Shown here: one piece after another, positions 1 to 64,000 of the stretch
Numbering within the stretch: the stretch's first letter is position 1
How the letters are laid out: each line of letters begins with the position of its first letter
Notes under the pieces: generated by a model
The model's database searches: none
The model's input: only the letters and a program-made list of their open reading frames with translations
What the model was told of the DNA's origin: nothing
Origin: a virus
Length of the DNA: 64,000 nucleotides
Reading direction: 5' to 3' (one strand)
Virus record (IMG/VR): IMGVR_UViG_3300009068_000001
Location: 35,806 to 99,805 of that record
Made by a program: the position numbers and the translations under genes

Positions 1-832
1 ATGAGCCAAAGGATTCCATAGCATCATCTAAGTCTTTTAATAGTTCTCTTGCAATCTCTTTATACAGTAGGGCACCGGCACGATCAAACTCTACCAAAAT
101 CGGCTCCGCAAAAATTGTATCGGGCAGGTAGGGTGCAACGTCTGCATCTGTCTGTCTCTTGCGTACTGTTGAGGTTGCGAGGGTTTTGCTGAGGGTAATT
201 AAATTACGGTAACGTTCTACGCCACCAAAGCGGTTGCGTACAATAAAGGTTTGATCAAATAAATCAAAACGACCTAGGATCTTTGAGTCTACAAACTGCA
301 TAATACTGTAGAGCTCTTCCGGTTTACCGTTTTCAATAGGTGTTCCGGTTAATGCAAATTTAATTGGGCTTGCTAATTTTTTGACGTGCTTAGATCTTTT
401 GGATCTGAAACTTTTAATGGCGGTTGCTTCGTCGCAGACAATGAATCCCGTAGGGAGTTGTCGTATATACTCCCAGTCGTTAACAGCTTGCTCGTAGTTA
501 ATAATGACGTAATCAACGAGTGTATGCCCCCAGTCGAATGCCTCTGCATATTGTTCTGCTCGTTGTTTCGGCGTGCCATCAATGACCAAAGGTGTTGAAG
601 ATCCATCAGTAAACTTCCTAATCTGTTCTGCCCATTGATACTTCAATGATGATAAGCAGATAACTATACCAGGTTCTGTAATCTTTCCTTCATCTCTTAA
701 TTCTTCAATAGCAGCAATAGTTAAAACTGTTTTACCCAGTCCAAGGTCATAGGCAACAAGCATCTTCTTGCGGTCTACCATGGCCTCTACAGCCTCTACC
801 TGGTAAGGCAGAAGTGTTCCGGTAAAACTCAT
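1..832 (-). CDS. SNF2-family DNA helicase/ATPase, C-terminus cut by window edge
   Basis: About 277 residues are visible from the ATG at 832; the rest lies beyond the left edge. Seen: helicase motif I DLGLGKT at residues 29-35, a DEAT box at 134-137 inside FIVCDEATAIKS, and motif III LTGTP at 161-165. This order is that of SNF2/RapA-like superfamily 2 ATPases, which translocate on duplex DNA. Phage versions are usually placed in replication or recombination modules, and this one follows HNH, primase and helicase genes. Its start overlaps the stop of the upstream HNH gene as ATGA. The role in replication is inferred; the family call is firm. Confidence 0.85.
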   Translation of the reverse strand, partial: MSFTGTLLPYQVEAVEAMVDRKKMLVAYDLGLGKTVLTIAAIEELRDEGKITEPGIVICLSSLKYQWAEQIRKFTDGSSTPLVIDGTPKQRAEQYAEAFDWGHTLVDYVIINYEQAVNDWEYIRQLPTGFIVCDEATAIKSFRSKRSKHVKKLASPIKFALTGTPIENGKPEELYSIMQFVDSKILGRFDLFDQTFIVRNRFGGVERYRNLITLSKTLATSTVRKRQTDADVAPYLPDTIFAEPILVEFDRAGALLYKEIARELLKDLDDAMESFGS

Positions 833-1296
833 GTAGATACCTCTTCAGTTAAAGTATTAGATAGTCTTTTTACAGAGTTGCAAACTTTACAGGTGATAGA
901 AATATCTTCGCCAGCATGGCGAGTACGTCGGCTACTTATGTGAGTTAAAGATTCAGCGCCAAATAAAGGGTGCCCATTTACACAGAATGTTGGGTCTAAG
1001 TTTAGTTTTCTTTTCTGAGTATTTTCTGCAATGGTTGCCTGTCTAAGGTGGTCAGGATTACAACAGTTCCTTACCATACAAAGATGGTCTACAACTAGTC
1101 CGTCTACAATCTTTTCTTTTAATACGGACATAGTTAGGCGGTGTACTAAATAGAGCGTACCCTTAATATTAAATCGACCATATCCGTCATCAATTTTTCC
1201 AGTCCAAAGCCAACATGAATCAGTCTTATTGACTTTATCCCAAAAATGTTCTGGTAACTCTTCAATAGAGTTATAATCTAAAGATGGTTTAGCCAT
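829..1296 (-). CDS. HNH endonuclease
   Basis: 155 residues. An HNH core is visible: a histidine in LVHRLTM, then VVDHLCMVRNCCNPDHLRQA, with the conserved Asn/His pattern and paired cysteines that may bind zinc. A second Cys-rich segment near the C-terminus (FCVNGHPLFG, ITCKVCN) resembles the zinc-binding tail seen in actinophage HNH proteins. It lies inside the replication operon, overlapping both neighbours by 1-4 bases, so it is co-translated rather than an obvious late homing insertion. It could act as a free-standing homing nuclease or in DNA processing; the sequence does not decide. Confidence 0.82.
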   Translation of the reverse strand: MAKPSLDYNSIEELPEHFWDKVNKTDSCWLWTGKIDDGYGRFNIKGTLYLVHRLTMSVLKEKIVDGLVVDHLCMVRNCCNPDHLRQATIAENTQKRKLNLDPTFCVNGHPLFGAESLTHISSRRTRHAGEDISITCKVCNSVKRLSNTLTEEVST

Positions 1297-2264
1297 TATA
1301 TAAAAGCCCTTTCTCCAAAGACAGAATGCTTTGCACCCTCTATACCAAGTATAACCTGCTCTTCAGGCATGTCGCCAATATCTTTATACTCGCCCCCGTA
1401 CTTAAAGAAGAAACACTCCAAGCCTTCTTTCTTAGTACGAGCAAGCATATCTCTAGAAGCTTTCTCTCCTGCTGGATCAATCATAGGATTATCAAATGCA
1501 ATGATTAGTTTATCTGCACGGCGCATGAGATCTACTTGATCCTGGCTAATAGAGGCACCAAAGGTTGAGACACCGCCTTGAATTCCCAATGATGATAGTT
1601 TTACTACGTCTAGTGGAGACTCAACTATGATCATAGTGCCACTGCTCCACACATCAAGACCGAATAAAGTTTTAGACTTCTGTACTCCAGTTGGGCGGTT
1701 GCGGAAGTATCGGTTGACTTGCCCCTTCTCTTGCCAGCCCATAAGTTTATTGTTTTGTGGGTTACGGATAGGTGTGATCCAACCCTGTTGCTTAGTATCC
1801 CATTTGACTGTGTGCTTTGCACAAGCCTCTGCTGTCAAACTTCTTGCATCTAATGCCCACTGTGGTGGCACGTCAAATACCGCAAGCCTAGCCTCACTCA
1901 TCTCAATCAAAGGTTGTACTGGGATGTAAGTGTTCTTAGCTTCTTCTAACTGCTTTGCTATGAGTTCAAAGTTAACCTCAATGTTCTGACGCAACCAATC
2001 TTTGGCTGCTTCAAAATCAATACGACCCCACTGAGTTTCAAACTCGTTAATCTCTGCAACAAGAGTGAGCAGAGTGCCCCGGTATCCACACGAAAAGCAG
2101 TGGTGGACACCGGTCTCTACATTCATTGACCATGAGGGACGAGAGTCTGGACGACCAGTACGTTCTAAGTGCATAGGACATAGACCAAGCAACTCATCGT
2201 TGCGCTGGTCTACTTCAATGCCAAGTCTTAGTAGTACAGACTCTACGTCGCCCTCACGGTACAT
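1296..2264 (-). CDS. DNA primase with CHC2-type zinc finger and Toprim domain
   Basis: 322 residues from the ATG at 2264. Zinc ligands C29, H32, C56 and C59 form the N-terminal CHC2-like finger. The Toprim domain follows, with E215 in IIVESPLDVV and FDN at 257-259 (the usual DxD is DN here). An in-frame ATG lies upstream at 2303, but 2264 has GAAGAGGA just before it and sits one base after the preceding stop, so 2264 is preferred. It makes RNA primers for the DnaB-like helicase encoded nearby. No helicase domain is fused, unlike T7 gp4, and the protein is short for a bacterial DnaG. Confidence 0.88.
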   Translation of the reverse strand: MYREGDVESVLLRLGIEVDQRNDELLGLCPMHLERTGRPDSRPSWSMNVETGVHHCFSCGYRGTLLTLVAEINEFETQWGRIDFEAAKDWLRQNIEVNFELIAKQLEEAKNTYIPVQPLIEMSEARLAVFDVPPQWALDARSLTAEACAKHTVKWDTKQQGWITPIRNPQNNKLMGWQEKGQVNRYFRNRPTGVQKSKTLFGLDVWSSGTMIIVESPLDVVKLSSLGIQGGVSTFGASISQDQVDLMRRADKLIIAFDNPMIDPAGEKASRDMLARTKKEGLECFFFKYGGEYKDIGDMPEEQVILGIEGAKHSVFGERAFI

Positions 2265-2265
2265 G

Positions 2266-2484
2266 TTAGTCCTCTTCTTCGTACTCTGCTTTTGGTCGGT
2301 CATCCATCATTACGTAATCTTCCGGCATATCTGGCAAAGTTGGTGCGGTAGCTTTAGTACCACACTCTGCACACTCCATGTCTAAGAAGTACATTGAGAT
2401 TTCATAGTCCTGGAACATAGCCTTAACGTCCCAAAGTGTTGACCCGCAAGGACAAACGTGAGTTGGTTCTCCACGTACATCCAT
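2266..2484 (-). CDS. Small zinc-ribbon protein, function unknown
   Basis: 72 residues with two cysteine pairs (HVCPCGS and MECAECG) and a very acidic C-terminus ending in EEED. This looks like a small zinc ribbon. It lies between WhiB and primase in the replication operon and ends one base before the primase start. No specific family recognised. Confidence 0.6.
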   Translation of the reverse strand: MDVRGEPTHVCPCGSTLWDVKAMFQDYEISMYFLDMECAECGTKATAPTLPDMPEDYVMMDDRPKAEYEEED

Positions 2485-2504
2485 TGCATTTGTGTAATCA
2501 GGTT

Positions 2505-2756
2505 TTAGATCGCTGATGTTTTTAATAGTCGTTTCCTTTCCTGCGGTGTTGTTCCTGCCCAGATGCCCTCTAGGTTTGGGATCTGTAGTGCGTATTTAAA
2601 ACAATCTTCTTTAATCCAACAGTCGTCACAAATCTTTTTTGCTCTTTGTACAGCCTTGTGATTTGTATACTTCTCCGGAAAAAAGATATCTGGGTTTGCT
2701 CCAGCGCATAGCTGAGTTCCGTTAAAAGGGTTTGATTGGAGTGCCAAAGGTTCCAT
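2505..2756 (-). CDS. WhiB-family iron-sulfur transcription regulator
   Basis: 83 residues from the ATG at 2756. The frame stays open upstream within the helicase gene, but only this start gives a normal WhiB length. Four cysteines in WhiB arrangement: LCAGANPDIFFP, ICDDCWIKEDC, then the GIWAGTT turn and the basic tail ERKRLLK. WhiB proteins bind a [4Fe-4S] cluster and interact with the host principal sigma factor. In phages they can redirect host transcription or block superinfection (for example WhiBTM4). The start overlaps the end of the DnaB-like gene by 35 bases. WhiB is a strong marker of an actinobacterial host. A second copy lies at 60955. Confidence 0.92.
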   Translation of the reverse strand: MEPLALQSNPFNGTQLCAGANPDIFFPEKYTNHKAVQRAKKICDDCWIKEDCFKYALQIPNLEGIWAGTTPQERKRLLKTSAI

Positions 2757-3966
2757 ACTCTTCAAACTTCCCTTCTTCCCAGTCCCATAGAAGATCGCTT
2801 GTTGCTGGGCCAGAGTTACGGCTTGCAACAATACGAAGTTCACGAGATGAATCATCTTCTTCATCTTGACGTTGCAAACCAAGAATCACATCTGAGTCTT
2901 GGAAGAACGAGGATGAATACCCAATCGCATCTGCAGATACCTGGCGCTTCTTCATCTTCCAAAGAAGAACCTGAGTGGACACCACAATTGGAATGTTAGC
3001 TTTTTGTGCCAGACGTTTTAGGTTACGTGTAATGCTTGTCAAAGCTTGTGGAGTATTAGATTCACCGCTAGCTTCATCAACCATAAGATAGACACCATCA
3101 ACAAAAACAATGTCAGGCTTAATCTTTTCAATTTTTGCTGCCAATCCTGTAACTGTCATAGCAGAGGTACTATCGGTTAGATAGAACTTCTGCATAGTCT
3201 CCATACGTTCTAGGGTTTCTTTGTAGCGACGCTCTTCATCTAGGTTTAGGTTTCCTCTAACCAGACGAGAGTGTGCAATCTTGGCACGCATTGCATCGTG
3301 ACGATGTTGCTGCTCAATGTTGCTCATCTCAAATGACTGGAACATAGGAACGTGACCATCTTCGTGCACGTTGACTGCAATCTGCATAGCAAGAACAGAC
3401 TTACCAGTCTTAGGTGGAGCAATGATTGTAATAAGCTGACCATTTTGCAAACCAGCAGTAGCCTCATCAATAGTTCTAAACCCTGTGCGGTAACCAAGTA
3501 GCGCACCGTCACGAGTCTTAATATCTAAGTACTCCTGGAAACGTTTGTCTGGATCCTTGGTAAGATCCACGTCGCTAGACTGTGCAGCACCTTCATCATA
3601 GATAGTTGCAACTCCAGAGCTCATCTCTGCAATAGCGCCGTCGTGATTACCAGAAGCAATCATCTCAGCAGCGGTCTGAACTACCTCAATAGTTTTTTGA
3701 CGTCTACGATACTCAACTAATTGATCTACAAGGTACTCTAAAGAATCATCTACAGCAAGTAAACGATAGGTGGGGAAGTTATCTTTAACAGTTACTGCAC
3801 TAGGGATCTCTTGGTAACGAGTCCAATGGGTGCGGATAAACTTCCAGACAGCACGGTTCTCATCTACAAAGAACCAACTATCTTCTACACCTTTTTCTAG
3901 GGCAGAGATAATTTCTCGAGTCCTTACGACCCGAGATATTAATCTCTCTTCATTATCTGCTGCCAC
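2722..3966 (-). CDS. DnaB-like replicative helicase
   Basis: 414 residues. A RecA-fold helicase core is visible: Walker A APPKTGKS at 183-190, Walker B DIVFVD ending at D290, a conserved VVSTQV sensor stretch and an SRNSGP segment near the C-terminus. Residues 1-110 form a helical N-terminal region as in DnaB, somewhat shorter than usual. It unwinds DNA at the fork and should be loaded by the AAA+ protein encoded at 4668-5345. It overlaps the neighbour upstream by 14 bases and WhiB downstream by 35 bases. Confidence 0.9.
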   Translation of the reverse strand: MAADNEERLISRVVRTREIISALEKGVEDSWFFVDENRAVWKFIRTHWTRYQEIPSAVTVKDNFPTYRLLAVDDSLEYLVDQLVEYRRRQKTIEVVQTAAEMIASGNHDGAIAEMSSGVATIYDEGAAQSSDVDLTKDPDKRFQEYLDIKTRDGALLGYRTGFRTIDEATAGLQNGQLITIIAPPKTGKSVLAMQIAVNVHEDGHVPMFQSFEMSNIEQQHRHDAMRAKIAHSRLVRGNLNLDEERRYKETLERMETMQKFYLTDSTSAMTVTGLAAKIEKIKPDIVFVDGVYLMVDEASGESNTPQALTSITRNLKRLAQKANIPIVVSTQVLLWKMKKRQVSADAIGYSSSFFQDSDVILGLQRQDEEDDSSRELRIVASRNSGPATSDLLWDWEEGKFEEYGTFGTPIKPF

Positions 3967-4369
3967 CGGCTGCCCCCATATCTAAATACCAATGCCCATA
4001 ACGTAGCCCACGTTCGGGTATATCAATCACATGCTTTAACTCTGGCCTGTATGGTAACTCTGCAACAAGATCTGCAGGAACCCTGTAAGCTTTTGAATAG
4101 TTAAAAGGATTAGTTCCAAGATTATCTAGATCTTCAAGAACCTCATCCATTTCTTTTTGAGAAAACCCGTACCCTACTAATTCTAACGTGTATGAATATG
4201 TTTCTGCAAATCGCCAGAATAAAGAGAGCGACTGTCTATTGTACGTAGTTTCTTCACCACTGACCGCCACACCAAATACTTTCTTAAAGGTTGGTCTACG
4301 ATCAAGGATACAATCCAAAGTAACCACAACCCGCATAGGAGTTTCATTTGATATATCGCCCCCGCGCAT
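3953..4369 (-). CDS. Conserved-looking protein of unknown function in replication operon
   Basis: 138 residues, not recognised. It begins with MRGGDISNETPMRVVVTLD and may start at the second Met. It contains mixed alpha/beta sequence without membrane segments or cysteine motifs, and ends in a glycine-rich AAGGSR. Position between the SWIM-finger gene and DnaB helicase suggests a replication accessory role, which is inference from context only. Confidence 0.6.
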   Translation of the reverse strand: MRGGDISNETPMRVVVTLDCILDRRPTFKKVFGVAVSGEETTYNRQSLSLFWRFAETYSYTLELVGYGFSQKEMDEVLEDLDNLGTNPFNYSKAYRVPADLVAELPYRPELKHVIDIPERGLRYGHWYLDMGAAGGSR

Positions 4370-4371
4370 TG

Positions 4372-4671
4372 TTATAGTACTTCGATCTTGCCGTACTTCA
4401 ATAGAAAGTCCCTAAACATAATGGGATCTAAACTTGCAATTGCAGCATCCTGTTGCGGAGCTTTGCTAGATATTTCTACAGGATATACTCCAAAGTTGTT
4501 TTTCATTTTCTCTGAAACATATCTAGTATGCTTGCACATGCTTCGGGTGTTAAACCCTTCACAATTACAGCGCAACTTTTTGTTATCTATATTGATCCAG
4601 ACTTCATGAGGTCCAGAGTCAGACAAAAATAACTGCGTAACTTGCCATGTACTCATAGTAGTTTCCTTCAT
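4372..4671 (-). CDS. SWIM-type zinc-finger protein
   Basis: 99 residues. The segment LRCNCEGFNTRSMCKHTRYV matches the CxCx(n)CxH signature of SWIM zinc fingers, which bind nucleic acids or proteins. The first ATG overlaps the helicase-loader stop as ATGA. A second ATG five codons later is preceded by AAGGAAA and may be the real start. It is co-transcribed with loader and helicase, so a DNA-binding accessory role at the fork is plausible but unproven. Confidence 0.68.
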   Translation of the reverse strand: MKETTMSTWQVTQLFLSDSGPHEVWINIDNKKLRCNCEGFNTRSMCKHTRYVSEKMKNNFGVYPVEISSKAPQQDAAIASLDPIMFRDFLLKYGKIEVL

Positions 4672-5345
4672 GCTCGTCTGTCCCCCTGTTGCGCTTCTAC
4701 TTCAATTGGTATGAACGCTTCCATAGCAAAGCTTCCCATAGGTGAACCATAAACACTTCCCCAATTCTCAAGAGGAACGTTTGTAGTTACAATCGTTGGA
4801 AGCCCTGCGTTAAATCTTGAACGTAATAATGCATCAAATGTATTCTCTGCCCAACCCGATGCCGTTCTATATTCCTTACCGATATCATCTAGAACAAAAA
4901 CTCTTACATTATTCATTCTATCCGAGTCCCCGTATATGCCGTCAAGTTGGATCTGAGTTGCCTCATCCTCATCAGAGAACTGAGACTTCTGAAGCCTCAA
5001 AAGCTTTGGATAATCCATGAACCCGCCTATGCGGTTTGGGTATCCTCCAGGTATACCTAAGACCTCTGCTGGAATACCCCTAATAAGGCTTTGCAGGGCC
5101 GTAGAAGCCATTGTAGTCTTTCCGTGACCTGGATTACCCACCAGCATGATTCCAAGCCCACAGGACGGAGATCCGGCCTTTTGAATGATCTCACCATTGA
5201 TAACTCTGGCTACCCATTTCTTGACTGATTCAAGAGCGGGTGTGGGATCTAAATCTGAAAACTCCTTGCCAATTGTTTTCATTGGAAGACCGGCGTGTAC
5301 GATTTGTTTGCGGATACTTGGGGCTTCTTTAGACAAGTCGTACAT
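4668..5345 (-). CDS. DnaC-like AAA+ helicase loader
   Basis: 225 residues. Walker A GNPGHGKT at 70-77, Walker B VFVLDDIG at 149-156, and a sensor I stretch TIVTTNVP. This is the DnaC/IstB-type AAA+ ATPase fold that loads DnaB-family helicases on single-stranded DNA. Its gene lies two genes upstream of the DnaB-like helicase and directly after a winged-helix protein, the standard loader/initiator arrangement of phage replication modules. Confidence 0.87.
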   Translation of the reverse strand: MYDLSKEAPSIRKQIVHAGLPMKTIGKEFSDLDPTPALESVKKWVARVINGEIIQKAGSPSCGLGIMLVGNPGHGKTTMASTALQSLIRGIPAEVLGIPGGYPNRIGGFMDYPKLLRLQKSQFSDEDEATQIQLDGIYGDSDRMNNVRVFVLDDIGKEYRTASGWAENTFDALLRSRFNAGLPTIVTTNVPLENWGSVYGSPMGSFAMEAFIPIEVEAQQGDRRA

Positions 5346-6253
5346 TATTCCCCCTCTAGTAGTCGCATCATTTTTTCTTGGTGTGCTTTAAATTTATCTG
5401 TTGAATATGTTGGTTGCTCTGGCTTCTTAACAATTCCCTGAATCGTTGGGTAGTATGAAAAGAATCTTTGCCATAGTGGCTTACCGATACCAAGATCATT
5501 TAGGTTACGAGGATCTGCAAAGAACATCCGCATAGCCTTTAGAACTTCATATCGCTGTGTGCCTTCTCCAACCTGTTTATTAATCCAAGTGGCAAGATAC
5601 TTGTTGTTAACTTGACTGGATGTATTTGGTGCAGCCTTCTCAACTAGGTCATAGAACTCTGCGATTAAGTCTGTGGTAGACCAAAGCTCCTCTGGAGTAT
5701 TGATTCTATCTTTGCTGTCACGCTGAGCCTTTACAGGCTTCTTGTACTTAGCGTTTAGGCGGGCCTGGCGATCTTCAAGCTTACCGATAGTTCCGGTGGC
5801 AGGTTCTTCTTGGCCTCGCTTTGCCTTAGGAGTTTCTTCATCTCCATCAAGATTCCAAACCATCTCTTCTCCTTCTTGGGGCGCAGCCCCTATAGTTAAA
5901 GATACGTTAGTATCTTTAACTATATTAGTACTAGTAGTTATATCACTAGTAACTATATAGTTGTCTATGTATAGGTGCCCTGAAAAGCCGTTGTCGGTAG
6001 AAAACAGCTTTTTAGCCTCTTCTGTAAATTTCAGACGGGCAATCCACTGGCCGTTATTCTGTACCCGGACAGACTTAACGTACTTAAGGTCCTTCAATTC
6101 ATTGATTGCAGACTGAAGCGCATCCCTACCCTCAGAGAAATCTTTGGTGCTTCGCAATTCGTCAGCAGAAATAACCCTACCCTTTTCAACAAAGTAATAG
6201 AAAAGTGATCTGGCTCGTAAAGATAATCTTGGGTTAACAATTGGTCGTAGCAT
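5345..6253 (-). CDS. Winged-helix replication initiator-like protein
   Basis: 302 residues. The N-terminal 75 residues (LSLRARSLFYYFVEKG, then ISADELRSTKDFSEGRDAL and INELKDLKYV) read as a winged helix-turn-helix. A charged linker at 130-190 follows, then a helical C-terminal domain (AEFYDLVEKAAPN to the end). This layout resembles phage replisome organisers and DnaD-like proteins that bridge origin DNA and helicase loader. It is the first gene of the replication cluster and overlaps the loader start by one base. Initiator function is inferred. Confidence 0.68.
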   Translation of the reverse strand: MLRPIVNPRLSLRARSLFYYFVEKGRVISADELRSTKDFSEGRDALQSAINELKDLKYVKSVRVQNNGQWIARLKFTEEAKKLFSTDNGFSGHLYIDNYIVTSDITTSTNIVKDTNVSLTIGAAPQEGEEMVWNLDGDEETPKAKRGQEEPATGTIGKLEDRQARLNAKYKKPVKAQRDSKDRINTPEELWSTTDLIAEFYDLVEKAAPNTSSQVNNKYLATWINKQVGEGTQRYEVLKAMRMFFADPRNLNDLGIGKPLWQRFFSYYPTIQGIVKKPEQPTYSTDKFKAHQEKMMRLLEGE

Positions 6254-6284
6254 ATTTACCCTTCCCTCTTTATCTATACTAGCG

Positions 6285-6554
6285 TTAATCCACCCTGTTT
6301 GGCAAACCGCGTCCTTGACGTGGGGAGATGCCTACTAGTATTTGCTCTGTGGCAAGAGATATGGTAAGGCTTACAAATGTAGCGGCTAAGGTATAGACAA
6401 CTAGATATAGTGGTTTAGTATTTAAATTAAGGCATGCAAGTAAACTGACTATTAAAGCTAACAGTCCTCGCCATTTACCCAACTGTTTGATTAAGCTTTC
6501 TACAGCAGTCAATATACACGCTGTAGCTAATCCTGCAATAAGTACTATGCCCAT
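6285..6554 (-). CDS. Small membrane protein, possible holin
   Basis: 89 residues with three hydrophobic stretches at roughly 1-18, 28-48 and 50-72, and a charged tail rich in R and G. This is compatible with a three-pass membrane protein. Size and topology suit a holin, and it follows the baseplate genes, but no lysin gene is adjacent. Holin is only one possibility. Confidence 0.55.
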   Translation of the reverse strand: MGIVLIAGLATACILTAVESLIKQLGKWRGLLALIVSLLACLNLNTKPLYLVVYTLAATFVSLTISLATEQILVGISPRQGRGLPNRVD

Positions 6555-6563
6555 AGATCTATT

Positions 6564-9500
6564 CTATTCTCTAAAGACAACTCTGTCAATGTCGAAGGCC
6601 TGGCCTGCAACATAAGTTGTGGGGCTAAAGGTAATGCTTACGATTGCGTAGGCCGCACCTGTAATAGAGCTGACTGGGAATGAGTTTCCAACGTATGCCC
6701 AACGCTCTGTATGAGTTATGGTTGCAGTTTGAGTTCTAGCTGCTGTGGTTATAACAGCGTTGTTTGCACCAGTAGAATCTTTTGAGTTGGTTGTCTTATT
6801 ATTAGTAAGGTTATCTTGATAGACAACAATTACGTTATCATTAAGGTCATAGTAATCAACCACCAATGAGTAACTACCAAGTGAGTCAGAGTTAACTGGT
6901 CTTACTGCAATTGAAGAATAGTACCCAGCATCTGGATTAAGATAGATCTTTCCAGTTTTAAGACCAAAAGGTTTTGCAGAACTTGAACCGGCTGTTGTAA
7001 CCCGGCAGTAACCTTGACCGTGAGTTACGTTATCTGCAAGCAAAGTACCAGCCGCAATCTTACGAGCCAAAGTTGAATTAACTGCAATCCAACCATTTAA
7101 ATTAGTTTCAAAAGAAGAAGCAGGTATTTTTGCCCCAGGAAGATCCTCATAAGTTGCAGAATCAAGGCCAGCATTAATACCCCAGTTTGCACCAATAGGC
7201 ATAAAGTTACCAAGAGTGTCATAAAGACGGCTAATTTTTGTATTGTAGTTTGAGAAGTAGCTACTCTTTCCTCCACCAACACTTTGCACTTTGCCTGCCC
7301 AAATAGTTTTACCTGAGGTTATTGGGTTAGATATAGCAAAGGTAGATCCTAAAGTAGTATCTAAGTATTGGTTTATTACTCTACCATATTCTGCATGTAC
7401 ACCATCAATATGGAAGTATGTAGATGTTGATCCAACAGTATTTGCAATAGATACTGTAAATGGAACCGTAGTCTGTCCAGCAGTTAGTTGAACTACTGTA
7501 TGAATTCTTTTCCAGTCAGCAGATTCAGCAGTATTAATAGTAAAGGTATTAGTTCCTAAAGTATACGTAGCCGCTGCTTTACGTACATACATAGATATAA
7601 TAAAATCTTCTCCACCTATTGCTGCAAATCCTAGGTGCGCTATCCCGCTTAAAGATCCAGTAGAGCTATAGGTTAACTTTCCAAAGTAAGTTCCATACTT
7701 TGGTCCCAAGCCTCCTGTATCTGAAGTAATACGGGTAAGTGTTCCACTACCCGCAGTCCAATCTGTAGTATTAAGTTCAAATCCAGAGTTACTGACGTAG
7801 TTATATACTTCTTTTATTTCCCACTTACAGTCAGCAGGAGCATAGTACTTTTGAGTTACTGGATTAGTAATAGCTTCTCCCCCATCACCAGAGAAGAAAG
7901 TATCTACAACAGAAGATTTTTCAAGAATACCGCCATCTAACCAATAGTTATCTCCAGCAACGTTATCTGTAGAATAAAAACTTACTTTAACTAACGGGTT
8001 TCCTGCGTCTTTAGAAAATGGTGGGGTAATACCAGCAACATATACTTGAGTTGGCACTGTAGTTGATAAAGTAAAAGGGTCGCTATCTACAAAATAAGTG
8101 TCGGTACTATAGTATTGTCCGTCAACATCTGAAAGAACTGCTGATTGCAATTCTTTGGTAGATTGATTAGAAAATTCTAATCTTACTTTCATAGTTCTAG
8201 CAGCAGAACCTAAAATATAGGCGCTAGCTATGATCTCTTGACCAGGTTCTATAGCAACCCAATCAGAGATAAATCCAGCAGTACCTGTTGCGGTAGACGT
8301 TAATTTTCCTACCTTAGTTCCATGAACAAGAGCTGCTGTAGTAACGCTGTCTTGGCTTAAAGAGCCATTTAAAGCTGTCCAAGAACTTAACCCGTATTCC
8401 ATTTCTGGGTTAAAGAAATAGTTTTCTTTTTCTCCACCTACATTTACATAAATTTTACGGGCGTCTTCATACATAAAACTATGCTCTGGCTCAGCAAATT
8501 GAAACATATCAAAATAAACTATATTTGAGGTTGCAGCTGAAGGGGTTACAGTTAAAGTAATTTTAGCAAACTTAGCAGTTAAAGGAGAAAGTTTTCCATT
8601 TCTTCCTGAATCTGAAAGACTTACAAATTCTGCAAAAGAGGTAGTTGTTGTAAGTACTGTTCCAGCAGAAGTAGACCCAAGAGAAATACCAAATTGATCG
8701 TACCAAGTAATAACGGCAGAAACATTTGTTGCTACTGCAGTACGTCTAGCGTATCCCGAAAACACATAGCGTGTCCCCCCTGAAATAGGAATACCATTAG
8801 TTTTAATATCCAGACCAGAAGCTGGCAAAGACATTGTTATTGCGGTTGTAGCCGCAGTTACTAACTTTCCTATTCCTTGAGATCTTACTGGGGATGTTAA
8901 ATCAGTAAAAGGAGTTGGAGCAGAAATGCCTGCCAAGCTATAAGTAGTAGAGGTTAAAGTACCACTAGAAACACCCCAACGTCCAATAGATTCTTCAAAA
9001 GAAGAATCATTATAATCTAACAACATGTTGTGACCAAGAGAATACTGAGCTTTCCAGTGAGTAAGCGCTGTTGTATAAATTGTTAAGCCCAAAGAAGTTC
9101 CTTTGTATGAGTTAACAATGTTGCCTGTAGCAGCAATAGAACGATTATAAACATCGCCCAAAGCAGCCTCATACTGAAGACCTAAACTTGTAGTCTTTGC
9201 ATTTAAAAGAGAACTAGGGGTGTAAAATGGGTCTAAAGAGTTTGCTAAAATGCTTCCCTGTACTCTCATATAATCGTACATAAAAGAAAAAACACCTAGA
9301 GTAGTTACTAAGCTATTAGTATCAGCGTTTGACAACCCTTCACCAACATTATCTACAGGGTTAAGCCAAGCTTTGGGTAACCAATTACTTATTTTAGCTA
9401 AAGAAGTTTTATTTCCAACTAATATGGCGTACGAAGTTCCGCAAAATTTCCATCCTGAACCATTAAATAACCAAATAGAGTAAGAAACTTCTAAGTCTTC

Positions 9501-9788
9501 TACATCAGTAATCGTGTCTGTAAAACTTGTTTTAATAGTTGAGTAGGTTCCACCATCAAGAATAATGCCGTTAGTGGGATCATCTAAACTTCCTGAATAA
9601 CTTTTAACTAAGACCCAGTGTGTAGGGCCTGGATCATTAGGGTCTGGGACGATAGGGTCCCAGACAACTTTAATTTTTTGATAGTCGTTTGAAGACGCAA
9701 AAATATTAGAGTTATAGTAAACACTTACTACAGAAGTTACGCCGTAACGTACTCCTGAACCGTATCGTCTAGTACCATACTTTGCCAT
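6564..9788 (-). CDS. Baseplate I-like protein fused to carbohydrate-binding-like repeats
   Basis: 1074 residues. Residues ~37-125 look like a fibronectin type III-type beta domain. Residues ~130-255 match the pattern of P2 gpI/tail protein I: LPKAW at 137-141, DPFYTPSSLL at 186-195, LGLQYEAALGD, and SYKGTSLGL at 227-235. The remaining ~800 residues contain at least four segments with the beginning SFEESIGRWG / NPEMEYGLSSW / NSGFELNTTDW / SSFETNLNGW, each followed by Ser/Thr-rich beta sequence. This is the look of CBM4/9-type jelly rolls. The gene directly follows baseplate J, the normal place for I. It likely caps the wedge and carries glycan-binding domains outward. Confidence 0.72.
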   Translation of the reverse strand: MAKYGTRRYGSGVRYGVTSVVSVYYNSNIFASSNDYQKIKVVWDPIVPDPNDPGPTHWVLVKSYSGSLDDPTNGIILDGGTYSTIKTSFTDTITDVEDLEVSYSIWLFNGSGWKFCGTSYAILVGNKTSLAKISNWLPKAWLNPVDNVGEGLSNADTNSLVTTLGVFSFMYDYMRVQGSILANSLDPFYTPSSLLNAKTTSLGLQYEAALGDVYNRSIAATGNIVNSYKGTSLGLTIYTTALTHWKAQYSLGHNMLLDYNDSSFEESIGRWGVSSGTLTSTTYSLAGISAPTPFTDLTSPVRSQGIGKLVTAATTAITMSLPASGLDIKTNGIPISGGTRYVFSGYARRTAVATNVSAVITWYDQFGISLGSTSAGTVLTTTTSFAEFVSLSDSGRNGKLSPLTAKFAKITLTVTPSAATSNIVYFDMFQFAEPEHSFMYEDARKIYVNVGGEKENYFFNPEMEYGLSSWTALNGSLSQDSVTTAALVHGTKVGKLTSTATGTAGFISDWVAIEPGQEIIASAYILGSAARTMKVRLEFSNQSTKELQSAVLSDVDGQYYSTDTYFVDSDPFTLSTTVPTQVYVAGITPPFSKDAGNPLVKVSFYSTDNVAGDNYWLDGGILEKSSVVDTFFSGDGGEAITNPVTQKYYAPADCKWEIKEVYNYVSNSGFELNTTDWTAGSGTLTRITSDTGGLGPKYGTYFGKLTYSSTGSLSGIAHLGFAAIGGEDFIISMYVRKAAATYTLGTNTFTINTAESADWKRIHTVVQLTAGQTTVPFTVSIANTVGSTSTYFHIDGVHAEYGRVINQYLDTTLGSTFAISNPITSGKTIWAGKVQSVGGGKSSYFSNYNTKISRLYDTLGNFMPIGANWGINAGLDSATYEDLPGAKIPASSFETNLNGWIAVNSTLARKIAAGTLLADNVTHGQGYCRVTTAGSSSAKPFGLKTGKIYLNPDAGYYSSIAVRPVNSDSLGSYSLVVDYYDLNDNVIVVYQDNLTNNKTTNSKDSTGANNAVITTAARTQTATITHTERWAYVGNSFPVSSITGAAYAIVSITFSPTTYVAGQAFDIDRVVFRE

Positions 9789-9791
9789 TTA

Positions 9792-11540
9792 TTAAATTCC
9801 ACCAGTAACTGTAGTCACTAAGCTAGTAGAAAGCAGGTATGGAATTTCATTTGCAGCAAGAGAAAGAGTTGCAAGAGATCCAGAACCATCTTTAGAAAGC
9901 TGGGTAACTGTAGCAGAGACTACGCCAGGAACATTTTGAATTGCGGCGGTAATAGTAGAGAGTGGAATTGTTCTTCCAAAGGTGTTTTTATCATAGTAGA
10001 ACAAGCCAGTTTCCCCAAGCATTGCTTGATAGATACCTAGTTTTACATCTGAATTTTTCCATGCCGAATCTGCTGTAACGGTTGCAGATAAGTATATTGG
10101 AACATAGGTTGGTGGAAGAACGGTTAGGGTTGTTCCTGCCATGATTTTATCGGCCATATAACTTTGAATAGCATAGGAAAGATTAGTCCATGCTGAAGTA
10201 GGTGTTAATGAGATAGCTAAACCACCAGATACATATGCTGTAGTAAGCGTGCTAGCTACGGTAAAAGTTACTGTTGAAGGTACTGCAGTAACTACAACGT
10301 TTTGTAAATTATACGCTACAGGATTAACACCAGAAATATTAAGAGTGTTTCCAATAGCAAATCCGTGGTCTACGTCAGTAGCAAAAGTTACTGCTGTACC
10401 TGTTGTGGCAATACCTACAATGTTTGCTTGAGGATATCCTGTGGCAGCTTGACCGTCGTTTAGTGGTTGAGCATAAAGGTTTACGTTAGTGTAAACACTT
10501 GATGCAGCGCTAGCTTTTCCTACGCCTTCTGCAAGAGTAGCTAGATAGGCAAAGTCGTCTACAGTTACCGCCCTACGTCTAGTTAAAACTGCAGCTTTAA
10601 TTTTGTTTTTAATATCTGTTAGTGTGTCTCCATCAGCACCGCCTGTTGCAGTGGCGTTATTGGAAACAGTAAAATAAGAGGTAATTTGTGGATCAACGTT
10701 TCCAGGAAAGAAAGTAAGTTCAGTAATAGAAAGGGACTTAATATTTCCAGCCGAACCAACGCTTACCTTATAAGTTGCACTAATAAGCTGGCCGCTTGGT
10801 GGAATAGCACCGTTGACATTATCACCAAATACAATATCAACTGTTCCATCTTCATTTGGTGACGTAGTAAATACTTTATCATTTGGTCCAGATTCAAATA
10901 AATTATCTACATAAGTCCAGTTACCAAAAGCAACACCTTGACCTACGTAAACTGTAATTGAATTGTTTACAAGACCTGGTTCAGGAACAGTAAACGTTTG
11001 ATTAGATCTACCATCTGACGATCCAATATTAGCTGGCAAAGCAATATTGTATGTGCTATCAATTAAGTCTGGCTTGTCAGTGTTTACTGTTTTTCCTTCT
11101 TGACACGGAAGAGTAATTGCTGTACCCGGAGCTACTGCTGTAGCTGAGGTAGTAGTTTCAAAATATACTTCAGAGTAAGCACCAAAAGAAAGGGGAGCCA
11201 TAACTTGAGTTCCAATTGGAATATCAATTGTGTTACTACTAATATTAGTGAAGGTAACATTTACTGTTGCTGGAGTTGGACCAGAGATTACATAGTCATA
11301 CAGCTTAGCAAAAGATAACAAAGTCTTACGTTGAATAGCAGTATCAATAGTAGTCTCATTTGCAATACGGTCTAGGTAGTGAGACATAATGTCTCCCATA
11401 TAAGCAAATGTTTCAACCAGTACGTGGCCTAAATCAGAGTAGTCAGTAGGGTCCCAAGTAGTATTAGTACGTTCTTTGATTAGATCAATAAGGTCTGCTT
11501 TTAATGCAGCAAAATCTCTAGATGTATAGTCAATTTGCAT
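9792..11540 (-). CDS. Baseplate J-like wedge protein
   Basis: 582 residues. The N-terminus (YTSRDFAALKADLIDLI, LVETFAYMGDIMSHYLDRIA, KTLLSFAKLYDY) is the conserved start of P2 gpJ/T4 gp6-type baseplate proteins. GGADGDTLTDIKNKI and RRRAVTVDDFAYLA are also typical. A foreign-looking beta segment sits at residues ~369-438 (VDHGFAIGNTLNISGVN), the repeated E1_FCCH-like domain found in other structural genes here. The protein connects hub and sheath-triggering wedge. It lies between gp25 and the I-like protein. Confidence 0.9.
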   Translation of the reverse strand: MQIDYTSRDFAALKADLIDLIKERTNTTWDPTDYSDLGHVLVETFAYMGDIMSHYLDRIANETTIDTAIQRKTLLSFAKLYDYVISGPTPATVNVTFTNISSNTIDIPIGTQVMAPLSFGAYSEVYFETTTSATAVAPGTAITLPCQEGKTVNTDKPDLIDSTYNIALPANIGSSDGRSNQTFTVPEPGLVNNSITVYVGQGVAFGNWTYVDNLFESGPNDKVFTTSPNEDGTVDIVFGDNVNGAIPPSGQLISATYKVSVGSAGNIKSLSITELTFFPGNVDPQITSYFTVSNNATATGGADGDTLTDIKNKIKAAVLTRRRAVTVDDFAYLATLAEGVGKASAASSVYTNVNLYAQPLNDGQAATGYPQANIVGIATTGTAVTFATDVDHGFAIGNTLNISGVNPVAYNLQNVVVTAVPSTVTFTVASTLTTAYVSGGLAISLTPTSAWTNLSYAIQSYMADKIMAGTTLTVLPPTYVPIYLSATVTADSAWKNSDVKLGIYQAMLGETGLFYYDKNTFGRTIPLSTITAAIQNVPGVVSATVTQLSKDGSGSLATLSLAANEIPYLLSTSLVTTVTGGI

Positions 11541-11544
11541 TATC

Positions 11545-11940
11545 TTAATACCCCGCTGTCGTGGTTCCGTTGTAGTTAATGGTGCCTGTGTTAATACTTA
11601 GAGAAGTAAGTGTATCATCTGGTAGCTTTAGAGACACGATTACGTTTTCTGTACCGTCATTGTTTTCCCCAGAAAACTCCACAGAGGTTACGCTAACCTG
11701 TGGGATCCACTTTGCAACGGCTTCTGAGATAGCGATTGGAATAGCAATTCTTGCGTCGCTGTCGTTTTCAAAAAGGCTTCTACTCCAGTCAACCCCATAC
11801 TTTGGTTCCATAGGGCGTTGACCAACATAGTAAGACAAAAGGGTTAGAACTTTATCTAAGTAAATTTTAGTAGGTGATTCTGTGTATTGAGGCACTCCAG
11901 AAGGGCTTATAGTGTAAGGAAAGCTGAGAGCTTTGCTCAT
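11545..11940 (-). CDS. gp25-like baseplate wedge protein
   Basis: 131 residues from the ATG at 11940, which overlaps the preceding stop as ATGA; an upstream in-frame ATG at 11958 is less likely. It resembles the T4 gp25/P2 gpW family: a short all-purpose wedge protein with YYVGQRPMEPKYGVDW and EAVAKWIPQVSVTSVEF. The family helps join baseplate to sheath. Order spike, gp25, J, I is conserved with other contractile systems. Confidence 0.87.
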   Translation of the reverse strand: MSKALSFPYTISPSGVPQYTESPTKIYLDKVLTLLSYYVGQRPMEPKYGVDWSRSLFENDSDARIAIPIAISEAVAKWIPQVSVTSVEFSGENNDGTENVIVSLKLPDDTLTSLSINTGTINYNGTTTAGY

Positions 11941-12533
11941 GATTGTACTCCTATCCATACTGGGTAATCAGGATCTCCGGCAATAAACATAACCCAAACT
12001 AACTGGTTTATAGCAGGAAAAGTGCGGTGAAAAGTATGCTCCGGAGTTTTAAGACTAGTAGATGAACTAGTAGTTCCGGGTGCACTAAGACCACTAGCAG
12101 TAGTATATGTGCTAGTCTCTAAAGTGTCTGTAGTAGCCGTAGGAGAAGATGTAACAACATTATCAGTAACCATTGTTTTAGTTGTAACATGCGGGTGATT
12201 TAATTGACCTCCCCCACTTTTAGCCACAACTGTAAGCGCAGGAATTGTAACAGACCCGCCTTGCGGATCAGATGCTGTTGTTGCTGTTGTAGTTAGCAAA
12301 GCTGCAATTTGAGATGCGGTATGTGGTTGATGATCTGGATGATAAGATGAGGATGTAATTGGTAGACAAGCCGGAGCCCAGTTATGAGACTCAAGTCCAG
12401 TAGGACCATAAACTAATACTTGAATTCTATTTTTCTTTAAAGGATCTTTAACACTGGTTACCTGTCCAGAATAGAGACCGTAAAAACGAGGACGACCTTG
12501 TGGATCCATCATATACTCAAAATCATTACTCAT
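11937..12533 (-). CDS. Baseplate spike OB-fold protein (gp5/gpV-like) with Ser/Thr-rich insertion
   Basis: 198 residues. Residues 19-56 (YGLYSGQVTSVKDPLKKNRI and VYGPTGLESHNWAPACLP) and 166-198 (NQLVWVMFIAGDPDYPVWIG) together form the gp5/VgrG-type OB fold. Between them is a ~108-residue Ser/Thr-rich, low-complexity stretch that includes a His-containing NHPHVTTKTM. No lysozyme domain or beta-helix needle is visible, so the membrane-piercing tip is either a separate protein or absent. Overlaps the hub gene upstream by four bases. Confidence 0.76.
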   Translation of the reverse strand: MSNDFEYMMDPQGRPRFYGLYSGQVTSVKDPLKKNRIQVLVYGPTGLESHNWAPACLPITSSSYHPDHQPHTASQIAALLTTTATTASDPQGGSVTIPALTVVAKSGGGQLNHPHVTTKTMVTDNVVTSSPTATTDTLETSTYTTASGLSAPGTTSSSTSLKTPEHTFHRTFPAINQLVWVMFIAGDPDYPVWIGVQS

Positions 12534-13144
12534 CTTAGTACCTTTCCACTAGTAGTAGCAGACCATTGTACCGTGTTTTTTATTCCATCTAGATTTGGAG
12601 AAGACGCTTTAAATGCTGTAGTACCAGTAACTTTAGGTACCGTAACTTTAGATAAATTTTGAATTGCAGTTTTAGAAGTAACCCCATATTTTGGGCTAAG
12701 AGTAGAAGCGTTTGGACTAAGGCTATACTCAGTAAGTTTAGCGGGAGGGACAGTTAAAGACTGTCCAGCAAAATCGTTTTGAACGTCTCTGGTATCAGAT
12801 CGGTTTATAGCATCTGGGTCTACATCCCCTATAACGTCTGTACCCACCTCAACACTCATTAAGTATTTGGCTACGCTTCCCCCAAAAATATGCTCAATTG
12901 AAATAACTGTCCAGTAACCAGACATTCCATTTGGAAGACCATCTAAATAAATAGGGTCATAAGGACGTAAAGTGGCATGCCCTACAATAGTTATTTTTGC
13001 TCTATGCTGATACTTGTAAGTTTCACTATAGGCTTGAGCTATTCTTTTAGAGTTAGTTAAATCTGTAATAACCTCATGTGGGTGATGCGTTTTAAATTTA
13101 GCAGTTTGTTTTCCACCAGAACCAGCGCTAGAAAAATTAGTCAT
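12530..13144 (-). CDS. Baseplate hub protein, C-terminal part (gpD-like)
   Basis: 204 residues. Residues ~45-110 (RAKITIVGHATLRPYDPIYL, YWTVISIEHIFGG, YLMSVEVGTD) match the second beta-barrel half of late-control-D/gp27 hub proteins. The C-terminal 90 residues are Ser/Thr-rich. The upstream gene encodes the N-terminal half, so the hub is split in two co-translated polypeptides (TAATG junction). Confidence 0.68.
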   Translation of the reverse strand: MTNFSSAGSGGKQTAKFKTHHPHEVITDLTNSKRIAQAYSETYKYQHRAKITIVGHATLRPYDPIYLDGLPNGMSGYWTVISIEHIFGGSVAKYLMSVEVGTDVIGDVDPDAINRSDTRDVQNDFAGQSLTVPPAKLTEYSLSPNASTLSPKYGVTSKTAIQNLSKVTVPKVTGTTAFKASSPNLDGIKNTVQWSATTSGKVLR

Positions 13145-14013
13145 TATATAGCCAACTTTTTTGCAAAATAAGATTTGTTTGGTATAACAACGCCAGAGTT
13201 TCCTTTTGGTGGAACAACATGGGCGTGGGTAGCTTTAACAGCAGCACCAGTATTAGTGTTAACTCCGCTTACAACTCTATCTATACGTGATGAATTTTCT
13301 GGTGCATGATCAGAAATTATTGGTTCAAAGGATAAAATAGTACCTGTCATACGAAGGGCTGCAGGTACTACACCGCCAACTTGATTGTCGACATAGTTAA
13401 AATAAGGGGCAGAGTTTTTTTTACTTTGATAAATTTTATCTTTAGAAACAAAAATTATAGTAGTGTTTTCAGCTCTTAAAGCAAAACCATTTTGTTTAGC
13501 TAAACTTTTACACAGCTGCCAATCACTTTGACCTGATTGAGATACCTGTGCACGAACTCTAGGATCTCTTTGAGTTACCGCAGCCATACTATATTTTTTA
13601 GCAATCTTAGAAACAACTTGATCTGCTGTTACATTTTTATATATTTTTTGATCGGTATTTTTTAAAACCCAAGAAGCTCCCACACATACTACGTCGGTGT
13701 TACCTCCTTGAAGAGAATGATCTTGACGTATGTGGTATATATAACCGTTCCAAGTAGACTTTAATTTTCCTGACCTAAAGGTAAAAATAACAGGGTCGCC
13801 TGAAACAATAGATTCTTTTTTATTAGCCGGCTTTCCTTTATAGTGAAGCACTAAACGGTCGTGCTCATTGGGGTCTTGAAGAAGTTCAGCACCTATCAAT
13901 ACAAGTTCCATGTCAGGAGCTTTAGGGAACGAAGCATCAAACTCACTGTCTTTTGCATTAGAGCTCCATACAAAATTCTTTTGATCTGGAGTACGTGAAT
14001 AACTAGTTGCCAT
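13144..14013 (-). CDS. Baseplate hub protein, N-terminal part (gpD/gp27-like)
   Basis: 289 residues. The segment NVTADQVVSKIAKKYSM, then QSGQSDWQLCKSLAKQNGF and TTIIFVSKDKI, is the typical core of phage late control D/T4 gp27 hub proteins, preceded by a SGDPVIFTF beta module. The C-terminus is a polar tail with a His/Pro-rich stretch. It makes the trimeric hub that joins the tube to the spike. The family member normally continues with the module found in the next gene. Confidence 0.75.
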   Translation of the reverse strand: MATSYSRTPDQKNFVWSSNAKDSEFDASFPKAPDMELVLIGAELLQDPNEHDRLVLHYKGKPANKKESIVSGDPVIFTFRSGKLKSTWNGYIYHIRQDHSLQGGNTDVVCVGASWVLKNTDQKIYKNVTADQVVSKIAKKYSMAAVTQRDPRVRAQVSQSGQSDWQLCKSLAKQNGFALRAENTTIIFVSKDKIYQSKKNSAPYFNYVDNQVGGVVPAALRMTGTILSFEPIISDHAPENSSRIDRVVSGVNTNTGAAVKATHAHVVPPKGNSGVVIPNKSYFAKKLAI

Positions 14014-14284
14014 AAGGAACTCTTAAAATAGTGCCTTCTGTAATATCAAATGGGTCTTGAATTTCTGGATTAATTTCCATAATCTCCCACCAATATTTAG
14101 CTCCAACGCCAAAAACTTCAGAAAGATTAGAAAGGCTATCTCCGTCTTTCCAAGTATAAGAAACATAGTTAACTGTTTGATTATCAGCAAAATTTCTAAA
14201 TACAGAAATTACATACTCACCTGTATATTTAGCTTCAGTTTGAGTTAACGATCCATCATAATATCTAGAAACTCTTTCAATCAT
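14003..14284 (-). CDS. LysM-like baseplate protein
   Basis: 93 residues. Residues ~38-92 form a LysM pattern: YTWKDGDSLSNLSEVFG, YWWEIMEINPEI, ITEGTILRVP. In contractile phages and injection systems a small LysM protein (gp53-like) sits between tape measure and hub genes, as here. ATGA overlap with the upstream gene. LysM may bind peptidoglycan or act structurally. Confidence 0.78.
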   Translation of the reverse strand: MIERVSRYYDGSLTQTEAKYTGEYVISVFRNFADNQTVNYVSYTWKDGDSLSNLSEVFGVGAKYWWEIMEINPEIQDPFDITEGTILRVPYGN

Positions 14285-16056
14285 GCGGGTGCCTTTCCAG
14301 TAGTTTTTAAGTATTCTTTAGTAGCTGCAACAGAAACTTTATCGCCAAACGCAGTCTTTTCATTCCAAAGAGCTGGGTAACGAGCAAAGGAAATGCTAAC
14401 AGTACTGAGCATAGGAACCATATTTAAATCAAACATTGCATGGTTTACACTAAAACTAGCAACAGATCCGTAATACCGTAGGTTTTCATTTAGTACTAGC
14501 CAACAAGGAACACCTGTAGTATATCCAAAGTCAGAAGTAAAACCTTTATAACTACTATTAAAGAGTAAAGAATCTTTTAAAGGATCTCCATTTAAAACAC
14601 GATACAAAAATTCAATATCGTATTCTGTTCCACGATTTAAAATGCCTGCTCTTTCTATAGGATCAAGCGTTCTTCCATAAATTTTATCTTCAGCTATTTT
14701 AGGGTTTTGTAAACGTAAGTACTTTAAATCAGGAATACGGTTAATATAAACCTCAAAGCTAACAACAGAATTACCACTTAGTAAAGTAGCAGGATCACTC
14801 GAACCCATTGTCCAATCTACAGAATTATTAGAAGAACTTTGATACCCAAATTTTTCAGGATTGTACATAAATCTAAATCCCCATTGATTTGTAGAACCCT
14901 TAGAAGACACTAGTTCTTTTAATTTATCTGGGTTTTTATTTAAAATATCTGCACTGTTTATATCTTGAAAAATTCTTCCTCGTTCACCATCAGCAAAAGC
15001 TGGAAGCTCAGCAATAAACTTATCATTTTTTGCGTGTGTTATTCTTTCACCATGTGAGATTCCTCTTGCGTCACGGTGTGGAGGTGGGTTCCACCTAACA
15101 TCTCCTTTAGGAGGAGTAACTGTTGTAATATCTTTTAAACCGTTACCGCTATCTGAAGTATCACTACATGTAGCATTTGACTTAGCAGCAATCATTGGAT
15201 CAGTTACATTTTTCTTAGTCCAAGCAGCTAACTTCTTTTTGTCAGCTAAAACGTCGGCACTCGGAGTACCTTTTGATTGAATTTGATCTCCATTTTTTGT
15301 ACAAGTAAAGTGCTCTTGATTTCCTCTACCACCGAACTGTGCGGTTTTAAAGTTTACAACAAAGTGCCATAATCCACCATTACATTTATCCCAAACATAG
15401 TTACTTAAAACACTTATTTGATTCTGTGCCAAAATAGTATTTTTTTGCATAACCGGTGATTCACCGTATTGAGATTTTATGTATTCTTGGATAGCAACAA
15501 AAGGAAAGACAGGTGCAGTGACTACAGTAGTCCAAGTAATGCTAGGAACTACGTTTCCTGTAGTACCCCAGTTTATTTTATTACTTGCTATTGTTGTCCA
15601 GTTAGGACTAGCATCGCTCTTCCATTGGATTGCTACTGTAGGCGTAGCAATTACCTGTCCGTTTGTAGCCCCAGCTTTACGACTAAAACTTACTTTTTGA
15701 TGTGACTTATCATTTATAATTTTACCTTGCGAAACATAGGCAGTTTGATCGGCAGCCGCATTTGCACTAGCAGTTACACTTATAGTTAACCCATTTGCTA
15801 ACCCATTATCTTCATTGCTACCCGCATTTGGAGAAACAATTGTTCCAGTGTAGGTACCGTCAGATCCTGTAGCAACCCAAGTAGCAAAGTTATTAATCGT
15901 AGTAGCATAGATATCAACTAAATAATATACATAGTATTTAGTATTTGTTTTGTGATTAGCTGCAGTAATTTTTGTATTTTTTACTAGATAATCAGCAGTA
16001 ATAGTAGAGCTCTCGTCTTGATAGCGACGAACGTTTGCATAGTAATAGGTAGCCAT
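14281..16056 (-). CDS. Tail-tube initiator/baseplate protein, CIS tube-like C-terminal domain
   Basis: 591 residues. Residues ~1-170 are Thr/Asn-rich beta sequence, followed by a polar region with scattered cysteines. The C-terminal ~200 residues (WGFRFMYNPEKFGY, SFEVYINRIPDLKYL, NPKIAEDKIYGRTLDPIER, VPCWLVLNENLRYYGSVASF, VSISFARYP) resemble the tube/LysM-partner protein of contractile injection systems. Position between tape measure and LysM protein supports a role in starting the tube on the baseplate. Assignment rests on context and motif flavour. Confidence 0.6.
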   Translation of the reverse strand: MATYYYANVRRYQDESSTITADYLVKNTKITAANHKTNTKYYVYYLVDIYATTINNFATWVATGSDGTYTGTIVSPNAGSNEDNGLANGLTISVTASANAAADQTAYVSQGKIINDKSHQKVSFSRKAGATNGQVIATPTVAIQWKSDASPNWTTIASNKINWGTTGNVVPSITWTTVVTAPVFPFVAIQEYIKSQYGESPVMQKNTILAQNQISVLSNYVWDKCNGGLWHFVVNFKTAQFGGRGNQEHFTCTKNGDQIQSKGTPSADVLADKKKLAAWTKKNVTDPMIAAKSNATCSDTSDSGNGLKDITTVTPPKGDVRWNPPPHRDARGISHGERITHAKNDKFIAELPAFADGERGRIFQDINSADILNKNPDKLKELVSSKGSTNQWGFRFMYNPEKFGYQSSSNNSVDWTMGSSDPATLLSGNSVVSFEVYINRIPDLKYLRLQNPKIAEDKIYGRTLDPIERAGILNRGTEYDIEFLYRVLNGDPLKDSLLFNSSYKGFTSDFGYTTGVPCWLVLNENLRYYGSVASFSVNHAMFDLNMVPMLSTVSISFARYPALWNEKTAFGDKVSVAATKEYLKTTGKAPA

Positions 16057-18428
16057 TAAAGGGCACTTCCAATCTGCTTAAGAATATCACTGTCTTTAAG
16101 TTTCTTGCCAATCATTCTTACTAAACGATCTGCTTCTTGTACAGTTCCCTGAGTGATTTGTACATCCATTTTGAGGTTAATAACAACGTTGCGAGAATGA
16201 CTTGATGAACTTCCTACACCAACATTCATTCCTGCTGAAGGACCACCAAGATCCTCGTTAAAACCTGCGCTAGTTAGTGAAGCACTAAGAGCCGGACTAG
16301 ATAGTTGAGAGGCAGATTTACCTAATTTATTTTGTGTAGCTTTTTTAGCCGACCACATAGAGTCTGAAGAAATAGCTGCAGGCCCAGCTACTACAGCTGC
16401 ACCTGAAGATATAGGACCAGATGGAGCACCACTTAAGTATGGTGCTGGATCAACCTTAACACCTTTTTCATTAAGAATTTCAAAGTGAAGGTGTGGACCG
16501 GTAGAGTTACCCGCACCAGGAGCACCAGCTTTACCGCCAGACTTACCAACAGTTTGTCCAGGAACAACTTCCTGTCCTCTAGAAACACCAATTTGAGACA
16601 AGTGGCCGTAACGAGATGCTGTGCCATCCTCATGTTTTACTTCAATCCAATTTCCATAACCATTAGCATCATTACCAATAGTACTTACAACACCGTTGGT
16701 AACAGCGGTTAAGTTACTTCCTACGGGGGTTCCAAAGTCTATACCTTTGTGATTAGAAGAAATTCCCGGATGGGCAGAGTTATCACGTGGACCAAATGGA
16801 GAAGTGATTGGGGTTGCTTTTGGAACAGGGTATAAGAAAGCTGATGCTTCACCATCGTTAGGGCCACCAACTCCTAGGTTACCGTGATCATTTGGACCAC
16901 CAGAACCAAAGAATCCTGCAATGCCTCCGATAATAGATCCAGCAACAATACTTAAACCTAATGTTTCAGGAGCAAACATTGCTCCAATTGCAGCTCCTGT
17001 AGCAGCGCCAGCACCTGCAGCGGCAAGTGTACTGCCCCCACGTGTAACGCTTTTAGAAGCTCCTACTTTTTTACCTAAAGCTTTTCCGCCCTTACCAACA
17101 CCATAACCTACAGCACCTGCACCTAAACCTGCACCTGCTACTGTTGCACCGGCTGCTAATCCTCCAGCTAATCCTGCACCTTTACCAAGAAGTCCAGCAA
17201 CACCTCCGCCACCCAGTAATCTACTTAACAATGCAAACTGTATAAGAGTTGATGCGGCACCTGCTAGTGCGCCTGTAAATTGAGCAATAACTCCTCCCAT
17301 GTTTCCTGCATTAGGAAGAGTCTGTAAAATTCCTTTAAGGGTCATTAATCCGTCATTAACAGGGCCAAGAGCATCTGCCATTTTACTGTACGCATCATTA
17401 AGAGCGGCAGTAGTACGAAGGGATGCATCATAACCACCAACTAAACCTTGTTCAGTTGCAGCAAGTTTTTTATTTTCACTAGAGTTAAATCTAAAATTAG
17501 CACGAATAGGTGAGCTTTGATCTACACCCATTGCGTTAAGAATCTTGTTAGGGTCTTTCATTTGACCTGCTGTAAGAGCTTTGCCATTGGATGCACGTGC
17601 AAGAATACCTGACTGAATCATCTGCATCAGCTGAGGATCGCCACCAGTAATTTGTTGAATGGTTGCGTAACCCTTACTTCCAGGGTTTAATACAAGAGCA
17701 GCCTGTTGTTTTGTAATCTTTTGACCACGATACAAGAAACTATAAACATCATTAATAATTTGATTAGGCGGTTTTAAGTTACCTTGACGGTCACGAATTT
17801 GAATCCCAGCACGTAAGAAACTCATGCCGTTCATGCCTGCCACACTTGCAGCAGCAGATTCATTGCTCATGCCAGACATGGCGCTTAATCCGCCAATTTG
17901 ACTCATGATATTTTTAGAACTTAATGAGCTAGCTGTATAACCACCTTGATACATTAAGTTCATTGCAGCCATGGTTGGACCCATAGCGCTTGTTGCTCCA
18001 CCACCTACCTGGCGGTTAGCCTGCATAATTGCTTGACGTGAGGACATTCCGCTAAGACCTGCATAAGTATCTGCACCCATACGCTGCGTGACAGCAGCCA
18101 TAGTATTAGGTGCCATCTTCATGTATGTGCTAGCGCCAAATGCAGCTACGCCAATACCTATTCCAACTTTTTCAGCACGTGTAAATGAACCAAGACCAAG
18201 ACGTCCAGCGCCTGGTCTGTCAGAACTCATCTTACTTGTAGCAGCTTCAGTGTCTTTAATAGCCTTAGACCACTCTTCAACCATTTGGTCTACAAGTTTT
18301 TTAGCTTCTTTAAAGTACTTAATAAAGTTTTTAGGTAGGCCATCAAAGTCTACTTGATCCGACATAGATGCAAAACCGGTTGACTCAGCATCAGAAGGGT
18401 TTTCCATATTTCCAAACGCCTCTGCCAT
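16056..18428 (-). CDS. Tape measure protein with M23 peptidase domain
   Basis: 790 residues. The N-terminal part is helical with a transmembrane-like Ala/Gly-rich region at ~415-520 (GGLAAGATVAGAGLGAG). Residues ~533-664 form an M23/LytM metallopeptidase: TSPFGPRD, NHKGIDFG, YGHLSQI, GPHLHFEI. The zinc ligands H and D of HxxxD and the HxH pair are present. It sets tail length and is ejected during infection, where the peptidase can cut host wall peptides. The gene follows the tube and chaperone genes as in other tailed phages. Confidence 0.9.
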   Translation of the reverse strand: MAEAFGNMENPSDAESTGFASMSDQVDFDGLPKNFIKYFKEAKKLVDQMVEEWSKAIKDTEAATSKMSSDRPGAGRLGLGSFTRAEKVGIGIGVAAFGASTYMKMAPNTMAAVTQRMGADTYAGLSGMSSRQAIMQANRQVGGGATSAMGPTMAAMNLMYQGGYTASSLSSKNIMSQIGGLSAMSGMSNESAAASVAGMNGMSFLRAGIQIRDRQGNLKPPNQIINDVYSFLYRGQKITKQQAALVLNPGSKGYATIQQITGGDPQLMQMIQSGILARASNGKALTAGQMKDPNKILNAMGVDQSSPIRANFRFNSSENKKLAATEQGLVGGYDASLRTTAALNDAYSKMADALGPVNDGLMTLKGILQTLPNAGNMGGVIAQFTGALAGAASTLIQFALLSRLLGGGGVAGLLGKGAGLAGGLAAGATVAGAGLGAGAVGYGVGKGGKALGKKVGASKSVTRGGSTLAAAGAGAATGAAIGAMFAPETLGLSIVAGSIIGGIAGFFGSGGPNDHGNLGVGGPNDGEASAFLYPVPKATPITSPFGPRDNSAHPGISSNHKGIDFGTPVGSNLTAVTNGVVSTIGNDANGYGNWIEVKHEDGTASRYGHLSQIGVSRGQEVVPGQTVGKSGGKAGAPGAGNSTGPHLHFEILNEKGVKVDPAPYLSGAPSGPISSGAAVVAGPAAISSDSMWSAKKATQNKLGKSASQLSSPALSASLTSAGFNEDLGGPSAGMNVGVGSSSSHSRNVVINLKMDVQITQGTVQEADRLVRMIGKKLKDSDILKQIGSAL

Positions 18429-18433
18429 TTACA

Positions 18434-18556
18434 TCACCGCCTTATTCTAGCCGTAGCTCTTTCTAGCCAATTTATACGTTCTCTCATGCTGAGATTACGT
18501 ACCTCGTGTAGGGTCCACCCCGGATAGTTCTGGACTATTAAGTCCTGCATATCCAT
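18434..18556 (-). CDS. Tail chaperone frameshift extension (could also be a separate 40-aa protein)
   Basis: This frame is open from before the end of the upstream gene and encodes FANEVDYELLMDMQDLIVQN, then YPGWTLHEVRNLSMRERINW and a basic end. The dense helical sequence is coding-like and fills the gap before the tape measure start. It can be reached by a +1 slip on TTT C near 18585 (see the upstream gene), or by initiation at the ATG at 18556, which has no good ribosome binding site. Tail assembly chaperones immediately upstream of tape measure genes are classically made in two forms by frameshifting. Confidence 0.62.
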   Translation of the reverse strand: MDMQDLIVQNYPGWTLHEVRNLSMRERINWLERATARIRR

Positions 18557-18578
18557 AAGTAGTTCGTAATCAACCTCG

Positions 18579-19400
18579 TTAGCGAAACAACTCCGCTAAA
18601 GTTAGCGGAAGCGGTACCTCCGCGCCGCAAGACTGACAAGGGACTTTAATTTCACTGAGTTGTGGGCCTGGGTTGCGGTTTGTAATCTCCTGAAGAATTT
18701 CTCTACGGTCTTTTAATCCTAGTTTGCGAACGTCGTCCATTCCCAAAACTGGCATACCGTTGATAGATTCAATACAGTTTTTCAAAAGAATTGTATCCAA
18801 TTCTGCTGAAGTTTTGTTGGTAGCAGTTACAATAGCTTTTTGAGTACTGCCTGTAGGCAGAGTAACTACTACTTCTCCAACCTTACACTTAACTGTAAAA
18901 GTATGTTCCCCATCAAGTTTCTTGAGTGGTACATCCTTAGACAGATCTATTTCAAAAGTCTGTTCAAAGCTACAACTAGGGCATTCTCCAGGTCCTAATT
19001 TAATATCAGAACCAAAGGTAGCCTTTCTAATTGCCAGTAATAATAGCTCACGGTCACCTGCATAGAGAGCATCTAGCGTCTCTTTGTCAGCTGGTTGATC
19101 ACCAATCTTTACTGTTGCTCTTTCAAGAATTGTTAAAAGAGCTTTACCTGGATCGGTAATCTTAGAGATAATCTCTTCGTCTAATCCAGTTAATTCTCTA
19201 ATTTCAGCGGTAGAAATAAAACCTTTAATTGGATCTAAAAATCCACCTAATAGTTCTACATCTGTATCAGGCGGTGGCGTAGTATTTACCTTGGGAGTAT
19301 TACTAGCCACCACCGGATCAGAAGGTTTCATAGCTTTATTAGCTAATTCATTTGCTAAAGCTGGGTTGATTGCTGCATTTATAGCGGTATCTGTAGTCAT
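18579..19400 (-). CDS. Tail assembly chaperone / gp26-like baseplate hub assembly protein
   Basis: 273 residues from the ATG at 19400, preceded by AAAGG; a GTG three codons upstream is possible. Residues ~75-190 (LDEEIISKITDPGKALLTIL, LYAGDRELLLLAIRKATFG, ECPSCSFEQTFEIDL) resemble the T4 gp26-type baseplate family. Two CxxC pairs (CPSC, CQSC) suggest a bound zinc. The end reads TTG TTT CGC TAA C: a +1 slip of Phe-tRNA from TTT to TTC would skip the stop and continue into the frame at 18434-18556. Position between tube and tape measure genes is that of tail chaperones. Confidence 0.72.
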   Translation of the reverse strand: MTTDTAINAAINPALANELANKAMKPSDPVVASNTPKVNTTPPPDTDVELLGGFLDPIKGFISTAEIRELTGLDEEIISKITDPGKALLTILERATVKIGDQPADKETLDALYAGDRELLLLAIRKATFGSDIKLGPGECPSCSFEQTFEIDLSKDVPLKKLDGEHTFTVKCKVGEVVVTLPTGSTQKAIVTATNKTSAELDTILLKNCIESINGMPVLGMDDVRKLGLKDRREILQEITNRNPGPQLSEIKVPCQSCGAEVPLPLTLAELFR

Positions 19401-19420
19401 ATTATTCACCTTTAATTAGT

Positions 19421-20053
19421 TTATTTACCAGCAGTTAATGAAATTTCCGCAGCAGTATTAGCTAGTGTGTAATCTGTTGCGTATGCTACATCAAATCCTT
19501 CGTGTACTAAAGACATTTCTTCTACCATAAGGGTATTAGCTCCTGCATCTAGATTGCTATAGGATAGTGATGAGATCCAAGCGTTGTAAACCTTAAAGCG
19601 AAGTGAGGTATGTTGAGAACTAGCAACAGTTGCTTGAACCTGTGGAGTACCTCCACCTGTACTTGCTTGAGGATTTGGATGGCTAAGAACTTGAATATCA
19701 ATGTCGCAACGAAATCCCGCACCTACACCTTGACTAATTGAAGGTGTAATTACTGAGAAAAGGCGCTTCATCCATAGGGCATTTGAGTTCTGTCCTAGCA
19801 TTACTCCCTTAGAAAGAGTAATTGGGGTGAATGCTGATTGACCAGGGATCTGGTGAACGTTAGTATTGTATCCACCTTCACGATAGGCAATAGGCTCCGT
19901 TGTTACGCTCAACCCTGATAGGGAAACAAATCCCAGTGTTGCTGGCTTTGCGGCATCGGTCCATTCAGCTGTTGGTTTAAATGTAACTAAGAATCTAAAA
20001 TTACGGACTGGATCCGTCATCAAAGTACTTAGTGGATTTGTATAGGCTGCCAT
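19421..20053 (-). CDS. Tail tube protein
   Basis: 210 residues. Features of the T4 gp19-type tube family: DPVRNFRFLVTF near the N-terminus, FVSLSGLSVTTEPIAYREGG, and KGVMLGQNSNALWMKRLF. Such proteins stack as hexameric rings inside the sheath. The gene follows the sheath gene with 14 bases between and has its own ribosome binding site (GGAGATA). Confidence 0.92.
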   Translation of the reverse strand: MAAYTNPLSTLMTDPVRNFRFLVTFKPTAEWTDAAKPATLGFVSLSGLSVTTEPIAYREGGYNTNVHQIPGQSAFTPITLSKGVMLGQNSNALWMKRLFSVITPSISQGVGAGFRCDIDIQVLSHPNPQASTGGGTPQVQATVASSQHTSLRFKVYNAWISSLSYSNLDAGANTLMVEEMSLVHEGFDVAYATDYTLANTAAEISLTAGK

Positions 20054-20067
20054 TTTTTATATCTCCT

Positions 20068-21852
20068 TTACGCTGTAGCGTTTCCGGTTAGTTGTCCAAT
20101 TTTAATGACAACGAACTCTGCTGGGTATTCAAGAGCAACGCCTATTTCAATGTTAACTCTACCGGCTTGAATTTCGGTAAAGGGATTGTTAGTATCATTG
20201 CATCGCACATAGAATGCTTGACTTGGGTTTGTTCCACGTAAACCACCAGCTGTCCAATAAGCAAGTAGGAAGCTGTTTAGTGTAGTGTTAATTTGAGACC
20301 AAAGATTTGCATCATTATTCTCAAAAAGAGCAAACGATGTTAGATCATTCATAGACTTCTCAATGTAAATCAAAGAGCGTCGAAGATTGATATAACGATT
20401 ATTAGGTGTATTATCAATAGTACGACCGCCCATGATAACAATGCCTGCACCAGGAACCTGACGAATAGCATTAATAGGGTCTACGCTTGTATTGATAGTG
20501 TCTAGCTCAGCGTTAGTAAATAGGTGCTCAGTAGCTAAGGCAAGAGCCATAACATTTTGAAGACCTGCTGGAGTCTTAGATGGGCCACGGCTTGCATCTG
20601 TAGCAAGGTACTGACCAACAACACCAGCGCCTGGAGCTTGTAGGCGAGTTACGCCAACGCTCTTAGTTGCATCTGGGATGCTATACCATGGGTAGTAAGC
20701 TGCAGCAATGTTTCCTGCGGTACTTCCAGCAAAGATAGCTGTTGTAGCTGTAACTTGATCTTGTGCTGCAGAAACTGATAGTCCAGAAGGAGTATCAATA
20801 ACAGCAAAGCAATCTGTACGACCAGCAGCATAGATTACAGCATCGCCGTGAATCTGTGCAGTTAGTGTACCAGATGCAGCATATGGAGCATCAGGTGCGT
20901 AAATAACCAATGGGTTAATTACAGAATCAAATGTAGTCCAAGCTGTTGAGTAATCTGTACGACCAGGGGTTCCACCGTCAGCACCACCTGCAAGTGATGT
21001 AGGAGAAACAAGTACTCCAGGAGACTTAGTAGCATCAAAACCTGCTGTAAGAACTGTAATAACAGAGCTAGGATTAGAGTTAATAATTGAACGCACAAAG
21101 TTTCTGTCTGTAGAAGACATGCTTAGATCAGAATAAGATTCTACCAAGCTAGTTACAGAAGTTCCACTAGTTGTGGTTGTCTGGTAGACCTCTAGACCAA
21201 AACGGCTAGCAGATCCTGCAGCTACAATCTTAACTGCGTAGTTGCTAGACCAAGATCCTGGGCTAACTGCGTTGACAGTAAATACTGGTGCAGAAGCTAC
21301 AGTAGTTACTACAGTAGCTGTAGCAGATGCGCCGGTTACGGCAGTACCTGTAGCAGCGCTTGTAACAGTAAACTGTGAGCCTGAACGAGTTGCAATAACT
21401 ACGTTAGTTAAGTTAAATGCTGTTGTTGAAAGACCAGTAATAGATACGGTTTGTCCAGCAGCAAAAGTATTTGTAGCTGTGTAAGTAATTGTGCCAGAGG
21501 CTGCAGAAGCTGCAGTTACGGTAGCAGTAGCGGTGGTTGTAGTTCCTGTACCATCGTTAATTACTAGAGCACCTACAGCAGAACCTGTTGCAATAACACG
21601 CTTTACATATAGGTCACGGCCGCCATTAGCAAAAAAGTTATAGGCAGCCCAAGTGGTTGGGTATGAGTCGTTTAATCCACCAAAAGCTTTAACAAAATCT
21701 GTCCAAGTACTTACTAGTACAGGGGCAGTTGTGTTGCCTTTAGGAAGAGCTCCAGCAAATGCGCCAACAGCGTTTGCAGTATTTGCAGGCTGTACAGCTT
21801 GTTGCAGAGCTACTTCTTGGATATAGACTCCGGGACGGGCAAAGTTTGCCAT
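20068..21852 (-). CDS. Contractile tail sheath protein with inserted beta domain
   Basis: 594 residues. The N-terminus (RPGVYIQEVALQQAV, VGAFAGALPKGNTTAPVLV, WTDFVKAFGG) and C-terminus (NRYINLRRSLIYIEKSMNDL, INTTLNSFLLAYWTAGGLRG, GVALEYPAEFVVIKIGQLTG) are characteristic of sheath proteins. Residues ~104-187 contain an E1_FCCH-like beta insertion (GTITYTATNTF, GQTVSITGLSTTAFNLTNVV) shared with the neck protein at 39958. The insertion would be expected on the outer surface of the sheath. This gene makes the phage a myovirus. Confidence 0.95.
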   Translation of the reverse strand: MANFARPGVYIQEVALQQAVQPANTANAVGAFAGALPKGNTTAPVLVSTWTDFVKAFGGLNDSYPTTWAAYNFFANGGRDLYVKRVIATGSAVGALVINDGTGTTTTATATVTAASAASGTITYTATNTFAAGQTVSITGLSTTAFNLTNVVIATRSGSQFTVTSAATGTAVTGASATATVVTTVASAPVFTVNAVSPGSWSSNYAVKIVAAGSASRFGLEVYQTTTTSGTSVTSLVESYSDLSMSSTDRNFVRSIINSNPSSVITVLTAGFDATKSPGVLVSPTSLAGGADGGTPGRTDYSTAWTTFDSVINPLVIYAPDAPYAASGTLTAQIHGDAVIYAAGRTDCFAVIDTPSGLSVSAAQDQVTATTAIFAGSTAGNIAAAYYPWYSIPDATKSVGVTRLQAPGAGVVGQYLATDASRGPSKTPAGLQNVMALALATEHLFTNAELDTINTSVDPINAIRQVPGAGIVIMGGRTIDNTPNNRYINLRRSLIYIEKSMNDLTSFALFENNDANLWSQINTTLNSFLLAYWTAGGLRGTNPSQAFYVRCNDTNNPFTEIQAGRVNIEIGVALEYPAEFVVIKIGQLTGNATA

Positions 21853-21901
21853 TCGGGGTTACTCCTTCGGTTAGGTTGTTGTCTTAGGTAGGCCGGATTA
21901 T

Positions 21902-22513
21902 TTACGGTGTTGTGGTAAAAGGTACATTTTGAGAGAGGATTGATGGATTTACATCCGTTACCTGATACACAGCGGTGAATTGATCAACGAATAGTTCAGA
22001 GCTTATACGGATGTTATAGACATTGCTAAAGAGGCGTTTGCCACCTTCAGTAGTATCTCTTTTTGAGAACCCCAACATATCCAAACGACGGTTAGTACCG
22101 TCTTGAGGAATGGGTAGTTGCCCAAATCTAAATGGTAGTCTACCAGGTGCAAACAACTTTGCCATAATCTGACGATCATGGCGAGGCTGACGGGACCAGG
22201 TTGAGACTTGGTAGATTAAATCTACAGGGATAGGAAAGTTAACTTGCTGATTAATAGAGCCGTCTTCATTAAGATTAGGTGTGGTGCCTTCTGGTGTATA
22301 GGTTAAATCAACCCAACCTCTATGAGCACGCTCTGTATCTTCACGAACGCCTACTAAGTCTAGGGTAATATAGGGGTAGCTCTGTTGACGGATATCTTTA
22401 TCTGGTTGTCCATAATAGACAGCAACAGGGCGGGCAGAATTACCACCATCTGAAACGGTGATACCTTGAAGTAGCGTCTTTAGCGCTTCGTCTTCATTAA
22501 TAATAAATGGCAT
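21902..22513 (-). CDS. Probable tail terminator/completion protein
   Basis: 203 residues, alpha/beta with PYITLDLVGVREDTERAHRG and DLIYQVSTWSRQPRHDRQIM. It sits directly before the sheath gene and after a gp10-like small protein, the usual site of tail terminator or tail completion genes. No family signature is certain; the call is mostly from position and size. Confidence 0.55.
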   Translation of the reverse strand: MPFIINEDEALKTLLQGITVSDGGNSARPVAVYYGQPDKDIRQQSYPYITLDLVGVREDTERAHRGWVDLTYTPEGTTPNLNEDGSINQQVNFPIPVDLIYQVSTWSRQPRHDRQIMAKLFAPGRLPFRFGQLPIPQDGTNRRLDMLGFSKRDTTEGGKRLFSNVYNIRISSELFVDQFTAVYQVTDVNPSILSQNVPFTTTP

Positions 22514-22782
22514 TATCTAGCCCCCAATACAAATGTTCGTAGAGCTGGGGCAGGAGGAGCATCTTGAGTGCCGTACTCTAATGTGAGTACAGATTCTTCA
22601 AGGCTCTTTGGGTATGAGATGGAGTGAGACTTACCATCATGAGAAACCATAAGGTTATTTGCAACTTCTTCTGGCCAGCCATATGAAGAGGCATGGCTAC
22701 GAAGGTTCTTTGTATATTCTTTTACTGCTTGCTTCTCTGCAGCAATGATTATGGAGTTTAAGGTTTTTTTGAAACTAGCCAC
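22513..22782 (-). CDS. HK97 gp10-like head-tail joining protein (tentative)
   Basis: 89 residues from a GTG at 22782 that overlaps the upstream gene by 8 bases. The C-terminal LEYGTQDAPPAPALRTFV recalls the ending of HK97-gp10-like proteins (E-x-G-T ... P-x-P-x-L-R). The N-terminus is a basic helix. Overlaps the tail-completion gene by one base. Tentative neck or tail-completion role. Confidence 0.5.
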   Translation of the reverse strand: MASFKKTLNSIIIAAEKQAVKEYTKNLRSHASSYGWPEEVANNLMVSHDGKSHSISYPKSLEESVLTLEYGTQDAPPAPALRTFVLGAR

Positions 22783-22936
22783 GGTTACGGAGCCAATTCG
22801 TTAGCAAATACCCTGCAGCAAAACCAAGAACGATTTTCTTACCACCGTTTTGATTAAGGCTGGCTAAGCCACGAACAAACTCCTGTTTATCGGCATCAGT
22901 CTCTTCACGAGCAAGCCGATTAGCTAAATTAATCAT
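22775..22936 (-). CDS. 53-aa hypothetical protein with one hydrophobic segment
   Basis: Reads MINLANRLAREETDADKQEF, then a Gly/Lys turn and GYLLTNWLRNRG. An excellent ribosome binding site GGAGGAATT precedes the ATG, and the end overlaps the next gene by 8 bases. Residues 35-48 are hydrophobic (IVLGFAAGYLLTNW), so a peripheral or single-pass membrane protein is possible. Function unknown. Confidence 0.6.
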   Translation of the reverse strand: MINLANRLAREETDADKQEFVRGLASLNQNGGKKIVLGFAAGYLLTNWLRNRG

Positions 22937-23007
22937 AATTCCTCCATAGGAAGATGCAGGGTGTTACAAGCAGGGTTCCGGATTACTCCGGCGTCATTAG
23001 TAATCAT
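22933..23007 (-). CDS. Possible 24-aa peptide, translationally coupled
   Basis: A 24-codon frame (MITNDAGVIRNPACNTLHLP plus MEEL) follows the terminator at 23013-23032 and ends in ATGA shared with the next start. Its last codons contain the GGAGG that serves the next gene. It could be a leader peptide controlling that gene or a chance frame; its ribosome binding site is weak. Confidence 0.3.
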   Translation of the reverse strand: MITNDAGVIRNPACNTLHLPMEEL

Positions 23008-23012
23008 AAACG

Positions 23013-23032
23013 AAAAAACCCCCTTGCGGGGG
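23013..23032 (-). terminator. Rho-independent terminator
   Basis: On the minus strand: CCCCC GCAA GGGGG followed by six T. It ends the micro-protein operon 23040-23729 and separates it from the tail genes. Confidence 0.85.
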
Positions 23033-23039
23033 CTAATCG

Positions 23040-23204
23040 TTACTTCTTTTTCTTTGCCTTACATGCCTTGCACTTGCCACAAGTACAGGCTTTGCCTTTA
23101 ACCTTCTTGGCTAGCTTGGCATCGTTCTTTTCGTCCTGCTTTTCAAACTTTTTCTTTTGAGCCGGGGTCATGCCCTTTTCAAACTTCTTGTCATCATGAG
23201 CCAT
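23040..23204 (-). CDS. 54-aa Lys-rich protein with CxCxxCxxC motif
   Basis: Starts MAHDDKKFEKGMTPAQKKKF and ends with KACTCGKCKACKAKKKK. The four close cysteines suggest metal binding; nearly 40% of residues are Lys. Last gene of a chain of four very small basic genes joined by TAATG overlaps, directly before a terminator. Function unknown. Confidence 0.6.
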   Translation of the reverse strand: MAHDDKKFEKGMTPAQKKKFEKQDEKNDAKLAKKVKGKACTCGKCKACKAKKKK

Positions 23205-23347
23205 TACATGCCCTTCTTTCTTACTGCGCTAGTCTTCTTAGCCTTACCCTTTGAGTCAGACTTTTTAGCAAACTTCTTATTAGCAGCCGCTAGGGTCTTC
23301 ATGCCGTGCTTGTCTTTAGGCTTCATGCAGCCACAGGTAGCACACAT
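23204..23347 (-). CDS. 47-aa basic protein with N-terminal cysteines
   Basis: Starts MCATCGCMKPKDKHGMKTLA and continues as a Lys/Ala-rich helix. CATCGC resembles the N-terminus of the next gene upstream (MCKSCGCGC), so the two are probably related. Linked by TAATG on both sides. Function unknown. Confidence 0.58.
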   Translation of the reverse strand: MCATCGCMKPKDKHGMKTLAAANKKFAKKSDSKGKAKKTSAVRKKGM

Positions 23348-23523
23348 TACTTTTTCTTCTTTGCACGAAGGGCAGCGAAGTCAGAGCTTTCTAGCTTGCC
23401 ATCTTTGTCCATATCAAGCTTCTTCTGCTTTGGAGACATTTTTTTTGTAGTCTTCTTAGCGCCCTTCTTGCAGGCACCCTTACATCCCGGCTTTGAACAG
23501 CCGCATCCACATGACTTACACAT
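23347..23523 (-). CDS. 58-aa Cys/Lys-rich protein with an EF-hand-like loop
   Basis: N-terminal MCKSCGCGCSKPGCKGACKK holds six cysteines. Residues ~38-49 read DMDKDGKLESSD, which fits the calcium loop D-x-D-x-D-G-x-L-x-x-x-D, followed by FAALRAKKKKK. The loop suggests Ca binding, the cysteines a second metal site. Both functions are inferred from motifs. TAATG links to its neighbours. Confidence 0.58.
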   Translation of the reverse strand: MCKSCGCGCSKPGCKGACKKGAKKTTKKMSPKQKKLDMDKDGKLESSDFAALRAKKKK

Positions 23524-23729
23524 TATTTCTTACCTTTCGTATGGGGGTTCTTCTTATGCCATTCTTTAGTTGCCTTGACGCCTTCTTTAATCGTCTTAGC
23601 TCCGGCCTTTTTTGTTAGGTTAATCTTATCCCACTTAGGGTCATTTTTTCCCGCATGGTCAACGATAACATCACCTTGTTTGTTCTTCTTAACTACGTGG
23701 ACTTTGCCACTAACCTTTAACTTTGCCAT
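23523..23729 (-). CDS. 68-aa basic protein, function unknown
   Basis: Starts at the ATG at 23729 after AGGGGTAAA; a longer in-frame start inside the upstream gene is unlikely. Sequence MAKLKVSGKVHVVKKNKQGD then a Lys-rich helix ending HTKGKK. First gene of the four-gene basic micro-operon. High positive charge suggests nucleic-acid contact, unproven. Confidence 0.58.
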   Translation of the reverse strand: MAKLKVSGKVHVVKKNKQGDVIVDHAGKNDPKWDKINLTKKAGAKTIKEGVKATKEWHKKNPHTKGKK

Positions 23730-23736
23730 TTTACCC

Positions 23737-24318
23737 CTATAGTGAAGTCTGATCAAAGGCAGAATACCCAGCATAGTGCTGGAACTGCGAATCATTGACA
23801 AGCTCTTCGGCGTTGACTTGCTCACAGGATACCTGTAACAAGGTGTATTTGTCTTTGATTATACCTCTAGGAGATACCTGTGTAGGTGAAAAGACTTCAT
23901 TTCTAAAGACAATTCGATCACGTAGGTAAGCATCTGGGTTGATCTCTACAGTTGAAAGCTCACGACGATTAGCCGCATTTCCACCATAGAAATTTAAATG
24001 GTTCTCAATAACGTCAACGTTAATGGTTACAGTTAAGATATCGGTGTTATAAAAACCGCGGTCGTTCTGTACTGTAGCACCCTGCTCTAGGTGAGCATTA
24101 ACTACGGGAATAGTAAATGGGCTGAGCCACTTACGACCTCCACCAATAACTGAAGATCCTACATCATAGATAGGATCTACTGCAGTATTAACTGGATCAA
24201 AGATCCACCAGTCTACAAATGTACCTACGGTTTGAACAAGCTCAACGTTAGTTCCCGATGCGCTGGAACCACGTTCGTAGGAGATATTAAATCTGCCCTC
24301 ACGTTGATCCCCACGCAT
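23737..24318 (-). CDS. Structural/connector protein, function unknown
   Basis: 193 residues. Beta-rich with GTFVDWWIFDPVN, GRKWLSPFTIPVVNAHLEQG and DILTVTINVDVIENHLN. No signature recognised. Placed between fibre genes and the neck/tail-completion genes, so a virion connector or neck protein is the best guess. Confidence 0.55.
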   Translation of the reverse strand: MRGDQREGRFNISYERGSSASGTNVELVQTVGTFVDWWIFDPVNTAVDPIYDVGSSVIGGGRKWLSPFTIPVVNAHLEQGATVQNDRGFYNTDILTVTINVDVIENHLNFYGGNAANRRELSTVEINPDAYLRDRIVFRNEVFSPTQVSPRGIIKDKYTLLQVSCEQVNAEELVNDSQFQHYAGYSAFDQTSL

Positions 24319-24320
24319 AA

Positions 24321-24548
24321 TTAAGCTCCTACAATTGGAGGAGTAAAAGACTTAGTTGTTTTGTTGTATGTCCAACCCGGGTAGATATCACTATTAGTGT
24401 CATTCTTGATATCTGTAATATCTACAATAGTAGGTTCACTTAAAAGAATTGCGGCTAGACGATCATGAGTATGTAAAATATCCACTACCTGCCCATCAAT
24501 AATAAAAGCAATTTTATTAAATGGAATTTCGGATGCGTTTCCGGTCAT
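24321..24548 (-). CDS. Small fibre-associated protein
   Basis: 75 residues; the ending DIYPGWTYNKTTKSFTPPI is the YPGW...F.PP pattern common in small proteins next to phage tail fibres. The start overlaps the upstream stop (ATGA). Chaperone or cap role is inferred from that association. Confidence 0.55.
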   Translation of the reverse strand: MTGNASEIPFNKIAFIIDGQVVDILHTHDRLAAILLSEPTIVDITDIKNDTNSDIYPGWTYNKTTKSFTPPIVGA

Positions 24549-24790
24549 TCTGTCTCCTTAAATGATACTTGCATTACGCCCCACTTACCAAGTGGACACG
24601 AGGCATTAGGAAGCTTTGTCTTTAGATTCATCATACATCCGCACTCTTTGCACTGGTTAGTTAATTTAATTAACTGAGGGCATTCAAGGCAAATATTAAA
24701 TCTTTGTTCTGCTATCTCTGTTTCTACTCGACCTAGGTTCTTATTGAATAAGTCCCACGGGCGTGCAGGTCTTTCAAATGGATCAGCCAT
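24545..24790 (-). CDS. Small cysteine-rich zinc-binding protein
   Basis: 81 residues with CLECPQL, QCKECGCMM and ASCPLGKWG: six cysteines in a CxxC/CxxCxC/C layout. Similar small proteins with a closing CPLGKW are widespread in aquatic myoviruses next to fibre genes; role unknown. Confidence 0.6.
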   Translation of the reverse strand: MADPFERPARPWDLFNKNLGRVETEIAEQRFNICLECPQLIKLTNQCKECGCMMNLKTKLPNASCPLGKWGVMQVSFKETE

Positions 24791-24799
24791 ATTGTAGTC

Positions 24800-26167
24800 C
24801 TAACCAGATATTTTAAAATTGTCTACTGTAGATCCCTGGCCAAATGGGCTAGAGGTCTTAATAATACCATAATTGTTTGCTTTTGCAGGCGAGGTTGCAG
24901 TATGTGTACCAGAGGTTAATAGTCCCGTAAAGTCAGAATTTGAGTAGGCCTGATAACTTAGTACATTTCCTTGAGTATTTAAACGAAGAGCCCCAACTGA
25001 GCCACTTACGCTTATATCTCCAGTAAGGTTTGTGATAGTTCCACCCACTGAACGAATTAGTTTTATATAATAGTTATTGGTAATTGACCCGCAAGTTTGG
25101 CAACCACCGCCGTATTGATCACAATTAGGGTAAGTTCCACCACCGTAGCAAGTAGACCCGGTATAGTAATATGCAACTCCGCAGTCAGGATTTGCACAAC
25201 TATAGCAAGTAGTTGTTCCGGCTGTTGTAACTGTACAAACACCTGTTGATTGGTTAGCTGTACCGCCGCTTGGGCAACTATAGTAACCAGTACCAAACGA
25301 TGTAACGTAGCAACGACCGCCACTTTCAGTACCACTACTACAAGTACAAGTAGTAACTCCACCTGTAGGTATATAGCAGCTGTAGTTACCTGGGTGACCA
25401 CTTTCTCCCTCAGGACATTCGTAACAGTATGATCCAGTGCCACCTGAGTAACAATCAGATGTGCTATAACAATTATAGTTGGTTGGGTCATTAACTTGAG
25501 TTTGACTACATCTACGACCATAAATAACAGCAGAGCCTATATATTTCCAACCACTTACACTTGTTGTACAGTTAGCAGCACCAACATCAGTTACAGTTGT
25601 TCCACCTGGAACATAAGTTCCTTGATAGGTACTAGTACCTCCGCCAGAAGTAGTAGAGCCGCAATAATAACAACTAGTGCAGGTATTATAAACTGGTACT
25701 GGATAAGTATCGCAGTGGCCATTACAGTAACAGTTACATGAATAGGTAGTATTTACTTGGGTTTGAAAAGAAACTAAAGCATACCAGTTATTAGCATCGA
25801 CTACCCAAGCAGCAACACCGGTACCATTACTAACACCGGCTCCTACAGTAACATCGCTAACACCGTAAGCTACGGTAGCAATAGCGTTTGAACTTGCGGC
25901 AGTATCTGATTGAGCAGCAGATCCATTGGCGTACCAAGTACCTGTAACGTTAGTCCAGGTCTCTCCGCTATCTGCTGTACCTAAAACACCTGAAACTGAG
26001 CGGTTAAAAGAGTCTGTAATTGGACCAAGAAACCAACGTACCCAAGTAGTAGCGTCTGTTTTTAACCAAGCGCTCTTAGCAAGGCCCCAAGAATTGGAGC
26101 TTGTTTTTACTTGAACGTCAGTTACGCTACCCCAGTTGCTGGCATCTAATTTTATTTTGGCAGGCAT
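24800..26167 (-). CDS. Jelly-roll virion protein interrupted by a cysteine-rich domain
   Basis: 455 residues. Residues ~50-137 (DSFNRSVSGVLGTADSGETW, NGTGVAAWVVDANNWYALV) and 366-455 (YYIKLIRSVGG to TVDNFKISG) together read as one concanavalin/LamG-like jelly roll. Between them, residues 144-359 hold about 26 cysteines with Gly, Tyr, Thr and Ser (CNCYCNGHCD, CTSCYYC, CPEGESG). The insertion sits between two neighbouring strands, as a loop insertion would. Gene lies in the fibre locus; a receptor-binding or decoration role is inferred. Confidence 0.6.
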   Translation of the reverse strand: MPAKIKLDASNWGSVTDVQVKTSSNSWGLAKSAWLKTDATTWVRWFLGPITDSFNRSVSGVLGTADSGETWTNVTGTWYANGSAAQSDTAASSNAIATVAYGVSDVTVGAGVSNGTGVAAWVVDANNWYALVSFQTQVNTTYSCNCYCNGHCDTYPVPVYNTCTSCYYCGSTTSGGGTSTYQGTYVPGGTTVTDVGAANCTTSVSGWKYIGSAVIYGRRCSQTQVNDPTNYNCYSTSDCYSGGTGSYCYECPEGESGHPGNYSCYIPTGGVTTCTCSSGTESGGRCYVTSFGTGYYSCPSGGTANQSTGVCTVTTAGTTTCYSCANPDCGVAYYYTGSTCYGGGTYPNCDQYGGGCQTCGSITNNYYIKLIRSVGGTITNLTGDISVSGSVGALRLNTQGNVLSYQAYSNSDFTGLLTSGTHTATSPAKANNYGIIKTSSPFGQGSTVDNFKISG

Positions 26168-27099
26168 TATGCGTAGACAATCCAGATATCCCCGACGTTG
26201 CCGTCGCTGCTTATTGGTGCTACAGTTCTTGTATAAACGTTTCGGACAACTCCTGAGCCAAGGGCTGCAGTAGTAACTGTTCCATTACTTTGACCAACAT
26301 AAGATGTTACTGGTGCTACCCAAGTAGCAGTTGTGCCGTTGCTTGTTAAAACGGTTCCATTGGCGCCTATGCCGAGTCTAGATACAGCTCCAGCTCCTGA
26401 CCCAAGGATAAGGTCTCCGGCCGTTGTAACGGTCGCTAGAGGGATTTTAGAGGTATCTGTAGGCACACCCCAGACAACTGAACCAGCACTTACAATAAGT
26501 GATTGACCGTTAGATCCAATACCTAGGCGAGTAACTGTTGCGTTACCAGATCCCAGAATAAGATCTCCCGCAGTTGTAATTGTAGCTAGGGGAATCTTAG
26601 ATGCCGCAGCTGTGGTATTTGAACTAATTGATGTAGTAAGAGTTGTGTAATCAGAACTACCTACATAGAGAACGTTAGATGTAGCAACCTTAGGCAAACC
26701 AGCTGCGTCTAAGTTAAAACCAAGTACGCTTGCGTATGAGTAAGCTTCGATAAGATTAAGACTTGTAGCTCCAGCACGAAGGGTTAAGCCCTTGTTGTTA
26801 GTGGTAGTGATTGTGCTTCCACCAGAAATTAGTGGGTAAGGAGCTCCAGATACACCAGAGATAAGACCAGCCTCAATATTAGCAATACGATCATAAACAG
26901 TTCCCCAAGTAGTTGCTTGAGAGAATGAGCCAGACCATGTAGAGGTAAGAGGGTTTTGCGATGTAGCAGCGCTACCTAGTACCGCCTCAATCTGCTTAAC
27001 TTCCTCTTGGAGGGAGTTAACGTTGTCCGCAATAACAGTGTTGACAAGGTCTTGCTGAGCGGTATAGTTTCTTACGCTATTGGGAAATACTGCTGCCAT
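26167..27099 (-). CDS. Tail-fibre-like protein with internal repeats
   Basis: 310 residues. N-terminal helix (QQDLVNTVIADNVNSLQEEV) then beta repeats. Two copies of SKIPLATxTTAGDLILGSG...RLGIGxNG occur about 45 residues apart. Such repeats are usual in fibre shafts. C-terminus VAPISSDGNVGDIWIVYA resembles fibre ends. One base overlap with the cysteine-rich gene downstream. Confidence 0.62.
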   Translation of the reverse strand: MAAVFPNSVRNYTAQQDLVNTVIADNVNSLQEEVKQIEAVLGSAATSQNPLTSTWSGSFSQATTWGTVYDRIANIEAGLISGVSGAPYPLISGGSTITTTNNKGLTLRAGATSLNLIEAYSYASVLGFNLDAAGLPKVATSNVLYVGSSDYTTLTTSISSNTTAAASKIPLATITTAGDLILGSGNATVTRLGIGSNGQSLIVSAGSVVWGVPTDTSKIPLATVTTAGDLILGSGAGAVSRLGIGANGTVLTSNGTTATWVAPVTSYVGQSNGTVTTAALGSGVVRNVYTRTVAPISSDGNVGDIWIVYA

Positions 27100-27166
27100 G
27101 TTTAAATCCTAACGTCTATTATGTATTGTAGTTTACCAGCTAAGACAGCTCTTGTCTCTGGGTTTA

Positions 27167-28162
27167 CTAAAGTGCGTATCGAATAACTACTAGTCCTGGT
27201 CCACCAGCTGTGTGATAATTTGGCTTACACACACCTGGAATATAATATTGATTGGTACTTTGAGGTGCGTTTGGAGCCTCAGCATAGTAAGAAACATCAT
27301 TACCTGTAGTAGTTGTACCTGAAGTTACTCCGCCGACATATCCTGCACCACCGCCCCCAGCTGAAGAGTAGTAATCACTTCCACCACCGCCACCATAGAA
27401 ACCAGCTCCACCGCCACCGCCACCATAAGTGCCGTTATTAGACATAGAGCTCCCGTCTCCTCCGCCACCAAAACCACCTAGTTGACGGGTGTTTCCAGAA
27501 GGAGATCCATACCCACCGTATAGTGCGCCTCCAGCTTGGCCATCACCATAGCCACCACCAGTGTCAGGACCAAAAGCACCACCAGCAGATTGAGTTCCTC
27601 CATAGCCACCTACACGTCCAGTACCAATAGGTCCTCCACGATTATCGCTATAACCACGGTTACCTGTAGTACCGCCACCTGCACCACCGTTAGCAGCAGA
27701 GCCGCTACCTCCAGAACCACCACCACCGCCAGCTGCAATAATTAAAGCACGTGCTTGACCTGTGGCATCAAATGTAACTGTAGAGCTTCCTGAGAATACG
27801 CCGCTTAATCCTCCGCCACCCCCAGCATACCCTGCTATGTTAGAGCCTTTAGATCCGCCGCCTCCTACAATAACTGCGTAGTCTTGAGCAGAAGCAATAG
27901 TTAAAGTACCTGTTGAATACCCGCCAGAACCACCGGAAGATTGATCACCACCACCGCCAGCTGCACCCCAGCAAAAAATTTCTACTGTTATTGGCTTTCC
28001 TACAGAAAACGTAGCTTGACCAACAGTAGAGAAAGTATGTATGCGATATCCATTTGCTACAGTAATTGTTCCACCAGTAACGGGTGCGCTAAGATGATCC
28101 CAAGACAAAGATCGTTTTGTTCCTGATGCAGAACTTGATGTTGATAGATTACGAATTCCCAT
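27167..28162 (-). CDS. Glycine-rich adhesin-like protein 1
   Basis: 331 residues with long Gly tracts (AAGGGGDQSSGGSGG, GFGGGGDGSS, YGGGGGGAGFYGGGGGSD). The start has a beta module (VEIFCWGAAGGG) seen in Gly-rich domains of phage receptor-binding tips, and the end reads GGPGLVVIRYAL. Poly-Gly stretches can form polyglycine-II helices as in S16-type gp38 adhesins; this is inference. Paralogues at 28162 and 31439. Confidence 0.65.
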   Translation of the reverse strand: MGIRNLSTSSSASGTKRSLSWDHLSAPVTGGTITVANGYRIHTFSTVGQATFSVGKPITVEIFCWGAAGGGGDQSSGGSGGYSTGTLTIASAQDYAVIVGGGGSKGSNIAGYAGGGGGLSGVFSGSSTVTFDATGQARALIIAAGGGGGSGGSGSAANGGAGGGTTGNRGYSDNRGGPIGTGRVGGYGGTQSAGGAFGPDTGGGYGDGQAGGALYGGYGSPSGNTRQLGGFGGGGDGSSMSNNGTYGGGGGGAGFYGGGGGSDYYSSAGGGGAGYVGGVTSGTTTTGNDVSYYAEAPNAPQSTNQYYIPGVCKPNYHTAGGPGLVVIRYAL

Positions 28163-29094
28163 TAGAATGTCACCGAACCTGTTCCAGCAGTAAATTTATA
28201 GACCTTGTATCCGGCTCTTGTTGTTGTGTCTAAGGTGTATGTTAGACCGCCACCAATAGATGTAATATTTGGGTACGTATTTGGGTACGCAACAATCACG
28301 ACACCAGAACCACCCGCTGCTCCATACCAAGCGTTAGTTGCTTGAGGGTTTGAGTTATCCCAAGTTCCTCCACCACCACCGCCTCCAGTGTTTGCATCTC
28401 CTGCAGTTGGTGCAGCAGCAGTTCCTGAGTAAGGCTGACCGCCTCCCCAACCTCCGCCACCTAAAGACCGCTTCATTGGTACATAACCCGCATAGGCACC
28501 CCAACCTCCGTTAGAGCCAAGACCTTCGGTTCCTCCGTTACCGCCACCACCATAGTAAACATACACACCTGTTATTGAGTACGCTAGGCCGTCTCCGCCA
28601 ACAGGACCAGGACTATTTGATTCTAATGTTCCTGACTGATAACCTTTTAGCCCGGCTGCTGCAGCACCGCCACCACCGCCACCATCAAGGTGATTATTAT
28701 CTACTCGGTATTGAACCCCGCCAGCGTAACCATTTCCAGAAGCAGCCCCATTAGAAAAACTACCACTGGAACCATTACCGCCTACAGCAGTTACTGTAGC
28801 AAAAACAGAAGAGGCGCCCTGTTGTCCATTACCACTATTGCCTGGAACTCCAGCAGCCCCACCTGCACCAACCGTTACAGTAAATGCTCCTGAAGGTTTT
28901 GCAAAGGCGGCGTTATAAGTTACTTGGCCTGCGCCACCGCCACCACCACAATTATACCCTCCGCCTCCGCCTCCACCAACTACTAACAACTCAAAAGTTG
29001 CAGGGGCAGAGACTTGGGCTGATTGATCAAAGATAGTTTGCGATTTTGTAAGACCTCGAACTACAGATGAGGTAGACGCACGAGAAATAGCCAT
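28162..29094 (-). CDS. Glycine-rich adhesin-like protein 2
   Basis: 310 residues. FELLVVGGGGGGGYNCGGGG near residue 33 and many later Gly runs; the C-terminal GVVIVAYPNTYPNITSIGGG and YKVYKFTAGTGSVTF is nearly shared with the protein at 31439. Probably a receptor-binding tip component. Start and stop overlap neighbours by one base at the 28162 side. Confidence 0.66.
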   Translation of the reverse strand: MAISRASTSSVVRGLTKSQTIFDQSAQVSAPATFELLVVGGGGGGGYNCGGGGGAGQVTYNAAFAKPSGAFTVTVGAGGAAGVPGNSGNGQQGASSVFATVTAVGGNGSSGSFSNGAASGNGYAGGVQYRVDNNHLDGGGGGGAAAAGLKGYQSGTLESNSPGPVGGDGLAYSITGVYVYYGGGGNGGTEGLGSNGGWGAYAGYVPMKRSLGGGGWGGGQPYSGTAAAPTAGDANTGGGGGGGTWDNSNPQATNAWYGAAGGSGVVIVAYPNTYPNITSIGGGLTYTLDTTTRAGYKVYKFTAGTGSVTF

Positions 29095-29112
29095 GCTGGT
29101 TATTCCCCTCTG

Positions 29113-29448
29113 TTAGGATATTTCGGAACCGAAAGCCTGGAATGTAAGTGATGTAGCTGCTGATGCGTAGACCTGAATTGAGTTCAAGGTAGCAAGAGTA
29201 ATGCCTAGTGTAAGGGCTACAGTGTCATTCGCAGCAATCGTTGTGTCGTATGCAATGTAGTGCTCAGAAGCTAGAGTAGTTCCTGTTGCTGGCTTAATAG
29301 CAATGCGGAATGTCTTAGCTGAGCTTGTGATGTTGCAAACTGTGATAGTAGATACTACTGCGCTAGTAGACGATGGAACTGCGTACAGTTCTTCCATCGT
29401 AGTAGCGGCAGAGTGTTTTCTACCAAGTACCTTATAAGCTGTTGCCAT
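29113..29448 (-). CDS. Small beta-sandwich fibre-associated protein 1
   Basis: 111 residues; pattern VSTITVCNITSSAKTFRIAI ... HYIAYDTTIAANDTVAL ... QVYASAATSLTFQAFG. The same pattern (TNKS, NNSLE, VRxxS) recurs in the genes at 34248 and 37383, each near a fibre gene, so it is a repeated cassette element. Function unknown, possibly a fibre cap or connector. Confidence 0.58.
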   Translation of the reverse strand: MATAYKVLGRKHSAATTMEELYAVPSSTSAVVSTITVCNITSSAKTFRIAIKPATGTTLASEHYIAYDTTIAANDTVALTLGITLATLNSIQVYASAATSLTFQAFGSEIS

Positions 29449-29451
29449 TGT

Positions 29452-30918
29452 TTATGCTCCCATCAGCATGAAGATTTGAGGATTTGGATCTGTAGTAATT
29501 GCGGCCCATGAAGCTGCAGTACCATTGGTTGTTAAGTAGTTTCCGCTCTGACCTGTCTGTGTAGGCAAAGCATCAACAGTAGCCCAAGATACAGCACTTC
29601 CATTAGTAGTAAGATACTTACCACTATTAGAAGTCTGAGTTGGAATAATTCCGCTGATTTGAGTTTGAATAGCGCTTGTGACGCCAGACAAGTACCCGAT
29701 TTCAGTATTGGTTACTGAACCAATTGTAGCACTACCCACAACAATGCCTGCATATGTAAGTCCGGCTTCGCCAAAGTTTACAGTTGAGGTTGGCTTTGTT
29801 GTAGCATCTTTAAAGAATTTAACTAGTCCATCGGATGCGTCACGAAGAACTCCAGCAAATTTACGCTTAGTTGTAACTTCTGCAGTTCCCGCTGGAGATA
29901 CCGCAGCCGAGGTTACGTTAGCGTTGGTCTTATCAAAAGTAAATGTAGTTGTAGTAGGCACAGCCTTGACTACATAAGTTCCGTTAAATGTAGCATCAAC
30001 GCTTCCAACAACCACAATATCGCCAACAGCAAAACCATGAGTTGTAGAGGTTGTTAGGGTAGCCACATTAGATGTAAGAGCTTTGTTAGAAACAGCCTTA
30101 GTAATAGTAGACACAGACGTTGCATACTCTGCAACAAGACCTAGGTCTACAGCATCTGTACGGTTATCGCTACCTACAAAGATTAGAGGATCTGCTACAG
30201 ATAACGTTGTTGTCTGTAGAGACGAGCTTGCCCCACCAAATGTTAAGCTACCTGCAATATTAATATTGCCAGTAATACCCACACCACCAACAACTGTCAA
30301 AGCACCTGTTGTAGGGCTAGTAGAAGGTGTTGCAATATTAATTGCTACGCTTTGGTCAGGAGTAATAACCATTTGACTATTGTTAGAAGCTAGTCCACCA
30401 GCAGCAAAAATAAGTTTATTTTGTGAGCCAGTATCACCAGTAGCTAGCACTAGGTTACCTTGGTCAGTTCCGCCAGCTGCACCAACCATAAATATGTAGC
30501 CGTCACCTTTGCCAGTAATTGTGAAGTCTGGGTCTAGGAAGGCTGAAGAGGTGATACCCATATCAATGTAGCCATCTGAATCGGTTCCATTGTTTGAGTA
30601 GGCAATAAAGTCTGTAGAAGCTGTAGCTGCTGCGCTAGAGTTCTTGAAAGCAATCTGAGCATAGTCAGTAGCTGTAGTCTGGAAAACAGCTACAGGGTTT
30701 GTAAGTGCGGCGGCTGTAGAAAATGTAGAAGCTGCACTACCTACATAAAGAATTCCACTAAAGTTGCCATCAACAAAGGTGCCTCCGCTAGCTTCAGCAG
30801 CGGCAAGTGCCTCAATAGCTTTTGAAACGTAGACAAGGTCTTTAGCGGTAAATAAGGTAGCAGCTAGCGATGAGGCTATCTCCGACTTAACTAAGCCAAT
30901 TTCTGTGGTTAATGCCAT
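29452..30918 (-). CDS. Tail fibre paralogue A
   Basis: 488 residues. Shares with the genes at 32310 and 35485: an N-terminal helical segment (LVYVSKAIEAL), a beta region (DGYIDMGITSSAF, GKGDGYIFMVGA), the block NIATPSTSPTTGALTVVGGV, an E1_FCCH-like domain at ~273-346 (HGFAVGDIVVVGSVDATFNG), and VTSAIQTQI. It ends with two direct repeats QTxxSGxYLTTNGxAxSWA. The three genes arose by duplication. Confidence 0.72.
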   Translation of the reverse strand: MALTTEIGLVKSEIASSLAATLFTAKDLVYVSKAIEALAAAEASGGTFVDGNFSGILYVGSAASTFSTAAALTNPVAVFQTTATDYAQIAFKNSSAAATASTDFIAYSNNGTDSDGYIDMGITSSAFLDPDFTITGKGDGYIFMVGAAGGTDQGNLVLATGDTGSQNKLIFAAGGLASNNSQMVITPDQSVAINIATPSTSPTTGALTVVGGVGITGNINIAGSLTFGGASSSLQTTTLSVADPLIFVGSDNRTDAVDLGLVAEYATSVSTITKAVSNKALTSNVATLTTSTTHGFAVGDIVVVGSVDATFNGTYVVKAVPTTTTFTFDKTNANVTSAAVSPAGTAEVTTKRKFAGVLRDASDGLVKFFKDATTKPTSTVNFGEAGLTYAGIVVGSATIGSVTNTEIGYLSGVTSAIQTQISGIIPTQTSNSGKYLTTNGSAVSWATVDALPTQTGQSGNYLTTNGTAASWAAITTDPNPQIFMLMGA

Positions 30919-30945
30919 GTGGTTTCTCCTTGATTCCTTGGGTAA

Positions 30946-31068
30946 CTATACGCCAATATTGAGGGATAGGTCGTCTATATCCCCCTGAATAATTTCAATG
31001 GCTGCATCTACAGCCGCCTTCTCCGCTGGGATGAAGGCTACAAGTCGGTTGCTTAGATATCCTGGCAT
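30946..31068 (-). CDS. 40-aa hypothetical protein
   Basis: Reads MPGYLSNRLVAFIPAEKAAV then DAAIEIIQGDIDDLSLNIGV. Start shares TAATG with the upstream gene. Helical, acidic; perhaps a small fibre-assembly factor by position. Function unknown. Confidence 0.5.
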   Translation of the reverse strand: MPGYLSNRLVAFIPAEKAAVDAAIEIIQGDIDDLSLNIGV

Positions 31069-31439
31069 TATGTAGGTATTCCTATCCATTCTTGATTTTC
31101 TTCGTCCCACTCATATGGCAATCCATCATTTGGCTTAGGAACTGGCGGGTGCCAGACACATGTTTCAGTATTTAAAGTCCAAGACTCAAAAGGTTTTGCA
31201 CGGTAAAAAGCATCTAGTGCTGGGTCGTAAATCCCACCTAACGTTGCGTAATTTTTTCTAAAAGGTGTGCCACCTAATATATGAGAACCAGACAAAGTAT
31301 TGTAAGACGTACGCTTACAGGTTAAGCCACGAAACTCTCCGTAGTGCTCTTCCCAATTAATATCACTTTCGTTTTCGTCTTTTCCAACAATAACCTCAAC
31401 GACAACGTTGTTCTCGTCTAAAAATGCATAGTGTGCCAT
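31068..31439 (-). CDS. Fibre-associated protein common in aquatic phages
   Basis: 123 residues: MAHYAFLDENNVVVEVIVGK, then HILGGTPFRKNYATLGGIYD and WTLNTETCVWHPPVP. This layout (short N-terminal strand pair, GGxPxRKNYAxxGxxYD, aromatic/Pro end) is known from small proteins beside fibres in aquatic myoviruses. No enzyme motif. Overlaps the glycine-rich gene by one base. Confidence 0.58.
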   Translation of the reverse strand: MAHYAFLDENNVVVEVIVGKDENESDINWEEHYGEFRGLTCKRTSYNTLSGSHILGGTPFRKNYATLGGIYDPALDAFYRAKPFESWTLNTETCVWHPPVPKPNDGLPYEWDEENQEWIGIPT

Positions 31440-32308
31440 TAGAATTTAATTGCCCCTGTTCCACCAGTAAATCGGTATACACGGTAACCACTACGAGTTG
31501 GTTGGTCGTAGCTAAGGCCAGCACCAATAGATGCTAGTGCTGGGTAAGTATTTGGGTATGCAATAACTACTACGCCTGAGCCTCCTCCACCAGAGAAGGT
31601 TCCATTACGCTCTCCACAACCTCCGCCTCCTCCAAGGTTATTTGTACCACTTGTTGCAGTATTGTTGCCACCTTGACCACCGCCGCCAGAACCTCCAGCA
31701 GGAGTGTTGCTTCCTTCTGAGCTTCCTCCACCGCCACCAGCATAGGTAACAGAACCACCAGTTATTGAAGATGCAGCGCCATTACCACCTTGACCACCAC
31801 TATTATTATCTCCATTAGTTCCTGCAGCGCTAGCTCCACCACCACCACCACCAGTTTTATTTGATGAGGCATTGTTAAAGTCTCCACCTTTATTTCCCTG
31901 ACCAGCAGTACCTGATCCACCTGTCCAGTTACCACCACCGGTAGCTGCAGCTCCACCACCAGAACCTCCAGGACGACCAACGTTATTTGCAACTGTGTAG
32001 CACCCACCACCACCGCCACCAGTTGAACTAATTGAGCTAAATGTTGATGGAGAACCATCGTTTCCTTGAAGGTTAGTGGATCCAGTGTTGTTGTAAGCAG
32101 CACCTCCACCACCCACAGTTACAGTGTAATTAGTATCAGGAAGTAAAGTACCTAAGGTAAAAGTACCTGTTCTCATACCTCCAGCACCACCACCACCACC
32201 GTGGTACTGATTAGTAGCTCCTCCGCCACCCCCAGCAACAACTAAGTACTCAACATCTGGTACTTGCGATGCTCCAGAGGCTGCAATAACTCCCAATAAC
32301 AGTGGCAT
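31439..32308 (-). CDS. Glycine-rich adhesin-like protein 3
   Basis: 289 residues: VEYLVVAGGGGGATNQYHGG, long Gly runs, and C-terminal GVVVIAYPNTYPALASIGAG, YRVYRFTGGTGAIKF matching the protein at 28162. Encoded right after fibre paralogue B, so each probably forms the tip of a distinct fibre. Receptor role inferred. Confidence 0.66.
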   Translation of the reverse strand: MPLLLGVIAASGASQVPDVEYLVVAGGGGGATNQYHGGGGGAGGMRTGTFTLGTLLPDTNYTVTVGGGGAAYNNTGSTNLQGNDGSPSTFSSISSTGGGGGGCYTVANNVGRPGGSGGGAAATGGGNWTGGSGTAGQGNKGGDFNNASSNKTGGGGGGASAAGTNGDNNSGGQGGNGAASSITGGSVTYAGGGGGSSEGSNTPAGGSGGGGQGGNNTATSGTNNLGGGGGCGERNGTFSGGGGSGVVVIAYPNTYPALASIGAGLSYDQPTRSGYRVYRFTGGTGAIKF

Positions 32309-32309
32309 A

Positions 32310-34223
32310 TTACGCCACCAAGTTACCGATAAGAAGGAATGTATTAGTAGCAGTTACAATAATTTGAGCAGAGGCCCACTGACCGTTAAGCTTGTACTTA
32401 GAGCCGTTAGAATTTAAAGTGCCGCTTGTTGCAATAGTTAGCTGACCAGAACCTGTTTGTACAACAGTCAATACTGTGCCTTGTGTAAATGTTCCTGTAG
32501 GAATAGTAACTGTGCCTGCTGTAGAACCGTTAGAAGCCAGAATAATTTTGTCTTTATCTGAAGCCTGCAAGGTGTAGGCATTAGAGCTAAATGTAGGTGT
32601 CACATATGTCTGCAGTAGTGGGGCATAGGCTGCAACAGCTGTTGTGACGTCAGAAGTTGTGGCTAATGTTCCATTACTTGAAGGCATAGTAATAACAGCT
32701 GATCCAGAAGTGATTGAGCTTGGAACTGTTACTGTACCTGTAAATGTAGGAGAAGCTAACGGAGCTTTAGCGTTTAGTTGAGTCTGGATTGCAGAGGTTA
32801 CTCCGTCTAGGTAACCAAACTCTGTATTAGATACATTGCCTACTGTGAGTGAAGAGGCCGTTAAAGGACCTACTTGAAGATCCCCATAGACAAGCCCTGC
32901 TTCTGAAAAATCTACTGTAGAGACTGGTTTAGTAGTGGCATCTTCAAATACCTTTGTTACACCATCGGATGCATCTCGAACCATTCCGCCAAATCTACGC
33001 TTTGATGATACGACTGCTGAGCCTGAGGCTGATACAGAGCTAACGTTAGTTGCAGTCTTTGCATAAGTAAAGGTAGTTGTTGTTGGTACTGAGGCAACCA
33101 CATATGTCCCATTAAATGTAGCATCTACACCAGAAACAACTACGTAATCTCCTACAGCAAAGCCGTGAGTAGCAGAAGTTGTAAGGGTTGCAACATTTGA
33201 AGTTAAAGCTTTGTTAGATACTGTCTTTGTAATGGTTGCTACGGTAGTGGCATACTCAGTAACAACGCCTAGGTCTACAAGGTCTGCAGTATTAGAATTA
33301 CCAACAAATACAAGTGGGTCAGTAACTGAAAGATTTGCGGCAGATACTGTGGTTCCTGCGCCACCAAAAGTAATTGTTCCTTGAATAGCAACGCTACCCT
33401 GTACGTTCATATCACCTTGAATACCAACTCCACCAACTACCTGGAATGCTCCAGTTGTAGCAGAGGTAGAAGGGGTTGCAATATTAACTTTAACGTTTGC
33501 ATTTGGAGTAATTGTCATCTGGCTTGTACCAGACTCATAACCACCGGCAGCAAATACAATCTTGTTTTGTGTTCCGTTAGCACCAGTAGCAAGGACTAAG
33601 TTACCAGCACCTGATGTACCAGTAGGGGCTGACATAAAAATATATCCATCGTGTGGGCCAGTAATTCCGTAGGTAGCAGAGTTAAATGTTGCTCCTGTGA
33701 TACCCATATCGATCCAGCCAGCACCATCTACGCCATTATTAGCGTAGGCAATGATGTCAGTTGAAGATGAAGATGAAGCGTTGTGTACTGCAAGCTGACC
33801 AAATGAGTCGTTAGCACTTGTAACATTAAATACACCTGTTGGGCTAGTAAGACCAGCTGAAGTATTAAACGCTGAGGCGCCAGTTCCTACATAGATAATA
33901 GTTGGGGATAGCGAGGTAAATGACGGAGAGCTAGTCCAAGCAGCTGTAGAGCCATTGGTAGATAAAACTTTATCTGCGTTACCTGTTTGAGAAGGTAGAG
34001 CGTTAGTTAGCTGAGCAGCTGGGATCTTAACGTTAGCATCTAGGGTGGCAACACCGTTTGCAACTCCTGCTAGGGCAAGGGTGTCTACAGCGTTAGATAC
34101 CTCAACGGCATCTTTTACGGCCTTGGTAAGAAGTAGGTAGTCCTGAGCGCTTAGGGATACGTTTGCAGTATTAAGCTTGTTTTGCAACGCCGTATTGAAC
34201 GTTGTCATAGTAAATGTTGCCAT
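32310..34223 (-). CDS. Tail fibre paralogue B
   Basis: 637 residues, the longest paralogue. Carries DYLLLTKAVKDAVEVS near the N-terminus, GYIFMSAPTG, NIATPSTSATTGAFQVVGGV, an E1_FCCH-like domain at ~328-408 (HGFAVGDYVVVSGVDATFNG), VTSAIQTQLNAKAPLASPTF and a C-terminal beta domain (SDKDKIILASNGSTAGTVTI) typical of collagen-like or fibre knob segments. It has its own ribosome binding site and follows the small gene at 34248 by 24 bases. Confidence 0.72.
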   Translation of the reverse strand: MATFTMTTFNTALQNKLNTANVSLSAQDYLLLTKAVKDAVEVSNAVDTLALAGVANGVATLDANVKIPAAQLTNALPSQTGNADKVLSTNGSTAAWTSSPSFTSLSPTIIYVGTGASAFNTSAGLTSPTGVFNVTSANDSFGQLAVHNASSSSSTDIIAYANNGVDGAGWIDMGITGATFNSATYGITGPHDGYIFMSAPTGTSGAGNLVLATGANGTQNKIVFAAGGYESGTSQMTITPNANVKVNIATPSTSATTGAFQVVGGVGIQGDMNVQGSVAIQGTITFGGAGTTVSAANLSVTDPLVFVGNSNTADLVDLGVVTEYATTVATITKTVSNKALTSNVATLTTSATHGFAVGDYVVVSGVDATFNGTYVVASVPTTTTFTYAKTATNVSSVSASGSAVVSSKRRFGGMVRDASDGVTKVFEDATTKPVSTVDFSEAGLVYGDLQVGPLTASSLTVGNVSNTEFGYLDGVTSAIQTQLNAKAPLASPTFTGTVTVPSSITSGSAVITMPSSNGTLATTSDVTTAVAAYAPLLQTYVTPTFSSNAYTLQASDKDKIILASNGSTAGTVTIPTGTFTQGTVLTVVQTGSGQLTIATSGTLNSNGSKYKLNGQWASAQIIVTATNTFLLIGNLVA

Positions 34224-34247
34224 GAGGTCTCCTAAGGTATTCTTGTA

Positions 34248-34667
34248 TTATAGACCAACAAGGGCATAAACTAAGGCTTTATCAGCCTGTGTTTGAGCCG
34301 CTGCTGCTGCTGCCAATGCTGTTTCGTATTCAGTTCCCGATACATTTGTATTATCGATACCTGCTAGTGATACTGATATATCCGCAGAAGAGGTACGAAC
34401 ATAAAGTTTATCATCTGGTTGTAAAGGAAACCGGAAGGTTTCCAAAGAGTTATTTCCTGATATTGGGGAGTTATAAGCAATAGTGGCGTGGTTAGCTGGG
34501 GTTGCATCCTGGCCTGTAGGTATTACCCAAACTCTGATTGTTGCTGCATCAGAAGACTTATTTGTGGCAATTACAGATACAAGGGCAACACGAGAACCAG
34601 TGCGGGTATACAGAAGCGTATCTGTATTAGCCCCTGGATTAGATACTGCTAGACGTGAGATAGCCAT
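34248..34667 (-). CDS. Small beta-sandwich fibre-associated protein 2
   Basis: 139 residues: VSVIATNKSSDAATIRVWVI, NSPISGNNSLETFRFPLQPD, YVRTSSADISVSLAGID. Clear paralogue of the protein at 37383 and more distant from 29113. An Ala/Gln-rich helix closes the chain. Probable fibre connector. Confidence 0.58.
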   Translation of the reverse strand: MAISRLAVSNPGANTDTLLYTRTGSRVALVSVIATNKSSDAATIRVWVIPTGQDATPANHATIAYNSPISGNNSLETFRFPLQPDDKLYVRTSSADISVSLAGIDNTNVSGTEYETALAAAAAAQTQADKALVYALVGL

Positions 34668-34871
34668 TTAATCCTCCGTAAGAGTAAAGCATGTATCGCA
34701 AATAGGTGGGTCTATAAACACACCGTTTACGTATTGGCCACCCATAAAGGCCTTGTACTCAAAGTCCTCAACAAATGTTGTTGTCTTGTCCAGTCCAAGG
34801 GACAAAAAATGTTCCTTTTCATAAACAATAGTTATATAGTTAGACTCATCTAATACCGCAACTCTTACCAT
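34668..34871 (-). CDS. 67-aa hypothetical protein in fibre locus
   Basis: MVRVAVLDESNYITIVYEKE ... ICDTCFTLTED. N-terminal strand resembles the beginning of the 123-aa protein at 31068 (VAVLDExN). CDTC pair near the end. Overlaps the gene at 34865 by 7 bases. Function unknown. Confidence 0.5.
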   Translation of the reverse strand: MVRVAVLDESNYITIVYEKEHFLSLGLDKTTTFVEDFEYKAFMGGQYVNGVFIDPPICDTCFTLTED

Positions 34872-35470
34872 GTTACAAAGTACTCCATTGTTCCGCCTTG
34901 GTTTGAATAAACTGGTCCAGAATCGCTTGGATTATAACCATTTAAAAGGTCATTTGGAAAAGTTCCGCAAGGTTCATACCCCGCACCGATTGACCCGGAG
35001 ACTACGCTACTCCAAGAACAGCTACCTTGTGCAGCATTATAGATGCCGTGTGCTCCGCCGCCGCCCAATATTACTTTTATACCTGTTCCACCAAAATTGT
35101 TTGTACTGCTACTTCCAGTATATCCGGGAAGATTTGTGTTAAATACTTGAGATGAATTACTAAACCTTACAATGCCATATATACCATCTGTACGCCTAAC
35201 AAGAATTTTACTAAAAGGAATACTTTTATCAATTAAGTTTAGCGTTGCAGCAGACCTACTTGTGTTGGCAAATACTTTAATCCAAGCTGAACCGTCAAGA
35301 TAGTTTGCCCCAGTGTAATAAGCAGAAACAGGCTCTGTCATACCCGCAGCATAAAATGAATAGGTACCTGCCGCAAGAGATTGAGCTGCCGCATTAGTCG
35401 GAGAAAACGGATTAAACCCAGCTTTTCCAACTGGGGTTAAAATTTTACCTACAGTTTCAATTAAAGGCAT
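34865..35470 (-). CDS. Fibre tip-like protein
   Basis: 201 residues. Residues 1-130 are beta-rich; the second half has GGTGIKVILGGGGAHGIYNA and CGTFPNDLLNGYNPSDSGPV, with two cysteines far apart. Placement directly after fibre paralogue C mirrors the glycine-rich genes after paralogues A and B, suggesting an alternative receptor-binding tip. Inference. Confidence 0.52.
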   Translation of the reverse strand: MPLIETVGKILTPVGKAGFNPFSPTNAAAQSLAAGTYSFYAAGMTEPVSAYYTGANYLDGSAWIKVFANTSRSAATLNLIDKSIPFSKILVRRTDGIYGIVRFSNSSQVFNTNLPGYTGSSSTNNFGGTGIKVILGGGGAHGIYNAAQGSCSWSSVVSGSIGAGYEPCGTFPNDLLNGYNPSDSGPVYSNQGGTMEYFVTW

Positions 35471-35484
35471 AGTAATAACTCTCC

Positions 35485-37374
35485 TTATGCAAACTTAACT
35501 TGTGCACCAAGTACTGTAAATGTTGCCGATGCAGTTTTAATGATTGTAAACGTATAGGCGTCAATTGAGTTAATATTTCCTGCCGAAGGTGCTGTTCCAG
35601 TTTGCCACTTAGGAGTAACAGCTGAACCATCTACTTGGAATACTGTTGGCTTATAAGCTGTAGAACCATTAGTTACCAAGAAAGCTACAGTAGCTGATTG
35701 ACCATTAGCAAGAATTGAGTTAAGGGTTGTTGAACCATCTCCACGGAAGTTGAATGTCCAGTCAGCGGTAGCATTGGATGTGTAGTACTTAACTGCTGAG
35801 GTTGAGAGATCAACGTTAACTGTTCCAGTAGCAGCAGTTGCTGATACGGTAACTGTTTCAGTAGCTGTTGTAAGGTTTGGACGGATTAGCTGAGCTGCTG
35901 TAAGTGGGGCATAAGTAGAAGAAGCTGTTGAAGACTTTAAGTATCCCTGACCAATTACGTATGCAGTAGTTGCAATTTGTGTAGTGTTGGTATCTGTAGC
36001 AGCTGTTGGAGCCGTTGGGATTCCTGTAAGAGCTGGACCGGCTAATGGTGCGTAAGTAGTAGATGCTGTTGCAGATGCTAACTTAGTATCAATCTGTGTT
36101 TGAATAGCAGATGTAACACCATCTAGGTATTGAAGCTCTGTGTTAGAGACGTTTCCAATAGTTGCAGAGGATGCAGTAAATGCTCCCACTTGGAAGTCTC
36201 CGTAGATTAATCCTGCTTCTGAGAAGTTAACTGTAGAGGTTGGCTTTGTTGTTGCATCCTCAAATACCTTAATAATTCCGTCGGATGCATCGCGTACAAT
36301 ACCTGAGTATCTACGTTTTGTAGATGCAGCTGCTGATCCAGTTGCCGCTGCTGAGGTTACGTTAGCGTTAGTTTTAGCAAATGTAAAAGTTGTAGTTGTA
36401 GGCACTGACGCAACTAGGTAGGTGCCATTAAATGTGGAATCTACTCCAGACAAAACTACATAGTCTCCTACATTAAACCCGTGAGTGGTAGATGTAGTGA
36501 TAGTGGCTACATTAGAGGTCAACGCTTTGTTAGAAACAACCTTAGTAATTGTTGCAAATGATGTTGAGTATTCACCAATAAAGCCTAGGTCTACCGCATC
36601 TCCTGCGTTAGCGTTACCAACAAATACTAGGGGGTCTGTTACGGCCAAGTTTGCTGTTGAAACAGATGTTCCCGCGCCACCAAATGTGATTGCGCCGTTG
36701 ATATTTACATCGCCAGTAATACCAACTCCGCCAAGTACAGTAAGGGCACCAGTTGTTGGTGATGTAGAAGGCGTAGCAATATTAATGGCTACGTTGACAT
36801 CTGGAGTAATAACCATTTGAGTATTGTTAGAAGAAAGCCCACCAGCAGCAAATATAATCTTATTTTGTGTTCCTGTGCTATCTGTGGCTAATACAAGGTT
36901 ACCGCGGTCTTCATTTCCAGCAGATGCGCCAACCATAAAGATATAGCCATCGCCTTTACCTGTTGCAGTAAAAGCTGCATCAGCAAAGTTTGAAGATGTG
37001 ATACCCATATCAATGTAACCAGAGGCATCATTACCATTATTTGAATAAAGAATTAAATCAGTAGATGCACTAACTCCAGAGTTTTTATTTCTAAAGGCTA
37101 TTTGTGAAAAGTCTGCGTTATCTACTTCTACTACTAAAGTAGGGTAGGTAAGAGAGGCTGTAGATGCAAATGATTCTGCTGTAGCGCCAAGGTAAATGTT
37201 ACTAGTAACGGTAATATTGTCTACACCATCAGGTGCTACGACGTGACTTACCGCCTCAAGTGCCTTAGCTACATAAACTAGGTCTTGAGCGCTGTACTGT
37301 GACGCCGCAAGCCCAGAAGTAATCTCATTCTTGATTGCGGTAACCTGTGTGGACAGGCTTGAGTAATTTGGCAT
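35485..37374 (-). CDS. Tail fibre paralogue C
   Basis: 629 residues. DLVYVAKALEAVSHVV, GKGDGYIFMVGASAG, NIATPSTSPTTGALTVLGGV, E1_FCCH-like domain at ~271-348 (HGFNVGDYVVLSGVDSTFNG), VTSAIQTQIDTKLASATAST, and LTGIPTAPTAATDTNTTQIA, a motif widespread in fibre shafts. C-terminus is a distinct beta domain (SSTYAPLTAAQ to LGAQVKFA). Closely related to paralogues A and B up to ~residue 420, then unrelated. Confidence 0.74.
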   Translation of the reverse strand: MPNYSSLSTQVTAIKNEITSGLAASQYSAQDLVYVAKALEAVSHVVAPDGVDNITVTSNIYLGATAESFASTASLTYPTLVVEVDNADFSQIAFRNKNSGVSASTDLILYSNNGNDASGYIDMGITSSNFADAAFTATGKGDGYIFMVGASAGNEDRGNLVLATDSTGTQNKIIFAAGGLSSNNTQMVITPDVNVAINIATPSTSPTTGALTVLGGVGITGDVNINGAITFGGAGTSVSTANLAVTDPLVFVGNANAGDAVDLGFIGEYSTSFATITKVVSNKALTSNVATITTSTTHGFNVGDYVVLSGVDSTFNGTYLVASVPTTTTFTFAKTNANVTSAAATGSAAASTKRRYSGIVRDASDGIIKVFEDATTKPTSTVNFSEAGLIYGDFQVGAFTASSATIGNVSNTELQYLDGVTSAIQTQIDTKLASATASTTYAPLAGPALTGIPTAPTAATDTNTTQIATTAYVIGQGYLKSSTASSTYAPLTAAQLIRPNLTTATETVTVSATAATGTVNVDLSTSAVKYYTSNATADWTFNFRGDGSTTLNSILANGQSATVAFLVTNGSTAYKPTVFQVDGSAVTPKWQTGTAPSAGNINSIDAYTFTIIKTASATFTVLGAQVKFA

Positions 37375-37382
37375 TCTATCTC

Positions 37383-37838
37383 CTAGTCAAAAATTCCCAA
37401 ACCTAATTCTATCGCAATTAGGCGGTTATTTAGTGCGTTTGTTGTGGTAAGTGTGGCTAAGTTCGCAGTATCGGCTATACCGTGAACACTAGTTGTTTGC
37501 AAAAGATGGGCGTCAATAGAGGCTGATCCATCGTACACACCGTTTAATGAAAACGATACGCTTGAAGAATTAGCCCGTACTCTTACAACATCTCCCAGCT
37601 TTATTGCAAACCGGTGGGACTCTAAAGAGTTATTGGCAGGTACTGGTACATCATACAGTATATATCCGTACTCTGAGGCGGTAGTTGCACCTAGTGGGAC
37701 AACCCATACCCTAGCTGTTGCAGCTGATCCGCTCTTATTTGTAACAATTACTGAAGATAAGTATGATGCGTCGGCTGTATAAACTGTTGTGTCTGTGTTT
37801 AAAGTTGGGGTAGATATACCCATTCTCACTACTGCCAT
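37383..37838 (-). CDS. Small beta-sandwich fibre-associated protein 3
   Basis: 151 residues from the ATG at 37838 (MAVVRMGISTPTLNTDTTVY), chosen because it aligns with the start of the paralogue at 34248; the frame continues upstream without support. Contains VTNKSGSAATARVWVVPLG, VPANNSLESHRFAIKLGD, RVRANSSSVSFSLNG. Probable connector. Confidence 0.6.
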   Translation of the reverse strand: MAVVRMGISTPTLNTDTTVYTADASYLSSVIVTNKSGSAATARVWVVPLGATTASEYGYILYDVPVPANNSLESHRFAIKLGDVVRVRANSSSVSFSLNGVYDGSASIDAHLLQTTSVHGIADTANLATLTTTNALNNRLIAIELGLGIFD

Positions 37839-37839
37839 G

Positions 37840-38169
37840 CTATGCCCCCAAGAACCATGCAGATGAAAGATCTGCTGGGTTAGATAGAGTAGAGTTAACC
37901 CCAACAACGCCAGACCAAGATCCAGAGTTATATACTAGCATAGAATTTGTTGTGGTATCAAACCACAGATCTCCGCTTTGTGCTGTAACTGGGGTGGTAG
38001 AGCTAACATTCATGTACTCATTGGCACGGCTAGTTGTGATCCAAGCCGTTCCTGTATAAACGTATACTGTGGTATCAGTAGTGTTGTAATACAACTCTCC
38101 TGCACGAACCCCGGTAGGGGCTGTAGCTGAGGCTAATAGGTTTAGCGGGACCAGTTGTTTTATCGACAC
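37840..38169 (-). CDS. Fibre-like protein with tandem GELYYNTT/GDLWFDTT motif
   Basis: 109 residues from a GTG at 38169 behind GGGGGA. RAGELYYNTTDTTVYVYTGT and QSGDLWFDTTTNSMLVYNSG are two copies of a beta hairpin unit common in phage fibres. Related to the N-terminal part of the gene at 38184. Confidence 0.6.
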   Translation of the reverse strand: MSIKQLVPLNLLASATAPTGVRAGELYYNTTDTTVYVYTGTAWITTSRANEYMNVSSTTPVTAQSGDLWFDTTTNSMLVYNSGSWSGVVGVNSTLSNPADLSSAWFLGA

Positions 38170-38183
38170 TGACTTCCCCCTTA

Positions 38184-39650
38184 TTAACCTACTACTAGGA
38201 CACTGTATGCATTATTAGATGGAGCTACAGCAAAGCTGACGGTTACGGTATTGGCAGTTGCGTTTGTTACATCTGCGTATACAGTCTCATATGTTGAAGA
38301 ATCAAAAAGAGTAACATTTACAAAACGAGTGTTTAGGTTGTGTGTGACTGTAAATGTTGTAGCTGAAGCATTTCCAATTAAAGTTGTATACTTGCGAGCT
38401 ACTACGTTTGTGTTAATTGCTACTTGGTTAGTTGTAGCTGCACCTGCATCACCAGCAGCAGTAGTTGTAATACCAAGGCCAGCTGTTACTGTTAAGCCAC
38501 TGCTTGAAGTAGCAAGACCTGAGTTAGTTGCTAGAAGAATGTATGAACCAGAAGCAGATGTTGTCAAACCACCTGTGCTAGTTGGGTTAAGAGCAAGACC
38601 TGCAGAGTCTGTCTTTAAACCTGATGTAGAAGGAAGAAGTACTGCGCCACCACCAGAACCAGTTGTCAAACCACCAGTTGTTGAAGGGGCAAATGTAAAG
38701 TTAGTTCCTGTAAGAAGAACACCATTTGATGCGCTGTATGTTCCAGTACCTGAGAACTGAGTAAATACAAGAGCTGTAGTATCTAGAGTGATTGGTTGAT
38801 TAGTAGTTAATACCCAACCTGTGTCACCATTTACAGTTCCTTGTTCTACAAATGTAAACATTCCGGCAGTAATATCTGCGCTAGAGTTTGCATCCAAAGC
38901 ACGAGTTGGTGCACCAGAAGCGTTAACTGTATAGATACCGTTTTCAGAACCAGTTGCTTGATTCTTAACAAGTACTCGATCACCAGTAGCAAGAGTTACT
39001 CCATCAAGAGTATCTCCATTTTCAAGACCTGTAGCTAAAGTTACTGCTGCAGTAGTTGCTACACGAACTGATGCTTTAACATCTAATCCTTGTGCAACGC
39101 TATCTACATAATACTTAGTTGCTGCATCTTGTGCGTTTGTTGGTTCAGCAAGATTTGTAAGCTTGTAAGAACCCATTGAGTAATCGCCCGCTGAAGTAGC
39201 AAGAGCGTTAAGAGTAATAGAGCCGTGATCCGCATTTGTGTGGCGGTGAACGTGATCAGCACGAGAAACTTTAAGTGATGTACCTTGAGCATTTGCAGTG
39301 CTGAGGTTTGCCATATCTGCGGTAAGTCCGTAAGGAAGGACAGGTACCCAGTCAGCAGAACTTGCAGTTCCTTTAGCAACGTAAAGAACAAGATTTGTTA
39401 AGTCTAGATAAAGACCACCAGAAGAAGTAGGTGTAGTTGATGGTGCACCTGAACCTGTTGATACGCTACCTACAGGAGTCCAGCCACTGCCATTATAAAC
39501 TTTGAGTGTGTTTAGTACGTTATCGTATGCAACCTGACCAGAGACTGGTGAACCAATAGCATTGATCTGTGTGGTCGACAGATTCTGCACTCGGGCGTTT
39601 TGAAGCTCAAGTTGGTTTAGGTTAATTGGTACTAGAAAACTACGTGCCAT
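38184..39650 (-). CDS. Tail fibre/appendage protein
   Basis: 488 residues. SGQVAYDNVLNTLKVYNGSG at the start, then ATKYYVDSVAQGLDVKASVR and DRVLVKNQATGSENGIYTVN, a region seen in many phage appendage proteins. Middle part has repeated [ST]xxGLTTxxSGxxxLL units. The C-terminus (FTVTHNLNTRFVNVTLFDSS) is shared with the small protein at 39662. Conserved His in SRADHVHRHTNADHGS may bind metal. Confidence 0.66.
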   Translation of the reverse strand: MARSFLVPINLNQLELQNARVQNLSTTQINAIGSPVSGQVAYDNVLNTLKVYNGSGWTPVGSVSTGSGAPSTTPTSSGGLYLDLTNLVLYVAKGTASSADWVPVLPYGLTADMANLSTANAQGTSLKVSRADHVHRHTNADHGSITLNALATSAGDYSMGSYKLTNLAEPTNAQDAATKYYVDSVAQGLDVKASVRVATTAAVTLATGLENGDTLDGVTLATGDRVLVKNQATGSENGIYTVNASGAPTRALDANSSADITAGMFTFVEQGTVNGDTGWVLTTNQPITLDTTALVFTQFSGTGTYSASNGVLLTGTNFTFAPSTTGGLTTGSGGGAVLLPSTSGLKTDSAGLALNPTSTGGLTTSASGSYILLATNSGLATSSSGLTVTAGLGITTTAAGDAGAATTNQVAINTNVVARKYTTLIGNASATTFTVTHNLNTRFVNVTLFDSSTYETVYADVTNATANTVTVSFAVAPSNNAYSVLVVG

Positions 39651-39661
39651 TATCTATCTCC

Positions 39662-39961
39662 TTATGAAAGATACGCGTACCCGCTGAAAGCTGATGAGAA
39701 TACAACCACCAATTGATTTGGGTTTGTATACCTTACTTCGCCTTCAACATTGGTACCTGCTGAGTCTACAACAGTTACGTTTGGATTAAAGTTCAAATTG
39801 TGGAGAATTGTCCACGAAGAGCTTGGGGTTTGTTGAGTATGGGCAAAAGCCACTGCCGGAAACTCAATATCCCGGATTACTATGTCAGCAGGTTCTACTA
39901 CCGTAGTAATGTCTGGAATCTCTATTCCGTAGGCTGGTTGAGCCTCCCAAATTGGACTCAT
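39662..39961 (-). CDS. Small appendage protein with HNLN beta domain
   Basis: 99 residues. WTILHNLNFNPNVTVVDSAG and NQLVVVFSSAFSGYAYLS match the end of the 488-aa appendage protein at 38184. It may act as an adapter using the same fold. Four-base overlap with the neck gene. Confidence 0.58.
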   Translation of the reverse strand: MSPIWEAQPAYGIEIPDITTVVEPADIVIRDIEFPAVAFAHTQQTPSSSWTILHNLNFNPNVTVVDSAGTNVEGEVRYTNPNQLVVVFSSAFSGYAYLS

Positions 39962-41280
39962 AGGGTTACCTGCTTTTCTGTAAAGACTTTACCGGTCAAG
40001 TAAGTCTTAACGGTTCCAGTAGATGAGGTCATTTGAATATCATAATAGGCTGTTCTAGGTAAGTTCTTTGTTACTGAACCCGGTAGTGTCACTCTTAAGC
40101 TATCTACAATAGTGTTGTTACTGTAAGAGTACTTTGTAAAGGTAAAGGTTCCCAAAATAACAAGTCCAACTTGAGCATAGTCTTGAGAGCTGTATAGGGT
40201 GATCTGTCCCTTTGGTGTATAGGTGGTAAGGTCAAATGCAAACTGGAAGTCCATCTCAAAGTCATCACCAGCGTACATAGAGATATCTCTACTGACCACT
40301 GCCCCAGGAGGAGTAATGTCTCCATAATCTGGCATATTTAAACGAACACGTTGTGCTATAGACTTATCATCAATCTCTTGAGGACGGTATACAGGTATCA
40401 ACCTATTTGTAAGGCGGCTAATACGACGCAGGGTCATTACTTCAATTCTAAATAGACCAACACCAAGCATAGCGCAAAGTTCTTTGTACTGTTCTTTACG
40501 AATTTGAATCATCTCGTTTACTTGGCGAAAACGTTCTGAACGTGGAATAGAAACTCCATCTGGAGAAATGATATCAATATCAAAAGCACTATCGGTTGCT
40601 AGGGTATAAAGAGCCATAGTAGAAGCTAAAAGGACTAGCGGATATTCCTCAATAGGCGGGAGCAAAGCAACTTGGGTTACACGGCTACCGTTACTGTCCG
40701 TGGTGTGAGAAGCATGCTCAAGAAAAGCAACGTTAATATAATAAGAAATCTCAGAGTCTGTAAAGTAACGGTAGGCCTGACCCATAACAGTGATTGTTGA
40801 GTTGTTGATAGGTACGGCCGCCGTTTGTATAGTTATAACGCCAAGACCTTCTTCAATTGTTACGGCCGAAGAAATGTCTGTTGTAACCGATGGGACTAGG
40901 GCAGTTGCCGTAGCGCCGGTAACGGCAGTACCTGTTGCATTGTTAGTAATTCTAAAAAGTGTGGGGGTAGCAACTGTGATGGTTGCTCCGGTAATATTAA
41001 AGTTAGATGTAGAAAGGCCAGCAATTGTTACTACTTGGCCTACTGAAAATGAGTTAACCGCAGTGTATGTGACAACTCCTGAAGCCGCTGAAGCCGCTGT
41101 AACAGTGGCTGTTAAGGTTGGGGTAGTAGACTTAACGGATAAGGTATATCCCTGAACCGGAGCTTGGGAAAGTTGATAGCGAGTATCCACACCGTCACTG
41201 GTAAAGGTGTCAGTAAAGGATCTGGCGATGTCGCCAATCTCTGCTCTTAATCTATCCGAGAGCTGCTTTATAGAAGCCAC
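39958..41280 (-). CDS. Neck/head-tail connector-like protein with inserted beta domain
   Basis: 440 residues. A helical start (QLSDRLRAEIGDIARSF), an E1_FCCH-like domain at ~55-133 (GQVVTIAGLSTSNFNITGAT), a helical middle (YFTDSEISYYINVAFLEHAS to ELCAMLGVGLFRIEVM) and a beta C-terminal domain (DISMYAGDDFEMDFQFAFDL) common in aquatic phage neck proteins. It is the first gene after the capsid operon. Role inferred from order. Confidence 0.55.
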   Translation of the reverse strand: MASIKQLSDRLRAEIGDIARSFTDTFTSDGVDTRYQLSQAPVQGYTLSVKSTTPTLTATVTAASAASGVVTYTAVNSFSVGQVVTIAGLSTSNFNITGATITVATPTLFRITNNATGTAVTGATATALVPSVTTDISSAVTIEEGLGVITIQTAAVPINNSTITVMGQAYRYFTDSEISYYINVAFLEHASHTTDSNGSRVTQVALLPPIEEYPLVLLASTMALYTLATDSAFDIDIISPDGVSIPRSERFRQVNEMIQIRKEQYKELCAMLGVGLFRIEVMTLRRISRLTNRLIPVYRPQEIDDKSIAQRVRLNMPDYGDITPPGAVVSRDISMYAGDDFEMDFQFAFDLTTYTPKGQITLYSSQDYAQVGLVILGTFTFTKYSYSNNTIVDSLRVTLPGSVTKNLPRTAYYDIQMTSSTGTVKTYLTGKVFTEKQVTL

Positions 41281-41338
41281 AAATCCTCCGATTGCTGTAT
41301 ACGCTAATCATCCTGCATAATCGTAAATAAATCTATAT

Positions 41339-41381
41339 AAAAAAGGCCCCGCTCCTACAGGAGGGCGGTTGTAGGAGCGGG
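41339..41381 (-). terminator. Strong rho-independent terminator after capsid operon
   Basis: A perfect 12-bp stem, CCCGCTCCTACA against TGTAGGAGCGGG with a 10-base loop, followed on the minus strand by GGCC and six T. It ends the head operon before the neck and fibre genes. Confidence 0.9.
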
Positions 41382-41401
41382 ACGATTAGAACTCGTACGA
41401 A

Positions 41402-41764
41402 TTACAAACGGTCGTACAAGTAACCTTTTTCTTTGAGGTGATTTGCTACAACCTGCGAAACTTTGTACTTTTTGCCCGCTTGGAAAGAGTAGTGGTTGCC
41501 TGCTCCTATTGTCATCATTTCAAGGTCTTCCGCAACACGGATGACGACTGCGTCGTCTGCAAGGCTTACGCCGAGATCTTCGACCTCATCGATTACGGTT
41601 GGTACAGATGCTGTAAGATCTACAATTTCTGTAGCGTCACGGTAATCTTTTGCCGCTGTTGCCATAGATATTTCGTTTGCACGAGCTGCTAGAGCTTCTG
41701 CACTGGCCTTGATTTGTTCTTCTCTTTGACGTCCTGTAACGTCAGTAACTTTTGCTTTTGCCAC
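41402..41764 (-). CDS. Head-associated protein of unknown function
   Basis: 120 residues: helical N-terminus (REEQIKASAEALAARANEIS), then beta sequence with GAGNHYSFQAGKKYKVSQVV and HLKEKGYLYDRL. Similar small proteins often follow major capsid genes. It is separated from the capsid gene by a GC-rich hairpin (41799-41822). Confidence 0.58.
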   Translation of the reverse strand: MAKAKVTDVTGRQREEQIKASAEALAARANEISMATAAKDYRDATEIVDLTASVPTVIDEVEDLGVSLADDAVVIRVAEDLEMMTIGAGNHYSFQAGKKYKVSQVVANHLKEKGYLYDRL

Positions 41765-41798
41765 GATGTGTATTCTCCTGTTAGTTAGTTGTTAGTGT

Positions 41799-41822
41799 GG
41801 GGGCGGGTTTTACCCCGCCCCC
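41799..41822 (-). promoter_or_regulatory. GC-rich hairpin between capsid gene and next gene
   Basis: GGGGGCGGG / CCCGCCCCC, 9 bp, loop 6. No T-run follows on the minus strand, so it may stabilise capsid mRNA 3' end or attenuate rather than terminate. Confidence 0.6.
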
Positions 41823-41829
41823 TATTAAA

Positions 41830-42906
41830 TTAGTTGGTTTCTGCGATAACTACAGATTGATCAGTGATTAGACCAAGACCGTAGATTGCGTACCATGCAA
41901 GAGCGTGCTCACGACCGAAGTCAAGAATACCGCCGTCACGAAGTTCCACTGGAAGTGAAATAGCGTGACCGAATGCGTTGTCTCCAATAAAGATTGCTGA
42001 ATAGCGGTCTGAACCACCATTACCTGTCTTTGTTGCTGGAGTTGTGTATCCGCCACCAGTTGGGTATGAGATAGAAGCTGGATCAACAGCTGTATCTGTG
42101 GTGTATGAAGTACCAGCACCACCAACGACCTTCTGGATCTGAGTTGTTTCGATGAATACTGTGTCATATAGACGACCGATTTCACCTAGCATGAAGTTAC
42201 CTGGAGCTGCGTACTTTGTTACTTCGATGAACTCTGGGTTGTCACGAAGCTTACGGCTCTGGTGTGGGTGCACGAATGCAACATATGTCTCACCAAGGCG
42301 AGGGATGTTCTTTGTAGCAAGTGTCTCTACTGCATCCTTGACTGTCTTTGGTGTTAGGTTGAATGCGCCGGTCATTGAAGCACGTGTTGTGCCCTTTGTA
42401 CCATCTGCGTACCATGCGTTAATAGCTGTCTGGTTTGAACGATCTTCACCGTAAATGACTGAAGATGCAGCCATAAGTGTGTCACGAGCCTGGCCATCAA
42501 GGTAGAGAGCCATGTTACGTCCAAGAAGACGTGATGCTGATGCCATAACGTCATCGAATGATGCGTTAAGTAGGAGCTCTGATACTGCGATTGCGTATCC
42601 GTGCTCAGCAACAGTGATTGAGAATTGCTGTGCTGTCAACGCGTTTGTTGACATACGTACGCCTTCAACCAATGGAGCTGCGAAGCCTAGGTTGTTGTAG
42701 CGCATGAAGTTGATCTGGAGACCAGGTGCGACGCCTAGTTCTGTCTTCTTAACAGCGAACTGTTCGAAGCGAAGGATAGGCATTGACTGGAAAAGAATTT
42801 CCTTAGACCAGATGGTCTGAATTGCTTGTGTAAGCTGGCTATTGGAGCCAGAGTACGCTGTAGGTGCTGCGGCTAAATTGCCGGTACCTGTTACGGCTGA
42901 TGCCAT
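41830..42906 (-). CDS. Major capsid protein, N4-gp56 type
   Basis: 358 residues. FQSMPILRFEQFAVKKTELG, QINFMRYNNLGFAAPLVEGV, AEHGYAIAVSELLLNASFDD, YVAFVHPHQSRKLRDNPEF and GEIGRLYDTVFIETTQIQKV are hallmarks of the N4-gp56-like HK97-fold capsid family. It forms the icosahedral shell. Scaffold and portal genes lie directly upstream. Codon choice looks more optimal (many CTG, CGT, GTT) than in neighbours, as expected for a highly made protein. Confidence 0.94.
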   Translation of the reverse strand: MASAVTGTGNLAAAPTAYSGSNSQLTQAIQTIWSKEILFQSMPILRFEQFAVKKTELGVAPGLQINFMRYNNLGFAAPLVEGVRMSTNALTAQQFSITVAEHGYAIAVSELLLNASFDDVMASASRLLGRNMALYLDGQARDTLMAASSVIYGEDRSNQTAINAWYADGTKGTTRASMTGAFNLTPKTVKDAVETLATKNIPRLGETYVAFVHPHQSRKLRDNPEFIEVTKYAAPGNFMLGEIGRLYDTVFIETTQIQKVVGGAGTSYTTDTAVDPASISYPTGGGYTTPATKTGNGGSDRYSAIFIGDNAFGHAISLPVELRDGGILDFGREHALAWYAIYGLGLITDQSVVIAETN

Positions 42907-42959
42907 GTCGGTGTTACTCCTTATTCATATATGTTAGGTTGATTTTAAAAGGTAATTGC

Positions 42960-43733
42960 TTACCCGAAGAGTCCCTTGTTTTGATTGTTTGCTCCTGGGA
43001 ACAAACGATCTCTGTGCTTTGCGTATTCAGTAACCGACATTGCGGCAATTTGATCCGCGGTGAACTGTTGTTGTCCCGAGTTGTTTTCCATTGTTGGGGG
43101 CAAAGTAGTACTTGTGCCCTTCATATCACGACGAGCAGTCTGCATAGCCTGCTGCGCCGATTCCAGGATCTTAGCCGAACGTTCTCTAAGTCCAGTAATA
43201 CTATTTTCTATCTCGTCTGCACTATTTCCTGAGATTAGATCTACAAGCTCAGGCATAATATTGTCTTGCTCTTCAGCAAGGCGACGATTACGGTAAGCGG
43301 TAAGTTCTGCATACTGACGCTCACGCTCTAGAAGTGCATCTTTACGAGCACCTTCTTGACGAATTTCTTCGAGTTGAGCTGCCCATTCTTGTTCCTTCTT
43401 TTCAAGAAGTGAACGGACATCCATTTCAGATTCAGCTAACTTACGTGCTGCTTCTTCTTTCTCTTTCGCAATAGCTGCGGCTTCTGCAAGCTGCGCTTCA
43501 CGATCTTTCTTAAGTAGATTAATTTCTTCTTTGAGTGAATCAATCTGTGGGTACAGCTTTGACTTCTCTTGTTCCCGAACTCTTTTAAGATCTACTTCTG
43601 TGTATCCTGTCTTTGAATCTGTAACAGGAGCTTCTACTTCTTGCTGTGCTGCTGCTGCGGTGCCTGTAACTTCAGAAGCAAATGCTTCTTGAGCTAGTGC
43701 ACTGTCAACAACGTTTGATGTTGTTTCTGACAT
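42960..43733 (-). CDS. Capsid scaffolding protein
   Basis: 257 residues, very charged, with a long coiled coil at ~45-150 (KEEINLLKKDREAQLAEAAA, EEIRQEGARKDALLERER) and a flexible C-terminus with FTADQIAAMSVTEYAKHRDR, a typical capsid-binding end. Placed between portal and capsid genes as scaffolds are. It directs shell assembly and leaves before DNA packaging. No protease domain is visible. Confidence 0.88.
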   Translation of the reverse strand: MSETTSNVVDSALAQEAFASEVTGTAAAAQQEVEAPVTDSKTGYTEVDLKRVREQEKSKLYPQIDSLKEEINLLKKDREAQLAEAAAIAKEKEEAARKLAESEMDVRSLLEKKEQEWAAQLEEIRQEGARKDALLERERQYAELTAYRNRRLAEEQDNIMPELVDLISGNSADEIENSITGLRERSAKILESAQQAMQTARRDMKGTSTTLPPTMENNSGQQQFTADQIAAMSVTEYAKHRDRLFPGANNQNKGLFG

Positions 43734-43840
43734 GCGTATTCCTTTAGGTTAAGAGGTCGTTGTCCGATTTAATGCCACGATGACCTGCGGGTTTGTTTGG
43801 TACATAGCCTGACAAACTTTTTACGATTTGTCAGCCTAAA

Positions 43841-45556
43841 TCACTGGTTTTGTTCAGAATTAGGTGTATCAGTTTGTGTACTCGCACTCTGTCGAGGAGT
43901 TTGACTACCGTATGCTTTTACAACAATTTCTTGTTGAAGTTCACCAATTGTTTGTTCTTCAAATGGGGTGATAATTCCTGGCTGTCCTAGTGGACCAGGG
44001 CCAGTTCCATCTCCAGGAGCTGCTCCAGGAGGAAGAGTTCCATCAGGCATCATACCAGTAAGCGATGTGATTGCTGAATTTATCTGTTGCTTGACAAGAG
44101 CAATAGCTCCGTCAGCCTTAGCGTCGGCAATAAGTTCTGCACGAATTTCTTCAAGCTTCTGATCTGGGAATTCTTCGCCAAGCTGACGAAGAGCACCTTC
44201 ACGGCTTTCCAGATTCATATTCATCTTCTGCTGGATTTCGTTGAGTACAATCAACTTATCTAGTGGAAGTGGAGGAGGCATGTGGATAACTGACTCGTAA
44301 GTAATTGGGTCTGCAAAATCAAGTTTAGTAAGTTGTCCTGGCTTGATTGGACCGTTAACAGCTGGGTTGTAAGTAAATAGTTCTGGCTCTTTAAATGCAA
44401 GAGTTAATAACACTAGCTCATTAATACGTTCTAAGCCCTCTTCGTATTGTACAAGCTTCTGGTGGTAACGATTCATCAGAGGCTGATACTGGATAGCAAG
44501 AGCAACACCTGAGGTGTTAGAGATAGGCTGTACCTGACCAAGTGCGGTCTCAGGGACACCCACCATTTCATGCATAGCTGTCTTAACGATTTTAAGGTAC
44601 TCCATAGCCCCTACGAGGCCTTGCCCACCACCATCTAGGTTAAACACCTGTGCTTCCTTAGGAAGGCCTGCCCAGACCTTCTTAGGGCCCTTTTCTAGGG
44701 CTGATGCCTTAGCTCCAGTGATAACTGTAACTGGGGCAGCGTGGTAATTAATGATGTCTGCAATATCTGTAGCAACTTCATTGTAGTTGCGGTTAAGCGT
44801 AATAACATCGTGGCAATCACTAAGACCCCAAGGGGATCCTGAAACACGGACGTTAGGAATATGAATGACTGGAACTACGCCAATTGGGTTAGGACGAGAG
44901 TCAATAAGCTCGTCGTTAATGTATTCTTCGATACGATCATCAGTCAAGATTTCGGTGTAAGTGTATACCTGGCGTGTTCCCTCAACTGAAGTTCCCCAAA
45001 AGCGGTACTTTAGTTTAAAACGAATTAGGCGAGAACGGTCATGCGGGTGGAATTCTGGAAATGCAAAAGAAGAGTTAAGGGGAAGGATACGTACACGCCC
45101 TGGGTGAGGACGGCCGGTAGAGTCTTCGTAGGCTTCTTCATAAGCAACTTTAACAAAACAGTCACCTGATACTCCGCCTTGCTGACCCATTTCCCACAAG
45201 ATGCCATGCTTGTCGTTATCTATCTCCCACACACGCTTTAGAATGTCTGGAACAATTGCCTCAGTCTGTTGTGGACTGCGGAACATAACGCCACGGCTAA
45301 AAGTAAAGTTAATAATAAAATCTGTAAAGGCACGGTAATAATTATATACCATCTGTGATTCGCCAATTTCACGGCGATAAGACCAGTGATGGCCTAGATA
45401 CATGGCCCAGTTAAGTGAGTACCGGTTTAGACGTGGACCGTGTACTTCAAACTCTTCATCAGCCAGTTCCACAAGACCTAGTGGAGAAATGGAGATGGTT
45501 AGGTCAGATGACGCCGCCCGATAACTCGGAGGTGAAAAATCCATACCACCGCTCAT
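43841..45556 (-). CDS. Portal protein
   Basis: 571 residues. SPP1-gp6-like portal features: NWAMYLGHHWSYRREIGESQ, VYNYYRAFTDFIINFTFSRG, QQGGVSGDCFVKVAYEEAYE, NPIGVVPVIHIPNV, EMVGVPETALGQVQPISNTS and QYEEGLERINELVLLTLAFK. The C-terminus is Pro/Gly/Gln-rich. The dodecameric portal forms the DNA entry channel at one capsid vertex and docks the terminase. Located between terminase and scaffold genes. Confidence 0.92.
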   Translation of the reverse strand: MSGGMDFSPPSYRAASSDLTISISPLGLVELADEEFEVHGPRLNRYSLNWAMYLGHHWSYRREIGESQMVYNYYRAFTDFIINFTFSRGVMFRSPQQTEAIVPDILKRVWEIDNDKHGILWEMGQQGGVSGDCFVKVAYEEAYEDSTGRPHPGRVRILPLNSSFAFPEFHPHDRSRLIRFKLKYRFWGTSVEGTRQVYTYTEILTDDRIEEYINDELIDSRPNPIGVVPVIHIPNVRVSGSPWGLSDCHDVITLNRNYNEVATDIADIINYHAAPVTVITGAKASALEKGPKKVWAGLPKEAQVFNLDGGGQGLVGAMEYLKIVKTAMHEMVGVPETALGQVQPISNTSGVALAIQYQPLMNRYHQKLVQYEEGLERINELVLLTLAFKEPELFTYNPAVNGPIKPGQLTKLDFADPITYESVIHMPPPLPLDKLIVLNEIQQKMNMNLESREGALRQLGEEFPDQKLEEIRAELIADAKADGAIALVKQQINSAITSLTGMMPDGTLPPGAAPGDGTGPGPLGQPGIITPFEEQTIGELQQEIVVKAYGSQTPRQSASTQTDTPNSEQNQ

Positions 45557-45589
45557 TGATTACATCCTGACTTCATAGTTGCCCCCAAC

Positions 45590-45856
45590 TTAAACGACGA
45601 AACCTGATTGTTTCTTCTTCTTTTTTTCTAATGCTTCTTTACGTTTTTCTTTCTCAATATCTTCTTGCTTAAAGTCACGTAACTTTGGGTCTACTTCTTT
45701 AATAGAATCAACAAAGCCGCCACCTTGTCTTGCGTATTCATTACCGAACCATTTAGCAGCTGGAAAACTCAAACCATTTGGTTTGTGCGAAGGATACTTT
45801 GCTTTAGCTTGCGCTAGCAACATGTTGTACAACTTCGGATTATTCGGTTGTGCCAT
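45590..45856 (-). CDS. Small basic head-module protein
   Basis: 88 residues: KLYNMLLAQAKAKYPSHKPN, FPAAKWFGNEYARQGGGFVD, then a Lys/Glu-rich helix ending KKKKKQSGFVV. The same type (K-x-K-Y, Y-x-x-x-GG-x-F) occurs in other aquatic phages near portal genes; function unknown. Preceded by AGGAGGAG and a stem-loop leader. Confidence 0.6.
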   Translation of the reverse strand: MAQPNNPKLYNMLLAQAKAKYPSHKPNGLSFPAAKWFGNEYARQGGGFVDSIKEVDPKLRDFKQEDIEKEKRKEALEKKKKKQSGFVV

Positions 45857-45872
45857 GGTCTCCTCCTATATA

Positions 45873-45912
45873 GGTCTCCAGCTCCGGAGAAAGGGGTACA
45901 GAGCTGGAGACC
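45873..45912 (-). promoter_or_regulatory. 12-bp perfect inverted repeat in leader of 45590 gene
   Basis: GGTCTCCAGCTC and GAGCTGGAGACC with a 16-base loop, ending 9 bases before AGGAGGAG. There is no T-run, so regulation, RNA processing or stabilisation is more likely than termination. A weak -10-like TATACT lies just upstream on the minus strand. Confidence 0.6.
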
Positions 45913-45932
45913 AGTATAGTCTATCGTATGTT

Positions 45933-46340
45933 TTAGTCTAAGACTGAAGCTGGGTTCATACGTTCCTGGCGTGAGCCATTGCGTACAACCTCTTCGATAA
46001 CGACGGTTGAGTGATCTCCAAAGTTACCTTGAGCGAATTCGCCTAGGTATGTTGGAGCTTCGACCCATGCAGCTGATCCAACGTGAGCACGCTCACGCAT
46101 TGTCTCTTCTGCATACTTTTCCATGACGTTCATGTTGTGGTTAGGACGTCCTTCTGGAGTGTCATAACCTTGATCCAAACCAAGTTGGAAGTCATTTGGT
46201 ACATCTGTATCTGTTGCAATACCTTCTTCAAAACGAAGTGGGCCACGAAGGCCTGGTGTTGCAGGTGAAAACTTACGTTCGTAAGTTGCGCCGACTTTCT
46301 CAGGGAACTGAGGTGTTGGGGCGATATTTTCTACTGCCAT
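45933..46340 (-). CDS. Virion-like protein between terminase and portal
   Basis: 135 residues from the ATG at 46340, which follows TAGGAGAATATAAA; the frame is open 14 codons further but without support. Contains YERKFSPATPGLRGPLRFEE, EKYAEETMRERAHVGSAAW and VVIEEVVRNGSRQERMNPAS. Not recognised. Codon choice like the capsid gene suggests high expression, so a decoration or minor head protein is plausible. Confidence 0.55.
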   Translation of the reverse strand: MAVENIAPTPQFPEKVGATYERKFSPATPGLRGPLRFEEGIATDTDVPNDFQLGLDQGYDTPEGRPNHNMNVMEKYAEETMRERAHVGSAAWVEAPTYLGEFAQGNFGDHSTVVIEEVVRNGSRQERMNPASVLD

Positions 46341-46427
46341 TTTATATTCTCCTATAGGATTGGGATTGAGGTCCTCATGCATATTCTCGCTTCTATTTAG
46401 GCATTAGTCAGCCTAAAGAGGTACTTT

Positions 46428-48005
46428 TTAGAAGAAAGGACTTGCTGAAACTTCAATTGTTGGCATAACTAGTTCTTGAGTAAGGGAACAAGCCAACGCC
46501 AACGAATCTACAAAGTCATCGTGGGCATGGACTTCATCTGGTGCAGCTACCAAAAAGTTAGGTCCTTTGTACTGAACTTCGGCATCCGTCATCTGTTGGT
46601 AGAACTTTTTCCAAATACGTAGGCGACGGGTCTTGGCATGGGAAGGCCAAGAAACCATCTGACGTTGAATTAACGCTTGAAGGTGCTTCCAACGTTTTGA
46701 TTGCTCTGTAGGGCTAGAGGTAACAGGAATTACTTCAGCCCGTGGCATTAAAATCTTTAATCTTCCAGCCACTGCATCACCAACACCATTAGCGTCGATT
46801 CCTATTGCAAGCACATCATAAGATGATAAGAACTGTTGGATCTGGAAATATTGTTCTTCCCAGTCATCCCCCTGCATTTCAAGCCAATTTAATACTCTAT
46901 GATCATAGTAACCGTACTCATCAGGACGATCCCAGTCTACCCACACAACTGTTACAACCGTTGAGTCCATTTTGCGTGCCGGGTCAATTCCTACGACTAC
47001 CGGTGACCTATGCCAGCTTTTAACAATTTCCTGTGATGTATCACCAAGGTCGTCCATGATTGAGGATGTGACGAACATTCCTCTCTCCAACAACCATTTG
47101 CAGTTGTAGGAAAGCTGGAACTCATCAGAGTCCTCACTGATGCGAAGCATTTCTTTCTTAATAAACTTTTCATAGTTAGGGTTTACTTTCGCTACATCTT
47201 TCCAATCCCATTGGAAATGATTCTGTTTTGCGTTGCGGCTAGTCTGTCTACGTCGGTTAAATTGAATGGCTTTATAAAAGTTATTCTTATGGGTTGTTGG
47301 GGTTCCTGTTTTAACCATAGTAGCGTTGTAGTACGCACCCATAGGAGAAATAGACTTAGCTACTACGAAATCGTCAGCTTCTTGGCATTCGTCAATAATA
47401 ATAAGATGGAAAGACTTAGATTCAATCTTAGCTCTTGGGTTAGCTGTCATCATCATAAGGCTACTGCCTGAGTTCTTAAGACGGATGTTCCTTACTACAC
47501 CTGGAGTTTTAGCAACCATATCGTCAATCTCAGGATCACCAAGAACATCTAAGGCTGCTTCACTTGTTAGGCGAGATACTGTACGCCCGTATAGGGTTTC
47601 TACCTGTGATTGAACAGGTGCAAACATACCGACCATGATGCCATCCCCAAACTTACCAAGAAGCTCTGGGTACATCTTAGCTAGGCGTGGAAGGATAACC
47701 ATAAGGGTAGCCACTGTGTTAGCAATAGTTTCAGACTTACCACTCTGACGAGAAGCAAGTGCGGTGATTTCTTCACCATCATTGATAATAACTGACTCTA
47801 TCAATCTACGAGCTAGAGGAGCCTGATATTGGTGAAGTTCATGACCTACCAAAACTTTCATGAAATCCATGATCTTCTCTACCAAAACTTTTACAAACTC
47901 TTTAGAAAGCTCATCTAAGCCGTCGTCTTCAACTTCTTCTGGCAGAATATTACCAAACTCGTCAAAGTCTTCCGGCTCTAGTTCATCAAACTCAACGGTA
48001 CTCAC
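46428..48005 (-). CDS. Terminase large subunit
   Basis: 525 residues. ATPase: SRQSGKS at 85-91, Walker B and catalytic Glu in LIIIDECQE at 201-209, and a coupling motif TGTP at 233-236. RNase H-like nuclease: D341 in VVGIDPAR, D404 in IGIDANGVGD, and D496/D497/D500 in HDDFVDSLALA. The N-terminus is acidic. It cuts concatemers and pumps DNA into the procapsid through the portal. The gene overlaps the small upstream gene by four bases. Confidence 0.95.
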   Translation of the reverse strand: MSTVEFDELEPEDFDEFGNILPEEVEDDGLDELSKEFVKVLVEKIMDFMKVLVGHELHQYQAPLARRLIESVIINDGEEITALASRQSGKSETIANTVATLMVILPRLAKMYPELLGKFGDGIMVGMFAPVQSQVETLYGRTVSRLTSEAALDVLGDPEIDDMVAKTPGVVRNIRLKNSGSSLMMMTANPRAKIESKSFHLIIIDECQEADDFVVAKSISPMGAYYNATMVKTGTPTTHKNNFYKAIQFNRRRQTSRNAKQNHFQWDWKDVAKVNPNYEKFIKKEMLRISEDSDEFQLSYNCKWLLERGMFVTSSIMDDLGDTSQEIVKSWHRSPVVVGIDPARKMDSTVVTVVWVDWDRPDEYGYYDHRVLNWLEMQGDDWEEQYFQIQQFLSSYDVLAIGIDANGVGDAVAGRLKILMPRAEVIPVTSSPTEQSKRWKHLQALIQRQMVSWPSHAKTRRLRIWKKFYQQMTDAEVQYKGPNFLVAAPDEVHAHDDFVDSLALACSLTQELVMPTIEVSASPFF

Positions 48006-48241
48006 AGAGTGTGTCTTTCACTTAATGTGTCCAAGATAGCGCTTAAAGACTCAGCACCTAAACGTGCCTCTTCTAAATTGTCTTTGTACTGTGTTTTCTG
48101 CCAAGCAGATAAGTTGCGGCCAACAGAGTACATAATTTGATCCGTCCAATTAAGAAGCTCTGGCGTAGGAAGAGATTTCACCCTACGTTGAATTTTATTT
48201 AATTCTTTTACTGTTTTACTTTTTCTTTTAAAGATCTTCAT
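48002..48241 (-). CDS. Small helical protein beside terminase, possible small subunit
   Basis: 79 residues from the ATG at 48241; a TTG four codons upstream is less likely. Basic N-terminus MKIFKRKSKTVKELNKIQRR then helices (LLNWTDQIMYSVGRNLSAWQ, NLEEARLGAESLSAILDTL). Position just before the large terminase suits a small terminase subunit or DNA-recognition partner, but no signature supports it beyond charge and place. Confidence 0.5.
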   Translation of the reverse strand: MKIFKRKSKTVKELNKIQRRVKSLPTPELLNWTDQIMYSVGRNLSAWQKTQYKDNLEEARLGAESLSAILDTLSERHTL

Positions 48242-48521
48242 AAGGCGCCCCAAATCTAATTACATCCCAATCAACTTCGTCTTGTTTCATGCTACGACCG
48301 TTGACAGCTATAGTTAATGCTTGACTTTCAGTATAACTTTTAATCCACATACCTACAACAAGTGACCTTCTTGTAAAAGGTAATCTTATACACCAACCTT
48401 TACCAAAACGATATGGCTCGTCAATCTCTTGCGTTTCTGCTCGTTCTATCACTACTGGAGGTTTTACTGGGTAGGTCATTGGGTGCCAATAAAACTTCCC
48501 AACGTCATGAGTCTTCGCCAT
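48228..48521 (-). CDS. Hypothetical protein upstream of terminase genes
   Basis: 97 residues from the ATG at 48521; an earlier ATG at 48563 would overlap the upstream gene by 59 bases. HDVGKFYWHPMTYPVKPPVV, RFGKGWCIRLPFTRRSLVVG, WIKSYTESQALTIAVNG. Beta-rich, not recognised. Confidence 0.55.
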   Translation of the reverse strand: MAKTHDVGKFYWHPMTYPVKPPVVIERAETQEIDEPYRFGKGWCIRLPFTRRSLVVGMWIKSYTESQALTIAVNGRSMKQDEVDWDVIRFGAPYEDL

Positions 48522-48786
48522 TAATTTCGCCCGTTTCCTCGCACCAGTGATCTGGTACTTCATGCTCTAATACTATCACGGCACACTCTTTACAACGAAA
48601 AAGCTTAGGTGATTTAAAATCAGTTTGCGCTGTAGCGCCACGCTCATGTTCTTCATCAAATGGAACATAATCTGTAATTATTTCTGGATCTATAAATAAC
48701 TCTGCTGGAAATGGTCCACGTGGTGCATGAGAGCTAGATGGTACTGCATGACCTTGTTTTGTAATAATTCTTTGTACGATTCGCAT
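48505..48786 (-). CDS. Zinc-binding-type hypothetical protein, first gene of head operon
   Basis: 93 residues; FRCKECAVIVLEHEVPDHWC gives a CxxC plus H/HxC set compatible with zinc. Preceded by AAGGGG. It begins the leftward packaging/head operon at the divergent region facing the transglycosylase gene. Confidence 0.55.
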   Translation of the reverse strand: MRIVQRIITKQGHAVPSSSHAPRGPFPAELFIDPEIITDYVPFDEEHERGATAQTDFKSPKLFRCKECAVIVLEHEVPDHWCEETGEINGEDS

Positions 48787-48843
48787 TTTTACCCCTTTTT
48801 TAGCATTCTGTGATCTATCTTACACTATATTTCCGTTTGGCGG

Positions 48844-48873
48844 TTGCACCAACCCTGTATTTACTGCTAGGAT
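48844..48873 (+). promoter_or_regulatory. Sigma70-like promoter for transglycosylase gene
   Basis: TTGCAC and TAGGAT separated by 18 bases. The predicted start near 48880 leaves a ~135-base leader that can fold a GAAA-capped hairpin (CAG GAAA CTG, with GGG/CCC outside) and TATCTA/TAGATA. Confidence 0.55.
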
Positions 48874-49015
48874 AGATATAGGGACAGGAAACTGCCCCAA
48901 CACTAACAACGAAACAAAAGGGTTGCAACTAGCTTGGCAGACAGACGCTGAGCTATTTTTTATCTAGTGACAGTAGATAAGAGATTCGGGTTGGCCTTCT
49001 AGCCTAGGAGATAGT

Positions 49016-49564
49016 GTGAAATTTAATGAAGAGACTATATTAAAAGCAAAAGCAACCTTAATGGTAGTTATGTTAACTATAGTTACCACGAACCAAGCTT
49101 ATGCGGCCTATAACCGGGTTGATACGCCCACTGTGATCACGGCCCCTGTGGTAGTTGATCCTCTTGATAAGTATCGGGAGATAACCAAGTTCACCCCCAC
49201 AGAACTGGCAGACATGCTTGAACTCGTTGGCTTCAAGGGATATTCCCTAAAGCTGGCTTGGGCAGTAGTTATGCGAGAATCTCGGGGGCACTCCGTATCC
49301 CACAATAAAACGTCCTCAACAGGAGATAACTCTTACGGCTTATTTCAGATAAACATGCTGGGAAGCCTAGGGGAAATCCGAAGAGAAAAATTTGGTATTA
49401 AATCTAATGCTGAACTCTTAGACCCAGTAACAAACGCCCAAGCAGCCTTTTACATGACAGATCATGGAACAGACTTTGGGTCCTGGGGCTTAGGACCAAA
49501 CGCATACGATGGTAGCTCATCAGAACCAGCTGTAACAATCTGGTTAGATGACTTTCCTAAGTAA
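49016..49564 (+). CDS. Secreted lysozyme/transglycosylase-like protein
   Basis: 182 residues from a GTG at 49016 behind AGGAG. Residues ~9-30 form a signal peptide (ATLMVVMLTIVTTNQAYA, probable cut after AYA). Residues ~65-180 have lytic transglycosylase features: AWAVVMRESRG with the likely catalytic Glu, GDNSYGLFQINM, and LDPVTNAQAAFYM. It would cleave peptidoglycan outside the membrane, either as a secreted endolysin or as a wall-modifying protein. It is the only plus-strand gene in 58 kb and has its own promoter and terminator. Confidence 0.83.
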   Translation: MKFNEETILKAKATLMVVMLTIVTTNQAYAAYNRVDTPTVITAPVVVDPLDKYREITKFTPTELADMLELVGFKGYSLKLAWAVVMRESRGHSVSHNKTSSTGDNSYGLFQINMLGSLGEIRREKFGIKSNAELLDPVTNAQAAFYMTDHGTDFGSWGLGPNAYDGSSSEPAVTIWLDDFPK

Positions 49565-49570
49565 ATAGAA

Positions 49571-49596
49571 AAGGCCCCGTAATTGGGGCCTTTTTT
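49571..49596 (+). terminator. Rho-independent terminator, bidirectional
   Basis: AAGGCCCC GTAATT GGGGCC followed by TTTTTT on the plus strand; A-rich on the other side so it can also end the leftward genes at 49595. Confidence 0.92.
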
Positions 49597-49843
49597 ATTT
49601 GCGATTTCTTACTAAAGCGCCCATGCCATCTTCTGGCGGTTTCTTTTTAATATCTTTAGCCGGTTCTTTTTTATTACTGTTATCTTTGGGTGGTTTATTT
49701 GGAGGAGTAGGTGATGCAGGAGAGGCTGCAGTTTTAGGTTTTGGTTTATTCTCAACTCTTTTAAACGTGCTTGACCGATTCTTAGGGGAAGTTAATCCAA
49801 TCTTACCTACGGGTTGTAAACCCATGCTATCAAATTGACCCAT
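49595..49843 (-). CDS. Pro/Lys-rich disordered protein
   Basis: 82 residues: folded-looking start GQFDSMGLQPVGKIGLTSPK, then Pro/Lys/Ser low complexity, ending GMGALVRNRK. No family. Last gene of the leftward block, stop inside the terminator. Confidence 0.5.
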   Translation of the reverse strand: MGQFDSMGLQPVGKIGLTSPKNRSSTFKRVENKPKPKTAASPASPTPPNKPPKDNSNKKEPAKDIKKKPPEDGMGALVRNRK

Positions 49844-50133
49844 TATTTCTTTCCTGCTCTACGCTTGTTTTCTTTAGCGGTGTTCTTACCATGCTTTAAT
49901 GGTCTAAGGTTACTAGAACTATCGTTGTCATGATTATTATCTTTGTGATCAACGTCTGTGCCTTTAGGTAACTTACCGTGCTTCTTCTCGTACTTAGCTT
50001 TAGCAGCATTTTTAGAAGTGGTATGCCAAACGCCGTCTTTTTTATAGTGCTCAACAATAATTTTACGACCGCCATTAGCAGCAGAACCTTTATATTCTTT
50101 ACCGCCAGCTACTGTTTTTTTCTTAATAGCCAT
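49843..50133 (-). CDS. HNH-like basic protein
   Basis: 96 residues. WHTTSKNAAKAKYEKKHGKL, then TDVDHKDNNHDNDSSSNLRP resembles the HNH core (DH ... N ... H/N), with Lys-rich ends. It may be a small HNH nuclease; the last histidine of the motif is not clear (RPLKHGKN). Confidence 0.6.
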   Translation of the reverse strand: MAIKKKTVAGGKEYKGSAANGGRKIIVEHYKKDGVWHTTSKNAAKAKYEKKHGKLPKGTDVDHKDNNHDNDSSSNLRPLKHGKNTAKENKRRAGKK

Positions 50134-50276
50134 TATTTTTTAGATTTCTTAGTTGGTTTTTTAACTTTTTCTTTGCCAGAGCCTTCTGGTACACAATTAG
50201 GGACTTTCTTGCCGCCCTTCATTTTCATACCTACTTGTACGTAACCATCCCAACAAGGATTACTATCTTTAGCCAT
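50133..50276 (-). CDS. 47-aa protein, CWDGYVQVGMK type
   Basis: Reads MAKDSNPCWDGYVQVGMKMK then GGKKVPNCVPEGSG and a Lys-rich tail. The C-W-x-G-Y-x-Q-x-G-M-K...VPNCV pattern is common as a short virion-module protein in aquatic phages; function unknown. TAATG junctions on both sides. Confidence 0.62.
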   Translation of the reverse strand: MAKDSNPCWDGYVQVGMKMKGGKKVPNCVPEGSGKEKVKKPTKKSKK

Positions 50277-50554
50277 TAACAATCCCACTTTCTAAGTGCT
50301 AAAGCCTTACGTGTAGGCTTACCATTTTTTTCCATTGCTCCGGGCATACCGCCCATACGAGCACAAAACGACTTACGACGTGCTGCAGACTTAGGTGATT
50401 TCTTTGCTTGAGCTGAAGATACTGGCGGCTTAAGATTATGACCTTCTGCTTTAGCAGATGCACGACCCTTTGCGTTAAGACCACCTTCAGGATTTTGTCC
50501 TTCTTTGCGTGTCCACGCTGCCGACTTATGATGTGTTTTTTTCTTGGTTGTCAT
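50276..50554 (-). CDS. Basic protein with SAAWTRKEGQNPEGGLN motif
   Basis: 92 residues from the ATG at 50554 (ATGA overlap with the upstream stop). AAWTRKEGQNPEGGLNAKGR and KSFCARMGGMPGAMEKNGKP are the two conserved blocks of a small domain of unknown function found in many aquatic phages. Strongly basic, perhaps nucleic-acid binding. Confidence 0.66.
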   Translation of the reverse strand: MTTKKKTHHKSAAWTRKEGQNPEGGLNAKGRASAKAEGHNLKPPVSSAQAKKSPKSAARRKSFCARMGGMPGAMEKNGKPTRKALALRKWDC

Positions 50555-50841
50555 GACCACTCCTCTGTGCATCCACATTCTTTATTAAACTTACCACATT
50601 GTACACAAGTCATACGCTCACTAGGCTTTAGACTTCCCGCAGATTCTAACTTATCCTCGTGAGACGCTACGTCCTTGTAGCTAGCTAAGTTTACACCATA
50701 TGCCGCTGAAGCCTCAACTACCTGTGGATGATTCCATGGGCGTGCAGATTTAGAGGTTCTATCTGAAACAGAGAGTCTGATACGAGGTGCTCCAGTACCG
50801 CTTCTGGAACCCCAATAAAGTTCTTTACGAGTGCGTCCCAT
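50551..50841 (-). CDS. Hypothetical protein with C-terminal cysteine cluster
   Basis: 96 residues: MGRTRKELYWGSRSGTGAPR, a helical centre (WNHPQVVEASAAYGVNLASY) and MTCVQCGKFNKECGCTEEWS at the end, a probable zinc site. Not recognised. Confidence 0.52.
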   Translation of the reverse strand: MGRTRKELYWGSRSGTGAPRIRLSVSDRTSKSARPWNHPQVVEASAAYGVNLASYKDVASHEDKLESAGSLKPSERMTCVQCGKFNKECGCTEEWS

Positions 50842-50844
50842 TAG

Positions 50845-51219
50845 TTACTTGCCCTTCATATTTGGCATAATGTGGTGCAAGACTTGTTTTTGCTTATATC
50901 CGCCTGTTCCAGACCAAACATTATTCCAATTTTTTTGAAATTTAGTTTTAGTACTTTGGTCAACTTCTTCCCATTTACTCCAAGCATCACCATTCATGGG
51001 AGTTACCATTGATACGGTTCCTTCTTCATCACCTATAGTTTGCCCATTTAAATTTGTTCTTGCTCCAGAAGGGGTTTTAACAAATTTAAATGCTTTACCG
51101 TAGTTTCTATCCCAATCAGGGGCTGGAGAACCAGTACCCTTCATGGTTAGGAGAGACGCCTTCATGTCTGAACTGAGATGCGATAAACTAGCGCTGCTAA
51201 AATCAGATACTCGTCCCAT
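50845..51219 (-). CDS. Hypothetical protein
   Basis: 124 residues: MGRVSDFSSASLSHLSSDMK, a polar centre and WSKWEEVDQSTKTKFQKNWN with a basic end. The start resembles the neighbours' MGRT/MSRSEVFSS. Function unknown; shares TAATG with the upstream gene. Confidence 0.5.
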   Translation of the reverse strand: MGRVSDFSSASLSHLSSDMKASLLTMKGTGSPAPDWDRNYGKAFKFVKTPSGARTNLNGQTIGDEEGTVSMVTPMNGDAWSKWEEVDQSTKTKFQKNWNNVWSGTGGYKQKQVLHHIMPNMKGK

Positions 51220-51401
51220 TAGTTACTCGATTCACCACTAGCACCACGACCATAACGTTGGCGGGTGATAACATGTGAGTCATCAGCTTGATCAGGCTTA
51301 AGGCCTGTTAGATACTCTGCAGCCTCTCGTGCATTGTGGCGTAGGTTCTTAGGAACCTGAACCTCACGAGGTTTAGAAGAAAAAACCTCTGAGCGAGACA
51401 T
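51219..51401 (-). CDS. 60-aa hypothetical protein
   Basis: MSRSEVFSSKPREVQVPKNL then RHNAREAAEYLTGLKPDQAD; one amphipathic helix with polar ends. TAATG junctions with both neighbours. Function unknown. Confidence 0.5.
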   Translation of the reverse strand: MSRSEVFSSKPREVQVPKNLRHNAREAAEYLTGLKPDQADDSHVITRQRYGRGASGESSN

Positions 51402-53557
51402 TAGGAGTCTTTTTCTTCTTTAAGAACTTTATTAGGGCTTGTTTCTCCTGGACGAAGACCCTGTAGGTCTATGACACGAGGTCTCTTTGAATCATCTGGT
51501 CCAGGAACATTTTTTCTATTACGTTTTTCCTGTGGGCTAAATTCACGGACCACAGCTTCTTCAGGAGCTTGACCAACACGACGAACAGCAACACGTTCAG
51601 TTCCTGCTAGAGGAGCAGTAGGAGTTGCAGCTACAGAACCACGAGCAATTTTAGGTGCTGCCTCAGCTTGAGCAGTAATCTTAGTAGCTTTATCTGCTAT
51701 AACATTGCGATTTTCACTAGAACCTGCTGCAAGAGCAACATTCTGGCCGTTAACAAGAACTTCGCTTGAATCGTTTTTAACCTCACGAAACGTTTTTTGT
51801 GGGCTTGAACCAGCTTGTACCATTCCACGTAGAAGAGCAAACTCCCCGGCAATCTTTTCAGGATTTCCACGACGATTACGATCTACAATTTTATACGCGG
51901 CAGCTAAACGAGAAGCTGCTTCTAATGGACGTCCACCTAGATATCTACCTAGGTGTCCTTCATCAGGATCTGCCAAAGTATGGTGAACACCAAGAGCATG
52001 CGCAACAGTTGCTTTTTGAACAGCTGGGTGAGATAAGAACGCAGTGCTATTCATGTAATCTTCATCAAGGTTATAACGCTCTGTTTTTCCAAGACCCTTT
52101 GCAGTAGCCATAACTTCTGGGGCAACAGTAGTCATTTTTTTAGGTTTGCCTTCAGGAGTTTTTTGACCTGCAAGTTCTCTTGCACGTGTTTCACGCATTC
52201 CGGCTAGAACTATTTGACGCTCTGGAGTTTGACCACGAGCAGGTCTAGAAGCTCTTACATTTGGATCAAATACAGTAGTAGTTACCGGAGTACCGCGTCT
52301 TGCACGAAGACGTTTATTTTCTGCTTCCGCTTGTTTGCGATCTGTAGGTTGTGCCCCAAAAGTATCAATAGCTAGTGGGGGAATTACATTTCCGGCTCTA
52401 TTAACTGTTGGTTTTTCATATGGTGCAGCATCACGTGGTGAACGAACTGGAACGTGTACAAGTGGTTTTCCAGGAAGTTTTTCATGACGTACTGGTTTTC
52501 TAGGACCTTCTGCAGGAACTTCACGCATAGTTGTGCTACGAAGATCATTTGGGTCATCATATCCAGCAGCTACATTTGGACCTTCAATACTATATCCTGG
52601 GCGTTTAGGATCTGGAATTTGCTCATAAGCTGCTCCCGCAATATCGCCCTCTACAACAGCTCTAGCAGATTCAGTAACAAGTTTGCGTTTTGTTGGTTTT
52701 GCAAGAGGTTCTGTGTAACGGCTTTTCTTATTTGCTTCAGAACGAGTCTGTCCTGTAGCAGCAGATGATTGATCTGAATCTGGATGTTCTGTTTCAAAAT
52801 CGCGTACAACTTTATCGCTATGTACAGTGCCGCCTCTACGAGCTTTAATTACATCTACTTTTTCAAACTGTGGAGATACGTGGCGAACTCCAGTCTCTAC
52901 TGCTTCGCCTTTTTTGTCATCCCAAGATAAAGTAGTACTGTTAATGTTATTAGGGTCGTTAAACTCAGCCTTTACTTCTCCAGTAGTTAGGTTATAAGGT
53001 TGATTTGTAGGAGCAGGCGTATCAACTTTAGGTGTTGAAGTTGTTTCTTTTATTGTTGCATCAAATTTAGGGGTTTCGCCCTTTGGTTTGTAATTAGCTC
53101 TTGCACGGTCAGCATCTTCAGCAGAAATTGGGTTAGTAATTTCTTCCCAATCAGCTGGCTTGGCGCTAGTATTAGGCTTAACAAATCCTTTAGATAATAG
53201 GTTTGATACTGGATTAGCTTTAGGGGGGATAACTTCTGAGCTATCGTAAGCCTCACCAGTTTTTTCGTCAAGACGCATGGTTGTAGTACTAAGTCCAGCA
53301 ATTTGACGCTTACGTGAATTTCTATTGTAATGCTTACGAACCATACTTGCATCAGCTTCTTTTTTGCTTGCTGCATTAGCCGCAGCTTGTTTTGGAGCAT
53401 TAGCTGGTAATGAACGGTTTTTATTATCTTCAGTATTTTCTGGGGCGTTAGTCTCTATAGGTGCAACTATGTCTGGGTTACCAGGGGCACCTTTAAAACG
53501 ATCTGGACGTGAGCCGGTTCCAAGAATTTTTACATACTTATCAAATTGACCAGCCAT
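51401..53557 (-). CDS. Large basic, mostly disordered protein with internal repeats
   Basis: 718 residues, rich in Pro, Lys, Arg, Thr. A repeated element (DPNxxxSTTxxxxxxxG ... VRH) occurs at least twice, with a related STTTMRLDEKTGEAYDSS earlier. One compact helical segment lies near residues 490-590 (LSHPAVQKATVAHALGVHHT, RYLGGRPLEAASRLAAAYKI). No enzyme motif. Could be a packaged DNA-associated or internal virion protein; that is speculation from composition. Confidence 0.55.
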   Translation of the reverse strand: MAGQFDKYVKILGTGSRPDRFKGAPGNPDIVAPIETNAPENTEDNKNRSLPANAPKQAAANAASKKEADASMVRKHYNRNSRKRQIAGLSTTTMRLDEKTGEAYDSSEVIPPKANPVSNLLSKGFVKPNTSAKPADWEEITNPISAEDADRARANYKPKGETPKFDATIKETTSTPKVDTPAPTNQPYNLTTGEVKAEFNDPNNINSTTLSWDDKKGEAVETGVRHVSPQFEKVDVIKARRGGTVHSDKVVRDFETEHPDSDQSSAATGQTRSEANKKSRYTEPLAKPTKRKLVTESARAVVEGDIAGAAYEQIPDPKRPGYSIEGPNVAAGYDDPNDLRSTTMREVPAEGPRKPVRHEKLPGKPLVHVPVRSPRDAAPYEKPTVNRAGNVIPPLAIDTFGAQPTDRKQAEAENKRLRARRGTPVTTTVFDPNVRASRPARGQTPERQIVLAGMRETRARELAGQKTPEGKPKKMTTVAPEVMATAKGLGKTERYNLDEDYMNSTAFLSHPAVQKATVAHALGVHHTLADPDEGHLGRYLGGRPLEAASRLAAAYKIVDRNRRGNPEKIAGEFALLRGMVQAGSSPQKTFREVKNDSSEVLVNGQNVALAAGSSENRNVIADKATKITAQAEAAPKIARGSVAATPTAPLAGTERVAVRRVGQAPEEAVVREFSPQEKRNRKNVPGPDDSKRPRVIDLQGLRPGETSPNKVLKEEKDS

Positions 53558-54309
53558 TAGTTACTTCCGCCTTTGCCATCATTAATACCATCATTAAGAC
53601 CGTTTGTTCTTGGTCGTTCTTTTTCTAAATCTGCTTTTTGCTGTGGGGTAAAGGTTTGGTTACTTGGACGAGTAGACTCATCAACTTCACGCATACTTGC
53701 AGGAGGACGTTGAGAAAGTTTTTCTCCATACTCTATGTCGTCTAAATTAAGTTTTTCACGGGTCATATTACCGGACTTGTCAAAACGAGCAACAGTACCT
53801 GAGTAATCATTATCAGCACCTTGGTTTGTTACTTCGTCTTGATTACGACGCTTAGTACGTTCTTGTTCTTGAAGAACACCCTTAGGAGGTTGACCAGGAA
53901 GAATGCCGTGCTTACTTGTTTGAATACCAAAATTATTTACAAAACCGGCAAATTGAGGACGAACATAGTCTCCAGATTGGTATGGGCGACCTTCATCTGG
54001 GTTATGAACTTTATTGACTACATTAGGGTGGTTCTCATCATATCGTTCATTAGCAACATCAAAGTAGTTTCCAACAACTTGTGGGGACATAACACCCTCA
54101 AGAAGATTTGCTTTTACTCTGGAATTCTGTTGTGCTTCATTAACTCTGATACGAGACTCTTCATCTTTTTCACGATGGTAATCACGTTCTGCACGGCGCA
54201 TCTTAGTACCAAGATATTGTCCTAAAATATTTCCGGCTGCACCCTTAAATACGCTAGGGTTGCTGTTACCGGCCTGAACAATGTTTTGTCCGCCTTTGCC
54301 AAAATTCAT
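53557..54309 (-). CDS. Polar, mostly disordered protein
   Basis: 250 residues; LGQYLGTKMRRAERDYHREK then a charged helix, HNPDEGRPYQSGDYVRPQF, and a Pro/Gln-rich end. No recognised family. Co-translated with the 718-aa protein (TAATG) and similar in composition, so the two may act together. Confidence 0.52.
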   Translation of the reverse strand: MNFGKGGQNIVQAGNSNPSVFKGAAGNILGQYLGTKMRRAERDYHREKDEESRIRVNEAQQNSRVKANLLEGVMSPQVVGNYFDVANERYDENHPNVVNKVHNPDEGRPYQSGDYVRPQFAGFVNNFGIQTSKHGILPGQPPKGVLQEQERTKRRNQDEVTNQGADNDYSGTVARFDKSGNMTREKLNLDDIEYGEKLSQRPPASMREVDESTRPSNQTFTPQQKADLEKERPRTNGLNDGINDGKGGSN

Positions 54310-54322
54310 TTGATTTCCGATC

Positions 54323-54589
54323 CTAGTCTTCCGTTACAGACAAAAGTTTAGCAATTCCGCCCTGGTCTGTAAGCGCTTGAGCGTGTTGATTATAGTGGTG
54401 CATGCAGAAAGACAGTTCGCCATACGGCAAAATTGAGACAATCATTGCTCTGGCAGAGCAAGAATCACACTGAACCAGCCCCGTCGCCTGAACTTCCAGC
54501 TGCGTCTCCAGTTGCTGTTGCTGCTCCGCTATCTGTGCCATCATTACCCGTTTCTTGATTTGATGTTTGGTCTGTATTAGATCCGCCAT
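54323..54589 (-). CDS. Small Zn-type protein of actinophage style
   Basis: 88 residues, or ~72 from either of two internal ATGs at 54544/54541. LVQCDSCSARAMIVSILPYG and LSFCMHHYNQHAQAL fit the CxxCxAxA...LxFCxHHxxxH layout of a short family common in actinobacteria and their phages; probably zinc-binding. Overlaps the upstream gene. Confidence 0.62.
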   Translation of the reverse strand: MADLIQTKHQIKKRVMMAQIAEQQQQLETQLEVQATGLVQCDSCSARAMIVSILPYGELSFCMHHYNQHAQALTDQGGIAKLLSVTED

Positions 54590-54749
54590 AATTTCCTACA
54601 CCGGTAAAGCCTACACCATAAAGACCTCGATACCAGTCTAATGCCCCGTACACAGGATACCCACCACCTAAACGACCCACCACAGCCACATCTTTAGTTT
54701 TATGATGCTTGTGGTGTTTATGGTGCTGGTGTTTCTTTAGGTGGGTCAT
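54465..54749 (-). CDS. His-rich/Gly-rich protein overlapping the next gene
   Basis: 94 residues. HLKKHQHHKHHKHHKTKDVA at the start could bind metal; a centre GGGYPVYGALDWYRGLYGVG; a low-complexity end that overlaps the 54323 gene by more than 70 bases. The N-terminal part looks real; the end may simply run into the next gene. Confidence 0.45.
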   Translation of the reverse strand: MTHLKKHQHHKHHKHHKTKDVAVVGRLGGGYPVYGALDWYRGLYGVGFTGVGNYGGSNTDQTSNQETGNDGTDSGAATATGDAAGSSGDGAGSV

Positions 54750-54775
54750 GGGATTAGTATCCCACTAAAGCAAAA

Positions 54776-54799
54776 AGCCGGGAGCGTGAACTCCCGGCT
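54776..54799 (-). terminator. Rho-independent terminator
   Basis: AGCCGGGAG / CTCCCGGCT, loop 6, with T-rich flanks on both sides; ends the leftward gene at 54818. Confidence 0.9.
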
Positions 54800-54817
54800 C
54801 TTTTATTTGCTTTAAGC

Positions 54818-55780
54818 TTATGCAAACGGTGTAATTGTGATTGTAGCTGTTGTTGCGACTGAAGCTGCATTTGCAGCAACTGACTGAGTCTTGATTGTTC
54901 CAGAAACACCTGTAAGTCCAGCAACAGAAAGACCTGTTGTTGAAAGAGTACCTGATGTTGTGGTTGTGAAAGAAACAGTGTTTGTAGCAACTGCTGTAAC
55001 TGTCCATGTACCGTTTAGTGCGGTATCTGGAGATACAAGTGATGCAACAGTAATCTTTGTTCCAACTGGATACTTTGCACCAGCACCTGAAGAGGTGATT
55101 GTTGCTGCTGTACCTGTGCGTGAAACTGCTGTGATAGTTGAAGCTGCGTTTGTAGCTGCAGATGCAGTTGTAATATTAGCTGCTTCGTAACCAGCATCCT
55201 TAAGAGCATCAAGGGCAAGAGCTGTTGTCTTACCAACAACTGAAGGTACGTTGATGTAAGCAATTCCTGCGCCATCAGCTGCTGTAATAGCAGTTGTTGA
55301 CTGAACCTTACCAAGTTGACCGGTGATAGTTCCAGCGTTTGCTGCGTTAGTAACTTGGAATGAAGTTTTCTGTGGGTTTACAACTGTTGCTGATGAAAGG
55401 TTGTAAGCTGAAGCTGTAAGACCAGTAATGTTTACAGTCTCTCCACCAGTGAAGTAATTCTGACATGTGTATGTAACTGTTGTTCCATCACCTGATACTG
55501 CTGAAACCATGTAGTTAGGTTCAGCTGCAATAAATGAAGGATAGTTAGCCCACTCTGCTTCTGCGATAGCGTGGCTATCGTATGAAGCGTTTAGACGAGC
55601 ACTTGGATAGACTGAGTATCCGGTCCAGCTTTTGTTTTCAGATGCATTAGATGCAACTACTTCAACTGCTGTTCCGTCTGTGCGATCATCGTTTGGTTGC
55701 ATAGGGAAGTTTCCCCATACGAAATCTACTGCAACGTTGCCTGAGGTATCAAGCAAATTGCCATTGTTATTTACGGCCAT
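54818..55780 (-). CDS. Virion-like protein with two FCCH-like domains and a PASTA domain
   Basis: 320 residues. Residues 1-87 are a polar structural start (VDFVWGNFPMQPNDDRTDGT). FCCH-like domain at ~88-157 (FTGGETVNITGLTASAYNLS). PASTA pattern at ~173-205 (INVPSVVGKTTALALDALKD AGY). A second FCCH-like domain follows at ~210-292 (YPVGTKITVASLVSPDTALN). PASTA domains contact peptidoglycan in actinobacterial kinases and penicillin-binding proteins. The gene is a transcription unit closed by a terminator; codon use suggests high expression. Capsid or tail decoration is inferred. Confidence 0.62.
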   Translation of the reverse strand: MAVNNNGNLLDTSGNVAVDFVWGNFPMQPNDDRTDGTAVEVVASNASENKSWTGYSVYPSARLNASYDSHAIAEAEWANYPSFIAAEPNYMVSAVSGDGTTVTYTCQNYFTGGETVNITGLTASAYNLSSATVVNPQKTSFQVTNAANAGTITGQLGKVQSTTAITAADGAGIAYINVPSVVGKTTALALDALKDAGYEAANITTASAATNAASTITAVSRTGTAATITSSGAGAKYPVGTKITVASLVSPDTALNGTWTVTAVATNTVSFTTTTSGTLSTTGLSVAGLTGVSGTIKTQSVAANAASVATTATITITPFA

Positions 55781-55852
55781 TATTTTACCTTTTTCTATAT
55801 AGAGGGTTTATCGTCTCGGTGCACTTAGAGACAGGAACAATAGTATTAAGGA

Positions 55853-56422
55853 TTAAGACTTTTGTATGTGTGTAATGATCTTCCCACCGGAATATATATC
55901 ATGCTTACAGGCAATCTCTACTGCTTTGCGAAGAACTTTTTCGGCAGCCTCTGGGGTTTTGGCCTTATGGTACTCTAAAGCCTCAAGAGCTCCAAGAGCT
56001 ACATCTCCGCCTGAACCACCGTAGTAGACATTGCGGGCTTCACGATCCCAAGAGTAGTCACTAAAGATTGGGTATAGGACGCCACGAATAGAAACGATAA
56101 GGTTAGAGTCATGAGCTGCTGCATCGCCATCATCTTTGGCATCATAACCCGCTTTGATAAAAGCTTCACGCATAGATGGGATAAATCTTTTTGTTACAAA
56201 TAAATCTAAATTTTCAGAGGCACGAGGTTTTGGTGGCTTCCAACCAAATTGAGTAATGTTTCCACCGCGGGATGCACCAGAGACAGCAATCAGTACACCA
56301 TTGTTATCAACAACTTTAGGTGTTGCTAAATCCATAAAACGACCATCTTCATCAGATGCACGACTATCACATCCAATAACAGACCAGCCGTCACCCTGTA
56401 TAGCTACTAACGTTGTCATCAT
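55853..56422 (-). CDS. Proteasome beta/HslV-like Ntn hydrolase
   Basis: 189 residues. Begins MMTTLVAIQGDGWSVIGCDS; if T3 is exposed as Thr1, D19 falls at the catalytic position 17 and K36 next to position 33. AVSGASRGGN and VYYGGSGGDVALGALEALEY match the glycine turn and the GSG...A..AL helix of proteasome beta subunits. It would need removal of one or two Met residues to expose Thr. The fold cleaves peptides in barrel-shaped complexes. Whether it works alone or with host proteasome parts is unknown. Expressed from a strong GAGAGGG site. Confidence 0.78.
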   Translation of the reverse strand: MMTTLVAIQGDGWSVIGCDSRASDEDGRFMDLATPKVVDNNGVLIAVSGASRGGNITQFGWKPPKPRASENLDLFVTKRFIPSMREAFIKAGYDAKDDGDAAAHDSNLIVSIRGVLYPIFSDYSWDREARNVYYGGSGGDVALGALEALEYHKAKTPEAAEKVLRKAVEIACKHDIYSGGKIITHIQKS

Positions 56423-56446
56423 ACCCTCTCGTAGAGACTTAGTGTA

Positions 56447-56872
56447 TTACAAGTATTCTTGAAAACCCATTTCAAATGTCTCAGAACGAGTTCGCGGCAA
56501 TTGTCCAAAAGATGTTGTTAACCAAGGCCAACCATTTAAGGCTTGCGTAACAAATTCATTTGTAGATGAGCCGGACTTCAGTTCTTGCCACATCTCTGGG
56601 ATAACCATATCATACTGGATCCAGGTGTAACTCGGTCTACCACCGACGCCGGGGTCTGTCATTACAATGACTAGAGTCTCTGTAGCGGGGTTGTAGCAGC
56701 ACTTCTGGGCTCTAGGCCTTAAAGGGTCAGATTGAGGGGCGTAAATCTCTTCATAGCCTGGGCCACATAATCTACTGGCCTCACGGTCATGTCTTAGGGC
56801 AGCTGCAATGGCAGCATAGTTATCGGGATCAACGGAAGGTTTAAACCTTTTAGCCCGATATCTATCTGACAT
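56447..56872 (-). CDS. KTSC-like domain protein 1
   Basis: 141 residues. ETLVIVMTDPGVGGRPSYTW, then IQYDMVIPEMWQELKSGSST follows the KTSC pattern (strand pair, Y/V-P-x-x-W-x-x-L, S-x-G). It shares PEMWQELK with the protein at 58032 (LEMWEELK), so they are paralogues. Often seen in actinophages; function unknown. Confidence 0.58.
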   Translation of the reverse strand: MSDRYRAKRFKPSVDPDNYAAIAAALRHDREASRLCGPGYEEIYAPQSDPLRPRAQKCCYNPATETLVIVMTDPGVGGRPSYTWIQYDMVIPEMWQELKSGSSTNEFVTQALNGWPWLTTSFGQLPRTRSETFEMGFQEYL

Positions 56873-56952
56873 TATTTATCCCAATCTTTATTTTGTATGT
56901 ATGAGACAAACCATCCAATAGCAAATGCTACTAACATCCAAAGAGGGTTCAT
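56872..56952 (-). CDS. 26-aa single-pass membrane peptide
   Basis: MNPLWMLVAFAIGWFVSYIQ then NKDWDK: one transmembrane helix. ATGA overlap with the FmdB-like gene upstream and TAATG overlap with the next gene support translation. Function unknown. Confidence 0.52.
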   Translation of the reverse strand: MNPLWMLVAFAIGWFVSYIQNKDWDK

Positions 56953-57110
56953 GAACCTCCCCATCCTCCACCACGAAATATAGCAGGGGTAGCAGACCAT
57001 AAACGACTCATACTCTCTTGACAACAAGTAGGTTCGTAATCTTCACCGAACTCGCGGGTAATCTCTTGTGTCATTCCACATTTATTACACTTGTAGTCAT
57101 ATTTAGGCAT
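56949..57110 (-). CDS. FmdB-like zinc ribbon protein
   Basis: 53 residues from the ATG at 57110. MPKYDYKCNKCGMTQEITRE, then CCQES and LWSATPAIFRGGGWGGS, the FmdB family pattern including the Gly-rich end. Zinc ribbon; role in phages unknown. Confidence 0.78.
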   Translation of the reverse strand: MPKYDYKCNKCGMTQEITREFGEDYEPTCCQESMSRLWSATPAIFRGGGWGGS

Positions 57111-57217
57111 TAGTCTGAACACTCCGGGCATTTAGTAGTCGGGCTATTAGTTCCAACAGGAACTTGGTACATTACTCCACATCTATAGCAGAGCACATCT
57201 AATTTTAAATCTTCCAT
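57110..57217 (-). CDS. 35-aa zinc-ribbon micro-protein
   Basis: MEDLKLDVLCYRCGVMYQVP then VGTNSPTTKCPECSD: two CxxC knuckles. TAATG overlap to the FmdB-like gene. Function unknown. Confidence 0.6.
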   Translation of the reverse strand: MEDLKLDVLCYRCGVMYQVPVGTNSPTTKCPECSD

Positions 57218-57263
57218 AATTTCCAAACTTTTCGGCGGGGAGTTACTGGTGTAACTACACGAG

Positions 57264-57335
57264 CTGACCTTCCTGGGATCGAACCAGGGACCTAGGCATT
57301 AACAGTGCCCCGCTCTGCCGCTGAGCTAAAGATCA
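57264..57335 (-). tRNA. tRNA-Asn (anticodon GTT)
   Basis: 72 nt. Acceptor TGATCTT pairs with AAGGTCA (one T-G pair); D arm GCTC AGCGGC AGAGC is canonical; anticodon loop CTGTTAA gives GTT, closed by GGGCA/TGCCT; T arm CCTGG TTCGATC CCAGG. CCA is not encoded. It lies just downstream of the hsp20 gene behind a TATAAT-containing repeat that may act as promoter. Confidence 0.92.
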
Positions 57336-57436
57336 AAGATGCCTGACTTTGTATGGCGACCTAGTCAGGCTTAGGTGTTGTTCCTACATAGCCATTTGAT
57401 CGGTACTTACGTACTACAGGGATGGTTCTATCGCCA

Positions 57437-57451
57437 CTATATTAATTATAG
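57437..57451 (-). promoter_or_regulatory. Repeat with TATAAT, downstream of hsp20 and ahead of tRNA
   Basis: Plus-strand sequence CTATATTAATTATAG; the minus strand contains TATAAT. A 14/15 identical copy lies at 58006. No good -35 is visible, so a phage-specific promoter or regulator site is possible. Confidence 0.45.
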
Positions 57452-57455
57452 CAGG

Positions 57456-57956
57456 TTATTTGATCTTAATGATCTTTGGTTGTAACTCCTCTGGGAGTTC
57501 CTGCTGCAGAGTGATTCGTAACAATCCATCCTTAAGTTCTGCACCCTTGACAACTACATACTCCGCTAATACGAAGTCTTGCTTGAAGTCTCTGGTTGCA
57601 ATTCCCTTATGGATAGGTTCAGTCTCAGATGCCTCTAATTCGCCTTGTACGGTCAGCTGAAGCTCTTTGACACTGATTGTGATATCTTCCTTAGCAAAGC
57701 CTGCTACAGCGAGTTCTAAGACATATGTGTCCTTATCGCGGTAGATGTTATAAGGTGGGTAACCAGCAGTTTTAGATTGCGCTGCTACTTGCTTGAATAC
57801 ATCAAGCATAGGATCAAAGCCAATAGCCCAGCGATTAAACTGAGGAAAGAGGGTTTGAATAGTTACTTGCTGTGGAAGTGTTACTTGTTTCTTTGTGTGT
57901 TCCCATGTATCTGTGTAGCGATCATGTGGGGAACCCATTGGGTAGCCTGAAGCCAT
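57456..57956 (-). CDS. Small heat-shock protein Hsp20
   Basis: 166 residues. Alpha-crystallin domain at ~68-160: PYNIYRDKDTYVLELAVAGF, KEDITISVKELQLTVQGELE, TRDFKQDFVLAEYVVVKGAE, LKDGLLRITL; C-terminal IIKIK resembles the I-x-I anchor. Preceded by a GDP-rich N-terminal arm with FNRWAIGFDPMLDVF. It holds unfolding proteins; aquatic myoviruses often carry it, perhaps for capsid or tail folding. Strong AAGGAGATATATT leader. Confidence 0.92.
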   Translation of the reverse strand: MASGYPMGSPHDRYTDTWEHTKKQVTLPQQVTIQTLFPQFNRWAIGFDPMLDVFKQVAAQSKTAGYPPYNIYRDKDTYVLELAVAGFAKEDITISVKELQLTVQGELEASETEPIHKGIATRDFKQDFVLAEYVVVKGAELKDGLLRITLQQELPEELQPKIIKIK

Positions 57957-58005
57957 AATATATCTCCTTAGACGATATAAGTTAGTTGAGACCCATTCGG
58001 CGTCT

Positions 58006-58020
58006 CTATTTTAATTATAG
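58006..58020 (-). promoter_or_regulatory. Repeat with TATAAT upstream of hsp20
   Basis: Plus-strand sequence CTATTTTAATTATAG, 50 bases before the hsp20 start; minus strand carries TATAAT. Twin of 57437. Confidence 0.5.
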
Positions 58021-58031
58021 TGTATAAAACT

Positions 58032-58526
58032 CTAATTAGGGACTTTTAAACCCTGTAAATATTCTTCTGTAAGGTTATCTATCTCACCTGGTCTTGTACG
58101 GTAATAATTATGGTTTTCCACACCAGAGAACTTTAGCCACTCTCCAGTAGAGTGATAGCCTTTTAGCTCTTCCCACATCTCTAGGTCTACATCAGCATAG
58201 CGCACCCAAGGCTCAATGTCACCCGCCCTGATTTGACTTTTTGGACTAGATTTTTTTCTAGGTTCATATGTAAATACAACAAGTAACATTTGCATACCAC
58301 GATGGTAGCCAATCCACTTAGCTCTCCGCCTTCTACCAGTTGATGGAGCAGGCACTTGTTCCCACCCGTCACCAAACATCTCAGAGGTGTAACCCTCCGA
58401 CGGATCTTCCTTCTTCTCCCCCTGGAATGCAGGATCAGCAAAGCCATACATGGCTGCAGCAAGGTTAAGTTTCTTATTGGCCTCATCAGGACCTATGTTA
58501 TGTCCTATGAACTCTTCTCTAGGCAC
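58032..58526 (-). CDS. KTSC-like domain protein 2
   Basis: 164 residues from a GTG at 58526. KWIGYHRGMQMLLVVFTYEP, DIEPWVRYADVDLEMWEELK, GYHSTGEWLKF: same core as the protein at 56447 with a longer N-terminus (NKKLNLAAAMYGFADPAF). Function unknown. Confidence 0.56.
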   Translation of the reverse strand: MPREEFIGHNIGPDEANKKLNLAAAMYGFADPAFQGEKKEDPSEGYTSEMFGDGWEQVPAPSTGRRRRAKWIGYHRGMQMLLVVFTYEPRKKSSPKSQIRAGDIEPWVRYADVDLEMWEELKGYHSTGEWLKFSGVENHNYYRTRPGEIDNLTEEYLQGLKVPN

Positions 58527-58618
58527 TTGATCTCACAATCCCTCGCTAATCCCGAAACAACATAACGTTTACCACAGAAGCAACATGTCCACTGCTTTAG
58601 ACGCTCTTTGTCATCCAT
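58505..58618 (-). CDS. 37-aa zinc-binding micro-protein
   Basis: MDDKERLKQWTCCFCGKRYV then VSGLARDCEIKCLEKSS, with CCxxC and CxxxC. Overlaps the next gene by 22 bases. The ribosome binding site (GGGGAG) is distant, so the call is moderate. Confidence 0.42.
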   Translation of the reverse strand: MDDKERLKQWTCCFCGKRYVVSGLARDCEIKCLEKSS

Positions 58619-58957
58619 AATCTGATTGTACAGCTCCCCGCCGATTTTCGCTCCAGTAAAACTATGATCATAGATAGCTCAAGCCACTGCCTCAACTCTC
58701 ACAGGTGTGATCGATATCACGGCCACTGTCTACCCCACATATAGCTCACTAGTTCGTATCGCCTCGTCAATCGGTGGGTGCGAAGTTTTTTAAGGGTGGG
58801 GTGGGTCTTATGGATTCACACAAGGTTGTAACCCATCAGGGGCAAAGTCGGGAAGGTGAGTCGCCCCTTCTCGATAGGCGAAAGGACTCCTTCTCCTGCA
58901 CCCGCTCCTGCTATCTAGTCGCAAGGCTAGATAGTAGGGTCGGGCGGCAGGAGATAC
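58619..58957. other. Divergent control region (339 bases, no gene)
   Basis: It separates leftward from rightward genes. It holds a perfect 12-bp palindrome CTATGATCATAG at 58662-58673, GTGAT-CGAT-ATCAC at 58707-58720, and the TCGCC/GGCGA hairpin at 58861-58881. It ends with the long hairpin 58893-58953. No clear sigma70 promoter seen. A possible frame from 58830 has no coding character. Confidence 0.6.
58893..58953 (+). promoter_or_regulatory. Leader hairpin that buries the ribosome binding site of the 58958 gene
   Basis: CTCCTGC (58893-58899) pairs with GCAGGAG (58947-58953), CCCG (58901-58904) with CGGG (58941-58944), and CTATCTAG (58911-58918) with CTAGATAG (58927-58934). GGAG in the closing arm is the Shine-Dalgarno for the TTG at 58958, so folding would block initiation. 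Confidence 0.68.
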
Positions 58958-59530
58958 TTGTCCACCCGAGAAAGCACTGCTATGTCACTCGCAAAGTTGA
59001 CAGATAGCACACAGGCACGCATCAACGCTCTGTGTGACCGCTTTAATGACAAGAAGGGCTGGCACATCTCAGAGATAGTATCTGAGTATGTTGCTGACCC
59101 TGCTGTCACCCCTGAGCACCTACTCGTAGGTCTCAAGGGCAAGCAAAATGTAGGCACAGCCTACGCTGCGTGGTATGTCCATAAGTCTGGTGTAGATGCC
59201 AAGTCTATGAACATCACCTTCATTGCGAACAACTACTCATCTATTCAGGTGCAAACAACACCCGAGAAGATGAATGCTGAACTCAGCCGTGTATCCGCAC
59301 TAGCCATTGACGAGAAGAAGTCATTGGCTATGGCAGACGCATTGGCAGGCACAGCCATTGTTGCTCAACTCGAAGCACTTAGCGACCAGTTCGACAAGGT
59401 TGCTAAGACCATTATGGTTCCAAGCCAAGCGTCTGACGCATTGGTTATGACCCTGAAGGTCAAGTTCGAGAAGTTGCTCAGCCAGTATCAGAGCAACAAG
59501 GTTCAGGAGAAGGAGACTATCAACGCTTAG
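58958..59530 (+). CDS. First rightward gene, function unknown
   Basis: 190 residues from a TTG at 58958 with GGAGA at the right distance; an ATG at 58982 gives 182 residues with a weaker AGAAAG. Contains STQARINALCDRFNDKKGWH, GLKGKQNVGTAYAAWYVHKS, and helical VAQLEALSDQFDKVAKTIMV. Soluble, alpha-helical, not recognised. Codon choice is richer in C-ending codons than leftward genes. Translation is probably controlled by the leader hairpin. Confidence 0.65.
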   Translation: MSTRESTAMSLAKLTDSTQARINALCDRFNDKKGWHISEIVSEYVADPAVTPEHLLVGLKGKQNVGTAYAAWYVHKSGVDAKSMNITFIANNYSSIQVQTTPEKMNAELSRVSALAIDEKKSLAMADALAGTAIVAQLEALSDQFDKVAKTIMVPSQASDALVMTLKVKFEKLLSQYQSNKVQEKETINA

Positions 59531-59548
59531 TTGATAGTTCCAATAGTC

Positions 59549-59841
59549 GCAGGGGGCACTTCGGTGCTCCCTGCCTCTATCTATGTCCATAGTTATGCTG
59601 TGGGCATAGATGGGGGCAGTAATTGCCACGACACCTACTCAGCGAAGTAGCATTGTGGTATGCCACGCAGAGAAGGAGTCTGAGTAGCCGCTATGTCCTG
59701 ATAGGCCACTGGCCTCACAGCCGTAATGCTTACCTGTTGGTAAGACCAGGTTGTGGGGCTGGTGGCTTATCTATTATCAGGTAGTTGGTGAGGGGCACAC
59801 AGGAGATACCTGTGTGCTCGTCACTCTCTATCTGGAGAGTG
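59549..59841 (+). ncRNA. Tandem array of seven strong hairpins (structured RNA candidate)
   Basis: The 326-base gap 59531-59856 has no gene. Stems: 59549-59559/59564-59574 (11 bp, TTCG loop); 59579-59592/59598-59611 (14 bp); 59635-59642/59680-59687 enclosing GTGG/CCAC; 59703-59707/59711-59715; 59729-59734/59739-59744 inside CAGCC/GGCTG; 59795-59803/59809-59817 (9 bp); 59822-59828/59835-59841 (7 bp). The last ends six bases before AGGAGGAG of the next gene. The first could also terminate, but no T-run follows. Could be a stable RNA or processed leader. Confidence 0.55.
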
Positions 59842-59856
59842 GAAAGGAGGAGCATT

Positions 59857-60006
59857 ATGTTTACACTATCTGTAAAGATAGGTTTCACCCGTAAACCCCG
59901 CAAGCAAAAAGAGCTGACCAGTGTTTCTTGTCATCACTGTGGCAAGACCTACACAATGCACATAAAGAACATCAGAGCAACTAACTATTGCTCTACTTGC
60001 AAGTAA
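59857..60006 (+). CDS. 49-aa zinc-ribbon protein
   Basis: Start at ATG 59857 after AAAGGAGGAG. MFTLSVKIGFTRKPRKQKEL then SVSCHHCGKTYTMHIKNIRA and YCSTCK: two CxxC pairs, basic N-terminus. Joined to the next gene by TAATG. Function unknown. Confidence 0.66.
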   Translation: MFTLSVKIGFTRKPRKQKELTSVSCHHCGKTYTMHIKNIRATNYCSTCK

Positions 60007-60173
60007 TGTGCCCAGATTGTAAGAACCCTATCCCCACAGGTAAGGCTGTCTATGATGATGGCTACATCTCTTGTTGGGATTGCTACGTTAAACACTTAGC
60101 CTCTAGGGGCTATGTTGTAATGATAGATGAGCACATTCCTTATGTGCCTACACCACTATACAAGAAGGGATAG
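60006..60173 (+). CDS. 55-aa zinc-ribbon protein
   Basis: Start in the TAATG at 60004-60008. MCPDCKNPIPTGKAVYDDGY, ISCWDCYVKHLASRGYVV: two CxxC pairs. Function unknown. Confidence 0.65.
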   Translation: MCPDCKNPIPTGKAVYDDGYISCWDCYVKHLASRGYVVMIDEHIPYVPTPLYKKG

Positions 60174-60175
60174 TT

Positions 60176-60379
60176 ATGGAATGTATCAACTGCGGACAGC
60201 CTGTATCTCAGGCTAGATGGGACATAGGTAGGCACACCTGTCTATCTTGTGGCAGTGCAGAGGCTAGGCAAACTATACAAGATGAGTTCCGTCTTATCCT
60301 TATGCCTAAGCAAGGCTTTGCCTTTGTTCTCTCTGATAGTGATGACCTTAAGAATGGTAAGAGTTCAGGTCGCCAGTAA
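60176..60379 (+). CDS. 67-aa zinc-ribbon protein
   Basis: MECINCGQPVSQARWDIGRH, TCLSCGSAEARQTIQDEFRL: CxxC...CxxC as in DksA/TraR-like fingers, but too short for that family. Ends with polar SDSDDLKNGKSSGRQ. Function unknown. Confidence 0.62.
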   Translation: MECINCGQPVSQARWDIGRHTCLSCGSAEARQTIQDEFRLILMPKQGFAFVLSDSDDLKNGKSSGRQ

Positions 60380-60407
60380 TCCCCAAAAAATTTTGCCCTT
60401 TTTTTAT

Positions 60408-60416
60408 TTATCCACA
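60408..60416 (+). promoter_or_regulatory. DnaA-box sequence TTATCCACA
   Basis: Perfect consensus DnaA box in a gene gap, directly after an AT-rich run (AAAAAATTTT, TTTTTTATT) and followed by a reverse half-site GTTGTGGAA. It may mark an origin region or just host-DnaA control; one box alone is weak evidence. Confidence 0.5.
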
Positions 60417-60426
60417 GGTTGTGGAA

Positions 60427-60505
60427 GATACATAGGACGACAGACTGAGGCTCGTAAGGCGTTCATTTGCCTGTGTAGCGTGTATGTCGGCTTTCCCTAT
60501 GTATC
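60427..60505 (+). ncRNA. Multi-stem RNA candidate next to DnaA box
   Basis: GATACATAGG (60427-60436) pairs perfectly with CCTATGTATC (60496-60505); inside, CGACA (60438-60442) pairs with TGTCG (60485-60489), and AGGC with GCCT. No gene in the 160-base gap. Could be a leader structure of the gene at 60540. Confidence 0.45.
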
Positions 60506-60539
60506 TCTCACTCCTTATGGAGTAGAAAGCAGGTAAGAA

Positions 60540-60677
60540 ATGGATGAAGAAGAACTAGATGAGACCCTCAAGTCTTTGCTGATGAAAGGTCTTATCTCTG
60601 TTTCCTATAATGAAAACCTAGAGGCTATCTTTACACCTACGCCTTTGGGTATTGCTGTGGCTGAGGCACACAAATGA
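60540..60677 (+). CDS. 45-aa acidic protein, winged-helix-like fragment
   Basis: MDEEELDETLKSLLMKGLIS then VSYNENLEAIFTPTPLGIAV AEAHK. Helix, then a strand pair and TPLGIAVA as at the end of small winged-helix domains. ATGA overlap to next gene. Function unknown. Confidence 0.55.
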   Translation: MDEEELDETLKSLLMKGLISVSYNENLEAIFTPTPLGIAVAEAHK

Positions 60678-60856
60678 TTGACACAGCCACATACGAACGA
60701 AGCACGATCAAGATAACTACATCATGTAATGGTCAAGTCTTTACCTTCTCCTCTACACACTATGTAAAGCGTGTAGTTACAAAGTTGACCCGCGAAAAAT
60801 CCCCCGAAAGATTGGCAGTTGAATTGCTGAGAGAGGGGGAGATGTGTTCATTGTAA
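60674..60856 (+). CDS. 60-aa hypothetical protein
   Basis: MIDTATYERSTIKITTSCNG, FTFSSTHYVKRVVTKLTREK, ERLAVELLREGEMCSL: strands then a helix. ATGA and TAATG overlaps with neighbours. Function unknown. Confidence 0.52.
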   Translation: MIDTATYERSTIKITTSCNGQVFTFSSTHYVKRVVTKLTREKSPERLAVELLREGEMCSL

Positions 60857-60954
60857 TGGCAGTAGGTGTAGTTCTAATAGCAACAGGCGTGTTCGTCCTG
60901 TTAGTTAATACGCAATACAAGATTGACCAACAAGATCCAGAATGGAGGCAGTAA
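60856..60954 (+). CDS. 32-aa membrane micro-protein
   Basis: MAVGVVLIATGVFVLLVNTQ then YKIDQQDPEWRQ: one transmembrane helix, polar tail. Starts in TAATG and ends directly at the WhiB start. Function unknown. Confidence 0.52.
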   Translation: MAVGVVLIATGVFVLLVNTQYKIDQQDPEWRQ

Positions 60955-61203
60955 ATGTTTGAAATGAATGGTGAACAGTTGTGTGCTCATACTGACAGGG
61001 AGATATTCTTCCCTGTTGGTAAGGCTGATCCAAATAAGAAGCTAGCCTTTGCTATGTGCAAGGCTTGCCCATTGCTTTCAGCGTGTCGTACATACGCTGA
61101 GACCACACCGGGGCTGTATGGCATCTGGGGTGGCAAGGAATACTATGGCATAGGCTTTGTATCCGCTATGTCACATCAAGCAGAAAGGAAACTAAGTGCC
61201 TAA
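60955..61203 (+). CDS. WhiB-family regulator, second copy
   Basis: 82 residues: LCAHTDREIFFPVGKADPNK, MCKACPLLSACRTYAETTPG, YGIWGGKEYYGIGF, basic end ERKLSA. The four cysteines (C, CxxC, C) are present and the GIWGGK turn is closer to host WhiB than the copy at 2505. It is expressed in the rightward, probably early, operon and likely acts on host sigma factor. Confidence 0.92.
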   Translation: MFEMNGEQLCAHTDREIFFPVGKADPNKKLAFAMCKACPLLSACRTYAETTPGLYGIWGGKEYYGIGFVSAMSHQAERKLSA

Positions 61204-61339
61204 AGACATGGAGAAAGAACTGGAAGCATTACGAGCATCAATAGATGCATTGCGCCCAGTTATTATTCAGTTACAGATAGATGTATACACACTCAAGTCT
61301 CAGCAACTTCTAAGAGATAGGGTTATCAATGGCAAGTAA
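61196..61339 (+). CDS. Small coiled-coil protein
   Basis: 47 residues from a GTG at 61196 with AAGGAAA in front; the ATG at 61208 is possible. EKELEALRASIDALRPVIIQ, LQIDVYTLKSQQLLRDRV: one long helix. Function unknown. Confidence 0.5.
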   Translation: MPKDMEKELEALRASIDALRPVIIQLQIDVYTLKSQQLLRDRVINGK

Positions 61340-61541
61340 TCATTTGTATGACCCAGATGATGGTGGTACAGACATGGAGATTGTCATCAGCCCCGATACT
61401 TGGTGGTATGCAGTATGTGACAATAAAATCAAATTGAGTAACTTCGACTATGAAAGTGCAAGGCCAACAGGAGAGACCTGCAAAGCCTGCATTACTAAAG
61501 CAAAGGAGCAAGATCCACATGGCATCATCTGGAATCTCTAG
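61329..61541 (+). CDS. 70-aa hypothetical protein
   Basis: MASNHLYDPDDGGTDMEIVI, SPDTWWYAVCDNKIKLSNFD, ETCKACITKAKE: one CxxC plus another Cys. Overlaps both neighbours. Function unknown. Confidence 0.55.
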   Translation: MASNHLYDPDDGGTDMEIVISPDTWWYAVCDNKIKLSNFDYESARPTGETCKACITKAKEQDPHGIIWNL

Positions 61542-61830
61542 CACTACTATCGTTGAATGTTACAGGTGTCAAGACCCTCAAGTCTTTAGGCACATACCTA
61601 ATTCTATGGACTCAGATATACCTGTGGCCTTAGAACTATCCCTAGATGGTGGCTACATGATGTTCGTAGACAACATCTATGCTGTGGGTGCGGATAACCC
61701 GCTCTCATTTATGCTGTGTCATACCTGTGCTCATGAGTTTACCAAGTTCATGCGTATACCAGAGGCAACAGTAACCAAGTGGCATCCCAAGACAGAAGCG
61801 GAGTATTGCAATGGCTGGTCGTTCAGATAA
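61519..61830 (+). CDS. Zinc-binding-type hypothetical protein
   Basis: 103 residues from the ATG at 61519 after AAGGAG. VECYRCQDPQVFRHIPNSMD ... FMLCHTCAHEFTKFMRIPEA: two CxxC knuckles flank a beta hairpin (ALELSLDGGYMMFVDNIYAV). Function unknown. Confidence 0.58.
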   Translation: MASSGISSTTIVECYRCQDPQVFRHIPNSMDSDIPVALELSLDGGYMMFVDNIYAVGADNPLSFMLCHTCAHEFTKFMRIPEATVTKWHPKTEAEYCNGWSFR

Positions 61831-62050
61831 ACAAGACAAGAAAGACCTGCGTGCTCATGGATACATGACACCGGGTGAGTTTGTAGATAAGTTAGTGCCG
61901 GGACTCAAAGAGTATCTCAAGCACAACTGGGGGTGTAAGCCTGATGAGTTGTATCACCCCGAAGATTTATTTTCTAACGCAGAAATATATTTAGAGGTAG
62001 CACGCCATGTAGTTGGTACTTTTGGCGTACAACCTAGCGAGAAAGCCTAG
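61811..62050 (+). CDS. 79-aa hypothetical protein
   Basis: HGYMTPGEFVDKLVPGLKEY, CKPDELYHPEDLFSNAEIYL, ARHVVGTFGVQPSEKA. Helical, soluble; stop lies inside hairpin 62045-62064. Function unknown. Confidence 0.58.
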   Translation: MAGRSDKQDKKDLRAHGYMTPGEFVDKLVPGLKEYLKHNWGCKPDELYHPEDLFSNAEIYLEVARHVVGTFGVQPSEKA

Positions 62051-62064
62051 CCCGTTCGCTAGGC

Positions 62065-62110
62065 AAGGGGCCGGAGTTGAGAGTGTGAGGGTACTCTCCT
62101 CCGGTCCTTT
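62065..62110 (+). terminator. Long-stem terminator ending the zinc-ribbon operon
   Basis: AAGGGGCCGGAG (62065-62076) pairs with CTCCGGTCCTTT (62099-62110) and GAGAGT (62079-62084) with ACTCTC (62093-62098). T-rich ATCTTTCTAT follows. A 7-bp hairpin GCCTAGC/GCTAGGC at 62045-62064 precedes it. Confidence 0.75.
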
Positions 62111-62115
62111 ATCTT

Positions 62116-62168
62116 TCTATACGATGCAGTATGGGCAGGATGGTCCTGCTCATACTGGATTGTATAGA
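62116..62168 (+). ncRNA. 53-base nearly perfect hairpin
   Basis: Left arm 62116-62140 pairs with right arm 62144-62168: 25 positions with one G-G mismatch, two G-T pairs and a TGG loop. Directly follows the terminator. No coding frame. Function unknown. Confidence 0.6.
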
Positions 62169-62465
62169 CAATCCAAGGAACACCATCGGACATTCAGATC
62201 TGATTAGGGATGGAGTGTGCTAAGACTTCGAACGCAATGGCTGACTGCCTACGCAATTAGATGCAATCGACCCCACTGGCCGGACCCTTTATCCTCGATA
62301 CAACTTCGTGGGTGTATCACGATACTGGTCTATATCTGCTTACCGAAAAAAATATATGGTGCCAGTCAAAAGACACAGAGCATGTGGTCTCTAAAACATG
62401 CACCAACACAAACAAACACATACCCCCAGCCGGAGGTGTGTCCACGTACAAGAGAAGGGACTGAC

Positions 62466-62924
62466 GTGAGTACATCAACTACCGCATCAGTTACATACAA
62501 CACCAAATCTCTTATCAAGCAGTTAGAGGCAACTCGTGACCGCATGAATAAAGAGATAGCAGAGTGGGAAGATGCAGCAAGCAAACTCCCCGCAAAGCAA
62601 AAAGCATGGGATAAAAAAGCCCGTGCTTGGTTCAAAAAGAACGCAGCGTCATTGATTGATGATGATACTGATGTTCATAACCGCAATTATCACAGAGATA
62701 CTACCCATATTCAAATTGAAGTGGATACATCTGTTATGACTGAGGCTATTGGACCATCACCTGAAGGCACAAGAGAAACACGTCCTGATTACGACCAGAC
62801 TAATTACAACCAAAAGGTTAAACCTCTGGAAGAAATTGAGAACGCTATCGCTATGTTCAAGGGCTGCACAGATACAGACATCAAGGTATCAATGAAGAGT
62901 GCTTTCTTTAGATACCTTCGATAA
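62466..62924 (+). CDS. Coiled-coil protein, function unknown
   Basis: 152 residues from a GTG at 62466 after AGAAGGGA. Helix SLIKQLEATRDRMNKEIAEW and KLPAKQKAWDKKARAWFKKN, then beta THIQIEVDTSVM and helix PLEEIENAIAMFKGC. No motif recognised. Confidence 0.62.
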   Translation: MSTSTTASVTYNTKSLIKQLEATRDRMNKEIAEWEDAASKLPAKQKAWDKKARAWFKKNAASLIDDDTDVHNRNYHRDTTHIQIEVDTSVMTEAIGPSPEGTRETRPDYDQTNYNQKVKPLEEIENAIAMFKGCTDTDIKVSMKSAFFRYLR

Positions 62925-63041
62925 CAATTTAATAACGGGTAATGCCGGTTGGTTTCTAAAGTTCTTCCTGAGGTAAAAGAACTCCTGTCCTGAGCATGAC
63001 AAGGCTAAACTGCTCATTTTTCATACCCTGAAAGGAACAAC

Positions 63042-63200
63042 ATGGACACAGCAACAGGTATTGACAAGCGCACCAAACAATTACTATTCTTACTTGAAGC
63101 CCAGTTATTTCATGGGTTGACTCGTAAGGAGGCGGTCATGCTATGGAATGATGGCATTGATACGCTACACAGCGTAGTAGAAAATATCTACTTCGATTAA
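63042..63200 (+). CDS. 52-aa hypothetical protein
   Basis: MDTATGIDKRTKQLLFLLEA, QLFHGLTRKEAVMLWNDGID, TLHSVVENIYFD; AAAGGAAC in front. Helical; may be a small DNA-binding or adaptor protein. The preceding gap holds AGTTCTT/AAGAACT and GAGCA/TGCTC hairpins. Confidence 0.58.
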   Translation: MDTATGIDKRTKQLLFLLEAQLFHGLTRKEAVMLWNDGIDTLHSVVENIYFD

Positions 63201-63222
63201 TCTATGCCGGAAGGATAGATAA

Positions 63223-63498
63223 ATGGCAATAAAGAAATCAAGCGGGAGTAATGATGCCCGTAAAAATGGCAAGGCATGGAAGAAGAACCCAGGCCCTGCT
63301 CAACCACCTAAAACCAACTTCACACACGTCAATGGACGCAGTCCAGAGAACGATGCTAAGCGTGAGGCTTGGAAGAAAGCAGGAGGACGTTGGAACCACA
63401 AGTCAATTCCACATTGGAAGACTGGCAAGGTTTACCAAGCATCCAACATCGCACCTGCATTTGATCCTGAAAAGTTACAGGAGTTAATCAATGCGTAA
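63223..63498 (+). CDS. 91-aa basic protein
   Basis: MAIKKSSGSNDARKNGKAWK, a Pro/Lys region, then EAWKKAGGRWNHKSIPHWKT. Strongly basic with many Trp, possibly nucleic-acid binding. Overlaps the next gene by 8 bases. Confidence 0.58.
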   Translation: MAIKKSSGSNDARKNGKAWKKNPGPAQPPKTNFTHVNGRSPENDAKREAWKKAGGRWNHKSIPHWKTGKVYQASNIAPAFDPEKLQELINA

Positions 63499-63805
63499 GA
63501 AAAAAGTAATAGCTGCTATTGAACAGCAGATACTCGAAGAGCATGCTGAACTCCACGGAGTTGAACAACAGAATGCTCGCGCTTATTACAGTGGGTTGAT
63601 GGATGGCTTGGGGTTTGCCCTCAAGATGCTGAAGCCTACCTCAACTGTGATATCTCTCACATCTGTATGGTATACAGATGATGACCCAACACAAACACTC
63701 GAACGAGACCGCGAACGTGTCATAGAACTTCAATATGTTGACATGGAGGACCCAAAGGATGTAGCTTGTTATGCAGGCTTATTCGAAACAGCGGAGGCAA
63801 CCTAA
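63491..63805 (+). CDS. 104-aa hypothetical protein
   Basis: MRKKKVIAAIEQQILEEHAE, QNARAYYSGLMDGLGFALKM, then beta and acidic sequence. Helical hairpin start; function unknown. Joined by TAATG to the next gene. Confidence 0.56.
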   Translation: MRKKKVIAAIEQQILEEHAELHGVEQQNARAYYSGLMDGLGFALKMLKPTSTVISLTSVWYTDDDPTQTLERDRERVIELQYVDMEDPKDVACYAGLFETAEAT

Positions 63806-64000
63806 TGTATTACTACGCAGATAAGACGTATGCTGATTGGCAAGATTACTTAGCCAATGGCCGTAAAAAGTATGAACGTACTCTTTATGACCGTGGTTAT
63901 CGTATTCGATACGCCAACAAATTCAACAAGTCTAGCGATATACAGATAGTAATGCCGTGGATGAACAACCACCCATTAATAACTATACATCCAGACAATA
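63805..64000 (+). CDS. Hypothetical protein, C-terminus cut by window edge
   Basis: 65 residues visible from the ATG at 63805: MYYYADKTYADWQDYLANGR, KKYERTLYDRGYRIRYANKF, then IQIVMPWMNNHPLI. Tyr-rich, not recognised; continues beyond the window. Confidence 0.55.
   Translation, partial: MYYYADKTYADWQDYLANGRKKYERTLYDRGYRIRYANKFNKSSDIQIVMPWMNNHPLITIHPDN

Follow-up and report, generated by a model that had tools for sequence, protein, structure and literature searches.

Introduction

Phage-encoded homologues of the proteasome were described in 2021 by Fuchs, Alva and Lupas (PMC8665760), and they are also covered by PHROG 1040. That study reported PPH, of ~140 aa and lacking H2, together with AAH; it did not find actinophage AAH, and it also saw the CPH and DAH subfamilies in phages. 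As far as we found, phage relatives of the proteasome have so far been known as sequences without a function. Among the cellular members of the superfamily, BPH has an acidic pore loop, has lost the HslU interface, carries no propeptide and has no known unfoldase (PMC5777263). Its Thr1 reacts with epoxomicin, yet BPH is inert on standard substrates in vitro (PMC5777263), so the activity of a BPH-like protein is not to be assumed.

Here we analyse a proteasome-like gene in a 64,000-nucleotide stretch of viral DNA, hereafter the window (positions 35806-99805 of the 99,805-base virus record G000). Like the homologues of the 2021 study and of PHROG 1040, its product is a phage-encoded, propeptide-free Ntn hydrolase with Thr1, Asp17 and Lys33; it differs from the PPH and AAH described there in having 188 aa with H2 and in falling outside AAH. 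Within the literature searched, a phage-only clade in actinophages, near-universal in two phage lineages, is new, as are its allele exchange and acidic pore loop. Two lineages of freshwater actinophages, both abundant, thus carry the Ntn gene almost universally. The gap left in 2021 is thereby partly filled: actinophage-borne homologues exist and are common, though they are not AAH.

Results

The Ntn hydrolase open reading frame occupies positions 55853-56422 on the minus strand (189 codons and a stop), while the plus strand over the same interval is broken by stops throughout. An RBS-like GAGAGGG (56424-56430, minus) is followed by a single T and then by the first ATG (56420-56422), leaving 1 nt to this ATG and 4 nt to the second. 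All full-length viral homologues in a first scan have ATG or TTG immediately before Thr1, and the residue upstream differs. Given this spacing and the start codon before Thr1 in the homologues, translation very probably begins at the second ATG, and the first was ruled out as a start on the same two grounds. The preferred CDS (55853..56419, minus) would then encode 188 aa (MTTL...) in which Met1 directly precedes the catalytic Thr1, so that removal of Met alone would expose the nucleophile, with no propeptide. The window protein is kept by selection, since dN/dS against eight relatives is 0.04-0.14, which indicates strong purifying selection. A promoter scan returned matches no more numerous than in shuffles.

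An initial annotation, made without database searches, had proposed an Ntn hydrolase related to HslV and proteasome beta subunits, and had pointed to Thr3, Asp19 and Lys36 of the open reading frame and to glycine motifs. These residues are present and correspond to proteasome Thr1 (codon 56414..56416; residue 2 of the 188 aa), Asp17 (56366..56368; residue 18) and Lys33 (56315..56317; residue 35), all on the minus strand. The glycine motifs are those of the Gly47 equivalent at the oxyanion hole (56276..56278, minus; residue 48, in VSGAS) and of GSGG around the Ser129 equivalent (56012..56014, minus; residue 136). The protein matches PF00227 (Pfam Proteasome) at 1.1e-6, with 28.9 bits against a curated cut-off of 22.4 (a six-frame search of the whole record gave a lower 18.3 bits), and PHROG 1040, 'peptidase HslV family', at 2.6e-24. 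Searched by profile, the PDB sequences yielded HslV at 1e-13 and BPH at 3e-13. An AlphaFold2 model of the monomer, built with 30 viral rows (pLDDT 89, pTM 0.85), predicts an alpha-beta-beta-alpha Ntn fold with group-I elements, in which H1-H4 are present (H2 at residues 71-89) and the C-terminal H5 is absent. A Foldseek comparison of this model with the PDB ranked BPH first (6.7e-11, TM 0.69-0.73), followed by HslV and 20S beta subunits. Judged by sequence and predicted structure together, the gene is a proteasome-superfamily Ntn hydrolase, with agreement far beyond chance.

Thr1, Asp17, Lys33 and Gly47 are invariant across the 30 aligned viral rows and again in the window clade and the DSL-like clades. 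The same four are invariant in 66 rows that include 65 alleles from the E7 slot described below, at identities down to 27%. Ser129 is mostly conserved, and the equivalents of Asp166 and Ser169 are variable, with N/C in one subclade. A check for a different fold, or for homologues that had lost Thr, Asp or Lys, was thus run and neither was seen. PPH (~140 aa, H2 missing) was rejected as an identity, the window protein having 188 aa with H2.

The branch of the superfamily was examined in trees covering HslV, PrcB, BPH and AAH. HslV and PrcB sequences came from whole genomes, and BPH from PDB alignments (partial) and one genome; the AAH set consisted of cellular loci (rhizobia, Azospirillum, Streptomyces, Dactylosporangium and others) picked by phage context and by taxonomic range, the latter following PMC8665760. 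In AU tests, joining the window clade to PrcB (p=0.023), to HslV (p=0.0075) or, on just three BPH rows of which two are partial, to BPH (p=0.031) was rejected. In the careful tree AAH formed one clade at 99/99 with the window protein outside it, which argues against AAH membership; a position as sister of AAH was not rejected (p=0.07), and since the deep branches are long the placement relative to AAH is unsure. On the strength of the AU rejections and of the AAH clade that leaves it out, we read the window protein from its sequence as belonging to a phage clade and not as a recent acquisition from a host proteasome. The kinship with HslV and proteasome beta subunits that the initial annotation had proposed is supported by the profile and fold matches; the phylogeny that it had called for rejects a joint clade with PrcB or with HslV. 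We place the protein in group I, on the HslV/BPH-like side of the superfamily, and as virus-specific; this forms part of an explanation that, taken whole, has about an even chance of being right.

Several of the closer identities could be set aside on further grounds. Capture of a host PrcB, or a special likeness to it, is disfavoured by the AU test, by the lack of a match to TIGR03690, by the absence of a propeptide and by the pore loop, which has 19 aa and a charge of -4 against 7 aa and 0 in PrcB. HslV shares the fold and catalytic residues with the window protein, but its pore is basic where that of the window protein is acidic, and it has HslU as its partner; against the NCBIfam equivalog models it reached only 21.7 and 20.4 bits, far short of their cut-offs of 137 and 157.75, and no HslU was found. 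AAH likewise belongs to group I, has a comparable length and start and is also phage-borne; at the position of Gly47 in the window clade, however, it carries Ser/Thr (in one case Gln). When the A3 profile was run against 397 Actinomycetota genomes, its sole match lay in the genome that served as centre, which bears AAH, and this match is probably that AAH; a weak A3 search of genome contigs, by two narrow peptide patterns, found no relative.

The predicted pore loop lies between H2 and S7 at residues ~88-107 (IKAGYDAKDDGDAAAHDSNL; 56099..56158, minus), where the model has its lowest confidence; it is acidic and aligns with the pore loop of BPH. Within the window clade it averages 19.1 aa with a net charge of -4.0, compared with 22 aa and -4.3 in BPH (three sequences, two of them partial), 15 aa and +2.0 in HslV and 16.6 aa and -0.5 in AAH; E7-slot alleles average a charge of -2.8. 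BPH (Thiobacillus 5OVS, Cupriavidus 5OVU) thus resembles the window protein in its long acidic pore loop, in having no propeptide and in the absence of a dedicated unfoldase in searches. It is also the best PDB fold match, yet it is cellular and only 17-21% identical. The likeness of the loops could be convergent, because a joint clade with BPH is rejected. By analogy with BPH, these features suggest that the phage protein may be an ATP-independent, self-compartmentalising barrel with restricted substrates.

The initial annotation had stated that no ATPase partner is encoded nearby. This held for the HslU, ClpX and Mpa types: a search for an HslU/ClpX/Mpa-type unfoldase for the window protein detected none, and in 24 carrier records no AAA_2 match of the HslU/ClpX type exceeded the cut-off. 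Elsewhere in G000, however, there are genes for an AAA_5 ATPase resembling CobS/MoxR (G000 1997-3406) and for a VWA protein (G000 3416-5269, L272). AAA_5 occurs in 18 of the 24 carriers, including all those tested of ~100 kb or more (~100-136 kb), so that an ATPase may act as a partner. It is absent from the ~40 kb records L147, L162, L085 and L093 and from the 71-76 kb records L014 and L018. Its C-terminus (...SAQSTTV) has no HbYX docking tail. The absence from several small or partial carriers, the missing HbYX and the fact that the pair is of a type common in large phages make AAA_5 and VWA a weak candidate for a dedicated partner. The VWA protein also carries an HExxH motif (HELAHHLY) and is a possible fusion of a zincin with VWA. 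Two Vibrio phages (L075, L080) encode a polypeptide deformylase one or two genes from the Ntn gene, which would help to expose Thr1 after fMet.

In the lineage of the window the gene order is conserved, running from Hsp20 through a zinc ribbon, a 141-aa protein, Ntn and a 320-aa protein to HNH and TerL. Directly upstream, across a gap of 24 bp, lies the 141-aa conserved neighbour (56447..56872, minus), which matched nothing in Pfam or PHROG, followed by an FmdB-like zinc-ribbon protein that is also a conserved neighbour (56949..57131, minus) and by an Hsp20/alpha-crystallin small heat-shock protein (57456..57956, minus; PHROG 432 at 3.6e-32, PF00011 at 7.2e-15). Hsp20 stands at the head of the late-gene run and is a neighbour in most window-type contigs, though not in all (for example not in L069). 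The 320-aa conserved neighbour, with a weak PASTA match, lies directly downstream (54818..55780, minus), and the terminase large subunit TerL (46428..48005, minus) is encoded ~8 kb downstream on the strand of the Ntn gene. The sample for slot conservation was anchored on TerL and hence not chosen by the presence of Ntn. Every informative contig of the lineage (16 of 16) had Ntn; 14 extend as far as the upstream neighbours, and no contig had these neighbours without it.

Some smaller features of this region are recorded here. The proteins encoded at 56447-56872 and 58032-58526, around the block of Hsp20, zinc ribbon and Ntn, have the look of diverged paralogues with a shared ...MW.ELK...ST... 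stretch, and tblastn lands both on the same place in several contigs. Between the minus-strand late genes, at 54776-54799, lies a perfect 9-bp hairpin, AGCCGGGAG-N6-CTCCCGGCT; its tail on the plus strand is rich in T.

In the window lineage, the Ntn alleles are between about 42 and 96% identical to the best query. In L090 and L091 the gene has been swapped in place: Ntn is 44-45% identical to that of the window, against 70-89% for several of the neighbours. Conversely, Ntn is 82-87% identical in L009, L014, L105 and L107-L110, although hardly any other gene nearby is shared by these contigs; in L014 it lies near a queuine tRNA-ribosyltransferase. In L085 and L093 a more distant allele stands alone in antisense orientation, and relatives are encoded in at least 593 IMG/VR stretches. 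Ntn behaves as cargo, its alleles passing between unrelated phages. At G000 8335-11888 (L272), a B12-dependent ribonucleotide reductase stands beside a protein resembling the queuine tRNA-ribosyltransferase of L014, and in L014-type phages Ntn occupies the corresponding cluster.

A second lineage is that of phage E7, which with F5 (OX376640/1) is a cultured phage of 'Ca. Planktophila' (PMC10202952). Of the 76 assessable loci in E7-like phages, 69 have Ntn ~14 nt behind the portal (complete in 65, cut by a contig end in four), and the remaining seven have the portal-proximal slot without it. Five or more distinct Ntn alleles occur in this post-portal slot (L276:7500-8036, L357-L436), which is empty in those seven. 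Where two loci have portals at least 85% identical (1805 pairs), their Ntn alleles are less than 40% identical in 632 cases. Between the portal and capsid genes of a 39 kb phage (L276:8727-14021) lies a 1764-aa protein to which no family could be assigned; its counterpart in L147 has 1708 aa. The Ntn proteins of E7/F5, DSL-LC01, Arthrobacter phages Pitbull/Hum25 and Microbacterium phage Pumpernickel are 25-38% identical to the window protein, and those tested fall in the same PHROG. Their genomic positions differ from that of the window gene, and all are phages of Actinobacteria or predicted to be so, the host of DSL-LC01 being a prediction only (PMC10611076).

The host of the window virus is likely to be an actinobacterium, and probably a freshwater one, because the window encodes a WhiB transcription factor (60955..61203, plus; PF02467 at 1.2e-11), an indicator of Actinobacteria, and has kinship to actinophages and to the cultured 'Ca. 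Planktophila' phages. The actinobacterial setting assumed at the outset is thus borne out as likely. A single tRNA-Asn(gtt) lies inside the Hsp20-Ntn block at 57263-57335; at the DNA level it is matched best mainly by tRNA-Asn genes of cyanophages, a general tRNA similarity on which a host assignment was rejected.

Discussion

We propose that the window gene encodes a virus-specific Thr1 protease that assembles itself into an ATP-independent barrel and is carried as a cargo gene acting on selected proteins, a proposal that we regard as evenly balanced between right and wrong. Under this model the initiator Met would be removed to expose Thr1, no propeptide being present, and the subunit would form, by self-assembly, a small barrel of two rings with the long acidic pore loop lining the entrance, as in bacterial BPH. 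Such a barrel would need no HslU/Mpa-type unfoldase to cleave its targets, which would be selected proteins or unfolded ones, perhaps passed to it by a chaperone. The gene, encoded among late genes in the window lineage and swapped between unrelated phages as cargo, would most likely act during infection by removing or processing particular proteins of the host (or of the phage). For the window protein we infer protease activity, late expression, assembly into a ring and independence of ATP. Among the roles first suggested, that of a self-contained protease is the reading best supported by analogy, given the BPH-like acidic loop, the lack of a propeptide and the failure to find an HslU/ClpX/Mpa-type unfoldase, and a cargo protease directed at host or selected phage proteins fits best.

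A role in head assembly or virion maturation, also raised in the initial annotation, appears rather unlikely. Here Ntn would cleave scaffold, capsid or internal proteins where a classical prohead protease is absent, and in E7 and its relatives it does lie directly after the portal within a TerL-portal-scaffold-MCP run, which is the slot of the canonical protease. The window gene is co-directional with the late genes, a search of G000, E7 and the 40 kb phages for S78, S77 and ClpP-type proteases found none, and the two lineages have in common a capsid of PHROG 1357 (major capsid protein of the window at 41830..42906, minus; the family is shared with Planktophila phage E7). However, Ntn occurs together with an S78 prohead protease in Vibrio phages V6Aob, JSF10 and 2.058.O, with S77 and ClpP in XacN1 and with a weaker S78 match in DSL-LC01, while L061 and L029, whose Ntn is 68-81% identical to that of the window and lies at a different genomic position, have sub-threshold S78 matches. 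The E7 slot can be empty, and its alleles change behind closely similar portals; since a protease of maturation would be expected to vary together with the capsid that it cleaves, this change counts against maturation. By our own reading, neither capsid has an obvious N-terminal delta domain. Because relatives occur alongside canonical prohead proteases, a general prohead role for the Ntn family is unlikely, and what survives of the suggestion is a possible role in the window lineage. The identity of a prohead protease of class S78, S77 or S14 was rejected, as the fold differs and Ntn coexists with S78/S77 in other carriers. A more particular version, in which freshwater actinophages recruited a proteasome-fold protease for head maturation or as a virion-associated enzyme, replacing the classical one after the portal and swapping its alleles, we consider unlikely.

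A protease for quality control and recycling would work with the adjacent Hsp20 and with host chaperones to degrade aggregated or damaged proteins late in infection. Hsp20 adjoins the Ntn block in most of the window lineage, and proteasome activity on disordered proteins without an unfoldase is discussed in PMC8665760. The association is nevertheless confined: Hsp20 is not beside Ntn in other phage backgrounds, nor in every window-type contig (L069), and we find this explanation improbable.

Remodelling of host proteolysis, in which the phage subunit would associate with, or poison, PrcAB of the host or the ATPase of PrcAB, is very unlikely. WhiB and the cultured relatives make actinobacterial hosts probable, many Actinobacteria possess a proteasome, and Asp17, Lys33, Ser129 and Asp166 are proteasome-like. 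Specific kinship to PrcB is nonetheless rejected by the AU test, the protein has no propeptide and a different pore loop, and related families are also found in phages of Vibrio, Xanthomonas and Geobacillus.

A non-proteolytic Ntn enzyme, such as an amidase or a protein ligase of the connectase kind, which belongs to the same superfamily (PMC8665760), is extremely unlikely, as the model has no S3/S4 helical insertion and retains all of H1-H4, unlike connectase.

A cultured host exists for the Ntn gene family, since E7 and F5 infect 'Ca. Planktophila'; the role of a viral proteasome homologue is therefore directly testable through the relative that these phages carry. Elsewhere in the late region of the window, among tail-fibre-like genes, positions 24800-26167 encode a cysteine-rich protein of unusual composition with repeated CxxC/CYxC motifs.
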